Below are positions 1 to 64,000 of a stretch of DNA of 64,000 nt, piece by piece. Numbering within the stretch: position 1 is the stretch's first letter; each line of letters opens with the position of its first letter. The notes under the pieces were generated by a model. That model was given only the letters and a program-made list of their open reading frames with translations. It was not told the DNA's origin and searched no databases. The translations under genes and the position numbers were made by a program. The stretch lies in NCBI RefSeq assembly GCF_030063415.1, contig NZ_JASITA010000034.1, positions 1 to 64,000 on the forward strand. Direction: 5' to 3'. Source of the stretch: Streptomyces sp. H27-C3. GTDB lineage: Bacteria > Actinomycetota > Actinomycetes > Streptomycetales > Streptomycetaceae.

Positions 1-128
1 AACCGCCCATGCACCTCCTTCAGCCCCGCCGCCCACCGCCACACGTCACCGACTTCGAGATCCCCACCCATGACAGGAACAACGACCACAACGACACACC
101 GTCACGCCAAACACGGTTGCAGTACTAG

Positions 129-360
129 GGCGAGATCCGCGAGCGCCTCGGCGATCCTGATCAGGTCTGCGCGGATCAGCCGCACCGCCCGTTGCGCCAC
201 CATCATCATGGCGGTGTCGAAGATGTCCTGGCTAGTGGAGCCGCGATGCACATACTCGGCCGCCTGCGGGTCGTCCGCCGCCACGACTTCGGTGAACATC
301 TGCACCAGCGCCACAATGGGGTTGGCGGAGTCACGGGCCGCCACGGCCAGGAATCTGAGG
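129..360 (-). pseudogene. 3-carboxymuconate cycloisomerase (PcaB-like) remnant
   Basis: About 77 codons of a fumarase/aspartase-superfamily lyase survive. The readable part runs from LAVAARDSANPIVALVQMF through EYVHRGSTSQDIFDTAMMMV to AEALADLA, which is the PcaB helix plus the signature region around the substrate-binding T-S-Q-D. The usual N-terminus of about 70 residues and everything after roughly residue 135 are missing; the frame reads unrelated sequence and stops at 102. PcaB acts in the protocatechuate branch of the beta-ketoadipate pathway, but this copy cannot be functional. Adenylosuccinate lyase is the closest alternative; the ARDSANPIV stretch favours PcaB. Confidence 0.6.
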
Positions 361-547
361 TCCAACCGGTCGGCCCTGGCCCGCGTGCGGCGCGAGCGGG
401 GAAGCGGGCGGTGCAGGAGGTCGACCGACGGGTGGTGATCGCTGTTCCACGAACATGTAAAGGGGTTCGGGACGGCACCCAGCACCCCGTCCCGCTGACA
501 CCCACCCAATGCCACCAAAGCACCCACTCACACCGCTTCTTGAGAAT

Positions 548-731
548 CTACGGCTCGAACGAGCCCGCCCGGCCCCTGAGAACCTCGATCTCGACGCGCC
601 AGACCTCGGTGACCACGGTCTTCGAGCGGGTCCCGTTACGGGTGTTGCTGCTCGCGGCCTTCACGTGCTTCTCGTGCCTGAGGTGGTCGGTCATCTCGCC
701 TTCGAGGGCAGACTCGAGGATCTCTCTGATG
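548..731 (-). pseudogene. IS256-family transposase fragment
   Basis: The minus strand encodes about 60 residues reading AIREILESALEGEMTDHL, then NTRNGTRSKTVVTEV, ending FEP and a stop at 548-550. This is the N-terminal signature of IS256-family (Transposase_mut) proteins, where the ExALxGEMxxHL helix is followed by NxRNGxxxKT. The catalytic DDE domain is absent. The fragment directly abuts the stop of the small membrane-protein gene at 737, so the downstream flank of the Rhs locus has been hit by an insertion that later decayed. Confidence 0.7.
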
Positions 732-736
732 GCTGT

Positions 737-1129
737 TCAGGAGCCGAGAAAAGCCGTTCCACCGGCGATGAAGATTGCGGTGAGCAGAGAGGAGACTCCC
801 GGCACGTATTTCGACGCGCTATGCACACCTTGTTCGTCCTTGAGGCAATACATGATCAAGGATCGACTGGTCATTCCGAATGTGAGTGGAACCATGAGCG
901 TCTTGAGTTCATCGAGATCCGCATGGGGGTACCGTCCCGTCATCAACTCACCTATGAGAACCCCGAAGATGGAGCCGAAAGCGACAGTAACCGGAAGTTC
1001 GAACCTCAAAATCTTCCGCTTTCGGGCATCGCGGCGTGCTCGAATCTTAAGGAAACAGTAGGCGGCCAGGGTAAGGGTCGCGATGGCGAGCGATGCGATG
1101 GCGGCGAATTCCCAAACGCCAGTAGACAT
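737..1129 (-). CDS. small membrane protein, candidate Rhs immunity protein
   Basis: This is a 130-residue protein with no family I recognise. It has a hydrophobic N-terminal segment (about 7-28), a cationic stretch KIRARRDARKRK, then hydrophobic segments near 46-62, 80-92 and 112-128, so three or four membrane passes are likely. The ATG at 1129 has a good ribosome site (AAGGA about 7 bases upstream). It lies 73 bp downstream of the Rhs gene on the same strand, separated by a strong hairpin. A small membrane protein behind a polymorphic toxin whose tip looks membrane-active is the usual layout for cognate immunity; that role is inference. Confidence 0.65.
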   Translation of the reverse strand: MSTGVWEFAAIASLAIATLTLAAYCFLKIRARRDARKRKILRFELPVTVAFGSIFGVLIGELMTGRYPHADLDELKTLMVPLTFGMTSRSLIMYCLKDEQGVHSASKYVPGVSSLLTAIFIAGGTAFLGS

Positions 1130-1156
1130 GAGGTTCCTTCATTGTGGTAGCGGTCA

Positions 1157-1191
1157 CCGCCCCGGAGACTCAGACTGAGTCTCCGGGGCGG
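1157..1191. terminator. strong hairpin between Rhs and downstream gene
   Basis: Two perfect 17-base complementary arms (1157-1173 and 1175-1191) with one central base form a GC-rich stem in the 73-bp gap between the Rhs stop and the next start. There is no long T tract, which is usual for Streptomyces. It would stop or attenuate read-through from the Rhs gene into the small membrane-protein gene. Confidence 0.7.
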
Positions 1192-1202
1192 CAGTGATCA
1201 TG

Positions 1203-4200
1203 CTAAAGGACTGCTCCACAGTCTTCTTGGACTGAAGAAATTCCCATGAAAGTGGAGATGGCCCCACCTATGAGACCAGCCACTCTCTTCCAGTTGCGCC
1301 TTGGCTTGTTCCGGAAGGCTTTGAGGAGCTTATAGGTTCGCTTGATGCCAACCTTTTTGATCACCTTCACGGCTTTTCTGATCTTCAGTGCCCATCCCCA
1401 CGCGGTGAACCCGATGACGACGCCGAAGATGGCGTATGCGCACTTCCAGAGCGCCCACACCGTGTTGTTGGACCACCACCACTTGCCGTTCAGGTCGTAC
1501 ATGGTGATCGGGTCAACCGGGTAGCCGTAAGCGTTCGAGCCGCCGCCTGTAACCGGGTCCGCCTGCAGGAACCGCCCCGTGGCCGAGTCGTACAATCGCG
1601 CACCCATGAGGCTGAGTCCGGAAAGCGTCTCGCCCGAGCGCTGCTCTGCTCCGAGCCATCCGTACCGCGCAGGCACGCTATCCGCGCGCACATTGCCGTA
1701 CTCGTCGGTGTCCAGGACGGTCGGCGCCTTGGCGGTGTCGAGCGGCAGCTGGATGGCCACGTCCCCGTGGATATCGCTGAGCTGGAGAACTGTGTCCCCG
1801 GTCTTGCTGGTGGTAGCGGCGAGGCTGCCACCAAGCGACTCCACATGACGAGTGACCGCACCCGTAGCGGTGTCCTCAACAGTCCAACTGGGCTTATCAC
1901 AGCCGCAGTCGTAGTGGTTGACCTTCGCCTTTGTCTGGGACCATGTGCCGCCGCTGTTCGACTCAACGGTCCAGGAACGGATGCGCTGGGAGCCGTCGAG
2001 CTTCCAGGTCTGCCGCTGGCTGCCCACCGTCTCCTGATAGATCCGGTCGTTGTTGTAGTAGCCGAGGGTCACACCGCCCGACTTGGCGGTGGTGCGGCCG
2101 AAGGCGTCGTACGTGTAGCCAGTGTTGACCTGCCGGTCGGCGCTGTCATTGGTGTAGTTGGTGGTGCTGCCTGCCGTGGTCGGGCAGTCCGTGCCGGGGG
2201 TTCCGGTCGCGGAGGTGCGGGACGTACGGTTGGACCGTTTGTCGAAGACGTATGTGCGCTTGGTGCAAACGGTCTCGGCGGTGTCCTCGACGGACGTCAG
2301 TCGGCCGATCGCGTCGTACCGGTAGGTCTGCTCCGAGATCTGCGCGTCCGAGGTCACCTGGCCGTGAATGGACCGGGTGGTGGTGTCGGACTGCACGATC
2401 ACGCTGTCGCTGTCCCGCGTGTAGGTGCGGTCGATCGGGGTGCCCGAGGGGTCGATGGAGTGCTTGAGGGCGTAGCCTCCGGGCAGCTTTTCGCCCACTA
2501 CGACGCCGTCTCCGTCGTACGACGCGGTGAACGTTCCCGCCACGGAGTCCACAGCCTTGGTGACGAGGCCACGCGGCTCTGCCGTGTGGTCGTAGCTGTA
2601 TGTCACCGTGGACGGAATGTTGTTACCGCTCTTGACGGGTCGGTTGAGAAGGTCGTACTCGGTGGTGGTGACGCCGCCGTCAGCGTCGGTGTACGAGATA
2701 GCGCGGCCGAGGTTGTCGAACACCGTGGTCAGTGTTCCGCCGGTGGGAGACACGGTCTTGATCTCACGACCGGTCGCCGTGTTGTACTCGGCATTGGTTT
2801 CCGGTGCGGTCTGGCCGACTCCGCCCGTGATCTTCACCGAGTTGACACGCCCCGCCGCGTCCGTGGCGACTGTGGTGGTACGGGTCGAGTTGTTGGCCGT
2901 TTCAGTGGTCTTGGCCGCGAGGCCCCACCAGTCGTACTCGATGGTCTTGACCGGCAGCTGGGAAGGATTGGAACCGCCGCCCGTGATGGCACCGGCCGGC
3001 CCGGTGGAGCACAGCATGTCGGCCCATTCGGGACGGCCGGAGCAAGCGCCTGTACCTGTCGCCGACCAGTAAGCAGTGATTCGTGTAGTGGCATCGGTGC
3101 CGTTTCCACCAGGCTGAATGACCTTGGTTTCCCGGCCCTGGGCGTCGTACTCGGTGGTCTCGGCGATCGCCAGTCCTGCGGGGTCCTCGATCCTCTTCGT
3201 GGGCATGCCCTTAGCCCAGTCGTAGACCGTTTGTACTTCTCGGCTCTCGCCCTGAACGCCCGGGTGCTCGCGTACCTGTGCACCGGTGATGACCTTGGTG
3301 ATCTGGTCCTTGACCACGGCGCTGCCGTCGGTCGGACGTCCCTCGTCGTAGCTGTTGACGGTCCAGGATCGCGCGGTGACCGACGTGCCCGAACCGACGA
3401 GTATGGTGCTGCCGGACTTCAGGTCCGCTGTCAGGTCGACCCGGCGAAGCGGGCCGTACTCCTCCAGCTCGCGGGTGCCCTTGACGTCGAAGACCGTACG
3501 GGTGGAGACCAGTTCAGCGCGCTCGGCCGTAGGCAGGTCCGCGATCCCGAGGTCGCTGCGGGTAGCGATGTCATTGGCCGAGGTGCCGACGGCGACTTCT
3601 CGGTTGGCGCCTGTCAGTTCACGGACCGTGTTCCCGAAACGGTCGTACTCCGTGGTGGCGATGTGGCCGCCGGGAGCAGCCTTGTCGACCGTACGGCCGG
3701 AGGTCCCGAGGTAGTGGACCGTCGCCCGGTTGTAGTCACCCGAGCCGAGCGACGAACCCGCGTGCGCAGCGGGAACGGAGTCGGCAGGGAAGACGGCGGT
3801 CGCGTCCGTGGGGACATCGCTCTGTCCCCAGGCCGTCACATTGGAGGCTCCCATTTTGTAGGGGGCGCTCGTGCCAGTGAGGGGGACGTCGTAAACCACG
3901 GAGGTGACGGCCTCACCCTCGATCGTGGCGGCTGTGCCCTGCTTCAGCGCGGCTCGCGAGGCCTTGAGCAGCATGCCATCGCCTGCAGCGCTGCTTGACC
4001 CCGCCTTTCCGTAGGTGAAGGACCACGCCAGCTCCCCGGGAGGCGTCACCTGGATGACCCGGCCGGCACTGTCGTAGCTGTACTTGGTCGTCAGGGCCGG
4101 GGAGATTTGAGTGTCCCAGGTTTGCCGCAACCGTCCGGAAGCGTCGTAGGCGTAGCTTTGCACGGCCTTGGCTGTCGCCGACGTGGCGCCAGAGGCAGTG

Positions 4201-7200
4201 GACCGCAGCCGGATCTCCTTCACCTGACCGTCGAAGTCGCCGAAGGTGCTGTCAGTCGCGGTCGTCGAGGTGGCGTACACGTACTCCAGTACCCGGCAGC
4301 CCTTGGTGGACGGATCTGCCTTGCACGCCGCAACCGTGGTGGCCGATGTAGGGGCGAAGACCCGCTCAGGACGGGCGAGTTCCTTTCCTCCAACCGTGAC
4401 AGTCTTGGACTCGATGCTGGTGGTCGACTCGGTCTGGCCATCGTTTTTGGTACTGCTGATCTGCCAGGTCGTGGCGCCGCTGGGCTTGGTGAACTCGGTT
4501 GAGGTGCCCTCGGTGTCATACAGGGTGAAGCTTCCGCTCGTGCTGCCCTTGAGCGTCAGTGACTCCGAACCGGGTTCTGGTATCCAGCCGGTCTTGTCCG
4601 CAGTGGCGGCGAAGTGGATCGCAGAGTCGTCCGACGTCACCACGTCCACCGCAGTATCGGAAATCCTGCGAAGGTAGCTGTAGTCGGACTCAGTGAGCTC
4701 AGCAGTCGTGCCGCTGACCCACTCCTTGCCGAAGATGGACACCTGGCCTTCCTGCGTTGCACTGGGGGTGCGGGAGGAAGCAGAGCGTTCCACGGACAGG
4801 CCGAAGTTCGAGACGTCGGTCTCGGACAGCGAATAGTCGCCCGTGAGGAGGTTGAGCGAACCTGGGCCAACGGCCTCGGCCGCAGCTCCGTCGGCGTTGC
4901 GGTCCACAACGACCGTCAGCGGATCCGTGCTACCTGACGCACTGCTTGGGCCGGTGAAGTCAGCCTTGATCTCGACGCTGCCGTCAGGGTCGACGGTGTC
5001 AGTGGTATTCCAGATCAGAGGGGCGTTCTTGCCGTTCGTCAAAGTGACGGGCCATGACGTCAGAGCCTGCCCGTCCTTCGTGACATGGCCAGCCGGGATC
5101 TGGATCCACGCGTCGGCCGCAGACCGGCGCCACGAGAAGGACACGGAGTCATATTTGGCGGCGTCGGCCTCGGCTACTAGCGACAGACGGCGTGCTGTGC
5201 GCTCTCCTTCGCTTGGCTGGACGAACCCACCCTGGCCGACGTGGAAGTCGTATTCCACAGCCTCGGACTTATTGTCCGCCTTGTCGACGGCGCGGGCCCG
5301 AAAGGTGTGGTTACCGTCACGGGACGGCGTGACGGAGATGCCCTTGGCAGCAGCAGAACCAGCTGTGGCGACCTTGGTCCAGGTCACGCCATCCAGTGAC
5401 CACTCGAGCCAGTTGTGGTCGGCCGCGGGCGGAGTCACGTTGAACGTTCCGGTCTGGCCCGCGCCCTTGACCCAGGAGCCAGACGGATAGTCTGTTGACG
5501 TGATTCCGGTCGGGGCAGAGGGGGCGGATGTGTCGACCGTAAAGGTCTTCCAGGCCGACCAGCCCGGGTTGTAGCTGGTGCCGTCATACGGACTGGTGCG
5601 GAACTTGTAGGTCTTGCCATTGGCCAGGACCGTGGCGGGGACGGTCACCGAGGCGACCTTGCCGGAGGGTACGTACGGGGAGACGATGACGTCGCCGGCC
5701 TGGGTGTTGGTGGCGTTGTCGAATATCTGGAAGGTGCCGTTGACCTTGTCACCGTTGGCGTCGACGAAGGTGTCGCGCAACGTGGGCGTTGTCGTGTTTA
5801 CGGTGTAGGCGCCGCCGTAGGAGAAGTACGGCGGGCCGGCCTCCTGTTTGGTGCCGGTCCGCGGCCGGTAGTTGTAGTTGACCACCAGCTTGGGCGGGTT
5901 CGAGGCGGCGTTGGCGGAGTTGACCCGCTTCCACTGCGCGGTATCCGTTTCACTTGTGGCGCGCAGGCCCATGTGGCCGCGGGTGGCCTTGGCCGAGGCC
6001 CATTCCTGGACCAGGGTGTCGATGTCGGCGTTGATCCAGCCGTCCGGGGCGGTGGTGCAGACAGGGTTGCCCTTGGTCTCGGTGGAGGTGGCCTTCTTCG
6101 CCGTCATGGCCGGCCGGTTCGTCCAGCGGCTGGCGGTGGTGGATGCGGGTGAGGACCAGACTTCCCACGGCTGTGCTGTGCACGCGGTGTTTCCGGAGTG
6201 GAAGTTCCACAGGCTCAGCTTCGCGTCCAGGATCAGCGCGTCCTGGATCGGTTCGGTGTTCCAGGAAATGAAGGACTGCGCGGTGCGAGGCGTTCCGTCG
6301 CCGTTGGTGGTACCGGGGTTGCCGAGGTCAAGCTCGGTGTCGGCCGACCAGTCGACGGTCTCCCCCTGCTGGACGTAGGTGTCGAAGACATTGGATAGCG
6401 CCGAGGTGGATGGATCGACTGTGACCGGGTACTTGGTCTTCTGGTCAGCCAGGAACTCGGCGTCCGGTGTGACGACGAGGTCGATGGAGGAGCCCTTGAT
6501 GACTGCCTTCATGCCGACCTTGACCCGGCGGGTGTGCTCACCGGAGGACGGATCCACGGTGGCGTCCCACATTACGGGGGCCGGCATGACTGCGGTCTTC
6601 TTGCTCTTCTTGTCGGTGAACAGCACGCTGCCGTCGGCCTGCTGCTTGGCCTTGAGGCCCTTGGTCTTCAGCGGCAGCGTGTACGAGAAGCCTTCGGCCG
6701 TCGGCTTCTTCTTGATCTCGACGAACTGCTCGAAGCCGGTACGGGTCGCCTCAACGACGACGTCCGCGCCGGGAACGGCCTCGGCGTATTCAGCCCGCGT
6801 GCCGTCCAGCTTCGGGGTCGGCAGGCCTCCCTTCCACTGCAGAGTGATCTGCTGGTCACCCTCACCGAGGGTGACCAGGTCGACTGCCTTGCCCGCCTGA
6901 GACGCCTTGAGCGAGGTGGCACGTGTGCCCGTCTTGCCCGAGAGCCTCAGACCCCCGGGGTGCGCCTTCGGCTCGACCGCACCAGACTCACCGGTCACCA
7001 GGTTCAGGTCGACATCGCGCCATCCACCGGTGGCATCGTCCTTGAATCGGACGGGACCCGCGGCAATCTCGGTGGTGAGGGAACCATTCTTGTTCACCCA
7101 CGTCGTGGAGGTTTCAGTGCGCTCGGAGAGCGCCTCCACCCGCTTGCCGGACAGGCGGGCCGCCACTCGGGCCGAGGGAATGTCGGCTGCCTGGGTCACC

Positions 7201-7370
7201 CCCGGCTTCGGCGCAGCTTCCTGGGCCTGGCTCTGCGCCGCGAAAGCGGAACTTGTGCCGTCGAGCATGGTGACGGCCACGGCCAGGGAGAGACAGCCAG
7301 CAATGTAGCGGCTGCGCCCCCCGGCCCAAGGCTGTTCACGCCATCGTGGCGCGAACGAACGTATCTTCAT
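1203..7370 (-). CDS. secreted Rhs/YD-repeat polymorphic toxin-like protein
   Basis: This protein has 2055 residues from the ATG at 7370, which has GAGGAA just upstream; an in-frame ATG at 7394 has no such site. Residues 1-45 form a signal peptide ending AFA/AQS. About 320-500 is a DNRLRE-type domain (FDTYVQQG to KLVVNYNYRP), followed by Ig/fibronectin-like segments. YD repeats run roughly from 1070 to 1750. The Rhs-associated core (YGWLGAEQ, GARLYDSATGRFLQADP, MYDLNGKW) ends near 1965. The last ~90 residues are a variable tip with a hydrophobic segment (KCAYAIFGVVIGFTAWGWAL), a Lys/Arg-rich stretch and a second hydrophobic patch. Rhs shells encapsulate C-terminal toxins used against competitors. 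No known nuclease motif is visible, so a membrane-acting tip is my inference. Confidence 0.85.
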   Translation of the reverse strand: MKIRSFAPRWREQPWAGGRSRYIAGCLSLAVAVTMLDGTSSAFAAQSQAQEAAPKPGVTQAADIPSARVAARLSGKRVEALSERTETSTTWVNKNGSLTTEIAAGPVRFKDDATGGWRDVDLNLVTGESGAVEPKAHPGGLRLSGKTGTRATSLKASQAGKAVDLVTLGEGDQQITLQWKGGLPTPKLDGTRAEYAEAVPGADVVVEATRTGFEQFVEIKKKPTAEGFSYTLPLKTKGLKAKQQADGSVLFTDKKSKKTAVMPAPVMWDATVDPSSGEHTRRVKVGMKAVIKGSSIDLVVTPDAEFLADQKTKYPVTVDPSTSALSNVFDTYVQQGETVDWSADTELDLGNPGTTNGDGTPRTAQSFISWNTEPIQDALILDAKLSLWNFHSGNTACTAQPWEVWSSPASTTASRWTNRPAMTAKKATSTETKGNPVCTTAPDGWINADIDTLVQEWASAKATRGHMGLRATSETDTAQWKRVNSANAASNPPKLVVNYNYRPRTGTKQEAGPPYFSYGGAYTVNTTTPTLRDTFVDANGDKVNGTFQIFDNATNTQAGDVIVSPYVPSGKVASVTVPATVLANGKTYKFRTSPYDGTSYNPGWSAWKTFTVDTSAPSAPTGITSTDYPSGSWVKGAGQTGTFNVTPPAADHNWLEWSLDGVTWTKVATAGSAAAKGISVTPSRDGNHTFRARAVDKADNKSEAVEYDFHVGQGGFVQPSEGERTARRLSLVAEADAAKYDSVSFSWRRSAADAWIQIPAGHVTKDGQALTSWPVTLTNGKNAPLIWNTTDTVDPDGSVEIKADFTGPSSASGSTDPLTVVVDRNADGAAAEAVGPGSLNLLTGDYSLSETDVSNFGLSVERSASSRTPSATQEGQVSIFGKEWVSGTTAELTESDYSYLRRISDTAVDVVTSDDSAIHFAATADKTGWIPEPGSESLTLKGSTSGSFTLYDTEGTSTEFTKPSGATTWQISSTKNDGQTESTTSIESKTVTVGGKELARPERVFAPTSATTVAACKADPSTKGCRVLEYVYATSTTATDSTFGDFDGQVKEIRLRSTASGATSATAKAVQSYAYDASGRLRQTWDTQISPALTTKYSYDSAGRVIQVTPPGELAWSFTYGKAGSSSAAGDGMLLKASRAALKQGTAATIEGEAVTSVVYDVPLTGTSAPYKMGASNVTAWGQSDVPTDATAVFPADSVPAAHAGSSLGSGDYNRATVHYLGTSGRTVDKAAPGGHIATTEYDRFGNTVRELTGANREVAVGTSANDIATRSDLGIADLPTAERAELVSTRTVFDVKGTRELEEYGPLRRVDLTADLKSGSTILVGSGTSVTARSWTVNSYDEGRPTDGSAVVKDQITKVITGAQVREHPGVQGESREVQTVYDWAKGMPTKRIEDPAGLAIAETTEYDAQGRETKVIQPGGNGTDATTRITAYWSATGTGACSGRPEWADMLCSTGPAGAITGGGSNPSQLPVKTIEYDWWGLAAKTTETANNSTRTTTVATDAAGRVNSVKITGGVGQTAPETNAEYNTATGREIKTVSPTGGTLTTVFDNLGRAISYTDADGGVTTTEYDLLNRPVKSGNNIPSTVTYSYDHTAEPRGLVTKAVDSVAGTFTASYDGDGVVVGEKLPGGYALKHSIDPSGTPIDRTYTRDSDSVIVQSDTTTRSIHGQVTSDAQISEQTYRYDAIGRLTSVEDTAETVCTKRTYVFDKRSNRTSRTSATGTPGTDCPTTAGSTTNYTNDSADRQVNTGYTYDAFGRTTAKSGGVTLGYYNNDRIYQETVGSQRQTWKLDGSQRIRSWTVESNSGGTWSQTKAKVNHYDCGCDKPSWTVEDTATGAVTRHVESLGGSLAATTSKTGDTVLQLSDIHGDVAIQLPLDTAKAPTVLDTDEYGNVRADSVPARYGWLGAEQRSGETLSGLSLMGARLYDSATGRFLQADPVTGGGSNAYGYPVDPITMYDLNGKWWWSNNTVWALWKCAYAIFGVVIGFTAWGWALKIRKAVKVIKKVGIKRTYKLLKAFRNKPRRNWKRVAGLIGGAISTFMGISSVQEDCGAVL

Positions 7371-7506
7371 CAGTTCCTCGGTCTCTGGATGCATGTGAAG
7401 ACACCGTGTACGGGCAGTGTCGACCAGAACGGAAACCTATCCGGTGCGAAATGCCGCATAGCGCGCCGAAGTTGACGTAATGATCATCAGAGTTCCAACT
7501 CAGGGA

Positions 7507-7607
7507 GTGACGTCTGTCACGCGATGCGCCAGTTTGGTGCGGTGCCACCCCTGCGGTGGCTGGACCAGAGGTCAGGTAAGCCGCTGCGTGACGTGACACT
7601 CCGTCAC
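7507..7607. promoter_or_regulatory. two GTGAC...GTCAC dyads upstream of the Rhs gene
   Basis: The 330-bp gap upstream of the Rhs gene has no convincing ORF. It carries GTGACGTCTGTCAC at 7507-7520 and GTGAC-N5-GTCAC at 7593-7607. Paired dyads of this form suggest an operator, but no regulator is identifiable and the similarity between the two is only in the half-sites. Confidence 0.35.
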
Positions 7608-7702
7608 CCGCGCCTACGGCTTCGGAGGGTGAGGGCGGGCTGGATGGGAAGCGGAACCTTGCGAGGCGTCGGTGATCTCGGATTGCGCGGGAACATGAAC
7701 GC

Positions 7703-7743
7703 ATGAGATGCCGACAGGCGCCTGAGGCCTGCCGGCATCTCAT
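7703..7743. terminator. hairpin terminator
   Basis: Arms at 7703-7719 and 7727-7743 are complementary over 17 bases with one G-U type mismatch and a 7-base loop. It sits just beyond the stop of the frameshifted minus-strand gene at 7760 and would terminate it. Confidence 0.65.
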
Positions 7744-7759
7744 GTTGACGGAGCCGTTG

Positions 7760-8236
7760 TTACTTGATGTGGGTGATGCCGTCCGTCATAAAAATGAGCC
7801 GGCCGCTCGTACCGACTACGACGATCTTGAAGGCTCGCTTTGACACTGGCAGCCCCACGTCTTGATGAAGACCGTCTGGCGGAACTGCGTGGTTGCAGAT
7901 TTCAGTTCCGCAGTGGTGCCCTTCACCCCGTCTACGCAGATCTGCGCCCGCCCCAGGCGCGACACCCTCGTCGGTTACGGGCACGGTCTCGGGCACGATG
8001 CCGTTGCGTGCGATGCTCTCGCGGATCAGTTCCTCGGCCCGTACAGCCGATTCGGCCGCCTCGACGGTGTGGCCGACGGTTCGGGGAGGCGGGCTTGTCG
8101 TGGTAACCGAAAGTCTCCAGACGCCCGCCTCCCAGCAGGCTTCCCGCTCCGCCCAGCTGCGGCGAGGGCCCAGCGCAGCCTGGCCGCGGTCCACTCCGCA
8201 GCGTACGGCGTACTGGCAGTTGTAGCCGCCGGCCAA
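7760..8236 (-). pseudogene. frameshifted gene of unknown function
   Basis: The continuous frame looks protein-like in its middle (TVEAAESAVRAEELIRESI) and at its C-terminus (AFKIVVVGTSGRLIFMTDG), but between them it reads Arg/His-rich nonsense. Another frame restores plausible sequence over that gap: ICVDGVKGTTAELKSATTQF followed by RQTVFIKTWGCQ. Two compensating frameshifts, near 7830 and 7960, would therefore rebuild one protein. I cannot assign a family. Either the gene is decayed or the sequence has indels here. Confidence 0.45.
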
Positions 8237-8728
8237 CGGACATTGCGCCGGGTCCTTGTCGCTCTCGGGCCGTCTGCGCCGGTGTCCGGTCTTGCCGCGC
8301 CGCAGGTTTCATAGGCCGACAACGCTCCGGCAGCCGTACGGACCCCCCTGCCGCAGTCCGGGCGGGACCCCGTGAAGCTCCTGAACAACTACACGCAGCT
8401 GGAGACGATCACCAAGCCGACGTTCCTCGCCGCGGTACGCGACCCTGCTCTCGCGCGACACACCGACGGAACCCTCAGCCCTTCCGTGGCTCGCCACGTG
8501 CTTCCTGCCGCTGTATCCCGCCACGGCGTTCTACGATAAGACGCTCAGGAGCGCGGTCACACACGGTGATGGCGCGCGAGATGCCCCGGCAGCGCGGCCT
8601 GACATACCCAGCAGCACGGCCGTCCTGGCGTGGACCAGCCCGGACACGCGCTCTCCAGAAGTCAACCGCGGGGCCGGAACGTTCTTTGATGCCTGCCAGT
8701 GGCCGGTCAATCGTCGTGCGTGAGGATT
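8237..8728. other. gene-poor stretch with a short plus-strand coding remnant
   Basis: No intact gene is visible in this roughly 490-bp stretch. On the plus strand around 8370-8540 one frame reads DPVKLLNNYTQLETITKPTF, then LAAVRDPALARHTDGTLS, before a stop. That looks like the inside of a real protein, but it has no start, no ribosome site and no family I recognise. It is probably a relic. Confidence 0.35.
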
Positions 8729-9556
8729 TCAGCCGATGATCGCGACAGGAGCGTCCCATGCGTTGCGGTCGACCGTGATGGTGTAACCACCGCGAGTTTC
8801 CTTGCTGTTGACCATATACTGGTGGCCGCGGCTGTGGTTGGTGAACTGCGCAGGGTTCCACGGCCAGTCCGTAGTGGTCGTGTTCTTCTGGTCCCACAAC
8901 GCGTACCAGAGGTTTCCCGGCAGGTCCGTCTTGTTTGGGGCGGTGGCGATGGCCTTGGCGCTGGAGCTGCTGAAGCCGTAGAAGCCACCACGGTAAGTGG
9001 CATTGCGCAGCGTTTTGGTGAAGGAGCGCACGTAGGCCAGGGTGGCGTCGTTGCACGCCTTGTCTGTGATGTCGTACGACTCCATGTTCAGGTAGATCGG
9101 GCTGCCGGCTTTCATCCCGAGCGCTGACGCCTTGGCCACCGCGTCCTTGGCGTTACTCGCACCGAGGGAGGCGGCCGTAGATGAGGTGAGCCTCTCCGGG
9201 TTCGCGCTCTTCTGGCAGGGCGGCTGCGCCCCCACGTAAAGCGGTATGAGCTTCCAGCCAGAGGCGTTGACCGACTTCACCCAGGGCGCGGTCAGGTTGG
9301 GCTGTGCACAGCCGCGGTTCTTTCCGCCGATGTAGACGGCGGCGGCACCGTAGGGCCCCGGTTTCCACGCTTTCATCGCGTTGAGCGAGGGCGCGGCGCA
9401 TGTGTCGAACGCTCCGCCGGTGTATGTCTTCTGCGCAGGCCAGACGGGGGCTGCGGTGGCTGCCTGTGCCGCGAATCCGGCACCTGTGACCACAGCGACA
9501 CCCGCAGTCGCCCAAGCAATGTAACGGCTCTTTTTGGACAACCGGTGTTTAGACAT
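8729..9556 (-). CDS. secreted DUF1906 (Rv2525c-like glycosidase-fold) protein
   Basis: A 275-residue protein from the ATG at 9556; the ATG 12 bases further upstream has no ribosome site, while this one follows GGTGGGGA. Residues 1-36 are a Sec signal peptide (KKSRYIAWATAGVAVVTGAG, ending around ATA-AP). The mature part has the DUF1906 pattern: FDTCAAPS at the start of the barrel, AAVYIGG, LIPLYVGAQ, IYLNMESYD with an acidic residue at the end of a strand, GFYGFSSS, LWYALWDQ and a C-terminal WDAPVAIIG. The family has a TIM-barrel fold like GH25 lysozymes and is thought to act on the cell wall or external glycans; the substrate is unknown. Confidence 0.8.
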   Translation of the reverse strand: MSKHRLSKKSRYIAWATAGVAVVTGAGFAAQAATAAPVWPAQKTYTGGAFDTCAAPSLNAMKAWKPGPYGAAAVYIGGKNRGCAQPNLTAPWVKSVNASGWKLIPLYVGAQPPCQKSANPERLTSSTAASLGASNAKDAVAKASALGMKAGSPIYLNMESYDITDKACNDATLAYVRSFTKTLRNATYRGGFYGFSSSSAKAIATAPNKTDLPGNLWYALWDQKNTTTTDWPWNPAQFTNHSRGHQYMVNSKETRGGYTITVDRNAWDAPVAIIG

Positions 9557-9892
9557 TCCCCACCCCATTCGCAGTGCGGCTCACGGCCGCATTCGACGCG
9601 CCCTTGTGGGCGTTTAATGCTGATTCGCGACGGCTATTTAAGCGCGATTTGCCGTATTTACCGCTACCGCACACAGCCTGAAATGCCAGTTCCCCACTCG
9701 CAAGGAACCTCCACTCAATTACTAAACCAGACGGAATTCGAGCAGTATATGCGAACTGACCGGGCTCTCGAGTCATCGCCTCGGAGCACGCGAATGCGCC
9801 CATTACGGCGGAGAAGGAGCTGGAGGCCACCGCAGAGGCCTTGGAGCAGTTGTGTGACCAACGCGAGCGCCATGTCCAGGTGAAGTTTCCCC
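9557..9892. other. intergenic region upstream of the DUF1906 gene, with a short coding remnant
   Basis: The first part is less GC-rich (around 9600-9740) and probably holds the promoter of the DUF1906 gene. Around 9770-9880 the plus strand reads ASEHANAPITAEKELEATAE then ALEQLCDQRERHVQVKF, a helical stretch that may be a gene relic cut off by the neighbouring IS3 fragment. No intact gene is seen. Confidence 0.3.
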
Positions 9893-9913
9893 GTGATCAT
9901 GGACACAGTTCTG

Positions 9914-10393
9914 TTATGCCGCGAGGGCCTGTTCTTGCTGGTAGCGCAGGCGCGTCTCGTGGGGTGTGAGGCAGCCCCAGGTGATGTGCTTGCGGAGTCT
10001 GCGGCGGTTGTAGAAGGTCTCGATGAACGTGAAGATCTCGGCGCGGGCGGTGGCCCGGTCGGGCCAGAAGCGGGTGCCGATCTCCTCTTTGAGGACGGCC
10101 CAGAAGCTTTCCGCCACGGCGTTGTCGAAGCAGATTCCGGTCCGCCCCATACTTTGCCGGCCGCTCAACTGCCCTATTTTGTCGCGGAGTTGAGCGGAGG
10201 TGTATTCGGATCCGCGGTCGGAGTGGATCACGCAGCCGGGTTCCAGGCGGCCCAGGTTCGCGGCCATGTCCAGGGCGTCGACGACGAGGTCGGCGCGATG
10301 CTGATCGGCCATCGAGTAGCCGACGATCTCGCGCGTCGCGAGGTCCAGCCAGCCGACGAGGTAGAGCCAGCCCTCGGCGGTGGGGATGTAGAC
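9914..10393 (-). pseudogene. IS3-family transposase OrfB, C-terminal part
   Basis: This is the rve integrase core of an IS3-type OrfB. It reads YIPTAEGWLYLVGWLDLATR, then VIHSDRGSEY (second catalytic Asp), CFDNAVAESFWAVLKEE (catalytic Glu), and NRRRLRKHITWGCLTPHE. The N-terminal half with the first Asp is missing; the frame meets a TGA just upstream of the homologous part at about 10394, where the IS110-type fragment begins. The element is dead. Confidence 0.85.
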
Positions 10394-10412
10394 ACCTCAG
10401 GCGCTCAACGTG

Positions 10413-11395
10413 TCAAGCAGCTGCGGCGAGAGCGGTCGGAAAGGCCGTGTGTTCGTCGAACAGCGTGTGGTGCTGGAGGCAGTAGTAAAGCTGGCCGAGC
10501 ATGCGGTTGAAGAGGTTGCGCTGTGCGGCTGCGTGCCAGTCGTTGTGGCCGTCGCGGCGGCGCCGATAGTGGGCCTTGGCGCCGGGTGAGGCGGTGATGG
10601 AGGCGAAGGCCCAGAGGTAGCCGGCGTGGTTAAGCCGGTCGTTCTTCACCCACCGGCGGGTGATGCTCGACTTCTTGCCGGAGGCCCTGGTGATGGGCGA
10701 GGCACCGGCGTATGCCTTCAGGCCTCGGGCGTCCGCGAAGCGGGTCTTGTCGTCTCCGATCTCGGCGAGCACCCGGGCTCCGAGCTGGATGCCGAGGCCG
10801 GGGAAGCTGAGGATGATCTCAGCGTCCGGGGGCTGAGGGAAATCCTCTTCGACCGCCTTGGCGAGGTCGTCAGTCGCGGTGCAGGCGGCCTCCAACTGGA
10901 CCAGGAGCGCATGCGTCTGCTTGCCCAGCGCGTCCTCGACCAGCGGCGGCTGATGAGCGTAGTCGCCGCGGAAGATGTCACGGAGCCGGTCGCCCTCGGC
11001 AGTGATGCCCCGCTTGCGGCCGGCCCGCTTGAGCGCGGCCTCCAACTGCGTGCGGGTCAGCCGCGCGGCCCGGGTCGGAGTCGGGGCGACCTTGAGGAGT
11101 TCTCGGGCCTCCGGCCGGCACAGCCCGTTGCGCCAGGGCTCGAAGGCCGCCAGGGCGGCCGGGTAGTACTCCCTCAGCAGGGAGCAAAGCTGGTTGGAGA
11201 GCTGTTGCCGGTTCCAGAGTGAGTCCTGCTGAGCGCGGGCGAGGACGGCGATGGCGCGGCCGAGATCGCTGTCCTCGGGCAGCACGGTGGGCGTGCATGT
11301 CGGTACGCAGGATGTTCGCCAGGACGAGGGCGTCGCCGGGGTCGGACTTCTTGCGCGAGACGGATGTGCGGTCGCGGTAGCGGGCGGCGGGTGTA
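10413..11395 (-). pseudogene. IS110-family transposase, truncated and frameshifted
   Basis: The main frame (10413-11285, 290 residues) is the C-terminal IS116/IS110/IS902 domain. It contains ILSFPGLGIQLGARVLAEIG, GLKAYAGASPITRASGKK and a closing HNDWHAAAQRNLFNRMLGQL. The preceding sequence RKKSDPGDALVLANILRTD is the end of the RuvC-like N-terminal domain, but it lies in another frame, so a single-base frameshift falls near 11283. Most of the N-terminal domain is missing where the element meets the IS4-type gene near 11395. Confidence 0.8.
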
Positions 11396-12637
11396 GCGGT
11401 CCGCCTCGCGTAGCCGCCGGAGACCGTTGTCGAGCTTGCGTACGGCTTTCGTGGCCATCCGTTTCATGAACTGCCGCAGACGGCGGGTCGACCGGCCCGC
11501 TTGGAGGACGACGCTGCGTCGTGTGTGCTTGAGGACCTTGACGAACGAGATCCGGTCGGGGTCCAGCCCCTCGCCGTCGGCCAGTCGCATGATGATCCGG
11601 TTCAGACAGTGATGGACGGTCAGATGGGCCCAGATCTCCTGCCGTACCAATTCCGGCGACGCCGACCGCAGTACCTCGGCCTTTCCCCGTTGAAAGGTCT
11701 TCAGCTGCCGGTAGGCGGACTCGACCTCCCAGCGCTCGTGATACAGGGCTGCCAGCTCCTCGGCGGGCCAGACCTCGGGATCGAGCAGGTCGGTCAGCAG
11801 CCTGGTTGTCTCGCCGCCGTCGACCTGGTAGTCGATCACCCTCACTGTCACCCCGCCCGGATGAGAGCGCCGCTGCCCGGCGAGATTCATCCGGGTCAGA
11901 TAGGTCCCGTCAGGCAAGACCTCCGTGGGCTTCGCGGCGACGAAGGTGCGGGCTCTGATCAGCAAGTGGGCTCCGGCCTGCGTGTATGCCTTCCACAGCG
12001 CGACACCGGGGAAGGCCCGGTCCACGATCACCAGCATGTCGGCGGCGCTGCTGGCCATCTCTGTCGCCAGCGCGGGCTCGCCACCAACACTCCTGAAGCT
12101 GCCTATCCGCGCGTCGATCGTCGCGTGTGTACCGGTCTCGGTCAGGGTCACCACTCTGGCCTGCGGGAACCCGATGGGACGACCGGCGCTGTCCACCTGT
12201 CCGCCAAAGGCGGCACGTGTCGTCTCGTTCTCCGGCACGTCCAGCAAGAACCCGTCGACCGCGGCGACTCTGATCCCGCGCCAGAACGCCGCCTCGAGTG
12301 TGGTCGGAGCGATCGCCCCCGCCACACGGCAAAACACTCCTTCCAGCGGTGCGGCCCCAAGCTGCTGCCGGGCCCTGGTGAACGACGACTTGTTCGGGAC
12401 CGACTGGTCCATCTCGTCCAGGGCCCCGACCATGTTCTCCGCGACATCGTCGTAGGAGTCCTGCTGGAACAGCGCCAGAGCCAGCACGAAGTAGACCATG
12501 AACCGGCTCGACAGGGGACGGGGCTTGGCATCCCGCCGACCACACGCGGTCAGCACCTCGTCCACCAGCTCAGGAACGATCCACTCGGTGAGCAACCCGA
12601 GCCGTACCTCATCGGATAACCCGATCCATGGATGCAT
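11396..12637 (-). pseudogene. IS4-family transposase, C-terminus cut by IS110 fragment
   Basis: From the ATG at 12637 the protein has the IS4 N-terminal domain (LGLLTEWIVPELVDEVLTAC, PLSSRFMVYFVLALALFQQD). The DDE core follows, with VAAVDGFLLDVPENE, MLVIVDRAFPGVALW and the YREK-type YHERWEVESAYRQLK. After LDNGLRRLREADRY the frame runs into IS110 sequence read in the wrong frame, so the natural C-terminus is lost. All three catalytic regions are present, but the deletion makes activity doubtful. Confidence 0.8.
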
Positions 12638-12711
12638 GTCCGGGCCAACGAACCAGCACCCCGGCGGTCACCGTGCCTGAGAGAGGAACTACTTGCCCCT
12701 CTCAAGCAACG

Positions 12712-13402
12712 GCATTGCGACAACGGCACCAAGTGGCGTTCCCTGCCGGTGGACTTCCCGGCCTGGGACCGCGTCTATGCCTTCTTCCGCCGCTGGCGGC
12801 GCCAGGGCCTGACCGATGAGTTCCACGACCGTCTGCGCGGCCGCCTCCGTGAGGCGGAGGGCCGGTCGGACGAGCCGACAGCCGCCATCATCGATTCGCA
12901 GTCGGTGCGGGCTGCGTCCTCGGTCCCGGCCGCCACGCGAGGCTATGACGGCGGAAAGAAGGTGCCGGGCCGTAAGCGGCACGTGATCACGGACTGTCTC
13001 GGCCTGCTCCTGGTGGTCGCGGTGACCGCCGCGAACGTCGGCGACCGCGAGGCGGCCGTGGGGCTCCTGGAACGGGTCAGGGCCGCGCACCGCAAGCTCC
13101 GCCTCATCTGGGCGGACGGCGGCTACACCGGCATGCTCGCCGGCTTCGCCCGCGACGCACTCCGCCTCACGCTCGACATCGTCAAGCGCAGTGACGAGCC
13201 GCGCTTCGTGGTGCTGCCGAGACGGTGGGTGGTGGAGAGGACGCTGAGCTGGCTAATGCGCTCGCGCCGCCTGGTCCGCGATTACGAGACGCTGCCCGCC
13301 ACCAGCGAATCCATGATTCTTTGGTCGATGACCATGCTCATGAGCCGCCGCCTCGCCCGCCGCACCCGCACGACGACATCGACCGTGTCCCTGGCAGCAT
13401 GA
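12712..13402 (+). pseudogene. IS5-family transposase lacking its N-terminus
   Basis: The homologous part starts at NGTKWRSLPVDFPAWDRVYA and continues through AAIIDSQSVRAASSVPAATR, GGKKVPGRKRHVITD, LIWADGGYTGML and RRWVVERTLSWLMRSRRL. This is an IS5/IS427-group DDE transposase. The first 40 or so residues are replaced by unrelated sequence from the upstream end of the IS4-type fragment. A full-length frame from 12632 is only formally open. It is the fourth distinct IS family in 3.5 kb. Confidence 0.75.
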
Positions 13403-13411
13403 ACCTCGCCG

Positions 13412-13894
13412 TCATGCCGTCATGATGCTGAACTCCCCGGATTGGTGCCGGGTGATCCACCACCGCTTGGCCAGGCGTTTCGCCCGCGAGCGGACCCCTT
13501 CGATCTTCGCGGGCACCAGCTCCACCCCCAGCGCCACCGCGAGGTTTTTGGCCCGCACTCTGCCCCGGCCCGCCGCCGCTTCCGCTTCCAGGACCGACAT
13601 GATCCGCTGGTACTCCGGTGCCAGGACCGCACGGGGCAGTTGCCCGCTTTGGCGGGGAACCTGCGCTCCCGCCACCGCGGCAGCCACCGCCACGTCCCCC
13701 ACCCCGTCCACGGCCTCGGCGACCGGCTCGGCCAGCACCTCGACCACCGCATCACGGGCGATGACCAGCCGCTCCAGCACCCGCTCGGCTTCTTCCAGCG
13801 CGGCCGCGATCCGGGCCGCTTCCTCCCGCGCTCGCTCGACCGCCTCCCTCGCGGCCGACTCCTTCGCCTCCAGCAGACCCAGAACCGACGGCAC
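13412..13894 (-). CDS. coiled-coil protein with C-terminal winged-helix-like region
   Basis: A 160-residue protein from the GTG at 13894, chosen because GGAGG precedes it by six bases; an ATG 21 bases upstream lacks a site. Residues 5-45 form an Ala/Glu/Arg-rich coiled coil (EAKESAAREAVERAREEAAR). The C-terminal half, from about 85, alternates helices (RVRAKNLAVALGV, KIEGVRSRAKRLAKRWW) and resembles the helix-turn-helix end of proteins often found next to streptomycete insertion sequences. I do not know a function; DNA binding is inference. Confidence 0.6.
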   Translation of the reverse strand: MPSVLGLLEAKESAAREAVERAREEAARIAAALEEAERVLERLVIARDAVVEVLAEPVAEAVDGVGDVAVAAAVAGAQVPRQSGQLPRAVLAPEYQRIMSVLEAEAAAGRGRVRAKNLAVALGVELVPAKIEGVRSRAKRLAKRWWITRHQSGEFSIMTA

Positions 13895-14335
13895 CCGCCA
13901 CCTCCACCCGATCAAGGAGCAGCACGACGCCCCAACACTCCCTCACCAAACGGGAGTTCACTCCTCACCGGCGAAAACTCAACGATCACGGCCGGAATAA
14001 CAACGGCTTCTCACACAAAACGCCAGCTCAGCCAGTCACTCGAAACGAGCCGGACCCGAGGGATTTCGCTCCTCCTCGGCATCACCCTCTGCTGAGGTGT
14101 CGATGCTCACTGCCGCTGGACGTTCCGCAGAAGCCAGCTTCGCTGAGAACGCGAGGAGAGGCGTTCGCAGCCATCCTGGCAAACCGGCAGCTCAGGGCAA
14201 GACCAACGGACAACTGCAGTGGCGACGGACACGAGAGGCCGCCCCATCAGCGGGAAACGATCTTCGGCTGACTGGGAAGCGATCTTCAACCGTTTCTGTC
14301 CCGCCTGGTCAGAGACACTCGTGAACACCCCACAG
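13895..14335. other. gene-poor stretch between the IS cluster and acn
   Basis: Nothing convincing is seen in 440 bp. A plus-strand open frame at 14097-14324 (75 codons) has no clear ribosome site, no recognisable domain and unremarkable composition, so I do not call it. Confidence 0.4.
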
Positions 14336-14371
14336 AAGAACCCCGCACCTGGTACCAGGTGCGGGGTTCTT
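14336..14371. terminator. perfect 36-bp palindrome, bidirectional terminator
   Basis: Arms 14336-14353 and 14354-14371 are perfectly complementary. The outer part reads AAGAACCCCGCACCTGGT and its mirror ends in GTTCTT, so a short T run follows the stem on either strand. It would terminate transcription in both directions between the IS region and the acn operon. Confidence 0.8.
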
Positions 14372-14456
14372 CGTCGTCGTAGGATGCGCAGCTCCGCTCC
14401 GGGAACAGATCGCCTGCGATCATGGTCACAGGCGCGTATTCCGCCCCGTCGAGCGC

Positions 14457-14504
14457 GAGCGCCCCGCCCCCGCCCCGCGCGAGAGATGCAGGGGCGGGGC
14501 GCTC
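14457..14504 (-). terminator. terminator of acn
   Basis: Fourteen-base complementary arms at 14457-14470 and 14491-14504 with a 20-base loop lie 12 bp beyond the acn stop codon. They form a GC-rich stem typical of streptomycete terminators. Confidence 0.7.
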
Positions 14505-14516
14505 GTTCACGTCAGG

Positions 14517-17267
<2,751 letters not shown>

Positions 17268-17320
17268 CTACCGCATCCTGCCGCCGTGACCCCTGGCCCA
17301 TCCGCTAAGGTGCGACTTAC

Positions 17321-17334
17321 TAAGGTCACCCTTA
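17321..17334. promoter_or_regulatory. inverted repeat TAAGG-N4-CCTTA upstream of acn
   Basis: TAAGGTCACCCTTA lies about 95 bp upstream of the acn start, and a CTAAGGT copy precedes it at 17305. The dyad is a partial match to iron boxes of the DmdR/IdeR/DtxR type (TTAGGTTAGGCTAACCTAA). Iron control of an iron-sulphur aconitase is plausible, as in corynebacteria, but the match is weak. Confidence 0.35.
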
Positions 17335-17366
17335 CCGGCCGGCGGCTGCGGTACGCCTTCGGCAGA

Positions 17367-17384
17367 TATCTCGATGTCGAGATA
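17367..17384. promoter_or_regulatory. perfect 18-bp palindrome TATCTC-N6-GAGATA
   Basis: TATCTCGATGTCGAGATA is a perfect inverted repeat between the divergent acn gene and the BBE pseudogene. A near-identical site, with the same half-sites and the same six-base spacing, lies immediately before the HTH-MurA gene at 18490-18507. Both are probably operators of one regulator, and the HTH domain of that gene is the nearest candidate. Confidence 0.6.
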
Positions 17385-17498
17385 ACTCTAGTACATGACC
17401 GCGACTCGGTCATGCCCGGACCCGACTGCGACGAGCACACCACGCCCCCGGGGAAAACCTGACGGCGGGTGTCAGGCTTCCGCGGCACGATCCCCCTC

Positions 17499-18503
17499 AT
17501 GACCAACCACTTCACGACCACCCAGGTCAAGCCCCTGAGCGACCGCGTGCGGGGACCCGTCCTACCGCCGGGCGACGACGGATTCGACGAGGAACCGGCC
17601 GGGTTCCAGACGGCGTACCGGCACAGGCCTGCCGTGACCGTCGGGCGAGAGGCGCCGAGGACGTGCGCGAGGCCGTGCGGTTCGCGGCGGCGCACGGACT
17701 GCCGGCGCCGTGCAGGCCACCGGGCACGGGCTCTCGGTGGCGACGGACGGCGGGATGCTGATCAGTACCCACCGGATGGACACGGTCACCCGAGGAGGTC
17801 ACGCCCTCCGTCGGCCTGATCCCCCACCCGGACCTTCCGCAGCTGCCCGAGCCGCTTCGCGGCCGGTACGTCGCGCATGCGCGGATCGCGTTCAACGGAA
17901 CGCCGGAGGAGGGCGAGCGGCTGGTGGCGCCGCTGCGGGCGGTCGGGCCCCGGCTGATCGACGACCTGAGGCAACTCCCCTACAGCGAAGGCGCATCCAC
18001 CTATCAGGTCCCGCCCTTCCCGCACGCGTACAGCGGGACCAACGCCCCGGTGCGCGAACTCGATCCGGCCGCGCTGCGCGCCGTGCTCGAACTGACCTGT
18101 CCCGGCGCGCCGTTGACGCACGTGGTGGATCTGCGGCAGCTGGGCGGCGCGCTGTCGCACGAGCCGGCCGGGGCGAGCGCGGTCGGCAACCGCGCGGCGC
18201 GGTACATCCTGCGGGTCGTCTCGATGCTGGTGGGCCCGGACGCCGTCGCACAGGCCAGGGAGGTGCACGACCGGGTGACGGCGGCGCTCGCGCCCGCGGC
18301 CACCGGCAGCTCGCTGCCCTTCCTACGGCGACTGGGAGCGGGCGACCGAGGCGCGGACCCGCACGGGCTACGACGAGGCGGCCCACCGCCGGCTGACCGC
18401 GCTCAAAACGGCTCTCGACCCCGCCAACCTTTTCCGGTACAACCGGAACATTTTCCCCGTCACTCCGGTGGCGCACCACAAGGAGGCGTCATCTCATATC
18501 TGA
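17499..18503 (+). pseudogene. FAD-binding BBE-type oxidase, decayed
   Basis: The frames together spell a berberine-bridge-enzyme-like oxidase. It begins MTNHFTTTQVKPLSDRVRGP, with FQTAYRHRPAVTVG in the FAD-binding region, then in another frame QATGHGLSVATDGGMLISTH. Later come LRAVGPRLIDDLRQLPYSEG, AYSGTNAPVRELD, and, in a third frame, the family's C-terminal signature DPANLFRYNRNI. Several frameshifts and a deletion of the central FAD and substrate regions leave about 335 codons where the family normally has 450-500. The final codons overlap the inverted repeat upstream of the HTH-MurA gene. Confidence 0.8.
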
Positions 18504-18507
18504 GATA
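18490..18507. promoter_or_regulatory. inverted repeat CATCTC-N6-GAGATA before the HTH-MurA gene
   Basis: CATCTCATATCTGAGATA ends 10 bases before the ATG at 18518, inside what would be the ribosome-binding region. Its half-sites and spacing match the palindrome at 17367-17384. A protein bound here would block transcription or initiation, which fits autoregulation. Confidence 0.55.
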
Positions 18508-18517
18508 ACCTGCCGCT

Positions 18518-20047
18518 ATGGCAGACGACTACCTCGTACGCATCGGCAAGCTCATCCGTGACGCCCGTCAGCACCGGGGCTGGACACAGACCCAGCTTGC
18601 CGATGCGCTCGGCACCAGCCAGAGTGCCGTGAACCGCATCGAACGCGGAAACCAGAACATCAGCCTTGAGATGATCGCGCGTATCGGCGAGGCACTCGAC
18701 AGTGAAATCGTCTCACTCGGGTACTCAGGTCCCATGCATCTTCGTGTAGTGGGCGGACGCCGCCTCTCGGGCTCCATCGACGTCAAGACGAGCAAGAACG
18801 CCTGCGTGGCGCTGCTCTGCGCCTCGCTGCTCAACAAGGGGCGCACGGTCCTCCGCCGGGTGGCGCGCATCGAGGAGGTCTACCGCCTCCTGGAGGTGCT
18901 GAGTTCCATCGGCGTCCGGGCCCGCTGGATCAACGACGGGAAGGATCTGGAGATCATCCCGCCGGCCCATCTCGACATGGCGGCCATCGACGAGGAGGCG
19001 GCGCGCAGGACGCGGAGCATCATCATGTTCCTCGGTCCGCTGCTGCACCGGATGGAGCGTTTCACGCTGCCCTACGCGGGCGGCTGCGACCTCGGCACCC
19101 GGACCGTCGAGCCGCACATGATCGCGCTGCGCCGCTTCGGCCTGGAGATCACCGCGACCGAGGGCATCTACCACGCGGTGGTGGAGCGCTCCACGGGGCC
19201 GGACCGCCCGATCGTGCTGACCGAGCGCGGCGACACGGTGACCGAGAACGCGCTGCTCGCGGCCTCCCGCTACGAGGGCACGACCGTGATCCGCAACGCC
19301 TCGTCGAACTACATGGTCCAGGACTTGTGCTTCTTCCTGGCGGCGCTGGGCGTGCGGGTCGACGGGGTCGGGACGACCACCCTGACCGTGCACGGCGTGC
19401 CGAACATCGACGTGGACGTGGACTACTCGCCCTCCGAGGACCCGGTCGAGGCGATGAGCCTGCTCGCGGCGGCCGTGGTCACGGAGTCCGAGCTGACCAT
19501 CCGTCGGGTGCCGATCGAGTTTCTGGAGATCGAGCTCGCGGTGCTGGAGGAGATGGGTCTCGACCACGACCGCTCCACCGAGTACACCGCCGACAACGGC
19601 CGTACGCGGCTGGTGGACCTCACCGTCCGGCCCTCCAAGCTGGAGGCGCCGATCGACAAGATCCACCCGATGCCGTTCCCCGGGCTCAACATCGACAATG
19701 TGCCGTTCTTCGCCGCCATCGCGGCCGTCGCCCAGGGCAAGACCCTCATCCACGACTGGGTCTACGACAACCGCGCGATCTATCTGACGGACCTCAACCG
19801 CCTCGGTGCGCGCCTCCAGCTGCTCGATCCGCACCGCGTCCTGGTCGAGGGCCCGACGCGCTGGCGCGCCGCCGAGATGATGTGCCCGCCCGCGCTGCGG
19901 CCGGCCGTGGTCGTGCTGCTCGCGATGATGGCGGCGGAGGGCACGTCCGTACTGCGCAACGTGTATGTCATCAACCGCGGTTACGAGGACCTGGCCGAGC
20001 GCCTCAACTCAATCGGTGCGCAGATCGAGATCTTCCGGGACATTTAG
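18518..20047 (+). CDS. MurA-family enolpyruvyl transferase fused to an N-terminal XRE HTH domain
   Basis: This 509-residue protein joins two domains. Residues 5-70 are a Cro/C1-type helix-turn-helix (IRDARQHRGWTQTQLADALG, TSQSAVNRIERGNQNISLEM). From about 75 to 508 it is a UDP-GlcNAc 1-carboxyvinyltransferase fold, which makes the first cytoplasmic peptidoglycan precursor in the canonical enzyme. The substrate Lys-Asn is present (KTSKNACVALL), as is the catalytic loop with Cys near 190 (YAGGCDLGTRTVEPHM). FPGLNIDN and LRNVYVINRGYEDLAERL follow. No Shine-Dalgarno sequence precedes the ATG. The active-site Cys argues for activity; the HTH suggests gene control linked to the wall precursor pool, which is inference. 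Confidence 0.9.
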   Translation: MADDYLVRIGKLIRDARQHRGWTQTQLADALGTSQSAVNRIERGNQNISLEMIARIGEALDSEIVSLGYSGPMHLRVVGGRRLSGSIDVKTSKNACVALLCASLLNKGRTVLRRVARIEEVYRLLEVLSSIGVRARWINDGKDLEIIPPAHLDMAAIDEEAARRTRSIIMFLGPLLHRMERFTLPYAGGCDLGTRTVEPHMIALRRFGLEITATEGIYHAVVERSTGPDRPIVLTERGDTVTENALLAASRYEGTTVIRNASSNYMVQDLCFFLAALGVRVDGVGTTTLTVHGVPNIDVDVDYSPSEDPVEAMSLLAAAVVTESELTIRRVPIEFLEIELAVLEEMGLDHDRSTEYTADNGRTRLVDLTVRPSKLEAPIDKIHPMPFPGLNIDNVPFFAAIAAVAQGKTLIHDWVYDNRAIYLTDLNRLGARLQLLDPHRVLVEGPTRWRAAEMMCPPALRPAVVVLLAMMAAEGTSVLRNVYVINRGYEDLAERLNSIGAQIEIFRDI

Positions 20048-20059
20048 GGGGTGACTCGC

Positions 20060-20257
20060 CCCCCTCGATGGCGAGCTGCGCACGCTCGTTGAGCAGATCG
20101 GTGTGCCAGGCGACCCGCAGCGCGCCCAGCTCCTGGAACGCGCGCCCCATCAGCAGCAGCTTGGCCTCAGAGAGCCCCTCCGCATGCTCGACGCCAACGG
20201 CTCAAGACGCACACAACGGCCGGTCAGAGTCGGTCGGTCGAGCCACGCGCTGCTCAT
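20060..20257 (-). pseudogene. GNAT acetyltransferase with internal deletion
   Basis: The ATG at 20257 has an AAGG site and starts MSSAWLDRPTLTGRCVRLEP, a typical RimJ/RimL-type GNAT N-terminus. A different frame then gives EHAEGLSEAKLLLMGRAFQE followed by LGALRVAWHTDLLNERAQLA, joining the first helix directly to the C-terminal motif. The central acetyl-CoA-binding region of about 90 residues is deleted and the frame is shifted. The remnant runs into the 3' end of the convergent HTH-MurA gene. Confidence 0.6.
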
Positions 20258-20430
20258 CGGGTGCCTTCCGACGCGGGGATCACGAACGCCATCGCTTGAT
20301 CAACTGATCGAGCAAAGCCACGATAACGGGAGCGTGAACAGGCCCTTTCCTGGCCATAAACCTGACCAAAACCGGAGGTAACAGAAATCGAGTTTGCGTT
20401 CGAGGGAGGCACGCGTGGTGGGATGAGCCG

Positions 20431-21693
20431 ATGCGACCCCCCACACGCATAGCCGGACACCCGCCCAATCCCTACGACGAGCTCGCGCAGCTGGCCCCAC
20501 CGGAGCCGGACCCCGCCGACGACCACCAGGAGCACGGCAGCGAACACACCAGGAAGCAGAGCGGGAGCGACAGCTACGACGACCCGCTCGGCCTGGGGCT
20601 CGCCCCGGACGACGAGGACGAGGCCTGGGCCCCGCCCAACCACCGCGGCAAGAGCCGGCTCGCGGCCGTCCCCGTCGCGCTCAAACTGGCCCTCACCGGC
20701 CTGGTCGTGGTCTCGTTCCTGCTCCTCTCCGACCGGTTCGCCGTGATGTACGCGCAGGGCAAGGCCGAGGACAAGCTCCAGGAATCGCTCGGGCTCGCGA
20801 CCGCGCCCGAAGTCAACATCCACGGCTTCCCCTTCCTCACCCAGGTCCTGGACAAGCGGCTCGACAAGGTCGACGTCGCGGTCCCCGACGTGGCCGCCGA
20901 CCGGGTCTCGCTCGCGGAAGTACGGGCCACCGCCAAGGACATCAGCATCGTCGGCAGCCTCCCGTCCTCGATCGAGGGCGCGGTCATCGGCAGCGTGGAC
21001 GGCGACGTACTGCTGTCCTTCGACGACCTGAACCGTGAACTGGGGTCCTCGCAGGCCAAGTTCACGAAGGACGGCGCCAACCGGGTGCGGGTGGACGGTT
21101 CGCTGCCCGTCGCGGGGCACGAGGTGCGCATCGAGGCCGAGGCCCATGTGCGGCGCGACGGCGACCAGGCGGTCTCCACCACGGTCGACCACATGCAGCT
21201 CGACATCCCCGGGCTCGTCACCTACCGGCCGGGAAAGGACCCCAAGTCCTCGGGCCTGCGCCTGCATCCCGAGGCGGCCGAGCGGATCAGCCGCGAGGGC
21301 GCGCGCATCAAGGCGATGCTGACGGTGCCCGCGGTCGTGGACCGGCTCGGCCTGCCCAAAGCGCGGGTCGATCAGGCGTTGCGCAGCGAGAAGGAGCTGA
21401 GCAGGCTCACCGGCTCACCGCGCTTCGTCGAGCAGCTGATGAAGGTCAACCTCGTCGATGTGGTCATCGACAACCCCTGGCTGCTGAAGAAGGTCGGCAT
21501 CGACCCCAAGCTGGTCGCGGCGCTGCTGAGCCTGCGACCGCCGGAACTCTCCGAGCAGCTCTCGCTGTCCTTCCGGCTGCCGAAGACACCGGGCGATCTC
21601 CGACTGCGGGACATCTCGGTGGAGAGCGAAGGCATCAGGGCGGACCTGGCAGGCACGGGTCTGACCTTCGGCAAGGTGGCGGGCGAGAAGTAG
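20431..21693 (+). CDS. DUF2993 / LmeA-like lipid-binding protein
   Basis: A 420-residue membrane-anchored protein. Residues 1-85 are a Pro/Asp/Glu-rich cytoplasmic tail, and about 86-106 is one transmembrane helix (LKLALTGLVVVSFLLLSDRF). The extracytoplasmic part is a DUF2993 domain (VNIHGFPFLTQVLDKRLDKV, then repeated beta-rich segments such as VDGDVLLSFDDLN). In mycobacteria the family member LmeA binds phospholipid and is needed for lipomannan maturation. Streptomycetes have several DUF2993 proteins of unknown role. It appears to be transcribed alone, with a terminator at 21715-21753. Confidence 0.8.
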   Translation: MRPPTRIAGHPPNPYDELAQLAPPEPDPADDHQEHGSEHTRKQSGSDSYDDPLGLGLAPDDEDEAWAPPNHRGKSRLAAVPVALKLALTGLVVVSFLLLSDRFAVMYAQGKAEDKLQESLGLATAPEVNIHGFPFLTQVLDKRLDKVDVAVPDVAADRVSLAEVRATAKDISIVGSLPSSIEGAVIGSVDGDVLLSFDDLNRELGSSQAKFTKDGANRVRVDGSLPVAGHEVRIEAEAHVRRDGDQAVSTTVDHMQLDIPGLVTYRPGKDPKSSGLRLHPEAAERISREGARIKAMLTVPAVVDRLGLPKARVDQALRSEKELSRLTGSPRFVEQLMKVNLVDVVIDNPWLLKKVGIDPKLVAALLSLRPPELSEQLSLSFRLPKTPGDLRLRDISVESEGIRADLAGTGLTFGKVAGEK

Positions 21694-21714
21694 GGGGCGG
21701 GGGTAGGGCGGAAG

Positions 21715-21753
21715 CCGGCCCGCTTCCCCACCCCGGCTCCGGGAGCGGGCCGG
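21715..21753. terminator. convergent terminator
   Basis: Complementary 10-base arms (CCGGCCCGCT at 21715-21724 and its mirror at 21744-21753) lie in the 84-bp gap between the convergent DUF2993 and hydrolase genes. Confidence 0.6.
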
Positions 21754-21777
21754 GGAAGGGCTGCCCGGAGGGCCCGC

Positions 21778-22611
21778 TCATCCCCGCTCGGCGATGAACT
21801 CCCGCAGAGCCGTGGACAGTACCTTCGGCTGGTCCTCCGCGATCAGCGTGCAACTGTCCTCGACCTCGAGCAGCCTCCCCTGCGGCAGTACGTCCGCCAG
21901 CCGCCGCCCATGCGCCCGTGGCATCATCCGGTCCTCCAGCGCCCACACCACCAGCGCCGGCTTGTCGAACTTCCTCATCCCGTCCACCGCTTCGAGCAAC
22001 TCCGTCTTGCGCACGGCCCTGTTGTAGCGGCGGAAGTCGCCGCGGATCGCCTTGTCGGTGAGGAGCGGCTTCAGCCAGCCGTCGACGATCTCGTCCGGCA
22101 CGGGCCGCTTGACGAGGGCGCCCAGGCCCACGGGCAGGCGGCGCAGCGGGCGCAGGGCGAGCGTTCGGACGAGGAGCGCGACGCCGCCCGGCACCTTGCA
22201 GGCAAGCCCGATGAGCTTGCCGGGCACGCCGGGAGGGTAGTTGTCGAAGGCCTCGCAGGAGGTGAGCACAAGGCGGGCCAGCCGCTCGGAATGCTTGGCG
22301 GCAACAGTCTGGGCGCGCCCGCAGTCGTTCTCGACGAGCGTGACGTCGGTGAGGCCGAGCCGCTCCATGAACTCGACGATCAGCTCCACCACGGAGTCGG
22401 GGCCGAGCGGTACGTCGGGACGCATCGGCGTTCGATGCGATCCGTACGGGAGGGTCGGGGCGACGCAGCGGTGATCGGCGCGCAGGTCCGCGACGACTTT
22501 GCGCCACACCGTCCGGTCGTGCACCAGGCCGTGCAGCAGAACGACGACGGGGCCGTCGCCGCCGGTGTCCTCGTACTCGACGGTCCCTGCGGAGAGTTCG
22601 ATCTCGGGCAT
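21778..22611 (-). CDS. alpha/beta hydrolase with Asp at the nucleophile position
   Basis: A 277-residue alpha/beta hydrolase. The ATG at 22611 follows AGGAG; the open frame upstream of it is not coding. The oxyanion motif is VLLHGLVHD. The nucleophile elbow reads LVENDCGRAQT, where Ser of GxSxG is replaced by Asp, as in haloalkane dehalogenases and epoxide hydrolases. The acid and His regions are WALEDRMMP and a C-terminal segment in which the usual His falls near DSCTLIAEDQP and is not obvious. The gene is 164 bp downstream of RidA in the same orientation and may belong to the aromatic-CoA cluster. The substrate is unknown. Confidence 0.75.
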   Translation of the reverse strand: MPEIELSAGTVEYEDTGGDGPVVVLLHGLVHDRTVWRKVVADLRADHRCVAPTLPYGSHRTPMRPDVPLGPDSVVELIVEFMERLGLTDVTLVENDCGRAQTVAAKHSERLARLVLTSCEAFDNYPPGVPGKLIGLACKVPGGVALLVRTLALRPLRRLPVGLGALVKRPVPDEIVDGWLKPLLTDKAIRGDFRRYNRAVRKTELLEAVDGMRKFDKPALVVWALEDRMMPRAHGRRLADVLPQGRLLEVEDSCTLIAEDQPKVLSTALREFIAERG

Positions 22612-22775
22612 GGATGCTCCTGTCCAGGTCCGGTACGTCGGTTGCGCACACCCTGCCACGGAGATCGCGCGGACGGGCCCGGTCCGGGCAATCGGGCCCG
22701 GTGTGCGGCGCCCGGCGCTCGGGGCCGGGGTGCACCCAGCCGGTCGTGAAAGGCCCGGTGCTCCGAGCCGGGCAC

Positions 22776-23174
22776 TCAGGGCAGTACGGCCACTCCGTCC
22801 AGCTCTACCAGGGCCTGCTCGTCCCACAGCCTGGCCGCCCCGATCACGGCCATCGCCGGATAGTCGCGGCCCGCCAACCGCCGCCAGATCCGGCCCAGTT
22901 CGGCGGCGTGGGTCCGGTAGTCGGCGACATCGGTGGCGTACACGGTGACCCTGGCCAGGTCGGCGGGGGCGCCCCCGGCGGCGTGCAGGGCCGTCAGGAG
23001 ATTGGCGAGGGCCGTCTCGAACTGCTCGGGGAGCCCGGCGCCGACCACCTTGCCGTTCTGGTCGAGTGCCGTCTGCCCGGCCAGGAAGACCAGTCGGGAG
23101 CCGGTGGCGGTGACCGCGTGGGAGAAGCCGGTCGGCGGGGAGAGTTCGGCCGGGTTGATGCGGTGCAGGGTCAT
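22776..23174 (-). CDS. RidA family reactive enamine/imine deaminase
   Basis: A 132-residue RidA/YjgF protein. Typical features are RLVFLAGQTALDQNGKVVG, the middle helix FETALANLLTALHAAGG, TVYATDVADY and a closing AVIGAARLWDEQALVELDG. The canonical arginine that contacts the carboxylate in YjgF is not clearly placed, so it may belong to a divergent subgroup. RidA proteins hydrolyse enamine and imine intermediates. The start overlaps the acyl-CoA dehydrogenase stop by four bases, so the two are translationally coupled. That places it in an aromatic-CoA pathway whose amino intermediate would need deamination. Confidence 0.85.
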   Translation of the reverse strand: MTLHRINPAELSPPTGFSHAVTATGSRLVFLAGQTALDQNGKVVGAGLPEQFETALANLLTALHAAGGAPADLARVTVYATDVADYRTHAAELGRIWRRLAGRDYPAMAVIGAARLWDEQALVELDGVAVLP

Positions 23175-24280
23175 CGGTAAAGCTCCTTCGCGATGATCGT
23201 GCGCTGGACCTCGGTGGCGCCTTCGTAGATGCGCGGAGCGCGGACCTCACGGTAGAGGTGTTCGAGGAGGTGGCCGCGCTCCAGCGCGCGGGCCCCGTGC
23301 AGCTGGACCGCGGCGTCGACGACGTACTGGGCGGTCTCGGTGGCGAACAGCTTGGCCATGGCGGCGCGCTTGGGGACGCCGGGCGCGCCCGCGTCGTAGG
23401 CCGAGGCGGCGGCGTACACCAGGAGCCGCGCGGCCTCCGTGCGGGTGGCCATCTCGGCGACCTGGTGGGCGACGGACTGGAGGTCCTTCAGGGGGCCGCC
23501 GAACGCGGTGCGCCCGGCCGTGTGCGCGATGGTCGCGTCGAGTGCGGCCTGGGCCATGCCGACGGCGAAGGCGCCGACGCTGGGGCGGAAGAGATTGAGC
23601 GTGTCCATGGCTACGCGGAAACCCCGGTCCACCTCGCCGATCACATCGGCGGGAGTCACGGAGACGGCGTCGAAGGCGAGGGCGCCGATGGGGTGCGGCG
23701 AGAGCATGTCGAGCGGGGTCCCGGTCAGTCCCGGCCGGTCGGCGGGGACGAGGAACGCGGTGACTCCGCGGGCTCCGGCCCCCTCGGTCGTACGTGCGAA
23801 CACGGTGTAGAAATCGGCGTACGGCGCGTTGGAAATCCAGCACTTCTCACCGGACAGGCGCCACCCGTCCCCCTCCGGTACGGTCGTGAGCGAGAGGGCC
23901 GCGGCGTCCGAACCCGCGCCGGGCTCGCTCAGCGCGAAGGCGGCGACCGCCCGGCCCGCGATCACTTCCGGCAGCCAGCGCGCACGCTGCTCCGCGGTTC
24001 CGAACCGGGCGACGGGCGAGGCTCCGAGCCCTTGCAGGGCAAGGGCTGTCTCGGCCTCCGTGCAGGATCGGGCGAGCGACTCACGCATCAGGCAGAGGTC
24101 GAGGGCACCGGAGGTGAACAGTCGCTCCAGGAGCCCCGACGCGCCAAGCGCTGCGACCAGAGGGCGGTTGATCCGGCCCGGTTCTCCCTTCTCCGCGAGG
24201 GGGCGCAGCCGGTCGGTGGCCAGCGCGCGCAGCTCCTCGCACCACCCCTGCTGTTCAGGTTCGAGCGCGAATCCCGGCAT
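23171..24280 (-). CDS. acyl-CoA dehydrogenase
   Basis: About 369 residues from the ATG at 24280 (GAGGTG about 8 bases upstream); an ATG at 24328 without a site adds 16 residues. It is an FAD flavoprotein of the acyl-CoA dehydrogenase family. Visible are FALSEPGAGSDAAALSLTTV (flavin contact), EKCWISNAPYADFYTVFART, HPIGALAFDAVSV, GRTAFGGPLKDLQSVAHQVA and LHGARALERGHLLEHLYREV. It starts an operon with RidA, divergent from the aryl-CoA ligase across an 86-bp promoter region. The catalytic Glu cannot be assigned by eye. It probably oxidises a CoA thioester downstream of ring cleavage. Confidence 0.9.
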   Translation of the reverse strand: MPGFALEPEQQGWCEELRALATDRLRPLAEKGEPGRINRPLVAALGASGLLERLFTSGALDLCLMRESLARSCTEAETALALQGLGASPVARFGTAEQRARWLPEVIAGRAVAAFALSEPGAGSDAAALSLTTVPEGDGWRLSGEKCWISNAPYADFYTVFARTTEGAGARGVTAFLVPADRPGLTGTPLDMLSPHPIGALAFDAVSVTPADVIGEVDRGFRVAMDTLNLFRPSVGAFAVGMAQAALDATIAHTAGRTAFGGPLKDLQSVAHQVAEMATRTEAARLLVYAAASAYDAGAPGVPKRAAMAKLFATETAQYVVDAAVQLHGARALERGHLLEHLYREVRAPRIYEGATEVQRTIIAKELYR

Positions 24281-24310
24281 GGAGCGGCACCTCACTTTTA
24301 TCGCGGACCG

Positions 24311-24324
24311 TTGACTGTCGTCAC
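24311..24324. promoter_or_regulatory. dyad TTGACTGTCGTCAC in the divergent promoter
   Basis: TGAC-TGTC-GTCA lies between the divergent acyl-CoA dehydrogenase and aryl-CoA ligase genes. A copy differing at one base inside the 12-bp dyad lies upstream of the enoyl-CoA hydratase at 30432-30445. The TTGACT also looks like a -35 hexamer. The PaaX-family regulator encoded in the cluster is the natural candidate to bind both. Confidence 0.5.
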
Positions 24325-24366
24325 CCAAACGATACGCTCCAGAGGCGACAAGGGGGCGATCCCGTC

Positions 24367-25998
24367 ATGGAGCTGAATACCTCAGCGCACGTCGATACCT
24401 TTCCGCGCGACCAACTGCCGCCCACCCACCAGTGGCCGGAACTTGTCTTCGATTCACCGGACTCACCCGGGGCACCCGGCCCGCGCTACCCGGACCGGCT
24501 CAACTGCGGGGCCGAGCTGCTCGACCGCACCGTAGAGCGCTTCGGCGCCGAGCGGCCCGTCTTCAGGACGGCCGGCGGTGAGGTGTGGACGTACGGCGAG
24601 CTCCACGACCAGGTCGACCGGATCGCCCACGTCCTGACCGGCGATCTCGGCGTTGTACCCGGCAACCGCGTCCTGCTGCGCGGCCCCACCACGCCCTGGC
24701 TGGCGGCCTGCTGGCTCGCGGTGATGAAGGCGGGCGCCGTCGCGGTGACGGTGCTGGCCCAGCAGCGGTCGGCCGAGCTGGCGACGATCTGCGAGATCGC
24801 CCGGGTCGGGCACGCCCTGTGCGACGTGCGGTCCGTCGACGATCTGGTGAAGGCGGAGGTCCCCGGGCTGCGCATCACGACGTACGGCGGTGACGCGCCC
24901 GACGATCTGGTGCGGCTGGCGGCCGTCAAGCCCGCGCGGTACACGGCCGTCGAGACGTCCGCCGACGATGTCGCGCTGATCGCCTTCACCTCGGGGACGA
25001 CCGGACGCCCCAAGGGCTGCATGCACTTCCACCGGGACGTGCTGGCCATCGCCGACACCTTCTCGCGCCATGTGCTCAAGCCGGAGCCCGACGACATCTT
25101 CACGGGCAGCCCGCCGCTCGGCTTCACCTTCGGCCTCGGCGGGCTGGTGATCTTCCCGATGCGGGCGGGTGCCTCCGCGTTGCTGCTCGAACAGGCGGGC
25201 CCCAAGCAGCTGCTGCCCGCACTCGACCGGCACCGGGTCTCGGTGCTGTTCACCGCGCCCACCGCGTACCGGGCGATGCTCGACGACCTGGACGCCTACG
25301 ATCTGGGCGCACTGCGCCGCTGCGTCTCGGCCGGTGAGAACCTGCCCGCCGCGACCTGGCAGGCCTGGTACGAGCGCACCGGGGTGCGCATCATCAACGG
25401 CATCGGCGCGACCGAGCTGCTGCACATCTTCATCTCGGCGGCGGACGAGGCGATCAGGCCGGGCACGACCGGGGTCCCCGTACTGGGGTGGCACGCGCGC
25501 GTGGTGGACGCCGCAGGTCGGCCGGTGGGCGACGGCGAGCCGGGGCTGCTGGCGGTGCGCGGACCCGTGGGCTGCCGGTATCTCGCGGACGAGCGTCAGC
25601 GCGACTATGTGAAGGACGGCTGGAATCTCACCGGCGACACCTATGTGCGCGACGCCGAAGGCTACTTCCGCTATGTCGCCCGCGCGGACGACATGATCAT
25701 TTCTGCCGGGTACAACATCGCGGGCCCCGAGGTCGAGGACGCGCTGCTGCGCCACCCCGATGTCGTGGAGGCCGCGGTCGTCGCACGGGCCGACGAACTG
25801 CGCGGCCAGATCGTCGTCGCGTACGCCGTCCTGCGCGAAGGCGTCCCGCGCGACGAGTCCACGGTGGCGCTGCTGCGCGACTTCGCCAAGGCCGAGCTCG
25901 CACCGTACAAATGCCCGCGCGAGATCGTCTTCCTGGACGCCCTCCCGCGCACCCCGACCGGCAAGCTCCAGCGCTTCCGGCTCCGGGCCGTAGAGTGA
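24367..25998 (+). CDS. aryl-CoA ligase (2-aminobenzoate/salicylate type)
   Basis: A 543-residue ATP-dependent acid-CoA ligase of the ANL superfamily, with an AGGGGG site upstream. The P-loop IAFTSGTTGRPKGC is near 207-220. GSPPLGFTFGLGG, the A5 motif NGIGATELLH, GWNLTGDTYVRDAEGYFRY and the C-terminal catalytic Lys in PRTPTGKLQRF follow. Overall shape and the substrate-pocket motif resemble benzoate, 2-aminobenzoate and salicylate CoA ligases. Activation of the aromatic acid to a CoA thioester is the first step of the locus. Next to a 2-aminobenzoyl-CoA/salicylyl-CoA-type monooxygenase, anthranilate or salicylate is the best substrate guess. Confidence 0.88.
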   Translation: MELNTSAHVDTFPRDQLPPTHQWPELVFDSPDSPGAPGPRYPDRLNCGAELLDRTVERFGAERPVFRTAGGEVWTYGELHDQVDRIAHVLTGDLGVVPGNRVLLRGPTTPWLAACWLAVMKAGAVAVTVLAQQRSAELATICEIARVGHALCDVRSVDDLVKAEVPGLRITTYGGDAPDDLVRLAAVKPARYTAVETSADDVALIAFTSGTTGRPKGCMHFHRDVLAIADTFSRHVLKPEPDDIFTGSPPLGFTFGLGGLVIFPMRAGASALLLEQAGPKQLLPALDRHRVSVLFTAPTAYRAMLDDLDAYDLGALRRCVSAGENLPAATWQAWYERTGVRIINGIGATELLHIFISAADEAIRPGTTGVPVLGWHARVVDAAGRPVGDGEPGLLAVRGPVGCRYLADERQRDYVKDGWNLTGDTYVRDAEGYFRYVARADDMIISAGYNIAGPEVEDALLRHPDVVEAAVVARADELRGQIVVAYAVLREGVPRDESTVALLRDFAKAELAPYKCPREIVFLDALPRTPTGKLQRFRLRAVE

Positions 25999-26002
25999 CC
26001 GC

Positions 26003-26842
26003 GTGGCCGACCAGCACACTCCCCGCTCCCTGATCGTCACCCTCTACGGTGCGTACGGCCGCTCCTCGGGCGGGGGCGGCGAGCCGATGCCCGTGGCCTC
26101 GCTCGTCCGGCTGCTGGCCGCAGTGGGCGTCGACGCGCCGTCCGTGCGCTCATCGGTCTCCCGCCTCAAGCGCCGCGGTCTGCTCGTCGCCGCGCGTACC
26201 ACGCGCGGAGCGGCCGGCTACGCCCTGTCCGAGGACGCACGCCAACTGCTGGACGACGGGGACCGCCGCATCTACGAGCACCCGATGCCACGGCTGTCCG
26301 ACGGCTGGGTGCTGGCCGTCTTCTCAGTACCTGAGGCCGAGCGCAGCAAGCGCCACCTGCTGCGCTCCCGGCTGGCCCGTCTCGGTTTCGGCACGGCCGC
26401 GCCGGGCGTGTGGATCGCCCCGGCGCGCCTGTACGAGGAGACGCGCCACACCCTGGAACGCCTCCAACTCGCGCCCTACGTGGACCTGTTCCGCGGGGAA
26501 CACCTCGGCTTCGCCGCGACGGCCGAGGCAGTGGCACGCTGGTGGGACCTGGCGGCCATCGCGAAGCAGCACGAGGAGTTCCTGGACCGGCACGAGCCGG
26601 TGCTGCGGGCCTGGACCGCGGCGCGTGGCGCGTCATCGACGCCCTCCGCGTCGCCGGAGGACGCGTACCGGGACTACCTACCGGCCCTGGACTCCTGGCG
26701 CCGCCTGCCGTACGCGGATCCGGGCCTGCCCGCGGAACTCCTGCCGGAGGACTGGCCCGGTGTCCGGTCGGCGGAGGTCTTCGCGGCGCTGCACGCGCGG
26801 CTGCGGGACGCGGGGGCGGAGTTCGTACGGGACGAGGCCTGA
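26003..26842 (+). CDS. PaaX-family transcriptional regulator
   Basis: A 279-residue regulator starting with GTG four bases after the ligase stop, so the two are co-transcribed. Residues 5-75 are the PaaX-type winged helix (SLIVTLYGAYGRSSGGGGEP, SVRSSVSRLKRRGLL), followed by the central PaaX domain (WVLAVFSVPEAERSKRHLLR, FGTAAPGVWIAP) and the C-terminal domain (YRDYLPALDSWRRLPYADPG). PaaX proteins repress aromatic-CoA catabolic genes and release DNA when they bind the pathway's aryl-CoA. It probably controls the ligase operon and the divergent operons through the shared TGAC-N4-GTCA dyads. Confidence 0.88.
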   Translation: MADQHTPRSLIVTLYGAYGRSSGGGGEPMPVASLVRLLAAVGVDAPSVRSSVSRLKRRGLLVAARTTRGAAGYALSEDARQLLDDGDRRIYEHPMPRLSDGWVLAVFSVPEAERSKRHLLRSRLARLGFGTAAPGVWIAPARLYEETRHTLERLQLAPYVDLFRGEHLGFAATAEAVARWWDLAAIAKQHEEFLDRHEPVLRAWTAARGASSTPSASPEDAYRDYLPALDSWRRLPYADPGLPAELLPEDWPGVRSAEVFAALHARLRDAGAEFVRDEA

Positions 26843-26843
26843 G

Positions 26844-26876
26844 CCGGATTCGGGCACCCGTCGTGCCCGCATCCGG
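26844..26876. terminator. convergent terminator after the PaaX-family gene
   Basis: Nested arms CCGGAT (26844-26849) with ATCCGG (26871-26876) and CGGGCAC (26851-26857) with GTGCCCG (26863-26869) form one stem with a five-base loop. It lies between the convergent regulator and monooxygenase/reductase genes. Confidence 0.65.
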
Positions 26877-26886
26877 GGCACGGAGG

Positions 26887-29541
26887 TCACGTCAGGCTGA
26901 GCCGTGGCTTCGGCCCGTCCGTGCGGCCCGTCGGGGGCTTGCGGCTGCCTGCCCGGTACGCGAGGGGCCATGGCGCGCCGGGGCCCACGTAGTCCTGCTC
27001 GGCCGCCGCGTGCAGCGTCCAGTGCGGATCGTACAGGTGCGGGCGGGCCAGCGCGCACAGGTCCGCGCGGCCGGCGAGCAGCAGGGAGTTGACGTCGTCC
27101 CACGAGGAGATCGCGCCGACGGTGAGGACCGGGGCGCCCAGCTCGTTGCGTATCCGGTCCGCGTACGGGGTCTGGTACGAGCGGCCGTACTCGGGCGCCT
27201 CCTCGGAGACGACCTGGCCGGTCGAGACGTCGATGGCGTCGGCCCCGTGCGCGACGAAGGCGCGGGCGATCTCGACCGCGTCCTCGGCCGTCGTGCCGCC
27301 GTCCGCCCAGTCCGTGGCGGAGATCCGGACCGTCATCGGCCGGTCTTCGGGCCAGCTGTCACGCACCGCGTCGAAGACTTCGAGGGGAAAGCGCAGCCGT
27401 CGGTCGAGGGAACCGCCGTAGGCGTCGGTCCGTTGATTGGCGAGAGGGGAAAGGAAGCCGGAGAGCAAATAGCCGTGCGCGCAGTGGAGTTCGAGGAGAT
27501 CGAAGCCGCAGTGCGCGGCGCGCCGGGTCGCCGAGGCGAACTGTTCGCGGATGTCGGTGAGTCCGGCCCGGTCGAGCTGGTGCGGGACCTGGTTGACGCC
27601 CGCGCGGTACGGGAGCGGGGAGGCGGCGGACAGGGGCCAGTTGCCGTCCGGCAGCGGCTGGTCGATGCCGTCCCACATCAGCCGGGTCGAGCCCTTGCGG
27701 CCCGAGTGGCCCAGCTGGACGCCGACCGCCGTGCCGGGCGACTGCTCGTGCACGAAGTCGGTGATCCGGCGCCAGGAGGCGGCCTGTTCGGGGGTGTAGA
27801 GGCCGGTGCAGCCGGGGGTGATGCGGCCCTCGGGGCTCACGCACACCATCTCGGTCATGACCAGGCCCGCTCCCCCGAGGGCCCGCGAGCCGAGGTGGAC
27901 GAGGTGGAAGTCGCCGGGGACGCCGTCCTCCGCCTTGTACATGTCCATGGGCGAGACGACGACGCGGTTGCGCAGGGTCAGGCCGCGCAGCCGGAAGGGG
28001 GTGAACATCGGCGGTGTGCCCGGCGGGCAGCCGAAGCCGTCCTCCACGTCCCGGGTGAAACCGGCGTCGCGCAACCGCAGATTGTCATGAGTGACGCGGC
28101 GGCTGCGGGTGAGGAGATTGAAGGCGAACTGGCGCGGGGGCTGGTCGAGATACGTGCCCACCTCCTCGAACCACCGCAGGCTGGCGGCTGCCGCGCGCTG
28201 CGTCGACTCGACGACGGGGCGTCGCTCGGTCTCGTACGCGGCGAGGGCCGCCGCCCGGTCGGGCTGCTCCTCGATGCAGGCGGCCAGGGCGAGGGCGTCC
28301 TCGACGGCGAGCTTGGTGCCGGATCCGATGGAGAAGTGCGCGGTGTGCGCGGCGTCGCCGATGAGCACCGTATTTCCGTGCGACCACCGGTCGTTGACGA
28401 CGGTGCGGAAGGGGATCCACGAGGACTTGTTGCCGCGCAGCGACCGGCCGCCGAGCGCGTCTGCGAAGGTCTTGGCACACCGCTCGGTGGATTCGGCCTC
28501 GTCGCACCGGTCGAGCCCGGCCGCCCGCCAGACCTCCTCACGCATCTCGACGATGACGGTGGAGGCGTCCTGCGCGTACGGGTAGCCGTGCAGTTGCATC
28601 ACGCCGTGCTCGGTCTCGGCGATCTCGAAGCGGAAGGCGTCGAAGGCGAAGTCGGCGGCGAGCCAGATGTAGCGGCAGCGGTGGGTGGTGATGCGGGGCG
28701 CGAAGACGTCGGTGTGCGCCGCCCGCGTGAGGCTGTGCACGCCGTCCGCGGCGATCACCAGGTCGTACGCCGTGGAGAGTTCGGCAGCGGGCGGCGCCTC
28801 CTCGCGGAAGCGCAGGGTGACGCCGAGCGAGCGGCAGCGCTCGTACAGGATCTCCAGGAGCCTGCGGCGCCCGAGGGCGGCGAAGCCGTGGCCGCCGGAG
28901 GTCAGCCGGTGGCCGCGGTGGACGACGTCGATGTCGTCCCATCGGACGAACTCGGCCTGGAGCGCCTGGTAGACGACCGGGTCGGCGTGCTGGATGCCAC
29001 CGAGGGTCTCGTCGGAGAGGACGACGCCGAAGCCGAAGGTGTCGTCTGGGTCGCCCCGCTCCCAGACGGTGACGGAGCGCGCGGGGTCGAGCCGCTTGAG
29101 GAGGGCCGCCGCGTACAGCCCACCGGGCCCGCCACCGATCACGGCGACGCGCATGGCGCGACCGCCGGTGACCGCTTTCGCGGAACTCGCTGCGGGGGCG
29201 GGGCTGGGTGCGGCAGCGGGCCCGGGTGCGGCGCTGGGTGTGGGCCCGGCGGTGGCCGGGGAGGCGGTGCCGGGTGCGGGCCCGGGTTCGGGCCCGGGTT
29301 CGGGCCCGGGTTCGGGCCCGGCGGTGGCGCTGGGTGCGGGGCCGGTCGCAGACCCGGGTGCGGTCCGCGCGGCGACCTCGGGTGCGGGACCGGTCGCAGA
29401 CCCGGGCGCGGCAGTGACCTCCCGCGCGGGGCCGGCCGCAGGCCCCGCGCCGGTCGCAGCCGCGTCGCCGCCCCCTGCTGTGCGCCCTGCCGCAGCCCCG
29501 CCACCGGCGCCCGCCCGGGCCGCGGCCGTACGCCCCGGCAT
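26887..29541 (-). CDS. bifunctional 2-aminobenzoyl-CoA monooxygenase/reductase-type flavoenzyme
   Basis: The protein joins a class A FAD monooxygenase to an Old Yellow Enzyme reductase. The monooxygenase has MRVAVIGGGPGGLYAAALLK, ERGDPDDTFGFGVVLS, IAADGVHS and NTVLIGDAAHTAHFSIGSGT. The reductase starts near MFTPFRLRGLTLRNRVVVSP, with GVQLGHSGRKG, ELHCAHGYLLSGFLSPLANQ and RTDAYGGSLDRR. This architecture is that of Azoarcus 2-aminobenzoyl-CoA monooxygenase/reductase and streptomycete salicylyl-CoA 5-hydroxylase (SdgC). An ATG at 29154 gives 755 residues, close to the family. The ATG at 29541, three to five bases after the hydratase stop, adds 129 Pro/Ala/Gly-rich residues and has a better ribosome site. 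I give the longer form with the start uncertain. Confidence 0.85.
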   Translation of the reverse strand: MPGRTAAARAGAGGGAAAGRTAGGGDAAATGAGPAAGPAREVTAAPGSATGPAPEVAARTAPGSATGPAPSATAGPEPGPEPGPEPGPAPGTASPATAGPTPSAAPGPAAAPSPAPAASSAKAVTGGRAMRVAVIGGGPGGLYAAALLKRLDPARSVTVWERGDPDDTFGFGVVLSDETLGGIQHADPVVYQALQAEFVRWDDIDVVHRGHRLTSGGHGFAALGRRRLLEILYERCRSLGVTLRFREEAPPAAELSTAYDLVIAADGVHSLTRAAHTDVFAPRITTHRCRYIWLAADFAFDAFRFEIAETEHGVMQLHGYPYAQDASTVIVEMREEVWRAAGLDRCDEAESTERCAKTFADALGGRSLRGNKSSWIPFRTVVNDRWSHGNTVLIGDAAHTAHFSIGSGTKLAVEDALALAACIEEQPDRAAALAAYETERRPVVESTQRAAAASLRWFEEVGTYLDQPPRQFAFNLLTRSRRVTHDNLRLRDAGFTRDVEDGFGCPPGTPPMFTPFRLRGLTLRNRVVVSPMDMYKAEDGVPGDFHLVHLGSRALGGAGLVMTEMVCVSPEGRITPGCTGLYTPEQAASWRRITDFVHEQSPGTAVGVQLGHSGRKGSTRLMWDGIDQPLPDGNWPLSAASPLPYRAGVNQVPHQLDRAGLTDIREQFASATRRAAHCGFDLLELHCAHGYLLSGFLSPLANQRTDAYGGSLDRRLRFPLEVFDAVRDSWPEDRPMTVRISATDWADGGTTAEDAVEIARAFVAHGADAIDVSTGQVVSEEAPEYGRSYQTPYADRIRNELGAPVLTVGAISSWDDVNSLLLAGRADLCALARPHLYDPHWTLHAAAEQDYVGPGAPWPLAYRAGSRKPPTGRTDGPKPRLSLT
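29278..29319. repeat. 12-bp tandem repeat GGGCCCGGGTTC
   Basis: Three full copies and a half copy of a 12-base unit lie in the region between the hydratase and the FAD domain of the monooxygenase. In the minus-strand frame they encode a PEPG repeat, flanked by further Pro/Ala/Thr-rich sequence. The unit keeps the reading frame open. Confidence 0.8.
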
Positions 29542-29543
29542 CG

Positions 29544-30371
29544 CTAGCGCCCCTGCCACTTCGGCGGTCGCTTCTCGGTGAACGCCGCGTGGAATTCGGC
29601 GTAGTCCTCGCCGTTCATCAGCAGCGCCTGTGTCGCGGCGTCCATCTCGACCGCGGCGGCGAGCGGCATGTCGAGCTCCGCGGTGAGCAGTGCCTTGGTC
29701 TGCGCGTAGGCCAGGGCCGGGCCGTCCGCGAGGCGCCGTGCCAGCTCGGCCGCGCGAAGGTCCGCCTGCCCCTCGTCCGTCATCTCGCTGATCAGGCCGA
29801 TCCGCTCCGCCTCGGGAGCGCGCACCGCGTCGCCGAGCATCAGCAGTCGGGTCGCGTGCCCGAGCCCGACGACGCGGGGCAGCAGATACGCGGCCCCCAT
29901 GTCGCCGCCCGACAGGCCGACCTTGGTGAAGAGGAAGGCGAAACGGGCCGACGGGTCCGCGATCCGGAAGTCGGCGGCGAGGGCGAGGACGGCGCCCGCG
30001 CCCGCGGCCACCCCGTGCACGGCGGCGATCACGGGGAAGGGGCACTCGCGCAGAGCCCGCACGACCTGCCCGGTCATCCGGTTGAAATCGAGAAGCTGAG
30101 CGGTGTCCATGGCGAGGGTGGCGCCGATGATCTCGTCGACGTCGCCGCCGGAGCAAAAACCCCGGCCTTCTCCACCCAGTACCAGTGCGCGTACCGTGCG
30201 CTCACGGGCCAGCTCGGCCAGGAGATCGCGCAGATCGGCGTACGCACCGAAGGTCAGCGCGTTGAGTTTCTCGGGCCGGGCAAGAGTGACAGTGGCGACC
30301 CCGTCATCGACGGTCAGCCGCAGATGGTGCCACTGCTCCGTGCGCGACGCTGAGCTGGGAAAGGGGCTCAT
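29544..30371 (-). CDS. enoyl-CoA hydratase/isomerase family protein
   Basis: A 275-residue crotonase-fold protein with a strong GAAGGAGG site. Visible are ARPEKLNALTFG, the oxyanion-hole motif GRGFCSGGDVDEI, VHGVAAGAGAVLALAADFRI, and the second catalytic segment FLFTKVGLSGGDMGAAYLLP. In that segment an Asp sits where many hydratases carry Glu, suggesting a ring-hydrolase or isomerase subgroup rather than a plain beta-oxidation hydratase. It is the first gene of the minus-strand operon with the monooxygenase/reductase. Benzoyl-CoA-type pathways use crotonase-fold enzymes to open or hydrate the ring, which is the likely role. Confidence 0.88.
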   Translation of the reverse strand: MSPFPSSASRTEQWHHLRLTVDDGVATVTLARPEKLNALTFGAYADLRDLLAELARERTVRALVLGGEGRGFCSGGDVDEIIGATLAMDTAQLLDFNRMTGQVVRALRECPFPVIAAVHGVAAGAGAVLALAADFRIADPSARFAFLFTKVGLSGGDMGAAYLLPRVVGLGHATRLLMLGDAVRAPEAERIGLISEMTDEGQADLRAAELARRLADGPALAYAQTKALLTAELDMPLAAAVEMDAATQALLMNGEDYAEFHAAFTEKRPPKWQGR

Positions 30372-30431
30372 GGGCTGTGGCCTCCTTCAACCTGGGGACT
30401 GATACCCGCCCTGCGAAGTTATCACCTGTCC

Positions 30432-30445
30432 GTGACTGCCGTCAC
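30432..30445. promoter_or_regulatory. dyad GTGACTGCCGTCAC upstream of the hydratase operon
   Basis: It lies about 60 bp upstream of the hydratase start and matches the dyad at 24311-24324 (TGACTGyCGTCA shared). Together they mark the two divergent outer promoters of the aromatic-CoA locus. Confidence 0.5.
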
Positions 30446-30601
30446 GAGTGCGCGATATCCGATGCGCATCATGGCGAAAGGTCCCGTTCGCGGTATGTCG
30501 GAGGCCCCACCCCCTGCGGCCCAGCGGCTCTACCTGTATCGCATGACACTTTCGTATCGTTGAAAGCACGACCTCTCACTCCCCGAAAGGGGCGTCCCAC
30601 T

Positions 30602-31033
30602 TTGCTCGAATCCGCCGGGCCCGCCTGTTGGCGCATCGCCCTGCCGCACACCGCGGCCGCCGTGCCGATAGCGCGCGCCCTGATACGCACCGCCCTCGCG
30701 GACATCGAGGCGCCCGCGGACAGTGACACGGCGGAGCTGTTGACTGCCGAGCTCGTCGCGAACGCCGTGGAGCACACCAGCCCGGACGAGCCGATCGAGC
30801 TGGTGGTGGAGCTGCTCGCCGCCGGTTGTCAGGTCGAGGTGCACGACGGCGACCCGTCCCCTCCCGGCAATCTGGACCGGACGGTGGCCGACCAGTCGCC
30901 CGACCCCTGGCAGGAGCACGGGCGCGGGCTGCTGCTCATCCGTGCGCTCAGCTCCGCCTGCGGACACCGCCCCACCGCGCACGGCAAGGCGGTCTGGTTC
31001 ACGCTTCCTGCCGCTCCGGGCCGCCCTGGCTGA
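30602..31033 (+). CDS. RsbW-like ATP-binding protein
   Basis: About 143 residues of a HATPase_c_2 (GHKL) domain. AELLTAELVANAVEHTSP is the N-box, VEVHDGDPSP the G1 box, and EHGRGLLLIRALSSACGHRP the G2 lid; the end is GKAVWFTLPA. The open frame continues upstream to 30377, but the homology begins at about 30615. The TTG at 30602 with AAAGGGG nearby is my preferred start. Streptomycetes have dozens of such stand-alone proteins related to anti-sigma kinases. No partner anti-anti-sigma gene is adjacent and the target is unknown. Confidence 0.75.
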   Translation: MLESAGPACWRIALPHTAAAVPIARALIRTALADIEAPADSDTAELLTAELVANAVEHTSPDEPIELVVELLAAGCQVEVHDGDPSPPGNLDRTVADQSPDPWQEHGRGLLLIRALSSACGHRPTAHGKAVWFTLPAAPGRPG

Positions 31034-31086
31034 CCAGCCGGTCCGGGGACTTGATGCGCTGCGTGGGGTGGTTCTCTTCTCAGGTT

Positions 31087-31122
31087 CTCAAGGTCTTCGA
31101 CGTGCTCAAGGTGTTCGACGTA
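31087..31122. repeat. 18-bp tandem duplication
   Basis: CTCAAGGTCTTCGACGTG is followed directly by a copy with two differences. The pair sits just before a terminator, between the RsbW-like gene and arcB. A palindrome CCAGCGCGCTGG follows at 31123-31134. No function is evident. Confidence 0.55.
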
Positions 31123-31147
31123 CCAGCGCGCTGGCACGCTCAAAGCA

Positions 31148-31181
31148 AATGGGGTTCGAGCGTGTGAGCTCGAACCCCATT
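31148..31181. terminator. hairpin terminator between RsbW-like gene and arcB
   Basis: Thirteen-base perfect arms (AATGGGGTTCGAG and its complement) with an 8-base loop lie between two convergent genes. The GGTTCGA core resembles a tRNA T-loop but there is no tRNA around it. Confidence 0.75.
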
Positions 31182-31258
31182 CATCGGCGACATACCAGCC
31201 ACCGTCCCGCATGTCCGCCCAATCGGGCGCATAGCGCTTCCGTGCCGCGATCCGGCGG

Positions 31259-32266
31259 TTACTCCGCCCCTGCCATCGTGGCGACCAGCACGGCCTTGAT
31301 GGTGTGCATCCGGTTCTCGGCCTCGTCGAAGACGACGGAGTGCGCGGACTCGAAGACCTCGTCGGTGACTTCCAGCTCGGTGAGGCCGTACTTCTCGTGG
31401 ATGTCACGCCCGACCTTGGTCCCCAGGTCGTGGAAGGCGGGCAGGCAGTGCATGAACTTCACGTCCGCGTTGCCGGTGGCGCGCAGCACGTCCATGGTCA
31501 CGGCGTACGGCGACAGCGCCTTGATGCGCTCGGCCCAGACCTCCTTGGGCTCCCCCATCGACACCCACACGTCGGTGCTGACGAAGTCCGCGCCGAGCAC
31601 CCCTTCCGCGAGGTCCTCGGTGAGGGTGACCCGGGCGCCGCTCAGCTCGGCGGCCTCACGGGCCCGCACGACGACCTCTTCGGCCGGCCAGTAGGCCCTG
31701 GGTGCGACGATCCGTACATCCATGCCGAGCAGCGCGCCGGTGACCAGGTACGAATTGCCCATGTTGAGGCGGGCGTCGCCCAGGTAGGCGAAGGTGATCC
31801 GCTCCAGCGGCTTGTCGGAGTGCTCGGTCATGGTGAGCATGTCGGCGAGCATCTGGGTGGGGTGCCAGTCGTTGGTGAGCCCGTTGAAGACGGGGACCCC
31901 CGCGTACGCGCCCAGCTCCTCGACGACGGCCTGGCTGTCCCCGCGGTACTCGATACCGTCGAACATCCGACCCAGTACCCGCGCCGTGTCCCTCGCCGAC
32001 TCCTTGTGCCCTATCTGGGAGCCGGAGGGGTCGAGATACGTCGTCGACGCCCCCTGATCCGCGGCGGCGACCTCGAAGGAGCAGCGGGTGCGGGTGGACG
32101 TCTTCTCGAAGATCAGCGCGATGTTCCTGCCGCGCAGCCGCCGCACCTCCGCGCCGGCCTTCTTCGCCGCCTTGAGTCCGGCGGCGAGATCGATCAGGCC
32201 ACGGAACTCCTCGGCGGTGAAGTCCAGCTCCTTGAGGAAGTGACGGCCTGCGAGGTCTATCGCCAT
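31259..32266 (-). CDS. arcB: ornithine carbamoyltransferase
   Basis: A 335-residue OTCase interconverting ornithine plus carbamoyl phosphate and citrulline. Visible are the carbamoyl-phosphate loop [31 protein letters not shown], the ornithine loop [11 protein letters not shown] and the catalytic Cys motif [10 protein letters not shown]. The length and the adjacency downstream of arginine deiminase point to the catabolic ArcB. The anabolic ArgF is possible from sequence alone. No carbamate kinase or arginine/ornithine antiporter gene lies in this window. Confidence 0.93.
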
Positions 32267-32337
32267 GGTGGTTGCTCCTGGGGCGCGAGAGGTCGCGGAT
32301 TGAGTGAGGCTGGAAGTCTATACGATGGAGCGCATCA

Positions 32338-33570
32338 CTATACAGAATCTCGTTCTACGGGGCAGCTCATGCAGCGGGGGCCGCCCCTGCCACGGCCCAG
32401 CTCGCTGCCGCGGATCTCGATGACCTCGATGCCCTCCTTGCGCAGATGGGTGTTGGTGGTGGCGTTGCGCTCGTAGGCGACGACAACGCCCGGCTCGACG
32501 GCCAGCACATTGCAGCCGTCGTCCCACTGCTCGCGCTGCGCCGCGTGCACGTCCTGGGTGGCGGTCAGCACCCGGATCTCGTTCAGGCCCAGGGCGGCGG
32601 CGATGGCGCGGTGCATGTGCTCGGGCGGATGGTCGGTGACCTTCAGATCGCGGTCACCCGCGCCCGGTTCGATCGTGTACGAACGGAGCATTCCGAGCCC
32701 GGCGTACTGGGTGAACGTGTCGCCGTCGACCATCGTCATCACGGTATCCAGATGCATGAACGCGCGGTGCTTGGGCATGTCGAGCGCCACGATCGTGGTG
32801 GCGGAGCCGGCCGCGAAGAGACCGCGGGCCAGCATCTCAACGGCCTGCGGGGTGGTGCGTTCGCTCATCCCGATCAGCACGGCGCCGTTGCCGATGACCA
32901 GGACGTCGCCGCCCTCGATGGTGGACGGGTAGTCGACCTGCCCCTCCGACCAGGTGTGGAAGGAGCCCGCCTCGGGGCTCTTGAAGAGCGGGTGGTGCTT
33001 GTAGATCGCCTCGAAGTGGACGGTCTCGCGCTGCCTGGCCGGCCAGCGCATCGCGTTGATGGACACCCCGTCGTAGATCCAGGCCGAGGTGTCCCGGGTG
33101 AAGAGGTGGTTCGGGAGGGGGCCGAGCAGGAAATCGTCCAGGTCCATGACGTGGAAGCGGACGGACGTCGGCTCGGGGTGGCGCGCGAGGAACTCCCGCT
33201 TGGTCATGCCGCCGACGAGCGCCTCGACCAGATCGGTCACGGGCAGTTCGTCGAACGCCTCCCGCAGGTGGTCGGTGGCGAGCGGTCCGTACTCCTTCTC
33301 GTCGAAGACCCGGTCGAGCACCAGGTTCCTGGCGGCCGGGATCCGGAGCACTTCGCAGAGCAGATCACCGAAGAGATGCACCTCCACCCCGCGGTCGCGC
33401 AGCACATCGGCGAAGCCGTCGTGCTCCTGTCTCGCCCGACGCACCCACAGCACGTCGTCGAAGAGCAGAGCGTCCTTATTGGTGGGCGTGAGGCGTTTCA
33501 GCTCCAGATCGGGCCGGTGGAGAATGACACGGCGCAGCCGTCCGGTCTCGGAATCGACATGGAATCCCAT
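32338..33570 (-). CDS. arcA: arginine deiminase
   Basis: A 410-residue arginine deiminase converting arginine to citrulline and ammonia. The start is the ATG at 33570 after a GAGG; an upstream in-frame start adds 19 residues with no support. Visible are [20 protein letters not shown], the loop [20 protein letters not shown], ESxGGD-type [40 protein letters not shown] and the active-site Cys near the C-terminus in [10 protein letters not shown]. It is followed after about 70 bp by arcB, giving the first two steps of the ADI pathway. The gap has a short dyad (GATGGAGCGCATC), but I find no clear ArgR box. Confidence 0.95.
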
Positions 33571-33693
33571 GCCCCCATCCTCACCGCACGGACCGCCGTT
33601 CACTCGGCGAATGCCGACTCGTCGCAAGGACCGTGGGGCGGCAGCCGGTGCAGCTGCCGCCCCAGGGTCAGGCCCCGGGGTCGCCCTCGGGCG

Positions 33694-36228
33694 TCAGAGC
33701 CGGGGGTCGACCGGCTCCGACTCCAGCGCGAGGACCGCGAAGACCGACTCATGGACGCGCCACAGCGGTTCGCTGTCCGCCAGCCGGTCCAGGGCCTCCA
33801 GGCCGAGCGCGTACTCGCGCAGCGCGAGCGAGCGCTTGTGGCCGAGGGACCGGCCGCGCAGCCGCCGCAGGTTCTCCGGACGGGTGTACTCGGGACCGTA
33901 GATGATCCGCAGGTACTCCCGGCCGCGCACCTTGATGCCCGGCTGCACCAGCCTGTTCTTCGCGTCGCGCACGAGCGCCTGGAGCGGCTTCACCACCATG
34001 CCCTCGCCACCGCGGCTGGTCATCTCCAGCCACCAGTCGATGCCCGCCTGTACGTCGGACTCGTCGCCGGTGTCGACGATCAGGCGGCGGGTGGTCTGCA
34101 GCAGTCCCGACTGGTCGTGCTCGATCATCCGGTCGATCAGCGCGAGCTGCTCGTCGTGCGGCAGCCCTGCGAGGCTGCGGCCCTGGGCGGCCAGGATCTG
34201 GAAGGGCGCGAGGCGCACGCCTTCCAGGCCTTCGGTCGGCCAGCAGTAACGCCGGTACGCCCGGGTGAACGCGGCCGCGTCGATGGCCCTCTCGCGCTGC
34301 TTGACCAGCAGCCCGTCCACCTCGACGCCACGGGCCCGAGCGACTTCGAGGGCGTCGATCGCACCGGGGAAGACCGCGCGCGACGCGGCGCCCACCGCCG
34401 CGTACTGCGACCGCAGCAGACCGGTGGCCTTGAGCGACCACGGCATCAGCTCGGCGTCGAGCAGCAGCCAGTCCGTCTCCAGTTCAGTCCAGAGCCCGGC
34501 GGCTGTGGCCGCCTCGCGCAGCCGGCCCAGGATCTCCTCGGTGACCGCGGGGTTGTCGAAGAAGGGGCGGCCGGTACGGGTGCACAGCGAGCCGGTCGGG
34601 CCGTCGACGCCGAAGCGCTCGCGCGCCGCGTCCGCGTCACGGCAGACCAGGGCCACCGCCCGCGAACCCATGTGCTTCTCCTCGCACACCACCCTGGCGA
34701 CGGCGTCCGACCTGTACTGGGCGAAGGCCTCGGCCGGGTGCTCCAGGTACCCCTCGCGCTCCGAGGTCCCGGTCGGCGACATGGTCGGCGGGAGATACGG
34801 CACGAGGCGCGGGTCGACCGCGAAACGGCTCATCACTTCGAGCGCCGCAGCCGCGTTCTCCTCGCGGACGGCGACCCGCCCCATGTGCCGGGTCTCCACG
34901 ATGCGCCTGCCGTGCACGTCGGCGAGGTCCAGCGGACGGCCGTCGTGACCGCCGGGCGCCTCGGTGCTGAGCGGCTTCACCGGCTCGTACCAGACCTGCT
35001 CGGCCGGTACGTCGACGAGCTCGCGCTCCGGCCAGCGCAGCGCGGTCATCTTCCCGCCGAACACCGCGCCGGTGTCCAGGCAGATGGTGTTGTTGATCCA
35101 CGAGGTGTTGGGCACGGGTGTGTGGCCGTAGACGACGGCCGCGCGGCCCCGGTAGTCCTCGGCCCACGGGTAGCGCACGGGCAGGCCGAACTCGTCGGTC
35201 TCGCCGGTCGTGTCGCCGTACAAAGCGTGCGAGCGGACCCGGCCCGAGGTGCGGCCGTGGTACTTCTCGGGCAGACCCGCGTGGCAGACGACCAGCTCAC
35301 CGCCGTCGAGGACGTAGTGGCTGACGAGCCCGTCGATGAACTCCCGCACCTTCTCCTTGAAGGCGTCGTCCTCCTTCTCCAACTGCTCGATGGTCTCGAG
35401 GAGTCCGTGCGTGTGCTGGACGTTGCGCCCCTTGAGATAACGGCCGAGCTTGTTCTCGTGGTTCCCGGGCACGCACAGCGCGTTGCCGGCGGCGACCATG
35501 CCCATCACCAGGCGCAGCACGCCGGGGCTGTCGGGGCCGCGGTCGACGAGGTCACCGACGAAGACAGCCGTGCGGCCGTCTGGGTGCGCCCCGTCGACGT
35601 AACCGAGCTTGCCGAGCAGGGTCTCCAGCTCGGAGCGGCAGCCGTGGATGTCGCCGACGATGTCGAAGGGACCGGTGAGGTGCCGCAGGTCGTTGAACCG
35701 CTTCTCCAGCGAGATCTCGACGCTCCCGATCTCCTCGACACCGCGCAGGATGTGCACCTTGCGGAAGCCCTCGCGCTCCAGGCCCCGCAGGGAGCGCCGC
35801 AGTTCGCGCTGGTGGCGCTGGATGACATGGCGGGGCATACCGGCCCGGTCGGGGCGGGTGGCGTTGCGCTCGGCGCAGACCGCCTCCGGCACATCGAGGA
35901 CGATCGCGATGGGCAGTACGTCGTACTCGCGGGCCAGCTTCACCAGCTCTTTGCGGCTCTCGGACTGCACGCTGGTCGCGTCGACGACGGTCAGCCGCCC
36001 GGCCGCGAGCCGCTTGCCCGCGATGTAGTGCAGTACGTCGAAGGCGTCGCCGCTCGCGCTCTGGTCGTTCTCGTCGTCGGCGACGAGGCCGCGGCAGAAG
36101 TCGGAGGAGAGGACCTCGGTGGGCCTGAAGTGGGCTTTGGCAAAGGTGGACTTGCCGGATCCGGTGGCGCCGATCAGCACCACGAGGGAGAGGTCGGGCA
36201 CGGCGAGAGTGCGCTTGTTTCCGGTCAT
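33694..36228 (-). CDS. pnkp: polynucleotide kinase-phosphatase-ligase (bacterial Pnkp)
   Basis: An 844-residue RNA end-healing and sealing enzyme. Residues 1-170 are the 5' kinase (GATGSGKST at 20-28, then SSDFCR). About 185-430 is the metallophosphoesterase 3' phosphatase (GDIHGCRSE, GDLVDRGPDS, VPGNHENKLGR, VYGHTPVPN). About 480 to the end is the ligase/nucleotidyltransferase (adenylated Lys in EEKHMGSRAV near 515, GEGMVVKP). The ATG overlaps the Hen1 stop by four bases, so the two are translationally coupled. In Clostridium thermocellum Pnkp and Hen1 form a complex that repairs and 2'-O-methylates RNAs cut by ribotoxins. The same role is expected here. Confidence 0.95.
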   Translation of the reverse strand: MTGNKRTLAVPDLSLVVLIGATGSGKSTFAKAHFRPTEVLSSDFCRGLVADDENDQSASGDAFDVLHYIAGKRLAAGRLTVVDATSVQSESRKELVKLAREYDVLPIAIVLDVPEAVCAERNATRPDRAGMPRHVIQRHQRELRRSLRGLEREGFRKVHILRGVEEIGSVEISLEKRFNDLRHLTGPFDIVGDIHGCRSELETLLGKLGYVDGAHPDGRTAVFVGDLVDRGPDSPGVLRLVMGMVAAGNALCVPGNHENKLGRYLKGRNVQHTHGLLETIEQLEKEDDAFKEKVREFIDGLVSHYVLDGGELVVCHAGLPEKYHGRTSGRVRSHALYGDTTGETDEFGLPVRYPWAEDYRGRAAVVYGHTPVPNTSWINNTICLDTGAVFGGKMTALRWPERELVDVPAEQVWYEPVKPLSTEAPGGHDGRPLDLADVHGRRIVETRHMGRVAVREENAAAALEVMSRFAVDPRLVPYLPPTMSPTGTSEREGYLEHPAEAFAQYRSDAVARVVCEEKHMGSRAVALVCRDADAARERFGVDGPTGSLCTRTGRPFFDNPAVTEEILGRLREAATAAGLWTELETDWLLLDAELMPWSLKATGLLRSQYAAVGAASRAVFPGAIDALEVARARGVEVDGLLVKQRERAIDAAAFTRAYRRYCWPTEGLEGVRLAPFQILAAQGRSLAGLPHDEQLALIDRMIEHDQSGLLQTTRRLIVDTGDESDVQAGIDWWLEMTSRGGEGMVVKPLQALVRDAKNRLVQPGIKVRGREYLRIIYGPEYTRPENLRRLRGRSLGHKRSLALREYALGLEALDRLADSEPLWRVHESVFAVLALESEPVDPRL

Positions 36229-37718
36229 GCTGCCTTCTCCTCCTTCGAGTTCCTGGTGCCGGCCCTGCTCGGGCTCTCCGGCTCGGCGGTCCTGCTGAAC
36301 ACCGCCATCTGGGTGGGCGGCCCCACCTCGGGGTCGTCGGGTCCGACCGGGACGAACTCCACGGTGTAGCGGTGCCGTTCGGCCGCTGCGGCGGCCCACG
36401 TGCGAAACTCCTCACGGGTCCATTCGAAGCGGTGGTCGCCGTGCCGCACATGCCCGGCGGGCAGGGATTCCCACCGCACGTTGTACTCGACGTTCGGCGT
36501 CGTCACGAGGACGGTGCGCGGCCGCGCCGAGCCGAACACCGCGTACTCCAGGGCGGGCAGCCTGGGCAGGTCGATGTGCTCGATCACCTCACTGAGCACT
36601 GCCGCGTCATACCCCTTGAGCCGTTTGTCGGTGTACGCGAGGGAGCCCTGCATCAGCTTCACGCGTGCGGCCCGCCGCTCGCCGAGCTTGTCCAGGTGGA
36701 GCCGGCGGGAGGCGACGGTCAGGGCGCGCATCGACACATCGACACCGACGATCTCGGTGAACTTCACGTCCTTCAGCAGCGCCTGCACCAACTGGCCCTG
36801 CCCGCAGCCCAGGTCGAGAACCCGGGACGCCCCGGACTCGCCCAGCGCCGCCAGGATCGCGTCGCGGCGCTGCACGGCGAGCGGTACCGGCTTGTCCTCG
36901 GTGTCCGCCGACTCGTCGACGGCGTTGTCGACGTCCTCGACCACGAGGTCGTCGGCCTCGGCCAGCCGCACCAGCTCAAGGCGCTCCATCGCCTGTCGGG
37001 TCAGACCCCAGCGGCGCGACAGATAACGGCTGGTGATCAGCTTCTGCTCCGGGTGCTCGGCCAGCCAGCCCTCACCGGCCCGCAGCAGCTTGTCGACCTC
37101 GTCGGGCGCGACCCAGTAGTGCTTGGCGTCGTCCAGAACCGGCAGCAGGACATACAGCTGACGCAGCGCGTCGGCGAGCCGCAGCTCCCCTTCCAGCACC
37201 AGCTGTACGTACCGCGAGTCGCCCCACTGCGGGAACTCCTTGTCCAGCTGCACCGGCTCGGCCACCACCGACGTCCAGCCCAGCGGCGCGAACAGCTTCG
37301 TCACCAGCTCCGCGCCGCCCCGGGCGGGCAGCGCGGGCAGCTCGACGCGCAGCGGCAGCGGGGACTCCGCACGCTCGGGAAGCGCCTTGCACAGGCCCTG
37401 CAGGGCGGTCCTGAAGACGGTGCTCAGCGCGACGGCGAGCAGTGACGACGCGGCGTACGGACGGTCGTTGACGTACTGCGCGAGCGCGGAGTCGGGCGAG
37501 CTGCCGCGGTCCTTGCCCTTGCTCCGCCGCACCAGCGCCACCGGATCGACCTCCAGCAGCAGCGCGGCCGTGCACCGCTCGGCGGTCGCCTCAGGGTAGA
37601 AGACGTGCGCCGTGCCGTGGGAGGTCTTGTACGCCTGCGCCTTCTCGGGATGCTTGTGCAGCAGGAATCCGAGGTCGGTGGCGGGGCGCAGGTCCGTTCC
37701 TGTGGTGCTGATCGTCAT
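36225..37718 (-). CDS. hen1: 3'-terminal RNA ribose 2'-O-methyltransferase Hen1
   Basis: A 497-residue bacterial Hen1. The N-terminal half (1-245) is the Pnkp-interacting and ligase-activating domain. The C-terminal half is the SAM methyltransferase, with VLDLGCGQGQLVQALL (SAM motif, near 297), the metal-binding SEVIEHIDLPR, and GHVRHGDHRFEWTREEF supplying the His ligands. It marks the 3' end of the damaged RNA so the repaired site resists the same cut. The start is the ATG at 37718; a GTG two codons upstream is an alternative, and neither has a clear ribosome site. It is the first gene of the Hen1-Pnkp operon. Confidence 0.95.
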   Translation of the reverse strand: MTISTTGTDLRPATDLGFLLHKHPEKAQAYKTSHGTAHVFYPEATAERCTAALLLEVDPVALVRRSKGKDRGSSPDSALAQYVNDRPYAASSLLAVALSTVFRTALQGLCKALPERAESPLPLRVELPALPARGGAELVTKLFAPLGWTSVVAEPVQLDKEFPQWGDSRYVQLVLEGELRLADALRQLYVLLPVLDDAKHYWVAPDEVDKLLRAGEGWLAEHPEQKLITSRYLSRRWGLTRQAMERLELVRLAEADDLVVEDVDNAVDESADTEDKPVPLAVQRRDAILAALGESGASRVLDLGCGQGQLVQALLKDVKFTEIVGVDVSMRALTVASRRLHLDKLGERRAARVKLMQGSLAYTDKRLKGYDAAVLSEVIEHIDLPRLPALEYAVFGSARPRTVLVTTPNVEYNVRWESLPAGHVRHGDHRFEWTREEFRTWAAAAAERHRYTVEFVPVGPDDPEVGPPTQMAVFSRTAEPESPSRAGTRNSKEEKAA

Positions 37719-37888
37719 GAACACACGTCTGAGTATCGCCGGATCGACATCTTCCGGCCAGGGAGTTTGGACGGCGGAGTCCGGGTCGCGCCTGGGCGGG
37801 CAGGTGCGGGGGCCGGTGCCAGTGCCGGTGCGGAGAGTCCGGGTCAGCCCGGTCGGGCCGAGTCCGGTCGCTTCCTGGCGGCCGGGGC

Positions 37889-38173
37889 TCAGGGGGCTTC
37901 GCGCAGCAGGTGCGGCGCGTGTTTCCGGACCTCCTGCCGCAGCTGCCGCATCGACGGGTTCACCATCGCCCGTCCGGCCACGGTCACCGTGGGCACCGTC
38001 TCGTTCCCGTCCGCGACCGAGCGGACGTACGCCGCGGCCCCGGGGTGCTTCCAGATGTTCACCTCGGTGCGCCGCAGCCGCGCGAGGCGCAGCCTCAGCC
38101 GCAGCTTCATGCGGTACGGGCAGCCGGGCCGCCAGTAGACGACCACACCGTCAGCGTCACGATCCCCGGCCAT
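37889..38173 (-). CDS. glutaredoxin/mycoredoxin-like protein with one active-site Cys
   Basis: A 94-residue thioredoxin-fold protein with GGGGGAA before the start. VVVYWRPGCPYRMKLRLRLR aligns with the CPYC redox motif of actinobacterial mycoredoxins, but the second Cys is Arg (C-P-Y-R). The cis-Pro segment is NETVPTVTVAGRAMVNPSMR. It could work as a monothiol glutaredoxin-type protein using mycothiol or have lost redox function. The gene stands alone between hen1 and the homocysteine methyltransferase gene. Confidence 0.75.
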   Translation of the reverse strand: MAGDRDADGVVVYWRPGCPYRMKLRLRLRLARLRRTEVNIWKHPGAAAYVRSVADGNETVPTVTVAGRAMVNPSMRQLRQEVRKHAPHLLREAP

Positions 38174-38243
38174 GTTTTCCCCCTGCTCCTGTGCACGTGG
38201 CGCAGAGCGTAGCGGCGGAGGAGAGGGGTGGGTGCCGCCGGAG

Positions 38244-39155
38244 TCACCCCGCTTCCGGCCGCAGCAGTCCGGCCAGCTCCGCGATCCGCCCCGGCCCGAT
38301 CCGGCAGCAGCCGCCGACCAGCCGTGCCCCGTCCGCCTGCCACTCCCTCACCCGCTCCGGATCATAGGTACGCCCACCCCGCCATCTCCGGCCCTCCGCG
38401 TCCCACTTCTCCCCGCTGTTCGGGTAGATGACGACCGGCTTGCCGGTCATCGAAGCGGCGCGCTCCACGGCCCGGTCCGCGTCGTGCGGTTCGCAGCAGT
38501 TGACCCCCACGGCGATCACCTGCTCGTTCCTAGCGGCGAGCTCGAAGGCCGCGTCCAGTCGCTGACCAGCGCGGGTACGGTCCCCGTCGATGCTGTACGA
38601 GAGCCAGACGGGCACCCCGCACCCGGCCACTGCCCGCAGCAGCGCCTCCGCCTCGTCGGTGTCCGGCACCGTCTCCAGCGCGAGCACGTCGGGCTCCGCC
38701 GCGACCAGGGCCTCGATCCGGGGCCGATGGAAGCGCTCCAGCTCCCGCACGGACAGCCCGTACCGCCCGCGGTACTCGCTGCCGTCGGCGAGCATCGCCC
38801 CGTACGGCCCGACCGAGGCCGCCACCCACACCTCCCGCTCGGTGAACTCCCCTGCGGCGCGTGCCAGTTTTACGCTGCGTGCCATCAACTTCGCCGCTTC
38901 GCGCGGCGCGACACCCCGCCGCGCGAAGCCTTCGAAGGTCGCCTGGTAGCTGGCGGTGATCAGCACCTGTGCGCCCGCCCGTACATACGACGCGTGCGCC
39001 GCCGCGATCTGCTGCGGGGCATCGGCGAGGAGCCGCGCCGACCAGAGCGCGTCGGAAAGATCACAGCCCTGCGCCTCCAGTTGGTTCGACAGACCGCCGT
39101 CGAGGACAACCGGCCCCTCGGCGAGGGCGGCAGCCATCGAACGCACCGGCTTCAC
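38244..39155 (-). CDS. mmuM: homocysteine S-methyltransferase
   Basis: A 303-residue Zn-dependent methyltransferase that makes methionine from homocysteine with S-methylmethionine or SAM as methyl donor. The features are VVLDGGLSNQLEAQGCDL at the N-terminus, LITASYQATFEGFARRG and VLALETVPDTDEAEALL. The Zn-binding Cys residues are in VGVNCCEPHD and, near the C-terminus, in LVGGCCRIGPGRI. There is no vitamin B12 or folate domain. It is probably a single gene. Confidence 0.92.
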   Translation of the reverse strand: MKPVRSMAAALAEGPVVLDGGLSNQLEAQGCDLSDALWSARLLADAPQQIAAAHASYVRAGAQVLITASYQATFEGFARRGVAPREAAKLMARSVKLARAAGEFTEREVWVAASVGPYGAMLADGSEYRGRYGLSVRELERFHRPRIEALVAAEPDVLALETVPDTDEAEALLRAVAGCGVPVWLSYSIDGDRTRAGQRLDAAFELAARNEQVIAVGVNCCEPHDADRAVERAASMTGKPVVIYPNSGEKWDAEGRRWRGGRTYDPERVREWQADGARLVGGCCRIGPGRIAELAGLLRPEAG

Positions 39156-39218
39156 AGTGACTCCTTTGCTCTTTCCAGCTCTTCCTGCGCCGCTGCCCCG
39201 CAGACGCGTCAGCTTGCG

Positions 39219-40142
39219 TCAGCTCAGCTGGGACTGGACCTGCGAGGAGATCAGCTCAAGGTGGTCGAGGTCGTCCAGATCCAGCATCTGGAGGTAGATC
39301 CGGGAGGCGCCGAGCGCGCCGTACCGGCCGATCTTGTCCACCACCTCCGCGGGGGAGCCCGCCAGCCCGTTCGCCTTCAGCTCCGCCACCTCCCTTCCGA
39401 TGACAGCCGCCCGGCGCGCCACCTCCGCGTCGTCCTTGCCCACGCACGCCACCAGCGCGTTGGAGTACACCAGGTCGTCCGCCTTGCGCCCGGCCTTCTC
39501 GGCTGCGGCCCGCACCCGGCCGAACTGCTTCTCGCTGTCCTCCAGCGAGGCGAACGGGATATTGAACTCGTCGGCGTACTGCGCGGCCAGTCGCGGCGTA
39601 CGGCTCGCGCCGTGTCCGCCGATCAGGACCGGTACCTTGGACTGGGCGGGCTTGGGCAAGGCAGGCGAGTTGGTCAGCTGGTAGTACGTCCCGTCATAGT
39701 TGAACTTCTCACCGACCTTCGTCGCCCACAGGCCGGTGACGATCGCCAGCTGCTCCTCGAGCCGGCCGAACTTCTCTTTCGGGAACGGAATGCCGTACGC
39801 CCGGTGCTCGTCATCGAACCAGCCCGCCCCCAGACCGAGCTCGACCCGCCCGCCCGACATCTGGTCGACCTGCGCCACCTGGATGGCCAGTACGCCCGGC
39901 AGCCGGAAGGTGCCCGCGGTCATCAGGGTGCCCAGCCGGATCCTCTTGGTCTCGCGGGCGAGGCCGGCCAGGGTGATCCAGGCATCGGTCGGTCCCGGCA
40001 GGCCGTCGCCCGACCCCATCCGCAGATAGTGGTCGGAGCGGTAGAAGGCGTCGAAGCCGAGGTCCTCGGTGGCTTTGGCCACGGTCAGCAGGGTGTCGTA
40101 GCTCGCCCCTTGCTGGGGCTCGGTGAAGATTCGAAGATCCAT
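39219..40142 (-). CDS. LLM-class F420-dependent oxidoreductase
   Basis: A 307-residue luciferase-like TIM-barrel protein. It starts MDLRIFTEPQQGASYDTLLT at the ATG at 40142, which has AGGA upstream. Typical segments are EDLGFDAFYRSDHYL, RIRLGTLMTAGTFRLPGVLA, MSGGRVELGLGAGWFDDEHR and PVLIGGHGASRTPRLAAQYA. The subgroup in actinomycetes generally uses coenzyme F420 rather than FMN. The substrate is unknown and neighbours give no hint. Confidence 0.85.
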   Translation of the reverse strand: MDLRIFTEPQQGASYDTLLTVAKATEDLGFDAFYRSDHYLRMGSGDGLPGPTDAWITLAGLARETKRIRLGTLMTAGTFRLPGVLAIQVAQVDQMSGGRVELGLGAGWFDDEHRAYGIPFPKEKFGRLEEQLAIVTGLWATKVGEKFNYDGTYYQLTNSPALPKPAQSKVPVLIGGHGASRTPRLAAQYADEFNIPFASLEDSEKQFGRVRAAAEKAGRKADDLVYSNALVACVGKDDAEVARRAAVIGREVAELKANGLAGSPAEVVDKIGRYGALGASRIYLQMLDLDDLDHLELISSQVQSQLS

Positions 40143-40353
40143 GCCGCCATCCTGCACCGTCGAACTGCCGCCTACCCCACCTCCCTCACCAGGCCCCCAC
40201 CTGCTCGGTCGGGTGAAATTTCGTCACGCTCACCATTCGCACACCTCCTCCCCGTCCGTACGGCCCCTCCCGGTGACCGAATCTGCCCGAGGTGATCGGC
40301 TGCCCGGACGGAGCCGACCGGTCCGCCTGACGGACCGTCCGAGGAGAGCCAGG

Positions 40354-40881
40354 TCATGACGGCTCCGCCGCCGGGTCCCGATCGGCGCTCCGCGTCCTGC
40401 CCTGCTCCCGCACCGTGAGCCGACGCAGCATCCCGCGCACCCGGTCGCTCGACTCGTCGGCGGCGTCGATCCCTTCGATGCACTGCCAGTAGAGCGCCTC
40501 CTCGTCGGTGGCGCACGCGACCCCGACGAGCGCTATCCCCACCTCGCCGAGCAGCCCGGCCAAACCGGTCAACGCCTCATGCACGTCCGCCACTTCGGAC
40601 AGCTGCGCGGCGCGCGGGCGGGAGCAGGGAGGGACCCCGCCGGTAAAGCACAGCTCGCTCGCTCGCAGCACCGCACTGTCCAGCACCCCGGAGCCCCGCC
40701 CACCCACCTCACTCAGCCCCCGGGCCTCGCCTCTCAGCTCCGGCGGCCCGGTCAGTGCCAGTCGGCCGCCGATCGCCTGCGCCAGTGTCTGTGCCTGCCA
40801 CGCCTCCGCCAGGATGTCCAGCGCCGCCCGGCTCTCCGCCAGTGCATGCCGACTGACCTTGATGAGCCGCATCGCGTCCAT
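40354..40881 (-). CDS. DUF6099-like conserved streptomycete protein
   Basis: A 175-residue helical protein beginning MDAMRLIKVSRHALAESRAA with long helices and a variable loop around 60-90. The C-terminal part reads VACATDEEALYWQCIEGIDA. It matches my memory of DUF6099 proteins, which are restricted to Streptomyces relatives and have no known function. No membrane segments or motifs are visible. Confidence 0.65.
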   Translation of the reverse strand: MDAMRLIKVSRHALAESRAALDILAEAWQAQTLAQAIGGRLALTGPPELRGEARGLSEVGGRGSGVLDSAVLRASELCFTGGVPPCSRPRAAQLSEVADVHEALTGLAGLLGEVGIALVGVACATDEEALYWQCIEGIDAADESSDRVRGMLRRLTVREQGRTRSADRDPAAEPS

Positions 40882-41012
40882 ACACCGCCCCCGTCCCTAC
40901 GATGGCCCGCTTCTTTCTTACGTTCTCCTGTCCACTACCCAGAGTGAGGTTCCAGGGCCCGGAAAGCCAGGGCTATGGCGAAATCTGTGCACTAATCGAC
41001 AGTTGTGGATAT

Positions 41013-41034
41013 GTCACTCACTCCGAAGAGTGAC
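41013..41034. terminator. hairpin overlapping the MazG stop codon
   Basis: GTCACTC (41013-41019) pairs with GAGTGAC (41028-41034) around an 8-base loop. The stem overlaps the last codons and stop of the MazG-like gene, so it may also affect its mRNA 3' end. Confidence 0.5.
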
Positions 41035-41368
41035 GATTCTTGGATTCCGGCACCGGGAAACGGTGTTCGTTCCGGTCGATCTTGGCTGCCAGCGCCGCAA
41101 GCACATCGACCCCCAACACCTCACAGAACTGCAGGAGATACGCCAGAACGTCCGCGGCCTCGTCCGCCACCCTGTGCGCGGAGCGCGAATCCTCCATCAC
41201 CCGCGCCGACTCCTCCGGCGTCAACCACTGGAAGATCTCGACCAGTTCGGACGCCTCCACGCTCAGCGCCACCGCGAGGTTCTTCGGCGTGTGGTACGGC
41301 TCCCACCCCCGCGCCGTCGCGAACTCGGCCAGCCTGCGCTGCAGTCCCTGCACATCCAGTTCCGTCAC
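41018..41368 (-). CDS. MazG-like nucleotide pyrophosphohydrolase
   Basis: A 116-residue all-alpha NTP pyrophosphatase of the RS21-C6/dCTPase type. The metal-binding EExxE-DxxD signature appears as VEASELVEIFQWL followed by RVADEAADVLAYLLQFCEVL. Such enzymes remove non-canonical or excess dNTPs by hydrolysis to dNMP and pyrophosphate. The ATG overlaps the stop of the ATPase gene by four bases, so the pair is translationally coupled. Confidence 0.88.
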   Translation of the reverse strand: MTELDVQGLQRRLAEFATARGWEPYHTPKNLAVALSVEASELVEIFQWLTPEESARVMEDSRSAHRVADEAADVLAYLLQFCEVLGVDVLAALAAKIDRNEHRFPVPESKNRHSSE

Positions 41369-42525
41369 GCCCCCAGGTCTACCACCGTCACCCCGTCCAC
41401 TCCGCGCGCGTACGGCGCATCCGAGACCGCCCCCACCAGCCGCATGTGCCTCTCCCCACAGATGTCCGCGGCGAGGGCCAGCAGCTCCCGCGACTGTGTG
41501 ACGTCCAGGGACCGGTCGAAGCCGTCCGCCAGGACGGTGAGCGCCTGCATCGCCGGAGGTACCTCGGCGACGGTGTCCATGGCCAGCACTCCGGGCCCGG
41601 TCAGCAGCACCAGGGCGAGTGCCAGGTAGCGCAACTCCCCGTCCCCCAGCCGCTCGACGGGCGTGGACCAGCGTTCACCGCGGGCCAGCACCGCCCGTAC
41701 CGTGCCGTCGGTCAGCTCCTCGACGGTCAGCTCGGCCACCGGCCCCGCGCATCCGGCGCGCACCATGGCGGTCAGTCGCGCATGGCGCCTCGCGCACTGG
41801 CTGCGCGTGCGCCACAGCACCTCCGCGAGATTGTCGCAGCCGGTCCGCAGCCGCCCCTCCCCCGTCGGCACCGGCTCTCGCATCCGCGGCGGCCTCGGGT
41901 CGCATGCGAACACCGACCGCAACGCGAGAATCATCTGCTCGGCCGCCGCCAGCACATGCAGCTGGCCCGGCGTCCGGCCCGCGACGCGCAGCGGCAACAG
42001 CGCGGTGCCCAGCCGGTCGTCGGGCAGGGGCGCACGAGTCACCGGCGCGGCTCCCCCTGTGTGCCAGGCCGCCTGCACGGAGCGCCGCGCCGGATCGCGC
42101 AGCGCGGTGGTCAGCAGCGTCCGCCCGTCGCACGTCAACCGCTCACCGGCGATCCGCAGCTCCGGCTCCACCTGCACGGCGAGGTCGAGCCGGACGGGTC
42201 CCACGGGCCCGTCCACGGTGCAGCCGATCCGGAAACCGCGTCGCCCCTGGGCATCCGGCGCCGCCCGTTCGGGCACGCACTCCGTCGGCCGGGGGAAGGC
42301 CTCGGCCAGTTCGGCGCCGCCGCCCAGCCGGGCCAGGGCCTCGTACACCTGGAGGACACTCGACTTGCCGCTGCCACTGGCCCCGGCGATGAGGGTGACC
42401 GGGCCGAGCGGGACGGCTGTCCCGCGGTGCGACTTGAAGGCGGACAGCCTGAGTTCGACGACGGTGGGCGGCCGGTGGGGTCCGGCCGCGGGGATGGGGG
42501 CGGTCGCCCGGGGAAGCACAGTCAT
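41365..42525 (-). CDS. AAA/RecF-like ATPase
   Basis: A 386-residue P-loop ATPase. The N-terminal core (VVELRLSAFKSHRGTAVPLG, Walker A GASGSGKSSVLQ) resembles RecF/ABC-type and OLD-type AAA proteins. The signature-like LGDGELRYLALALVLL and Walker B GVLAMDTVAE are near the C-terminus. There is no long coiled coil, so it is not a full SMC. The start is the ATG at 42525; no ribosome site is visible, and a GTG at the VVELRL segment is possible. It is coupled to the MazG-like gene and follows the SepF paralogue by 55 bp. Function unknown; DNA metabolism is the usual role of the fold. Confidence 0.75.
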   Translation of the reverse strand: MTVLPRATAPIPAAGPHRPPTVVELRLSAFKSHRGTAVPLGPVTLIAGASGSGKSSVLQVYEALARLGGGAELAEAFPRPTECVPERAAPDAQGRRGFRIGCTVDGPVGPVRLDLAVQVEPELRIAGERLTCDGRTLLTTALRDPARRSVQAAWHTGGAAPVTRAPLPDDRLGTALLPLRVAGRTPGQLHVLAAAEQMILALRSVFACDPRPPRMREPVPTGEGRLRTGCDNLAEVLWRTRSQCARRHARLTAMVRAGCAGPVAELTVEELTDGTVRAVLARGERWSTPVERLGDGELRYLALALVLLTGPGVLAMDTVAEVPPAMQALTVLADGFDRSLDVTQSRELLALAADICGERHMRLVGAVSDAPYARGVDGVTVVDLGA

Positions 42526-42580
42526 GGCCGGAGGGTAGCCAGGGCCGGTGGTGGCGAATCGTTCCGCCCGGTGGATCTTC

Positions 42581-42967
42581 CTACGATCGGGGGACGGCGG
42601 CGGCCTCGGCCCCTTCGACCTCCATGCCCTCCGGAGCCAGCAGGAAGACATTGCGGTCGACCCGGTGCATCCCGCTGCCGAGGCCGAAGACGACGCCGCT
42701 GCTGAAGTCCAGGATTCGTTTCGCCACATCGCTGTCGGCGGCGGTCAGATCGAGCAGCACCGGAATCTGCGCGACGAGGTACTCCGCGACCTCACGTGCG
42801 TCGGCGAAGACCTGGACGCGCAGCACGATCATGCGCCGTTGCTCGGAGCCGTACTCCTGAGGCATCGTGCGGTGATCGACCTGCGACGGCCACTGGTCCC
42901 GGCCGCGCAGCGGCACGACCTGGGCGAGCCCGGCCCACTGCTCGTCGGTGGCGTCGTACCTGCTCAC
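42581..42967 (-). CDS. SepF paralogue (SflB-like)
   Basis: About 128 residues from the GTG at 42967 (AGGTGG just upstream). The C-terminal SepF domain is clear: IVLRVQVFADAREVAEYLVA, VLLDLTAADSDVAKRILDFS, GVVFGLGSGMHRVDRNVFLL. SepF anchors FtsZ to the membrane; streptomycetes carry the main SepF next to ftsZ plus two paralogues, SflA and SflB, that influence division and branching. The short N-terminus here lacks an obvious membrane-binding amphipathic helix. The location matches my memory of sflB in S. coelicolor. Confidence 0.8.
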   Translation of the reverse strand: MSRYDATDEQWAGLAQVVPLRGRDQWPSQVDHRTMPQEYGSEQRRMIVLRVQVFADAREVAEYLVAQIPVLLDLTAADSDVAKRILDFSSGVVFGLGSGMHRVDRNVFLLAPEGMEVEGAEAAAVPRS

Positions 42968-43092
42968 CGGACCACCTGGCCCGCACACTGTGTCTGCATT
43001 GAGCCATTCTCACCCGTCTCACCCGTTCGGCCCAACACCGACACGGGCCAGTCCGGGCTCGGGGCGAAAAGGGGCGGCGCGGGGCCGGGCGT

Positions 43093-43260
43093 TCAGTGGC
43101 GGAGCAGCCACGCCACCCGGTCGAGGGAAGCGGCGTTGTACGCCACCAGTATCCCGGCGAGGACCAGGGCCGGGAGCCCGGCGCCGGCCGTGTGGCACCG
43201 GGTCGATCTCAGGCCGCTGGTCGCCGAGTTCCGCCGGACGCTGCTGGGCGAAACCCCCCG
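43093..43260 (-). pseudogene. membrane-protein C-terminal remnant
   Basis: The minus strand ends with AGAGLPALVLAGILVAYNAA followed by SLDRVAWLLRH and a stop at 43093, a plausible last transmembrane helix and tail. Nothing upstream in the frame looks coding, and there is no start. It sits beside the truncated S18 gene, so both are probably leftovers of the same disrupted region. Confidence 0.3.
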
Positions 43261-43286
43261 AGACAGGGCGCGAGTTCCGCGGAGTC

Positions 43287-43463
43287 TCATCGCGACGAAT
43301 ACGGCAGCAGGGCCATCTCCCGGGCGTTCTTGATCGCGCGGGCCAACCGCCGCTGCTGCTGCGCGCCGACCCGGGTCACCCGGCGGCTGCGGATCTTCCC
43401 CCGGTCCGAGATGAATTTCCGCAGCAGGTCGGTGTCCTTGTAGTCGATGTACGTGATGCGCGC
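43287..43463 (-). pseudogene. ribosomal protein bS18 paralogue, 5'-truncated
   Basis: The frame ending at 43287 reads [56 protein letters not shown], which is the C-terminal three quarters of bS18. The first 20 or so residues are missing; the sequence switches to the end of a serine recombinase gene at about 43465. In streptomycetes a second S18 gene usually belongs to the zinc-responsive Zur regulon with other Zn-free ribosomal protein paralogues. Without start or ribosome site this copy is dead unless expressed as part of a fusion. Confidence 0.8.
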
Positions 43464-43465
43464 TG

Positions 43466-43908
43466 TCAGTTTCCGAAGTCGGCTGCACGGGTGTCCGTAG
43501 TCCCCTGCACTCCGGCTGGCTGGCTGGGGATCTGCTGGCCGAGGTGGCGGTAGATGGTGGGCCGGGAGACGCCGAACTCTTCGGCGATTTGCGCCACGGT
43601 GTAGCGGCTGCGGCCCTTGTCATCTGTTTCCTCGTGCATCGCCTGCGCCAGCTGCACCCGGCGGAGGCCGAGCTTGGGCTTCTGTCCTCCGGTACGTCCG
43701 CGGGCGCGGGCGGCGGCCAGGCCGTCCATGGTGCGCTCGGACATCAGGGCGCGCTCGAACTCGGCGATGGCGCCGAGGATCTGGAAGAACATGCGGCCGA
43801 TCGCGGTGGAGGTGTCGATGCCCTGGTCGAGCACGAACAGGTCGACGCCGTCGGCCTCCAGCTGCTTGGACAGCTCCATGAGGTTCGACAAGCGTACGGC
43901 GTGGGCAC
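43466..43908 (-). pseudogene. serine recombinase (resolvase/invertase), N-terminus lost
   Basis: The readable part begins AVRLSNLMELSKQLEADGVD and continues LFVLDQGIDTSTAIGRMFFQ, ILGAIAEFERALMSERT, the long E helix and the C-terminal HTH ([20 protein letters not shown]). The first 70 or so residues, with the catalytic Ser and the Arg residues of the Hin/resolvase fold, are replaced by an ISL3 fragment. DNA binding could persist but not recombination. Its last codons abut the S18 remnant. Confidence 0.85.
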
Positions 43909-44159
43909 GTTGGCGCGTCGCAGAACAGCCGCCGGACCGACAGGTCGATCATCACAGTGCGATCGCCGAGCGGGGTATCCGCGATGTGACGCTGGTAGCG
44001 ACTGTGCACCCGTCCGCTCAACGTGCCGCAGTCCAGGCACGGCAGCGCCATTCGCTCCAGCGTCCGTGCGGTGACCCGCACCACCCCGCGCTCCACGCGC
44101 ACGGCTTCCACCAGCACCGACGCCAGATGCGGGAACACGATGTCCAGGAGTTCGGTCAC
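43909..44159 (-). pseudogene. ISL3-family transposase, N-terminal zinc-finger fragment
   Basis: About 84 codons from an ATG at 44159: MTELLDIVFPHLASVLVEAV, then the ISL3 zinc finger CLDCGTLSGRVHSRYQRHIA, TPLGDRTVMIDLSVRRLFC and DAPTCPRRT. After that the frame enters recombinase sequence in the wrong frame. The DDE domain is missing. Confidence 0.8.
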
Positions 44160-44274
44160 ATACTCCGGACGATCCCACTGCGATGACGGTCTGTCACTTC
44201 GTCACGGAAATCTTGCGAGAGCCAACCTACGGTGGCCGCCGTCACTGCATCGAACACGCCCCGGAAACGACGAA

Positions 44275-44306
44275 GATCCTGCCCGATCTTCCGATCGGAC
44301 AGGATC
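44275..44306. repeat. hairpin in the 44160-44325 non-coding stretch
   Basis: Fourteen-base arms (GATCCTGCCCGATC at 44275-44288 and its complement at 44293-44306, one G-U type mismatch) with a 4-base loop lie between the ISL3 fragment and the first inverted-repeat element. The surrounding plus strand also reads CHFVTEILREPTYGGRRHC, possibly a coding relic. Confidence 0.5.
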
Positions 44307-44325
44307 TCGTCAACTACCCCTGAGC

Positions 44326-44408
44326 TAACGACCTCGGGGGCAATAGTGCGCGGGCTCCCGACGTCCTGCGACTCGCTGATCCACGCCCTATTGCCCCCGA
44401 GGTCGTAA
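44326..44408. mobile_element. MITE-like inverted-repeat element, copy A
   Basis: An 83-bp element whose ends are inverted repeats of TWACGACCTCGGGGGCAATA. The left arm runs TAACGACC...CAATA and the right arm TATTG...GTCGTAA. Next to the left arm is AGTGCGCGGGCTCCCGACGT, shared with copy B at 46789-46890, where it lies next to the right arm. The copies are therefore related and in opposite orientation. The element has no coding capacity. It could be a MITE or the paired ends of an ISL3-like element. Confidence 0.65.
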
Positions 44409-44420
44409 CTCAAAAACAGT

Positions 44421-44476
<56 letters not shown>

Positions 44477-44508
44477 CGACCCGACCTCTTACAGCCCGTA
44501 GAGACAGC

Positions 44509-44853
44509 TCAGGAGCATCGGCGTCCCATCTTCGCCGACCGCCGGTTGTACCCTTTGGTATCCCACCACTCTTCCAAAAGGCCACTCACCAGCTCAACCA
44601 GTTGGCGAAGACGCTCAGGATCAGGGGCGGACGAGGTGAACACGTCCACAAAGGACTTGTCGCCCCATGGCAGTGTGAACACCCAGCACTCGTCGGCGTA
44701 ACCCTTCCGCTCGATGATGAGCCGGTAGGTCAACGTGACGCTGCGGTCCGGTTGGTGGTCTACAGTCAGGTCGGTAACGTTGAACCTGATCGCGCCATCA
44801 CCGGTGGTGTATGAGCGAGCCAGGGCGCGCTCAGCTGGCGTGTGAGCCGCCAT
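44509..44853 (-). CDS. hypothetical protein, candidate partner/immunity of the upstream toxin-like gene
   Basis: A 114-residue soluble protein from the ATG at 44853 or two codons upstream at 44859, preceded by GAGGTG motifs. It has alternating beta segments (IRFNVTDLTVDH, VTLTYRLIIERKGYADECWV) and a C-terminal helix RLRQLVELVSGLLEEWWDTK. I recognise no family. It lies 41 bp downstream of the toxin-like gene on the same strand, and small mixed alpha/beta proteins in that position are often immunity proteins; that is inference. Confidence 0.6.
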   Translation of the reverse strand: MAAHTPAERALARSYTTGDGAIRFNVTDLTVDHQPDRSVTLTYRLIIERKGYADECWVFTLPWGDKSFVDVFTSSAPDPERLRQLVELVSGLLEEWWDTKGYNRRSAKMGRRCS

Positions 44854-44894
44854 ATGCACCTCTCACCTCGTCTACGAGTATCCCAAGTTAGTCG

Positions 44895-45293
44895 CTAACA
44901 CATGGCGGTGGCGAGGCTCGTGACCTGGTAAGCGGTCCGCAGGTCGTTGATTCCGGCGGGCGTTCCGAGCTTGGTGCGGAACTTCTCGCGACTTGGGCAC
45001 GAAGCGGTCCAGATCGAGAACCCACCTCCGTTGGGCTTGCCGGACCATATGGCGGCACTGATCTTCCTATTCATCGTGTTGTTCCAGCCATGCCCCGCCT
45101 TTATGTGTTTCCAACCCCACGTGCTGGTGCCGCAGCGCAACGTGTACTTGACAGGCCCACGGAAGTACGTGCGCACGATGTAGTTCTTACCGTGATGCCT
45201 GCAGGGCCTGCCATCGCCCGGTTTCCGCAGCCGCCGACAAGGGCCACGATCGTTATCCGACAAGACCCGCCTGATTCCTCCGGCTTGACGCAT
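44895..45293 (-). CDS. toxin-like orphan domain (possible RNase-type CT)
   Basis: About 132 residues, with a basic N-terminus and a compact C-terminal domain: GKNYIVRTYFRGPVKYTLRC, GTSTWGWKHIKAGHGWNN, NRKISAAIWSGKPNGGGFSI and a Cys-rich end. The KHIKAGHG pair of His residues in a short beta-rich domain recalls BECR-fold RNase toxin tips, and the gene has no carrier domain, like orphan CT modules next to Rhs or Cdi genes. The start is uncertain: an open ATG at 45326 would overlap the divergent ArsR gene, and the ATG at 45293 has no ribosome site. It may be a fragment. Function is inference. Confidence 0.5.
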   Translation of the reverse strand: MRQAGGIRRVLSDNDRGPCRRLRKPGDGRPCRHHGKNYIVRTYFRGPVKYTLRCGTSTWGWKHIKAGHGWNNTMNRKISAAIWSGKPNGGGFSIWTASCPSREKFRTKLGTPAGINDLRTAYQVTSLATAMC

Positions 45294-45319
45294 ACCTATA
45301 TCGGAATATGATGGAACCC

Positions 45320-45661
45320 ATGGCACGAGCAGCGACGACGTCGGACGTCTTCAACGCGATCGCCGAGCCGCAGCGCCGGGAGATCCTGCTGCTGCTGCGG
45401 GCGGGTGAGCGGCCGGTGACCGAGTTGGCCCAGGAGTTGGGGATGACCCAGCCGGGGGCGTCCAAACACCTGCGGGTGCTCCGGGAGGTCGGGCTGGTGC
45501 GGGACCGCAAGGCAGGCAAGCAGCGCTTGTACGGCCTTGACGCCCGCGGGCTGCGACCGGTCCACGAGTGGACCGGCGGGTTCGAGCGGTTCTGGAACGA
45601 GAGCTTCGACCGGCTGGACGAGTACGTGCAGGACCTCAAGCAGGCGAAACAGGAGGAGTGA
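45320..45661 (+). CDS. ArsR-family transcriptional regulator
   Basis: About 113 residues with a winged helix: DVFNAIAEPQRREILLLLRA, VTELAQELGMTQPGASKHLR, VLREVGLVRDRKAGKQRLYG. There are no metal-binding Cys motifs. The start is either the ATG at 45320 or that at 45308. It is followed after 3 bp by an AHSA1 gene and a DHFR-like gene. In actinomycetes ArsR-AHSA1 pairs are common and the regulator usually represses its own operon. The AT-rich upstream sequence has CTATATCGGAATATG, a possible operator. Confidence 0.88.
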   Translation: MARAATTSDVFNAIAEPQRREILLLLRAGERPVTELAQELGMTQPGASKHLRVLREVGLVRDRKAGKQRLYGLDARGLRPVHEWTGGFERFWNESFDRLDEYVQDLKQAKQEE

Positions 45662-45664
45662 CCG

Positions 45665-46171
45665 ATGGCAGCGACAGGACGGGAGGCGCCGGCGCAGTCA
45701 GCGACGGCCGACCGCGAAATCGTGATCTCCCGGGCCATCAGCGCCCCACGGGAGCTGGTGTTCGAGGCGTTCACCGAGGTGCGGCACCTGTCACGGTGGT
45801 GGGGACCGGAGGGGTTCACCACCACCACGCGGGCGTTCGAGTTCCGCGTCGGCGGGGAGTGGGACTTCGTGATGCACGGACCGGATGGGACGGACTACCA
45901 GGAGTGGATCTCCTGGACCGAGATCGCCCCGCCGGAGCGGATCGCGTTGCTCCACGGTGAGTCCCGCGGCGACCCGAACGCCTTCGAGTCGGTCCTCACG
46001 TTCGCGCCCGACGGCGCGGTGACCCGGATCGAGATGCGCACGCTGTTCCCCACCAAGGAGCTGCGCGACGAGGCGGTCGAGAAGTACCACGCGATCGAGG
46101 GCGGCCGGCAGACCCTGAGCAACCTGGCGGCCTACGTCACCGGGATCGTTCGGAAGGGAGCGGAGGGCTGA
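45665..46171 (+). CDS. SRPBCC/AHSA1-domain protein
   Basis: A 168-residue START-like beta-grip protein. Residues 18-165 give the AHSA1 pattern: REIVISRAISAPRELVFEAF, HLSRWWGPEGFTTTTRAFEF, GGEWDFVMHGPDGTDYQEWI, LTFAPDGAVTRIEMRTLFPT. The fold binds hydrophobic small molecules; members beside ArsR regulators have no established activity. It starts 3 bp after the ArsR stop and overlaps the next start by one base (TGATG), so the three genes form a coupled operon. Confidence 0.88.
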   Translation: MAATGREAPAQSATADREIVISRAISAPRELVFEAFTEVRHLSRWWGPEGFTTTTRAFEFRVGGEWDFVMHGPDGTDYQEWISWTEIAPPERIALLHGESRGDPNAFESVLTFAPDGAVTRIEMRTLFPTKELRDEAVEKYHAIEGGRQTLSNLAAYVTGIVRKGAEG

Positions 46172-46791
46172 TGGCCGGGAAGGTGTTCTTCAGCGTGTCG
46201 ATGTCGCTGGACGGGTTCATCGCGCCCGAGTCCTCCGAGGACTTGATGGGGCAGCAGTGGATGGAACTGCAGCAGTGGATCTTCCCGCTGCGGTTCTTCC
46301 GGGAGAACCTGAAGCTCGGCGAGGGCGGCGAGGAAGGGCGCGACAACGACATCGCGCGGGAGACGTTCGAGCGCACCGGCGCGAGCGTGATGGGTAAGCG
46401 CATGTTCGACGCCGGCGAGAAGATGTGGCCGGAGGAGGCGCCGTTCCACACGCCGGTGTTCGTCGTGACGCACGAGAAGCGTGCCCCCTGGGAGCGGCCC
46501 GGCGGGACCACCTTCCACTTCGTCAACGACGGCATCGAGACCGCGCTCGACCAGGCCCGCGAGGCCGCCGGCGACCGCGACGTCCGCATCGCGGGCGGCG
46601 GCGCGACGATCTTGGAGTACGTGAACGCGGGCCTGATCGACGAATTCTCGATCGCGCTGTCACCCGTGCTGTTCGGCTCCGGAATCCGCCTGTTCGAGGG
46701 CGTGGACGCGGGCCGCGTGGCCCTGGAGCCGGTCCGCGCGGAGCCCTCCCCAAGGGTGACGCACCTGACCTACACCGTCCGGGAGCGGTAA
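46171..46791 (+). CDS. dihydrofolate reductase family (RibD C-terminal-like) protein
   Basis: A 206-residue DHFR-fold protein: KVFFSVSMSLDGFIAPESSE, SVMGKRMFDAGEKMWPEEAP, FVVTHEKRAPWERPGGTTFH, GDRDVRIAGGGATILEYVNA, GLIDEFSIALSPVLFGSGIR. These proteins reduce small molecules with NAD(P)H; the substrate of this subgroup is not known. The stop codon TAA is the first three bases of MITE copy B, so the insertion may have set the C-terminus. Third gene of the ArsR operon. Confidence 0.88.
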   Translation: MAGKVFFSVSMSLDGFIAPESSEDLMGQQWMELQQWIFPLRFFRENLKLGEGGEEGRDNDIARETFERTGASVMGKRMFDAGEKMWPEEAPFHTPVFVVTHEKRAPWERPGGTTFHFVNDGIETALDQAREAAGDRDVRIAGGGATILEYVNAGLIDEFSIALSPVLFGSGIRLFEGVDAGRVALEPVRAEPSPRVTHLTYTVRER

Positions 46792-46890
46792 CGACCTCGG
46801 GGGCAATGGAGCGTCGTCGACCGACGACAACGCCGGAGGCGGAGTCACAGGACGCCGGGAGCCCGCGCACTATTGCCCCCGAGGTCGTAA
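46789..46890. mobile_element. MITE-like inverted-repeat element, copy B
   Basis: A 102-bp element with the same terminal repeats as copy A (TAACGACCTCGGGGGCAAT on the left, its mirror ATTGCCCCCGAGGTCGTAA on the right). The interior next to the right arm, GGGAGCCCGCGCACT read on the plus strand, is the reverse complement of the interior next to the left arm of copy A. The other half of the interior is different and about 20 bp longer. It supplies the stop codon of the DHFR-like gene. Confidence 0.65.
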
Positions 46891-47026
46891 CTGTCCCGAC
46901 CTCAGCGCTCTCTCGCCGAGGTCAGCTGCCCGCGGACGGCCCGGCCCGCCCTGGCGGCGACGACGGATGGCGATACGTGCTCACCCATGGGGGCGGGGAG
47001 CTGGCCAGGTACGCCGACACGGTGTC

Positions 47027-47947
47027 CGCGCGATCAAGTTCACCGAGCCCGAGCCGCAGAAAGAGCCGAAGAACCTGCGCAAGCTCAGGAAGGCGATCCG
47101 CAAGAAGTGGGGCACCGTCGCCCTGATCGACATCCTGAAAGAGGCCGCCCTGCGCACCGGGATGCTCAAGGCCCTCGCCCCGGCCGGCACCCGGGAGGCG
47201 ATCGACGAGGCGAAGCTCCTGGAACGCCTGCTCCTGATCGCGTACGCCTACGGCACCAACTCAGCGATCAGCTCCGTCGCGTCCGGCGAGCACAAGCACA
47301 CCGAGGAAGAGCCGCGCTACACGGCCCGCCGCTATCTGACCGCCGTCGGGCTGAAGGCCGCCGGCGTCGAGATAGCGAATGCCACCTTCGCGGCCCGCTC
47401 CGAAGCGATCTGGGGCCAGGGCACCACCACCGCAGCTTCGGACTCCACGCACTTCAAAGCCTGGGACCGCAACATCCTCACCGAGTGGCACTCCCGGTAC
47501 GGAGGCCGCGGCGTGCTCGTGTACTGGCACATCGAAAAGGGTTCGATGGCCATTCACAGCCAGCTTCTGAACTGCACCGCCTCGGAGGTCGCCGCCGCGA
47601 TCGAGGGCATGATGCGGCACGCCACCACCATGCAGGCCGAGGGCAACTACGTCGATTCGCGCGGCCAGTCGGAAATCGGGTTCGGACTCACCCGGCTCCT
47701 GGGCTACGACCTGCTGCCGCGCATCAAGCAGATCAACAAGGTCACGCTGTACCGGCCCGGCCGCGAGGACGAGGACAACTACGACGAGTGGGCAGACCTC
47801 CTGACCGACGAGGACAAACGCGCCCTGACCCCGCTGTTCTGGATGCACATCCAGCCTTACGGCGAGGTACGGCTAAATATGGGCCGCCGGCTTCAGCTCG
47901 CCCAGCCCGTCCCGCAGGAGCCAGACCCCGAGCCGGCCGCCGCGTAG
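47027..47947 (+). pseudogene. Tn3-family transposase (TnpA), internal fragment
   Basis: About 306 codons of a protein that is normally near 1000 residues. It starts at IKFTEPEPQKEPKNLRKLRK and contains GTVALIDILKEAALRTG, IANATFAARSEAIWGQGTTT, ASDSTHFKAWDRN (first catalytic Asp), YGGRGVLVYWHIEKGSMAIH, NYVDSRGQSEIGF (second Asp) and LLPRIKQINKVTLYRPG. It ends with LTPLFWMHIQPYGEVRLNMG before a Pro-rich tail. The N-terminal 600 residues and the C-terminus with the catalytic Glu are gone. A strong terminator follows. Confidence 0.85.
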
Positions 47948-47962
47948 CCCGACCCCAGAACC

Positions 47963-47998
47963 TCAGAGGGACCCCGGCCACGGCCGGGGTCCCTCTGA
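47963..47998. terminator. strong hairpin terminator
   Basis: Perfect 17-base arms (47963-47979 and 47982-47998) with two central bases, 15 bp after the Tn3 fragment's stop. Confidence 0.75.
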
Positions 47999-48179
47999 CA
48001 TGCGCGCATACGGGGCGCCTTCGATCCGAAAGCTACTGGCAGGTTACTTGTCACCTCGTTCGCCGCTCGTTAAGGCACCCCACCTCCCAGCCCGGCGCCC
48101 GACGCGCATCCCGTCACAACTCCCGCCACGCCTCCTGTCGCACCTCTTGCGCGAGGCACGACAAGCGCAGTCAAATATA

Positions 48180-48192
48180 AGGAAAGGTTCCT
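48180..48192. promoter_or_regulatory. dyad AGGAAAGGTTCCT upstream of the MFS operon
   Basis: It lies about 80 bp before the MFS start in a 275-bp non-coding stretch (48000-48273) with no other gene. Read on the other strand it is AGGAACCTTTCCT, one base different from AGGAAACTTTCCT at 52161-52173 upstream of the secreted phosphoesterase. The two may be bound by the same regulator. Confidence 0.45.
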
Positions 48193-48273
48193 AACAGTCG
48201 AGCCTTCCGTTCCCCTACTCCCCGGGCGCAGCTGTGCCCTGCCCTACCAGCCCCCCACGGCCGCGGAGCCCCT

Positions 48274-49542
48274 ATGTATCTCGCCTCCAGCAGATCCACG
48301 GACGTGCCCGACGGCCCGGCGAGCGGCCGGTCACCCAGACCGGGCACCGCCCGCAAAGGAGTGGCAGGGACGGTCGTCGCGCTGGGTGCGGTCAGCCTCG
48401 TCAGTGACATCTCCTCCGAGATGGTCACCGCGGTGATGCCTCTCTACTTCGTCCTCGGCCTGGGGCTGAGCCCCCTCCAGTTCGGCTTTCTCGACGGCAT
48501 CCACAACGGGATCAGCGCGTTCGTACGGCTCGCCGGAGGGCACATCGCCGACCGCAGGCAGCGGTACAGGGCGGTCGCCGGTGCGGGCTACGCCCTCTCT
48601 GCGCTCTGCAAGCTCGGCCTGCTCTTCGCGGGCACCTCGGCCCCCGCCCTCTCCACCGCCCTGGCCGCCGACCGGGTGGGCAAGGGCATTCGCACCGGCC
48701 CCCGGGACGCGCTCATCACGCTCAGCTGCGACCCGCGCGACCTCGGCCGCGCCTTCGGCGTGCATCGCGCGATGGACACAACCGGCGCTCTCCTGGGGCC
48801 ACTTGCCGCGTTCGCCCTGCTGTGGGCGACCATGGACTCGTACGAGAGCGTCTTCGTCGTCAGCTTCTGCTTCGGCGTCCTGGGCGTGGTCATCCTGCTC
48901 GCGTTCGTCCCCGGGCACCGCGAGACCTCGGACCGCGAGGCCGCCGCGCCGAGGCTGCGGGACACCGTGGGTCTGGTGCGCGAGCCGGGCTTCCGCCGGA
49001 TGCTGATCACCGCTTCGGCGCTCGGCCTGGTCACCGTCGGGGACGGCTTCATCTTCCTGCTTCTGCAGAGCCGCCTCGACTTTACCGCCGGCTACCTTCC
49101 CCTGCTGCCGCTCGGCACCGCCCTGGTGTATCTGACGCTCGCCGTACCGTTCGGCAGAATCGCGGACCGGCACGGCCGACGAGGGCTCTATCTCCTGGGC
49201 CACACAGCCCTGTTGGCCGTGTACGCGGTGCTGCTCACCCCACTCGGCGGCCCGGCGCTACTCGTCGCCGCGCTCGCGCTGCACGGCACCTTCTACGCGG
49301 CCACCGACGGCGTACTCATGGCCCTGGCGGGGCCCTCCCTGCCGGGAACCCAGCGGGCGGGCGGGCTGGCCATTCTGCAGACCGGCCAAGCCGTCGGCCG
49401 CCTGCTGGCCTCCGTGCTCTTCGGCGCGGCCTGGACGACCTGGGGCACCCAGCCGGCCCTCGCCCTCGCTGCCGCCGGTCTCGCCCTCACCCTGCCGATC
49501 AGTCTCTTCCTCCTCCCCACACAGCAGGAGCCGACGCCGTGA
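48274..49542 (+). CDS. MFS transporter
   Basis: A 422-residue major facilitator with 12 predicted passes. The motif-A-like loop GGHIADRRQRYR follows TM2, and FGRIADRHGRRGLYLLG is the equivalent loop of the second half. The pattern DISSEMVTAVMPLYFVLGLG in TM1 is characteristic of a subgroup of drug or metabolite exporters. The substrate is unknown. The GTG of the next gene overlaps its stop by four bases, coupling it to a secreted beta-propeller protein. Confidence 0.88.
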   Translation: MYLASSRSTDVPDGPASGRSPRPGTARKGVAGTVVALGAVSLVSDISSEMVTAVMPLYFVLGLGLSPLQFGFLDGIHNGISAFVRLAGGHIADRRQRYRAVAGAGYALSALCKLGLLFAGTSAPALSTALAADRVGKGIRTGPRDALITLSCDPRDLGRAFGVHRAMDTTGALLGPLAAFALLWATMDSYESVFVVSFCFGVLGVVILLAFVPGHRETSDREAAAPRLRDTVGLVREPGFRRMLITASALGLVTVGDGFIFLLLQSRLDFTAGYLPLLPLGTALVYLTLAVPFGRIADRHGRRGLYLLGHTALLAVYAVLLTPLGGPALLVAALALHGTFYAATDGVLMALAGPSLPGTQRAGGLAILQTGQAVGRLLASVLFGAAWTTWGTQPALALAAAGLALTLPISLFLLPTQQEPTP

Positions 49543-50588
49543 ACTCCGCCGATGAGCCAACTCACACCAAGACCCCCATGGTTGCCATGAGCCTGCGGGC
49601 CAGATTCGTCGCCGTGGGCGCGGCCACCGTGCTGCTCGCGACGCTGGGCGTCGTGCACGCCGTGAACAGCGCGCATCGCACCGAGCCGGCCGACGGCGCG
49701 CAGAGCGTCCTGTCCCTGGGGGACGGCCCCGCGGTGTTCTTCCGGACCGACCGGGGCAGGCTCGCATCGGTCTCCAGGCCGGCTGGTGGCAAGGGTGGAA
49801 GCCGGGGGAAGGCGAAGGAGTCCGCCATGCCCTGTCACCGGTTCTACGCCGGAGGCGCCACGGCGGTCTGTCTGGCGACCAGGCCCGGGATCCCGCCCAG
49901 GACAAAGGCGGTGATTCTCGACCGGGACCTCAAGGAGAAGCGCGGCGTCCTGCTTCCCGGCGTGCCCAACAGGGCCAGGGTCTCGGCCTCCGGTCGGATG
50001 GTCGCCTGGACCGTCTTCGTGACCGGGGACTCCTACTCCTCGTCGTCCTTCTCGACCCGCAGTGGCATTCTCGACACCCGCACCGGCTACCTGATCAAGA
50101 ACATGGAGACCATCCAGGTCTACCGCGACGGCAAGCGGTACCACTCGTCGGACGTGAACTTCTGGGGCGTCACCTTCGCGCGCGACGACAACCGTTTCTT
50201 CGCGACCATGGCCACCCGGGGAAAGACCTACCTGGTCGAGGGCGACATGAAGAAGTGGAGCGCGCACACCGTCCGCGAGAACGTCGAATGCCCCTCGCTC
50301 TCCCCCGACAACACCCGCATCGCCTTCAAGAAGCGGGTGTCCGGCGGCGGCTCGGCACCCTGGCGGCTGCATGTGCTCGACCTCAGGACGATGCGCGAGA
50401 CGCCACTGGCCGAGACCCGGTCCGTCGACGACCAGGTGGCCTGGCTGGACGACCGCACTCTCGCCTACGCCGTTCCCGGCCGCACCGCGCGGTCCTCGGC
50501 CGTCTGGACCGTGCCCGCCGACGGCTCGGGGCGGGCCGAACTGACAGTGCCCGGCGCCTCGTCACCGTCCGCAGTGTCCGGAGGGTGA
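49539..50588 (+). CDS. membrane-anchored TolB-like beta-propeller protein
   Basis: A 349-residue protein starting at the GTG that overlaps the MFS stop (GTGA). Residues 1-22 are cytoplasmic and 23-43 are a single transmembrane or signal segment (FVAVGAATVLLATLGVVHAV). The rest has propeller-type repeats (RARVSASGRMVAWTVFVTGD, VTFARDDNRFFATMATRG, CPSLSPDNTRIAFKKRV, DDQVAWLDDRTLAYAVPG) as in TolB/WD40-like PD40 proteins. It probably sits outside the membrane next to the transporter. Function unknown. Confidence 0.78.
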   Translation: MNSADEPTHTKTPMVAMSLRARFVAVGAATVLLATLGVVHAVNSAHRTEPADGAQSVLSLGDGPAVFFRTDRGRLASVSRPAGGKGGSRGKAKESAMPCHRFYAGGATAVCLATRPGIPPRTKAVILDRDLKEKRGVLLPGVPNRARVSASGRMVAWTVFVTGDSYSSSSFSTRSGILDTRTGYLIKNMETIQVYRDGKRYHSSDVNFWGVTFARDDNRFFATMATRGKTYLVEGDMKKWSAHTVRENVECPSLSPDNTRIAFKKRVSGGGSAPWRLHVLDLRTMRETPLAETRSVDDQVAWLDDRTLAYAVPGRTARSSAVWTVPADGSGRAELTVPGASSPSAVSGG

Positions 50589-50622
50589 CGAGGGTGCCGG
50601 GACCGACGTTGCCGCCTCGGTG

Positions 50623-51966
50623 TCAGTGGCAGGTGTACGTGGGTCCGGTGTCCTTCACCTGGCCCGCGGTGTCGACGTACTGCCAGCCGAAGGTGGTGTC
50701 GGTGAAGTTGAGCTTGAGCACGCCGTACGGGCCGCTGATGCGCTTCTCACTGTTGGGCTGAACCTCCTCGATCGGGTAGGGCTCGGCGCCGCCCATGCCG
50801 CCGACGATCTCCACGATCCCGTCGGCCTTGGCCTGCCCGTCGGCGTTCTGCGGAGCGAAGCGCTCGTAGTGGTGGTCGTGGCCGTTCAATACGAGGTCGG
50901 CCTTGGCGCCGTAGAGGATCTTCCAGACCGGCTTGCCGACCGGGTCGTTGCCGTGTCCGCCCGAGCTGTACAGCGGGTGGTGGAAGTACGCGGCGATGCA
51001 GCCCTTCTTGTTGCGCGCCAGATCGTCCTTCAGCCACTGGATCTGCGCGGCCTGGTCGAAGGCGTTGGAGTCGAGGGCCACGAAGTGCCAATTGCCCTCG
51101 TCGTAGCTGTAGTAGGACTTGCCCTGCGGGTAGGCGATCGAGCCGAAGTAGCTCTTGTAGCCCGCGAGCGACCCGGCCGGGTCGTAGGTCTCGTGGTTGC
51201 CGGGCACCGGGCGGGTCTTCGCCTTGAACTTCCCCCACGACGTGTCGTAGTAGGAACGGAAGTCGGAGATCATGGCGTCGTCGTACTGGTTGTCGCCCAT
51301 GGTCAGATAGAACTTCGGGTCGATGCGCTGCGCCTGCGCGGCCGTCTTCGGGTGGGCGCAGGAACTGGAGGACGCGGTGCACTGCGCCGCTATGTCCCCG
51401 GCGGCGACGACCGCGAAGGCCCCGGTCGGCGGCGGGCCACCGGCCAGGCTGCCGTAGACCTGGACCTCATGGAGCGAGTAGCCGTACCCGGTGCCGCGCG
51501 CGGTTCCGTACACCCGCAGATGGCGGCCCTTGCCGGACAGGCCGGCCCAGTCGTCCGAACCTCCGTTGCCCGCCGTCTCGTTGGCGAGACGGGTCCAGGT
51601 GACGGCGTCGTCGGAGACCTCGACGCGATACGCCTTCGCGTAGGCCGCCTCCCAGGAGAGCGTGACCCGCGAAATGGTGGCGGCGGCGCCGAGGTCGACC
51701 TGGAGCCACTGCGGGTCCTTGCCCTCGACGCTGGCCCAGCGGGTCGCCGGGTCGCCGTCGAAGGCCTGGGCGGGGCCGAGTGCGGCTTCCTCCGTGGAGG
51801 ACGCGGTGGCGGGTTTGCCGCCGGAGATCAGGGGATCGGCCGCGGCGTCGGCCCGGTCCGGATTCATCAGCAACAGACCGCCGATGAGGAGCAGAACGGC
51901 GGCGAACGCGGTCGCCAGGACGGTGGTCCTGGTGCGGAGTGGGGGTGGGGCGGTGGTCAGGCGCAT
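50623..51966 (-). CDS. secreted metallophosphoesterase with F5/8 type C domain
   Basis: A 447-residue secreted protein from the ATG at 51966 (AGGGAG upstream). Residues 1-41 are a signal peptide (VLATAFAAVLLLIGGLLL, ADA/AAD). About 45-180 is a discoidin/F5/8-type C carbohydrate-binding domain (GKPATASSTEEAALGPAQAF, WLQVDLGAAATISRVTLSW, YSLHEVQVYG). About 190-447 is a calcineurin-like phosphoesterase (GDIAAQC, MGDNQYDD, VPGNHETYD, FHHPLYSSGGHGND, LNGHDHHYERF), as in purple-acid-phosphatase relatives. It probably acts as an extracellular phosphatase. Convergent with the beta-propeller gene, 34 bp apart. Confidence 0.92.
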   Translation of the reverse strand: MRLTTAPPPLRTRTTVLATAFAAVLLLIGGLLLMNPDRADAAADPLISGGKPATASSTEEAALGPAQAFDGDPATRWASVEGKDPQWLQVDLGAAATISRVTLSWEAAYAKAYRVEVSDDAVTWTRLANETAGNGGSDDWAGLSGKGRHLRVYGTARGTGYGYSLHEVQVYGSLAGGPPPTGAFAVVAAGDIAAQCTASSSSCAHPKTAAQAQRIDPKFYLTMGDNQYDDAMISDFRSYYDTSWGKFKAKTRPVPGNHETYDPAGSLAGYKSYFGSIAYPQGKSYYSYDEGNWHFVALDSNAFDQAAQIQWLKDDLARNKKGCIAAYFHHPLYSSGGHGNDPVGKPVWKILYGAKADLVLNGHDHHYERFAPQNADGQAKADGIVEIVGGMGGAEPYPIEEVQPNSEKRISGPYGVLKLNFTDTTFGWQYVDTAGQVKDTGPTYTCH

Positions 51967-52160
51967 GCCTGGACTCCCTGGCTGAGACAGCGAGAGCTGG
52001 ACAGCTTGCTTGCAGCCACGCCCCTGCTCAGGGTGGGCGCGGCGTGCGGCGGCCGGGTCAGAGCTCTCGCTGAGCGCGTCACGCCCACGAAGAGTCGGGC
52101 GCCGCGCCGAGCCGCTGCGGGGCAGCCTGGCAACGAGCCGTGTCCCTGTCAATGGATAAC

Positions 52161-52173
52161 AGGAAACTTTCCT
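52161..52173. promoter_or_regulatory. perfect dyad AGGAAACTTTCCT upstream of the phosphoesterase
   Basis: AGGAAA-C-TTTCCT lies about 195 bp upstream of the phosphoesterase start and 119 bp upstream of the divergent hemerythrin gene, in an otherwise empty 325-bp region. It nearly matches the dyad at 48180-48192. Confidence 0.5.
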
Positions 52174-52291
52174 ATCTGTCGATGTCGGCTGCGCCATCCG
52201 GTGGTCAGGACGTACTGCCGGGGCGACAACGGGGTACCGGGACCAGATACGCGTAAGCACAGCAGCGCAAGCACACGGAGGAGCCGCAGGC

Positions 52292-52819
52292 ATGACCGAC
52301 GAGCAGAGCGCCACGCAGGACGTCGTAGAGCTGATCCTCGACGACCACCGGACGATGGAGGGCCTCTTCCGCGAGATGCGCAGCGTCGAAGCGGACCGGG
52401 GAGGCGCCCTGCGGTCCTTCGCGGAGCTTCTCATCGCCCACGGGGAAGCGGAGGAGATCAAGGTCTACCCCGCCCTGAAGCGCTACAAGAACATCGACAA
52501 CGAAGAGGTCGAGCACGGCGAGGAGGAGCACGCCGAGGGGAACGAGGCGCTGCTCGCCCTGCTCGAAGTCGCCGAGATCGGCTCCGACGAGTGGGACAAG
52601 AAGCTGGAAAAGCTGGTCGAGGCGGTCACGCACCACACCGACGAGGAGGAGCGCACCATCCTCAACAGTGCCCGCGAGAACGTCACAGACGACCGCAGGG
52701 CGGAGCTGGCGGCCGCGTTCACCGCGGAGCGGGCACGGCTTCTCGGCGCCGGATGCGGCGACATCGAGACCGTACGCAAGGTCGTGAAGAGCGGGACGGA
52801 GCCGTACCGGATTCCGTAG
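52292..52819 (+). CDS. hemerythrin domain protein
   Basis: A 175-residue four-helix protein. The diiron ligands are recognisable as LILDDHRTMEGLFREM (first His), ELLIAHGEAEEIKVYPAL (H...E), EVEHGEEEHAEGNEALLALL and VTHHTDEEERTILNSA. Such proteins bind oxygen, NO or iron, or act as redox sensors. GGAGGAG lies upstream. It is transcribed alone, divergent from the phosphoesterase. Confidence 0.88.
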   Translation: MTDEQSATQDVVELILDDHRTMEGLFREMRSVEADRGGALRSFAELLIAHGEAEEIKVYPALKRYKNIDNEEVEHGEEEHAEGNEALLALLEVAEIGSDEWDKKLEKLVEAVTHHTDEEERTILNSARENVTDDRRAELAAAFTAERARLLGAGCGDIETVRKVVKSGTEPYRIP

Positions 52820-53252
52820 CCCAGCTCGGCCCCCGCCCGGAGCAGCGGCACGTGGGGCCCATGCCCCGGGGCGGGGCGACCGTGGGCCGAAAGAGGCGGT
52901 CGTTCACCCGGACCGCCGCCTGGACCGGGCAGGGTCAGGGGTACGTCGGCCAGCCGTCGGGGGCCGCGTCGTCCAAGTCGGCGCCGTTCGGCTCCGGTGG
53001 GCCGACCGGGGCCGCCATGCCCTCGCCACGCGAGGACCCAGGCTCGGTCGCGGCCGGGAGCCCCCAACTGCCCAGTCGACCGCGTGTTCCCGCTGATCAC
53101 CCTGCGAACGGATCTTCGCCCATCTCGGAGAACTCCGTGCGTCACAGATGCGTCATGGCGACGCTGCGACACCATCCGCGCCTCCCAGAAGGCTCACCGC
53201 ACGCGTCGTCGACGAGCACACCGCACATGCGCCCGACACGCAGGAGGCCGGA
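52820..53252. other. gene-poor stretch downstream of the hemerythrin gene
   Basis: No intact gene is seen. On the minus strand one frame reads MAAPVGPPEPNGADLDDAAP, then DGWPTYP and a stop at about 52939, which looks like the C-terminal tail of a lost protein or a 27-codon ORF without a clear ribosome site. Confidence 0.35.
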
Positions 53253-55532
53253 TCAATGGCCCCCAGCTCCCAGGGGACGAAGGAACCGGCTGGGCTCACC
53301 GTTCCAAGAGATGGTGAGTGCGTCCCGTGCCCTGGTGGCCGCAACGAACAGCAGGGAGCGCGCTCGCTGCAGTTCGCGCCTGTGGCGCAGGCGATCGGTC
53401 CGTTCCCAGGTGTCCACGGCCGAGCGGGGGACCAAGCCCTCCGAGACACCGGCGATGATCATGCAGCGGTACTCAAGACCCTTGAAGCGGTACATGGTGC
53501 CCACGTGCACCCCCTCGGCCCCTCGCGCCCCTTCACCAGTGATCTTCGTGGCCACGATTCCGCGGCGGCCGAGCCGCGCCACCACCTCGTCGACCTTCTC
53601 GTTCGTCGGCACACAGACCGCGACGGACTCGCGCGGGACGTCGTGCCAGGCCTGTACTTGCTCCACCACGAGGTCGAGTTCCTTGTCCCAGCTGTCCGCG
53701 CTCCGCAGAAACGGGCGTCCGCCGTGCAACACCGACCGATATCCGGCGAGGTCATCGGTGCTGCCGTCGAGATCGTCGAAGTCGGTCCCTTCCAGGATGC
53801 CGATCGCGGCGGCCAGGATCTCGCGGGTGGTGCGATAGCTGAGCGTCAGTTTCGCCGAGCGGCCCCGGATGTTGATGCCCAGACTGCCCAGAGTGACCTG
53901 GTTGTCGTAGATCCTCTGGTGTGTGTCACCGACGAGGAAGATGTCGTTGGCCTCCTTCGGGGGCACCATGGCTCGCAGCATCTTCCAGTGCGCGGGCCCG
54001 AGGTCCTGGGCCTCGTCCACGACGATGTGCCGGTAGCGGTAGCGCAGCCAGGCGCCGGTCCCCGACTCCGCGTGGATGTTGCCAGGCCCGCCACGCTCCT
54101 CCTCCTGACGGCGGCGCTCCTCGATCTTCTGCTGGCGGGCCATCTCCAACTGGGCTGCTCGTTCCGCTACTTGACGGTGCGTCTCCAGCCCCTTGACGTC
54201 GAGTCGTTGGGTGAAGCGCTCGGCGAGCTGCCAGATCTCGGCCCGGTCGGGGCGGGTCACGCTGCGGCCCCGCCCCGCCCGCCGAGCCCGGAAGTAGTCG
54301 GCGCGCGACGCCACGGCCTGGCCGAGGATCACCTGGTTCCACTCATCGCACAGGAACTCGGCGTCCCAGCGGCTCTCCCCGGCCTCCACGAGCAGTTGGC
54401 GCCACTCGCGCAGAGCCTGTGTGTCATCGATTCTGCGCTTGGCGTTCCCCGGGTCGGCCTCGCTGACCACACGCGTCGCCAACTGGTCGACATGCAGGAT
54501 GTCGACGCGGGCGAGCGTCTGCGGTCCGCCGAGCGAGAGGAGGCGGGAGCGCAGGTCGGCGGCGAGATTCTTGTTGAAGGTGGTGAAGAGGACCGGCTTG
54601 TTGTGGCCGGGGGGCAGCTGGTCCACGAGGTATTTCACCCGGTGGAGGGCGACAATCGTCTTCCCCGTTCCGGGACCGCCACCCACGCGGGCGGGCCCGG
54701 AGTAAGTGCGTCCCACCAGCCTTTCCTGGGTGGGGTGGAGGAATACCTTCCACCGGCCGAAGTCGCCCTCCTCAAGGATGCTCCGCAGCGACTCGTCATC
54801 GGTGATCACCACGGCCTGCGAGCGGTCGGCCGCCGCCTGCCAGTCCTCGCCGCGGACGCTCTCGGGCGATTCCTCGGACGCGACCGCGACCGGCGCGGTC
54901 ACCTCATCCATGACCTGCTGGTACGGCACCTCGTCGCGCAGACGCAGCAGCACCTCTCCCGTGTGCCGCGGGGCGTATTCGGCGAGTCCGAGCAACTCGT
55001 CGTCCGTGGTGAGCTTGAGGACGATCGGGATCAGAGGCTCGGCCACGCCCAGGTCGGCCAGTTGCTTCGCGGTGTATTCGGCGAACAGCGGGGCGTCGGG
55101 GACGGCTTCCGGAGCGGCCGCTGCGGCACGCGGCACCGGGCCTTCCGTGCCCAGGACGCCGTCCTCCACCACCTGGAGGTCCACATACTCGATCGCACCC
55201 GTGATCTGGTTGATGCCGTACGCGAGCCGGTCGAGGTTGCGGTGGACGTGTCCGCGGTGTTTGACCGAGACAAGCAGCCAGTCGTTGCCGCCCAGCCGCA
55301 CCAGCAGCGCCCGGTACTCGCGGTTGACGCGCGCCGACCACAGCCGCTCGTGCCCCTTGAGCGGCTTGAGGTCGAAGCCCGGCGCCTCGGGATTCTTGCG
55401 GAACTCGTGCTGGAATTTGTAGACCGCCCCGACGATCGCCCGGTCCAGCTTGACGATTTCCTTGTCCGCTTTGTCGAGAAGGCGTAGGGTCGCGCCCGCT
55501 GTCGGCGCGCCGGTGCTGGTCGTGCTGGGCAT
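53253..55532 (-). CDS. UvrD/Rep-type helicase with RelE-like N-terminal domain
   Basis: A 759-residue SF1 helicase. Residues 15-110 look like a RelE/ParE-fold toxin domain (DRAIVGAVYKFQHEFRKNPE, DLKPLKGHERLWSARVNREY, RALLVRLGGNDWLLVSVKHR). The helicase follows: Walker A VGGGPGTGKTIVALH near 280, VLFTTFNKNLAADL, the Walker B HIVVDEAQDLGPAHWKML near 505, LVGDTHQRIYDN, LTLSYRTTREIL, GTMYRFKGLEYRCMIIAG near 685, and LLFVAATRARDAL. The ATG overlaps the stop of the giant helicase by one base (TGATG), so the two are coupled and probably work together. Pairing two helicases with no metabolic neighbours suggests nucleic-acid defence or repair; that is inference. Confidence 0.88.
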   Translation of the reverse strand: MPSTTSTGAPTAGATLRLLDKADKEIVKLDRAIVGAVYKFQHEFRKNPEAPGFDLKPLKGHERLWSARVNREYRALLVRLGGNDWLLVSVKHRGHVHRNLDRLAYGINQITGAIEYVDLQVVEDGVLGTEGPVPRAAAAAPEAVPDAPLFAEYTAKQLADLGVAEPLIPIVLKLTTDDELLGLAEYAPRHTGEVLLRLRDEVPYQQVMDEVTAPVAVASEESPESVRGEDWQAAADRSQAVVITDDESLRSILEEGDFGRWKVFLHPTQERLVGRTYSGPARVGGGPGTGKTIVALHRVKYLVDQLPPGHNKPVLFTTFNKNLAADLRSRLLSLGGPQTLARVDILHVDQLATRVVSEADPGNAKRRIDDTQALREWRQLLVEAGESRWDAEFLCDEWNQVILGQAVASRADYFRARRAGRGRSVTRPDRAEIWQLAERFTQRLDVKGLETHRQVAERAAQLEMARQQKIEERRRQEEERGGPGNIHAESGTGAWLRYRYRHIVVDEAQDLGPAHWKMLRAMVPPKEANDIFLVGDTHQRIYDNQVTLGSLGINIRGRSAKLTLSYRTTREILAAAIGILEGTDFDDLDGSTDDLAGYRSVLHGGRPFLRSADSWDKELDLVVEQVQAWHDVPRESVAVCVPTNEKVDEVVARLGRRGIVATKITGEGARGAEGVHVGTMYRFKGLEYRCMIIAGVSEGLVPRSAVDTWERTDRLRHRRELQRARSLLFVAATRARDALTISWNGEPSRFLRPLGAGGH

Positions 55533-58500
55533 CAGGCCGGCTCCTCGTCGTCGTTCTCGGCCGGGTGGCCGTCTGCCTGGGCCAGCCGGGTCAGGGCGGC
55601 CGCGAGTTCCCCGGCGTCCCACTCCACGGCGGTCCGTACGGTCCACCCCGCTGCCGCGTAGGCACGGTCGCGGTCCCGCGCTTCGGCAACCGCGGCTTCG
55701 TCCTCGTGCTCGGGGGCGAGGACGACACCGATGCGGTGGGTGGACCAGGCCAGTTCGGCGGGCCATGCGGCGTCGCCGAGCTCGAATCCGGCTTCGGGAG
55801 CGGGCACTGCGGACCGAACCAGTACCTCGACGAGTTCGGCGAGCCCGGGCTCCTCCACCAGATAGTCGACGACCTCGTCCCAGGCCGGATCGCGCACGGC
55901 CCCCGTCGCCGAATCCGAGGGCAGCGGGGCCTCAACGTGCGACGACGCCTCCGCAGGTGGTGCCGCGGCGTCCGTCGTCGGCGCTTCCGAATCGGGCTGC
56001 TGTCGCTGTCGCCGGGACTCCAGCCAGCCCGCCCCGCCCGTCACGGCCAGCTCCACCGGGTCGAAGCCCGGCAGTTGACTGGCCGCCAACTGGACGCCGT
56101 CGCCCTCGCCCTCGTTGAGGAACTGGAGCAGGTTGGTCCAGTACAGCCAGGCCTGCCATCGCCTGCGATGGGCGTTCTCGTCGCGACCCAGCGCCTGCGG
56201 ACTGTCGTCGAGCACGGTCAGAGCGGTCCACACCGCGCCCGCCTGCCCGTTGCGCAGATCGAGGGCAACCGTCAGGGGGCATCCGCTACCGTCCTTGGTG
56301 GCCATGACCTGGACGGCACCCTGGCCGCCGGCCAGCCGCTTGCCCTCCAGCGCTTCAGCGATGCGGTGCCCGATCTCGGGCCCGTCCGCCAGGGCTCGGC
56401 TGGTCGCGGAGACCGCGGCGAATCCTGCCAGCGCGCTCTGGGCACGCCGCCGCCACACCCCGTGGTCCGGGGTGCTCAGATAGCCGATCAGCGTCTCGAC
56501 CGGATTCGTCCACACGAAGCGATGCAGGTCACGCGGGTCGTCCCCGTGCAGACGCCGATGGATGTCGGAGGCGGTCTTCTGCGCCGTGTTCTGGTACGGC
56601 ACCCACACAGGATCGGCGGGAGGCTTCGCATCGCCGGTCCAGGCGCGTACGTCGTCCCAGGTCAGCTGGAAGACCTGCCAGCCGTGTCCGGTTCGCAGGC
56701 GCGTCCGCTTGTCGGCGTCGGACGCGATGCGGTTGTGTGCGGGGCTCGCGTGGTAGCGGTAGCCGTCCAGATAGACGGCGACCCGCTTCCGGTCGTCGTC
56801 CAGGCTGCGGAAGACCACGTCGGGCACGGTGAAGCCGAGGTCGGTCTGCGTCTCCATGCGCCAGCCGCTGACCTTGCCGTCCGGGGCTGTGAACCGCAGC
56901 GTTGTATCGCGCTCGCCGTCCGGCGTCTGTGCGGTACGCACACTCACGTCGTCGACGCCTTCGGCCCAGGCGAGGAGCCCCCGGCGGAACAGCGCTTCCA
57001 GCTCGCTCTCAACCTGCTGGACGAGACTGATGTCCCCGGTCGTCTCGGCCTCCTCGATGCTCCAGGCGTCGCCGGTACGGCCGAGGAGTTCACCGAGGAT
57101 GTCGAGGGCGTGCTCGCGCGAGACCAGTTCGTACTCGCTGTTACCGACATGCCGCAGCAGGCAGCGGTGGCAGGCGGGGCGCTCCTCACCGACACACGGG
57201 CACCGCTCGATGACCTGGCGGGCCCGGGTCAGCACGTCGTGCATCCCGTCGGGTCCCGCGAGCCGGTGGAGATAGCCGGTGCCGCCGGGCAGCGAGTCGT
57301 ACAGCACGAGGAAGTGCCTGCGGACGTCGCTGCCGGGCTCGGGCATCGAGTCGGTGACCACGGCCAGGTGGTCGGGGTCGCCGCCGTAGCTCTGGGCGAT
57401 GCCCGCGAGGAGCAGCGCCTTGAAGGAGGCCAGGCGCTCTTCGGTGTAGGCGGTGACCGCGGGGATGAGGATACGGAGCGCCTCACTGCGCAGCTCGTGG
57501 GCGAGCAGCAGTTTCACGCCCTGCTGTGCGGCCTTCGTCTCGCCGAGCCCGTCGCGCAGCCGGGGGCACCACGGGCGGTGGTACTTCGTGGCCCGAGGGG
57601 TGCCGAAAGCGTCCTGCTGTCCGGCGTGCGCGGCGGCGGGTCCCCCGTCGGGGTCCGCGTATCCGCAGGAGTCGCAGACCCAGAAGGGGTTGAGTCTCAC
57701 CTGGCGTCCCGCGAAGGCGTCCTCAGCCCCGGTGTCCACGCGGGAGGTGCCGACGTTGATGTGCCGGATCATTGCGTGCCGGGTGAACTCCCAGCCGAAG
57801 GTGGCCTTCTTGTGCTTCCATCCCGCCTCGATGTGCTCCCGCGGAATGTCCACGGCGGGAACGACGGTGTAGTGGCGCCGCTCCCGCTCGTCGGTGTCGT
57901 CGCGTACGCGGATGTCGTCCCGCTGGTCGCGGGCCATCACGCGGTGGGGCACCAGGACCTTGTGCAGGCATCCGACATCGCCGATAGCCGGTGACAGACA
58001 GCGTGGGCAGGCGGTCGAGTCCTGTTCCGCCTGCTGCGTGCGGACGTGCCCGCAGTCGGGGCAGACGCGCCACCACAGCCACGACGGGCGGTTCGGACTG
58101 CCGATGTCGAGCCCGGTGACGCGGTGCTTGTAGCCCTGTACGTAGTAGTGGTTGCCGGGTGCGAGGTCGGTCAGGGCCAGGCGTGCCGACCGCTCGTACC
58201 TGAGTACCTTGCTGTGGTGCTCGGGCTGTCCGTCCTTGCCGTCCTCCCGCCAGGTGAGGGTGGCTTCGAGCTCGGTCAGCGAGTCGACGAGGCTGTAGTT
58301 GGGCAGCAGTCCGAGGTCGACGAGCGTGCCGTGCGCGGTGCTGCGGCTGATCTCACTCGCGTGCCGGGACACGGCTCGCCGTTCGGCCCGCAGCTCCCTG
58401 CCCTGCCGTTCGTGGTCCGGGTCACCGGCGACCAGTTCCTTCAGCGCCGCGTCGATCGACGTGATCCGGTGCCGCATCTCGCCGCGCCGGTCCTCCCACT

Positions 58501-61500
58501 GAGTGCGGGCGTCGCCCAGGGCATCGGCGAGACCCCCGGTCGCGTACGTACGCAGTTCCTCGGCCGCCCGCGGACTGACGCCCGTGCCCTTCGCCTCGTC
58601 GTACGGCGGGAACAGCAGCAGGAACGAATCGACACGGTGCGTGCCCGCGTCAAGCGCGGCCTGCTGGAACTCGGGCAGCCACGCGGACGGGCCGAACAGC
58701 TCGGTGGCCAGGCGGGGCATCGGGCCGAGCGCGTCTCCGCCACCGTCCGGCGCGGGCAGGCGTCCGGCGCCGAGCAGATCGAGGAGGTGTGCGAGGTACT
58801 GGCGGCGCAGGATCTCGCTCGCGGAGAGGAAACAGCCGGGCGGCTGGATGTCTCCGGCGATCATCTGCCGGGGGTCGTCCAGGTAGTAGCGGTCCCGGGG
58901 GCCGCGGTCGACCATGGTCAGCAGGTAGGCGTTGCCGGTGGCACGGCCGGCCCGGCCCACCCGCTGCACGTAGTTGGCGGGTCCCTTGGGCAGCGAGGCG
59001 AGGACCACGGCCGACAGGTCACCGATGTCGATGCCGAGTTCCAGCGTGGGGGTGCAGGACAGGACCTGCGGGTTGGCGTAGTGGGCCTGGACGCCCGCGC
59101 GGAACGCCTTCTCCACGGCTTCGCGCTTGGGGCGGCTGAGGGTGCCGGTGTGCTCCGCGGTGTTGATGGTGAAGACGCCCGCCTCGCGGTACATCCGCCG
59201 GTAGAAGTCCTGGGTGAAGTCCCGGCGCCGTACGCCGCTCTCCAGGTCCTGGCCGGTGCGCAGCAGTCCGCCGCAGCGGTAGCGGGGGCACGGCTGTCCG
59301 TGCCACTGGTCGGCCAGGGCGGGGTGGACGGTCTGTTCCCAGGAGCAGACCGGGCAGTGCGCGGAGGCGTCGGCCACCCGGTCGTCGGCCAGCTTGCGGA
59401 CCTGTACGTGGCCGGGCTGGAGACCGTAGACGCGGGTCACCCCGTCCTTGGCGGTACGGGCGGACAGCACGCCCGCGTCGACGAGCGCGGGCAGCAGCCG
59501 TACGAGGAAGGCGTTGGCGGCGTCGGGGCGCAGGCCGAGGCTCCGCCGGGTCCAGTCCTGGTACCAGCCGAGGCGTCCGGTGACCACGTCGAAGTCGTCG
59601 CTGCCCTGCTTGGGGCTGCCGAGCAGGAACGCCGGGGCGGAGACACCGGGCGGGAACGCCGGCATGCCCGTCTTGCGCCCGCCCCAGACGAGCCAGCGCC
59701 GCACACCCGCCTCGTTCAGCCAGCCGTCGAGCCAGGCGTGCCGGATGGCGCCGCGCGTGCGCAGTCGTTCGAGGAGGCCGCGCACGTGCCCGACCCAGCG
59801 GTCCGGTCCTGGCAGGGAGCCGTCCGGCAGCGCGATGTCCCCGGGGGTGGTGTGCAGGAGTTCACGGACGATCTCAGCGACCGCGTCCGGGTCCTGGAGC
59901 GGGACGTCCGCGGCGACGGTGCGCGTCAGTTCCAGGGTGCGGCCCTGCCGGGACCTCAGCCCGAATTCCAGCACCGCCGCGAAGGCGAGGCGCTGGGCGA
60001 TGAGTTCCCAGGTGGCGCGGGAGCCCTGGCTGCGCCCGGACAGCAGGGTGTCGACGCCGCGCACGACGTGCAGGTCGGGCGGGATCACCGCGGCCTGGAC
60101 GGCCTTGCTGTCCACGACGTCCGCGATGAGGTCGGCGGCCAGGTCGCTCAGCGCGATCGGCTCGTCCTCGTCGATGCGGCTGGCGAGCAGGGAGCGCAGC
60201 GAGAAGGTGTACGAGCGGTTGGCGACGTATCCGGCGCGGTGGGCGGCGTCCTGGACGGAGTCGTTGAAGAGGAGGGTCTTGTCCTCCTTCAGGTTCTTGT
60301 CGAGTTCGCCGCCCGTGAACAGCTGGGTGATGGAGGCGGCGGCGAGCGCGGCGAGGCCCGTACCGAGGTAGCGGATGGCGTTGAAGGTGCGGCAGGCCGG
60401 GCACTGGTCGCCGCTCGCCGCCCGGTCGTCGCCGAGGTCCGCCCAGACGAATGCCGCGTCGTGCAACGGCTTGGCCAGGTGCGGGCCTTCGCCGTCACGG
60501 GGCTGATCGAAGTCCGTCTCGCGCGACATCGGCCGCACCCGTCCGGTCAGCCCGTCGAGCACCAGCACGGTCGGTCCGCTGCGCTGCTTCTCGGCCACGA
60601 AGGCCGCGTCGTACGCCTGTTGCGGGGTCGCCGCGATCATGTTGCGGACGCGGCTCTTGTCGCGGCCGACGGACGCCCGGCGGATCTTCGTGGCGTTCAT
60701 GTCGAGCTCCGCCGGGTCCGCCTCCGGGGAGAGCGCCGCCCAGCCGGAGCGGCCGCACTCGCGGCAGAAGACCGCAGGCAGGAACACTTGCGCGCGCGGT
60801 GGCGCGCTGTCGACCGCGGGGGCGGCCGGGGCCGCGTCGCCGTCAGGGGCGAGAGAGTCGTCATGGCCACCGGCAGTACCGGCGGCCAGCCTGCCGCCCG
60901 TGGCGACCCGCTCGTCGTCCCACCGGAACTCGGCCCTCGCCGCACTGATGCCACGCAGCACCCGGGACACGGAGCGCACCCAGTGGTGCACCTCGATCGA
61001 CAGGAGCGGGCGGGTGGGGTGCTCGGGGTCGCGGGCCGTCGAGAGCAGGGCGATGTAGCGTGCGAGGGCCCGGACGGCGACGGCCGGGTTCTGCTGGACC
61101 GCCACGCCCCAGTGGTAGGCGTAGCGCGGCAGGACGTCCATGACCTCGGCCATGGTGCGCGGGCGGCCGTCGAGGATCTCCAGGACGGCGGCGGTCAGCC
61201 GGTGCCGGCGCAGCTGTCTGCCGAGCTGCGCCGCGTCCAGCCCCGTCTTGCCGGTGAAGGCGGCGGCCAGCTGGTCAAGGGCTGCGGGGTTACCCGTGGG
61301 ATCGTCGAGGCCCGCCACCTCGTCGGGGGGCGGGAAGGGCAGCCTGAAGTCGCTGTTCCCCGCGAAGTCCTGGGCGCTGCGCCGGTCCTCTCCCACGACG
61401 GCGTCCGGTGTGAAGGGCACGCCGAACACCTGCTCCGCCACGTCCAGCATCGACCCGCCCGCGGCGCCCGGCGCGCCCTCGCCCAGGGTGGCCGAGGTGG

Positions 61501-62329
61501 CAACGGGGCAGACCGGACCGAGCGGCCGTCCCGGCTCGTTCAGGTCGGTGACGGCGCCGAGCCGGCGCAGCAGCATGGCCACGTCGGTGCCCTGGGCGCC
61601 GTCGTACGTGTGGAACTCGTCCAGGACGACGTAGGCGAGCGCGGAGCCGCCCGGTTCCTGCCAGAGTCGCTGGTCCTCGGGCCGCTGGAGCATCAGGTCC
61701 AGCATTTTGTAGTTGGTGATCAGGATGTCGGGCCTGGTGCGCCGGATCTCGTCCCGGTCGACCGCGACGCGCGGGTTGGCCTGCTTGAACTCCTTGGACG
61801 CCTTGTCGCCGATGTAGAGCGCGGCCTGTACGCCCGCGTCCCTGAGCCGGGCGTCCCGGGGGTTGTCGAGGTGGTTGTTGATGCGGTGGGCCTGGTCGGT
61901 GGCCAGCGCGTTCATCGGGTAGAGGAGGACGGCCTTGACGCCTTCCCTGCCGGCCTCGCGCTCCCTGCGGCAGTGGTCGAGGAGCGGCACGAGGAACGCC
62001 TCGGTCTTGCCCGATCCGGTGCCGGTGGTCACCAGCGTGGGCCGGGCGGGACCGTGCAGCGTGGAGAGGCGTTCCCAGGCCCGCTCCTGGTGGCGGTGGG
62101 GGTGGAAGCCACGCGGCCACCAGGTGAGGTGTCGCTGCCAGTCGTCGTTCTCGGCCGGGCGGAAGGGGGTGCGGATACGCAGGTACGGGCCGCGGAAGAT
62201 GCCGTCGTCCGCGTCACCGAGGAACTGCTCCAGGGCGCCGCGGGTGCTCTCGTCCGCCAGGGCGTACGTCGTCGACAGGTACTGACTCAGGCTGTCGCGT
62301 ACCTGCTCGGCGGCGAGGGTTGGTCGCAC
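55532..62329 (-). CDS. giant SF2 helicase with DUF1998-type and nuclease-like domains
   Basis: A 2265-residue protein from the GTG at 62329, which has AGGAGG seven bases upstream; a GTG at 62377 has a weak site. Helicase motifs are LVTTGTGSGKTEAFLVPLL (near 100-118), ILITNYKMLDLML, VVLDEFHTYDGAQGTD, ATSATLGEG, CTPTLELGIDIGDLSAVVLA and QRVGRAGRATGNAYLL (near 1125). Cys pairs near 1010, 1430 and 1555 suggest zinc ribbons. A DUF1998-type Cys cluster, RCPCVGEERPACHRCLLRHV, is near 1710. At about 1850 VAVYLDGYRYHAS to TGHGWQVFQLTWDDV resembles Vsr/DUF559-type nucleases. Size and order recall DruE of Druantia and other DUF1998 defence helicases. Operon with the downstream UvrD-type helicase. Confidence 0.85.
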   Translation of the reverse strand: MRPTLAAEQVRDSLSQYLSTTYALADESTRGALEQFLGDADDGIFRGPYLRIRTPFRPAENDDWQRHLTWWPRGFHPHRHQERAWERLSTLHGPARPTLVTTGTGSGKTEAFLVPLLDHCRREREAGREGVKAVLLYPMNALATDQAHRINNHLDNPRDARLRDAGVQAALYIGDKASKEFKQANPRVAVDRDEIRRTRPDILITNYKMLDLMLQRPEDQRLWQEPGGSALAYVVLDEFHTYDGAQGTDVAMLLRRLGAVTDLNEPGRPLGPVCPVATSATLGEGAPGAAGGSMLDVAEQVFGVPFTPDAVVGEDRRSAQDFAGNSDFRLPFPPPDEVAGLDDPTGNPAALDQLAAAFTGKTGLDAAQLGRQLRRHRLTAAVLEILDGRPRTMAEVMDVLPRYAYHWGVAVQQNPAVAVRALARYIALLSTARDPEHPTRPLLSIEVHHWVRSVSRVLRGISAARAEFRWDDERVATGGRLAAGTAGGHDDSLAPDGDAAPAAPAVDSAPPRAQVFLPAVFCRECGRSGWAALSPEADPAELDMNATKIRRASVGRDKSRVRNMIAATPQQAYDAAFVAEKQRSGPTVLVLDGLTGRVRPMSRETDFDQPRDGEGPHLAKPLHDAAFVWADLGDDRAASGDQCPACRTFNAIRYLGTGLAALAAASITQLFTGGELDKNLKEDKTLLFNDSVQDAAHRAGYVANRSYTFSLRSLLASRIDEDEPIALSDLAADLIADVVDSKAVQAAVIPPDLHVVRGVDTLLSGRSQGSRATWELIAQRLAFAAVLEFGLRSRQGRTLELTRTVAADVPLQDPDAVAEIVRELLHTTPGDIALPDGSLPGPDRWVGHVRGLLERLRTRGAIRHAWLDGWLNEAGVRRWLVWGGRKTGMPAFPPGVSAPAFLLGSPKQGSDDFDVVTGRLGWYQDWTRRSLGLRPDAANAFLVRLLPALVDAGVLSARTAKDGVTRVYGLQPGHVQVRKLADDRVADASAHCPVCSWEQTVHPALADQWHGQPCPRYRCGGLLRTGQDLESGVRRRDFTQDFYRRMYREAGVFTINTAEHTGTLSRPKREAVEKAFRAGVQAHYANPQVLSCTPTLELGIDIGDLSAVVLASLPKGPANYVQRVGRAGRATGNAYLLTMVDRGPRDRYYLDDPRQMIAGDIQPPGCFLSASEILRRQYLAHLLDLLGAGRLPAPDGGGDALGPMPRLATELFGPSAWLPEFQQAALDAGTHRVDSFLLLFPPYDEAKGTGVSPRAAEELRTYATGGLADALGDARTQWEDRRGEMRHRITSIDAALKELVAGDPDHERQGRELRAERRAVSRHASEISRSTAHGTLVDLGLLPNYSLVDSLTELEATLTWREDGKDGQPEHHSKVLRYERSARLALTDLAPGNHYYVQGYKHRVTGLDIGSPNRPSWLWWRVCPDCGHVRTQQAEQDSTACPRCLSPAIGDVGCLHKVLVPHRVMARDQRDDIRVRDDTDERERRHYTVVPAVDIPREHIEAGWKHKKATFGWEFTRHAMIRHINVGTSRVDTGAEDAFAGRQVRLNPFWVCDSCGYADPDGGPAAAHAGQQDAFGTPRATKYHRPWCPRLRDGLGETKAAQQGVKLLLAHELRSEALRILIPAVTAYTEERLASFKALLLAGIAQSYGGDPDHLAVVTDSMPEPGSDVRRHFLVLYDSLPGGTGYLHRLAGPDGMHDVLTRARQVIERCPCVGEERPACHRCLLRHVGNSEYELVSREHALDILGELLGRTGDAWSIEEAETTGDISLVQQVESELEALFRRGLLAWAEGVDDVSVRTAQTPDGERDTTLRFTAPDGKVSGWRMETQTDLGFTVPDVVFRSLDDDRKRVAVYLDGYRYHASPAHNRIASDADKRTRLRTGHGWQVFQLTWDDVRAWTGDAKPPADPVWVPYQNTAQKTASDIHRRLHGDDPRDLHRFVWTNPVETLIGYLSTPDHGVWRRRAQSALAGFAAVSATSRALADGPEIGHRIAEALEGKRLAGGQGAVQVMATKDGSGCPLTVALDLRNGQAGAVWTALTVLDDSPQALGRDENAHRRRWQAWLYWTNLLQFLNEGEGDGVQLAASQLPGFDPVELAVTGGAGWLESRRQRQQPDSEAPTTDAAAPPAEASSHVEAPLPSDSATGAVRDPAWDEVVDYLVEEPGLAELVEVLVRSAVPAPEAGFELGDAAWPAELAWSTHRIGVVLAPEHEDEAAVAEARDRDRAYAAAGWTVRTAVEWDAGELAAALTRLAQADGHPAENDDEEPA

Positions 62330-62415
62330 CCGTGGTCCTCCTGGTATTCCGTCTTGTGTGGGCCCGTCCTGGGCCACGCCCTACCGTAATAGCGCCGCGG
62401 CCCTATCCGGCCCGG

Positions 62416-62565
62416 TCAGACGTCGACCTTGCGTCCGACGTAGGCAACACGCAGAGCACGCCGGCCGCGCAGAAGCCGGAAGTGCGTACGTCCAGGCTTC
62501 GGCAGGAATTCGGAGTGCCGGTCGAAGAGCTGCTGTGTGCCGTCGTCGTCGGTGAACCAGCACAT
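62416..62565 (-). CDS. 49-residue basic protein
   Basis: A short gene beginning 5 bp after the DUF262 remnant's stop and ending 86 bp before the giant helicase start. The protein starts MCWFTDDDGTQQLFDRHSEF and ends RALRVAYVGRKVDV; it is basic and soluble. GGGGGTAGAGGG immediately upstream of the ATG can serve as ribosome site. I know no family. It may be a small accessory of the helicase operon. Confidence 0.5.
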   Translation of the reverse strand: MCWFTDDDGTQQLFDRHSEFLPKPGRTHFRLLRGRRALRVAYVGRKVDV

Positions 62566-62570
62566 GCCCT

Positions 62571-62925
62571 CTACCCCCGGAAGAACTCCGCCATCGCGGC
62601 GAACCTCGTGCGTAGCTTCTTCGTGTCGCCGGTGGCGAAGGAGATGGCGCGGTCGAAGTCCCACGTCCTTCACCAGTCCGAAGAACCCGCTCAGCACCCT
62701 GTCACTCGACGCTACCAGCGCTTCACGCTCGTGATCGTCCAGAGTGGCGAGATTGACCGCGACCGTCTCGAACAGGGCCTTATTGATGGGCGAATTGCCC
62801 TTTCCACCCCGCCATTCCCGGAACGCGTGATCGCCGAAGAGGTCCGTCGCGCAGCGCATCGCCCTGCGGAACTCCAGGGCCACTGCCTCCCGTTGTTCCG
62901 CGTTCAGTTGGTTCACACGATGCAT
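62571..62925 (-). pseudogene. DUF262 (GmrSD-type) protein C-terminal remnant, frameshifted
   Basis: From 62925 the frame reads NAEQREAVALEFRRAMRCAT, LFGDHAFREWRGGKGNSPIN, KALFETVAVNLATLDDHERE, then GFFGLVKD. After a single-base shift near 62665 it continues WDFDRAISFATGDTKKLRTR and FAAMAEFFRG to the TAG at 62571. This is the end of a DUF262-type protein of about 350-600 residues; the catalytic N-terminal ParB/Srx-like domain is missing. GmrS/GmrD-type DUF262 proteins are type IV restriction enzymes. Confidence 0.75.
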
Positions 62926-62954
62926 GGCCGGCCGATCGACGGCGGGCGGGCCCG

Positions 62955-63401
62955 TCAGCGCGGCAGGTCCAGTTCGGCGCGGACCGTCTTGCCGACGGAG
63001 CGGCGGTCGAATACGTCCCACCGGTCGGCCAGCGCCTCGACGAGCAGCAGCCCCCGGCCACTGTCCGCGCCGGGCACCGGGGCCGCGATGGCGCCGGGCC
63101 CGGCGGGGCGGCGCTCGCCGCGCGGGTCCGACACGTCGATGCGGAGGGTGTACGCGTCGAGGCTGAGCCGCACCTCGAAGTCGCGGCCGGGAACGCGGCC
63201 GTGGGTGACGGCGTTCGCGGCGAGCTCGGCGACGAGGAGCGCGGCGATGTCCGAGGCGTCGGAGTCGTACGGGATGCCCCAGGCATCCAGCCGGTGCACG
63301 GCGAGGTGGCGGGCGAGGCGGGCGCCGCGCGGAGTGGAGCTGAACCGCTGCGTGAACACACGTACGGTAACGGGGATTTGGGAAGCGGGGCTTGGCGTCA
63401 T
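62955..63401 (-). CDS. RsbW-like ATP-binding protein
   Basis: A 148-residue GHKL ATPase domain: FTQRFSSTPRGARLARHLAV, ALLVAELAANAVTHGRVPG (N-box), LRIDVSDPRGERRP (G1) and PGADSGRGLLLVEALADRWD (G2), ending GKTVRAELDLPR. It is divergent from an XRE regulator with DUF5753 across a 160-bp gap containing a long palindrome. This arrangement is very common in Streptomyces (whiJ/abaA-like and conservon-type loci), where the small ATPase and HTH protein act on development or antibiotic genes. The target is unknown. Confidence 0.85.
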   Translation of the reverse strand: MTPSPASQIPVTVRVFTQRFSSTPRGARLARHLAVHRLDAWGIPYDSDASDIAALLVAELAANAVTHGRVPGRDFEVRLSLDAYTLRIDVSDPRGERRPAGPGAIAAPVPGADSGRGLLLVEALADRWDVFDRRSVGKTVRAELDLPR

Positions 63402-63446
63402 GGCCCCAAACTGGCGCCCCGCGAGCCCCGCACACCAGGTCAGCGG

Positions 63447-63471
63447 CTAGTACTCTGCGTCAGAGCACTAG
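63447..63471. promoter_or_regulatory. 25-bp palindromic operator candidate
   Basis: Eleven-base arms CTAGTACTCTG and CAGAGCACTAG around CGT, with one mismatch, lie between the divergent RsbW-like and XRE genes. It is a good candidate for an autoregulatory site of the XRE protein. Confidence 0.55.
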
Positions 63472-63561
63472 TACGGAGAGTAGACAGGGCCGGCGACTGA
63501 ACGTAACCATGGGTGCGTTGGGAGTGGGTCCGCGGGGCGGGTGTACTGGAGGTGTCCTCGC

Positions 63562-64000
63562 ATGACGGACGGTACGGGCGGGTCGCCGGGCTGCAGTGAG
63601 CCGGAGGTGTCGGACAGTCTCAAGACATTCGGCGAGGTCTTCAAGGCTTTCCGCAAACGGGCGGGCCTGACCCAGGAGGACTTCGCCGAGCTGGTCCCGT
63701 ACTCGGTCCAGACGGTCGCCAAGATCGAGCAGGGCCGCCGCTTTCCGCAGCCGGACTTCGTGGGGCGGGCGGAGGAAGTCCTGGACGCGTTCGGGGCGCT
63801 GCGGGGTGCGGCGCGGCATCTGTCGCGGCAGCCGGGGCTGGCGAGTTGGTTCCGGCAGTGGGCGCGGTTCGAGGCGGAGGCGGTGAGCCTGTACACGTAC
63901 GAGTGCCGGGTGGTGCCGGGCCTGTTGCAGACGGAGGCGTACGCGCGGGCGGTGTCGTTCAGCGTGCCGCCGCTGCCGGACGAACAACAGCTGAGCGAGC
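63562..64000 (+). CDS. XRE-family regulator with DUF5753 domain (partial)
   Basis: The gene runs off the right edge; 146 residues are visible. GGAGG precedes the ATG. Residues 20-75 are the HTH (LKTFGEVFKAFRKRAGLTQE, VPYSVQTVAKIEQGRRFPQP). From about 95 the DUF5753 effector domain begins (ASWFRQWARFEAEAVSLYTY, VVPGLLQTEAYARAV). These regulators usually pair with a DUF397 protein and an RsbW-like ATPase; the latter is present on the other side. Confidence 0.88.
   Translation, partial: MTDGTGGSPGCSEPEVSDSLKTFGEVFKAFRKRAGLTQEDFAELVPYSVQTVAKIEQGRRFPQPDFVGRAEEVLDAFGALRGAARHLSRQPGLASWFRQWARFEAEAVSLYTYECRVVPGLLQTEAYARAVSFSVPPLPDEQQLSE

Follow-up and report, generated by a model that had tools for sequence, protein, structure and literature searches.

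Streptomyces sp. H27-C3 very probably carries a kinase-bearing actinobacterial version of the anti-phage system ARMADA Type II, a reading that we put at about 0.93 on the strength of homology. Two of its genes, armC and armD, are located in the analysed stretch of DNA (64,000 nucleotides, called the window here), and the others follow on the same contig, such that the operon reads kinase, armA, armB, a slot with other genes, armC and armD. ARMADA Type II, a relative of DISARM and Druantia, is a recent addition from the 2025 work of Bell et al., who tested it in E. coli, with NCTC 12900 and ATCC 8739 as the sources (PMC12458937). The homologue there is proven to be anti-phage, and four genes suffice, with no kinase required (PMC12458937).

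The core operon and its surroundings comprise the following features:

53253..55532, minus strand: armD, 759-aa RelE-UvrD protein with GajB-like helicase (Pfam/PADLOC-type domain matches, alignment to E. coli ArmD)
55173..55520, minus strand: RelE-family domain of ArmD, residues ~5-120 (fold match)
55532..62329, minus strand: armC, 2265-aa YprA/DruE-like SF2 helicase-nuclease (domain matches, E. coli ArmC score)
56435..57124, minus strand: C-terminal stretch of ArmC, residues 1736-1965, with a putative Vsr/DUF559-type nuclease-fold domain (VIA-align; Foldseek not significant)
57158..57421, minus strand: MZB/DUF1998 zinc domain of ArmC (PF09369 match in own genome)
contig 64719-70223, minus strand, beyond the window: armB (homology to E. 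coli ArmB, DISARM DrmMI-like / PglX-like)
contig 70225-73215, minus strand, beyond the window: armA (homology to E. coli ArmA, DrmD-like SNF2)
contig 73295-74437, minus strand, beyond the window: Ser/Thr kinase, 380 aa (kinase similarity)
contig 75773-79999 and extending further, minus strand, beyond the window: Wadjet-type jetC (PADLOC-type match)

Relationship to ARMADA and other systems

An earlier note on the window had proposed a three-gene antiphage operon consisting of the 2265-residue helicase, the 759-residue UvrD-type helicase and a 49-residue protein. The two helicase genes stand, with the reading frames and helicase domains that it gave, while the small protein turned out to be a scrap of the gene nsnC (see below). 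The operon of that account was also incomplete, as armB, armA and the kinase gene are outside the window. The proposed antiphage role with a conserved UvrD-type partner agrees with the homology to ARMADA II, by which the activity is predicted.

In local alignments to the ARMADA proteins of E. coli ATCC 8739, the identities amount to 36.3% for ArmA, 36.1% for ArmB, 33.8% for ArmC and 37.5% for ArmD, the last over 520 residues of an E. coli copy that is cut (557 aa). The eight residues mutated in the published work on NCTC 12900, essential or contributing in E. coli (PMC12458937), are all conserved here, as read from alignments to the ATCC 8739 proteins. The strict gene order described for ARMADA (PMC12458937) is found as well: ArmA, a BrxHII/RapA-like helicase, is followed by ArmB, a PglX-like methyltransferase, and then by ArmC and ArmD, although a distance of 2393 bp, occupied by other genes, separates ArmB from ArmC. 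A further common trait is the N-terminal RelE domain of ArmD, and possibly also the C-terminal Vsr-like domain of ArmC, for which VIA-align is suggestive here. Unlike in the described system, the operon begins with a Ser/Thr kinase gene, and regulators together with the scar of a guest system part armB from armC. The words kinase, Menshen and DUF262 do not occur in the main text of PMC12458937, and the kinase at armA and the armB-armC cargo slot go beyond that text.

The giant helicase had been likened to DruE, and one can therefore ask whether the locus is a Druantia variant in which DruE has gained a UvrD-type partner not seen before. Its best PADLOC model is indeed DruE3 (302.7 bits), and two solved structures of ~2000-aa helicases, which we take to be DruE, match it. 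That DruE is the nearest model follows from the age of PADLOC 2.0.0 (2023), which predates ARMADA. The pairwise scores decide against this variant: ArmC reaches 644 bits end to end with ArmC of E. coli ATCC 8739, but only 126 bits in its best segment with the DruE-type helicase of the same island. Homologues of ArmA and ArmB lie in order upstream of armC, and no DruH was found among the proteins of the window and contig that were scanned. Compared to Druantia Type III (DruH-DruE), the locus thus shares the giant YprA-family helicase-nuclease but has much weaker DruE similarity and other partners. The giant is DruE-related, while membership in Druantia was rejected on scores and partner genes, leaving this variant only a very slight chance.

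The other related systems differ in a similar manner. The SNF2 helicase (DrmD-like) and the PglX-like methyltransferase (DrmMI-like) are shared with DISARM class 1; here, however, the helicase and the DUF1998 part are fused in one protein, the partner is a UvrD-RelE protein, and no DrmC-type nuclease is present among the proteins scanned. The combination of PglX with a Ser/Thr kinase in one phage-defence operon is reminiscent of BREX type 2/Pgl, whose PglW is described in PMC12839542 as a large NERD-kinase multidomain protein. The kinase here has only 380 aa, and PglZ was not found among the proteins scanned.

Another option considered was a DNA-repair operon, with a YprA/MrfA-like helicase acting with UvrD. 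In its favour, the solved YprA structure 6znp matches the giant, and Bacillus uses YprA/MrfA as a helicase in repair (PMC12458937). However, the presence of the operon is patchy (62 of 392 Streptomyces genomes), ArmD relatives occur on 10 plasmid records, the methyltransferase, nuclease and toxin-like domains and the varied defence cargo do not fit, and the E. coli homologue is an anti-phage system; we find repair hardly credible. On a separate note, one Streptomyces plasmid (L169) has an ArmD relative after two helicase-annotated genes, in a record that ends shortly upstream.

The helicase genes armC and armD

The armC gene starts with GTG, with GGAGG directly upstream, and its stop overlaps the armD start by one base (TGATG). 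The profile search gives DEAD, Helicase_C and MZB/DUF1998 domains for ArmC, with Walker A at K108 and Walker B at D237; the MZB/DUF1998 match (PF09369) in the own genome scores 50.8 bits. ArmD is UvrD/GajB-like (Walker A K291, Walker B D506), and its N-terminus has a RelE-family toxin fold (best E 1.2e-5), which was absent from the earlier account.

The Vsr/DUF559-like segment suggested for the giant is a more delicate case. Against the nuclease folds 3r3p and 3hrl, which are top-listed, the C-terminal model gives VIA-align Z values of 8.5 and 8.4, but unrelated models reach near 8.5. Foldseek with this domain model returned nothing at E<=0.001, and a sequence-profile search of the PDB with the domain nothing useful. 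The stretch has conserved Q, D and (D/E)GxRxH, and a nuclease fold is possible.

The earlier note had called for a comparison of gene neighbourhoods, and this was positive: armC and armD are neighbours in 28 of 28 named relatives (in one, L062, armD is cut by the contig end), beside other defence genes. Relative to L052/G241, dN/dS is 0.17 for armC and 0.15 for armD, which indicates purifying selection. A scan for a sigma-70 promoter and a terminator upstream of armC found none, such a scan being uninformative in a high-GC actinomycete.

The kinase gene

We now turn to the gene that heads the operon. In the wider set, a kinase is directly before armA at all 60 scorable Streptomyces loci and at 74 of 88 scorable actinobacterial loci. 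This distribution takes a single change on the ArmA tree, which was built quickly under LG+G4, drew long-branch warnings and gives change counts that cannot separate gain from loss; the slot state of the own locus was entered by hand as Menshen in this set. All 48 deduplicated Streptomyces loci with enough sequence have a kinase no more than 2 kb upstream of armA. No kinase adjoins armA at the remaining 14 of the 88 loci, on one plasmid from a cyanobacterium and one from Tsukamurella, or in E. coli. From the E. coli system and these kinase-less loci it follows that ARMADA as such can do without a kinase. A Microvirga plasmid encodes ArmA-D in a row; since its circular record starts 436 bp away from armA, it is uninformative on the kinase.

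The HRD and DFG motifs of the kinase are intact. Its best PADLOC matches are to PD-T4-6, a generic kinase similarity, and to phages it has partial matches of <35% identity among the matches listed. The own genome also holds a second, ARMADA-I-like operon whose YprA protein carries a fused kinase, and of 38 Streptomyces places 30 gave matches that span this fusion.

The armB-armC slot

Between armB and armC the following were found:

62416..62565, minus strand: nsnC remnant, a decayed C-terminal tail that reads as the 49-aa ORF (alignment to the NsnC end of relatives)
62571..62925, minus strand: nsnA remnant from the DUF262/GmrSD_N family, a C-terminal part with decay and a frameshift (alignment to NsnA of relatives)
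62955..63401, minus strand: HATPase_c_2 protein, presumably AbaA-like (domain match)
63541..64000, on to contig 64413, plus strand: antisense XRE/DUF5753 regulator, which we take to be WhiJ-like (domain match)
beyond the window, after this regulator: DUF397-like ORF (by-eye WFKSSYSG-type repeats)

The DUF262 piece had been described as a type IV restriction-like remnant. A frameshifted remnant it is, but of NsnA from a guest Menshen system. It aligns to the NsnA end of relatives, of which it represents the C-terminal 28%, and so a stand-alone type IV enzyme was discarded. Likewise, the 49-aa ORF aligns to the end of NsnC (C-terminal 16%) and is out as a real small protein. As queries, the ORF gave nothing in Pfam or NCBIfam and the 87-aa NsnA piece nothing in Pfam. 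With relative G241 as reference, ~2.04 kb is missing between the two scraps; the window has no intact NsnA, NsnB or NsnC, and no NsnB match was found elsewhere in the own genome. Many relatives have instead an intact Menshen between armB and armC, for example L036 with PADLOC scores of 427.7, 375.4 and 356.7 bits for NsnA-NsnB-NsnC. Of 25 Streptomyces genomes with NsnB, 16 have it within 10 kb upstream of armC and 7 have Menshen without ARMADA.

It could be argued that ARMADA here is a relic, decaying with its guest and no longer protective, as the Menshen scraps, the antisense regulator in the operon and a Tn3-type transposase fragment ~5 kb away might indicate. However, the five core frames are intact, catalytic residues are conserved, and dN/dS is 0.15-0.32 for all five genes in comparison with a relative whose proteins differ by 12-26%, an average over that divergence in which a very recent loss would stay invisible. 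We consider a relic improbable.

The insertions are concentrated at one junction. That between armB and armC is interrupted at 54 of 81 Streptomyces loci and 1 of 31 elsewhere (55 of 112 in total), compared to 1 of 91 for armA-armB and 1 of 42 for armC-armD; in these as in the other counts, kinship among the genomes is uncorrected. The class-level set comprises 45 ArmC places, of which 38 are newly added, 4 were already in and 3 are omitted (G425, G721 and the second G614 place). The contents across Streptomyces include regulators, Menshen, HEC-01, caspase-helicase, GmrSD and Fic/VbhA (27 slot proteins scanned), and some ORFs classed as other are spurious, since the genes of relatives were called with a crude GC3-based ORF caller. 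On these contents the junction is, in Streptomyces, a predicted cargo slot. Alternatively, insertions might simply be tolerated there and serve no functional design: ArmB is in view at 76 Streptomyces loci, of which 26 lack an insert and 8 show no recognised cargo in a gap of 1.9-2.2 kb (distance between tblastn alignment ends). The antisense regulator, moreover, interrupts the operon between armAB and armCD, which makes co-expression of the two halves an assumption.

Comparable arrangements are known for BREX, another methyltransferase-based system, whose operon has further defence modules within it or next to it, as with embedded backup effectors (PMC12839542) and BrxU (PMC8565348). Here, the host is instead ARMADA, and the inserts are restricted to a single junction, where XRE and HATPase regulator genes mostly accompany them.

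An explanation that overlaps with ours is that only the core is ARMADA, the kinase and the cargo being co-transferred neighbours on a defence island with no functional tie to it. The adjoining jetC and the seven genomes with Menshen without ARMADA, four of them with their own XRE and/or HATPase gene nearby, are consistent with this; in the count of such neighbours, the Menshen of G131 C13 was scored as lying outside the slot despite the ArmB and XRE before it, and G338 is uncounted. Against it, the kinase keeps its place without exception at the 60 scorable Streptomyces loci, a kinase is fused to the related helicase of the sister operon, and the other two junctions are spared by insertions. 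Mere co-transfer is in our view unlikely, although it is the most serious rival.

Proposed mechanism

For the kinase-bearing ARMADA, we infer a role of the kinase and a cargo role of the slot. ArmB (PglX/Eco57I-like) would methylate host DNA and/or recognise targets, and ArmA would act as a RapA/SNF2-type translocase. The YprA-family helicase of ArmC would load on foreign DNA, which its C-terminal Vsr-type domain would cut, while ArmD would contribute a UvrD-type helicase and a RelE domain that may cleave mRNA. The kinase might license or trigger the complex by phosphorylation. The slot might put armC-armD under WhiJ/BldB/AbaA-like control and host exchangeable modules of a second layer, Menshen among them, for phages against which ARMADA fails or is inhibited. 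The present strain has lost its Menshen guest by deletion, with the five core genes intact.

Taken as a whole, actinobacterial ARMADA would be a two-layer, phosphorylation-controlled immune operon with the kinase as the fifth core part, encoded separately in Type II and fused to the helicase in the Type-I-like sister system, and the slot as a docking site evolved in Streptomyces, with its exchangeable guests wired to ARMADA via a WhiJ/BldB/AbaA-like switch, such that an ARMADA-blocking phage sets off the guest. This is a tentative proposal, with the odds somewhat against it.

Conclusions

To the system first described in 2025 and tested in E. coli with four genes, the actinobacterial variety adds a kinase and, in Streptomyces, a probable cargo slot. 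Since no scorable Streptomyces locus departs from the fixed place of the kinase, a regulatory step is predicted, and it is open to direct testing. Small ORFs next to genes of this kind may be what lost guests have left behind and not new components. The contents of the armB-armC junction are candidate new defence systems, and one junction that accepts many defence modules constitutes a natural experiment on the layering of immune systems.

The armC-armD pair

The two minus-strand genes at 53253-62329 of the window, armC and armD, are intact, share one base of overlap, and are an instance of an already published system, ARMADA Type II, described by Bell et al. 2025 (PMC12458937). That paper lists a BrxHII/RapA-like ArmA, a PglX-like ArmB, a YprA-like ArmC with a Vsr-type nuclease and a RelE-UvrD ArmD, and reports that phage protection in E. 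coli requires all four Arm proteins, with signs of cell death absent. The genome comprises 8.02 Mb in 128 contigs, and the window is bases 1-64000 of contig 56, which runs on past the window edge and carries there:

Contig 56, 64719-70223, minus strand: ArmB
Contig 56, 70225-73215, minus strand: ArmA
Contig 56, 73295-74437, minus strand: Ser/Thr kinase
Contig 56, 75773-79999 (end of the stretch fetched), minus strand: Wadjet-II-type jetC, 1446.7 bits to JetC of Wadjet type II (PADLOC)

JetC adjoins the ARMADA locus outside the window.

ArmC (2265 aa) has DEAD, Helicase_C and MZB domains (Pfam). The earlier note was reminded of Druantia's DruE, and DruE3 is indeed the nearest PADLOC model (302.7 bits); however, ArmC aligns to E. 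coli ArmC with 644 bits, and to the DruE-type helicase that shares its E. coli island with only 126 bits. Within residues 1736-1965, Q, D and (D/E)GxRxH are conserved. Plain Foldseek found no significant match for the model of this segment (mean pLDDT 71.5), while a second-look structural alignment gave Z 8.5 over 97 residues to the homing-endonuclease catalytic domain 3r3p and Z 8.4 over 94 residues to the endonuclease-like protein 3hrl, which we take to be DUF559. ArmD (759 aa) is UvrD/GajB-like (PADLOC, Pfam). An AlphaFold2 model of its N-terminus, built from 21 aligned sequences (mean pLDDT 69), shows a RelE toxin fold, with 17 Foldseek matches at E<=0.001 and Thermus RelE at the top (E 1.2e-5).

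Local identities to the proteins of E. coli ATCC 8739 are 36.3% (ArmA), 36.1% (ArmB), 33.8% (ArmC) and 37.5% (ArmD), and each of the eight residues that the E. coli study mutated is conserved (own-locus numbering: ArmA K142/D242, ArmB G670/N1168, ArmC K108/D237, ArmD K291/D506). Comparison with one relative shows purifying selection on each of the five genes, with dN/dS of 0.17 for ArmC, 0.15 for ArmD, 0.18 for ArmA, 0.32 for ArmB and 0.28 for the kinase. The enzymatic inventory of the locus and its conservation are shown at the level of homology and sequence.

Two side observations concern the rest of the window. An RHS-repeat protein of 2063 aa lies at 1203-7394 on the minus strand, its GC at codon position 1 below that of most neighbours, and a Tn3-type transposase fragment (46967-47947; DDE-domain profile positions 1-224 of 389) lies ca 5 kb from armD.

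The slot between armB and armC

NsnA, NsnB and NsnC are the components of the Menshen system. In L036 and similar relatives they stand between armB and armC (PADLOC 427.7, 375.4 and 356.7 bits). The 49-residue protein and the DUF262 remnant of the earlier note turn out, by comparison with relatives, to be the tails of this module:

62571-62925, minus strand: NsnA C-terminal 28%, frameshifted
62416-62565, minus strand: NsnC C-terminal 16%

With genome G241 as reference, 2.04 kb are absent between them, and no NsnB is found elsewhere in the genome at E<=1e-10. The same module has decayed independently in another locus, L050.

The N-terminus of ArmC has matches at 66 places, spread over 62 of the 392 Streptomyces genomes; adding 28 named loci gives 94 loci, or 88 once duplicates are removed, and ArmB is seen upstream in 76 of these 88. 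Among the 76, armB and armC are contiguous in 26, a gap of 1.9-2.2 kb has no recognised cargo in 8, Menshen stands alone in 17 and with other ORFs in 11 (including the degraded one of L050), and 14 hold other content, including the window's scar. Among the 50 loci with a gap above 600 bp, the genes recognised are an antisense XRE gene (46 loci), a HATPase gene (41) and an almost complete NsnB (27). With the class-level set included, such a gap is found in 55/112 loci (Streptomyces 54/81, family f17 1/7, elsewhere 0/24). Between armA and armB it is found in 1/91 (603 bp; 0/37 among the split loci), and between armC and armD in 1/42. On the ArmA tree, slot content changes at least 7 times.

NsnB is present in 25/392 genomes. 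Of these, 16 have it at most 10 kb upstream of armC and on the strand of armC, 2 (G131, G338) have it after ArmB and an XRE gene with armC off the stretch, and 7 lack an ArmC match at the threshold used. In raw counts that ignore kinship, 18/25 NsnB genomes have ArmC, against ca 4 expected under independence. On the NsnB tree, the state in or out of the slot changes at least 4 times.

To survey other cargo, 27 distinct protein stretches from slots were compared with PADLOC, Pfam or both; 7 had no match in whichever was used. The guests include HEC-01A/B, MkoA-like helicases with or without a caspase domain, a PD-Lambda-2_C-like Beta_protein, GmrSD together with a DrmD-like helicase and HSP70, a Fic/VbhA pair, an AbiEi-type protein, an HSP70-NYN protein (G376), a CHAT protein (G306), and an RNase-A-type toxin domain with one HEC-01 pair (G017). 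Because ArmB is out of view in G017, G306 and G376, slot placement there rests on XRE or HATPase genes. A family of ca 530 aa, antisense to armC, occurs in three slots (L079:12673-14262, L116:11200-12789 and that of G352). The one member scanned has no Pfam or PADLOC match, and the family is a candidate unknown defence or regulatory gene.

The XRE, DUF397-like and HATPase genes of the slot resemble the whiJ-bldB-abaA paralogue clusters of Streptomyces, as PMC10294661 describes them. The DUF397-like gene of the own locus was assigned by eye. One by one, the three presumably correspond to the whiJ, bldB and abaA names.

The kinase and a second YprA-type operon

In every one of the 48 deduplicated Streptomyces loci where 2.5 kb or more can be seen, a kinase gene sits no more than 2 kb upstream of armA. 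The wider tree set has it in 60/60 scorable Streptomyces loci (3 further ones not being scorable), in 7/7 of family f17, 7/13 of f18 and 0/8 of five further families, and its presence changes once on the ArmA tree. The ATP-loop, HRD and DFG motifs are intact. No kinase is annotated beside armA in the E. coli, Pseudanabaena and Tsukamurella loci. In the last of these, on plasmid L166, ArmC of the ARMADA-like run is apparently split into two annotated genes, a helicase/DUF1998 pair precedes the run, and more UvrD genes lie on both sides.

On contig 55 of the same genome, a kinase-YprA fusion of 2126 aa shares one operon with an SNF2 helicase and a PglX-like methyltransferase (coordinates within the stretch L067):

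L067:6713-13093, minus strand: kinase-YprA helicase fusion
L067:3700-6714, minus strand: DpdE/DrmD-like SNF2 helicase
L067:2-3700, minus strand: PglX/DrmMI-like methyltransferase

The gene order is that given for ARMADA Type I. A search of 199 Streptomyces genomes gave matches in 34, and at 30 of the 38 places concerned the match spans kinase and helicase in one open frame. Of the signs that the kinase is part of the ARMADA machinery, this fusion is the best.

Contig 55 also has, at L066:5818-13659 and away from any ArmC, a RelE-UvrD-like gene adjoining an McrC-family protein (PF10117), an AAA/DUF4357 protein and another large frame; together they make up a set of McrBC type that has a UvrD partner of its own.

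Proposed mechanism and implications

In the mechanism that we propose, DNA methylation would mark self, ArmC would be the effector that cuts DNA, and the RelE domain of ArmD would act as an RNase. The kinase may serve as trigger or licence, the slot regulators may control armC-armD, and the slot guests could provide a second line of defence.

The words "kinase", "Menshen" and "nested" are absent from the main text of PMC12458937, supplements apart; a listing of the kinase or Menshen in those supplements would weaken the claim of novelty. Backup modules embedded in an operon are already known from BREX, as PMC12839542 and PMC8565348 report, and the slot therefore extends a known principle to ARMADA.
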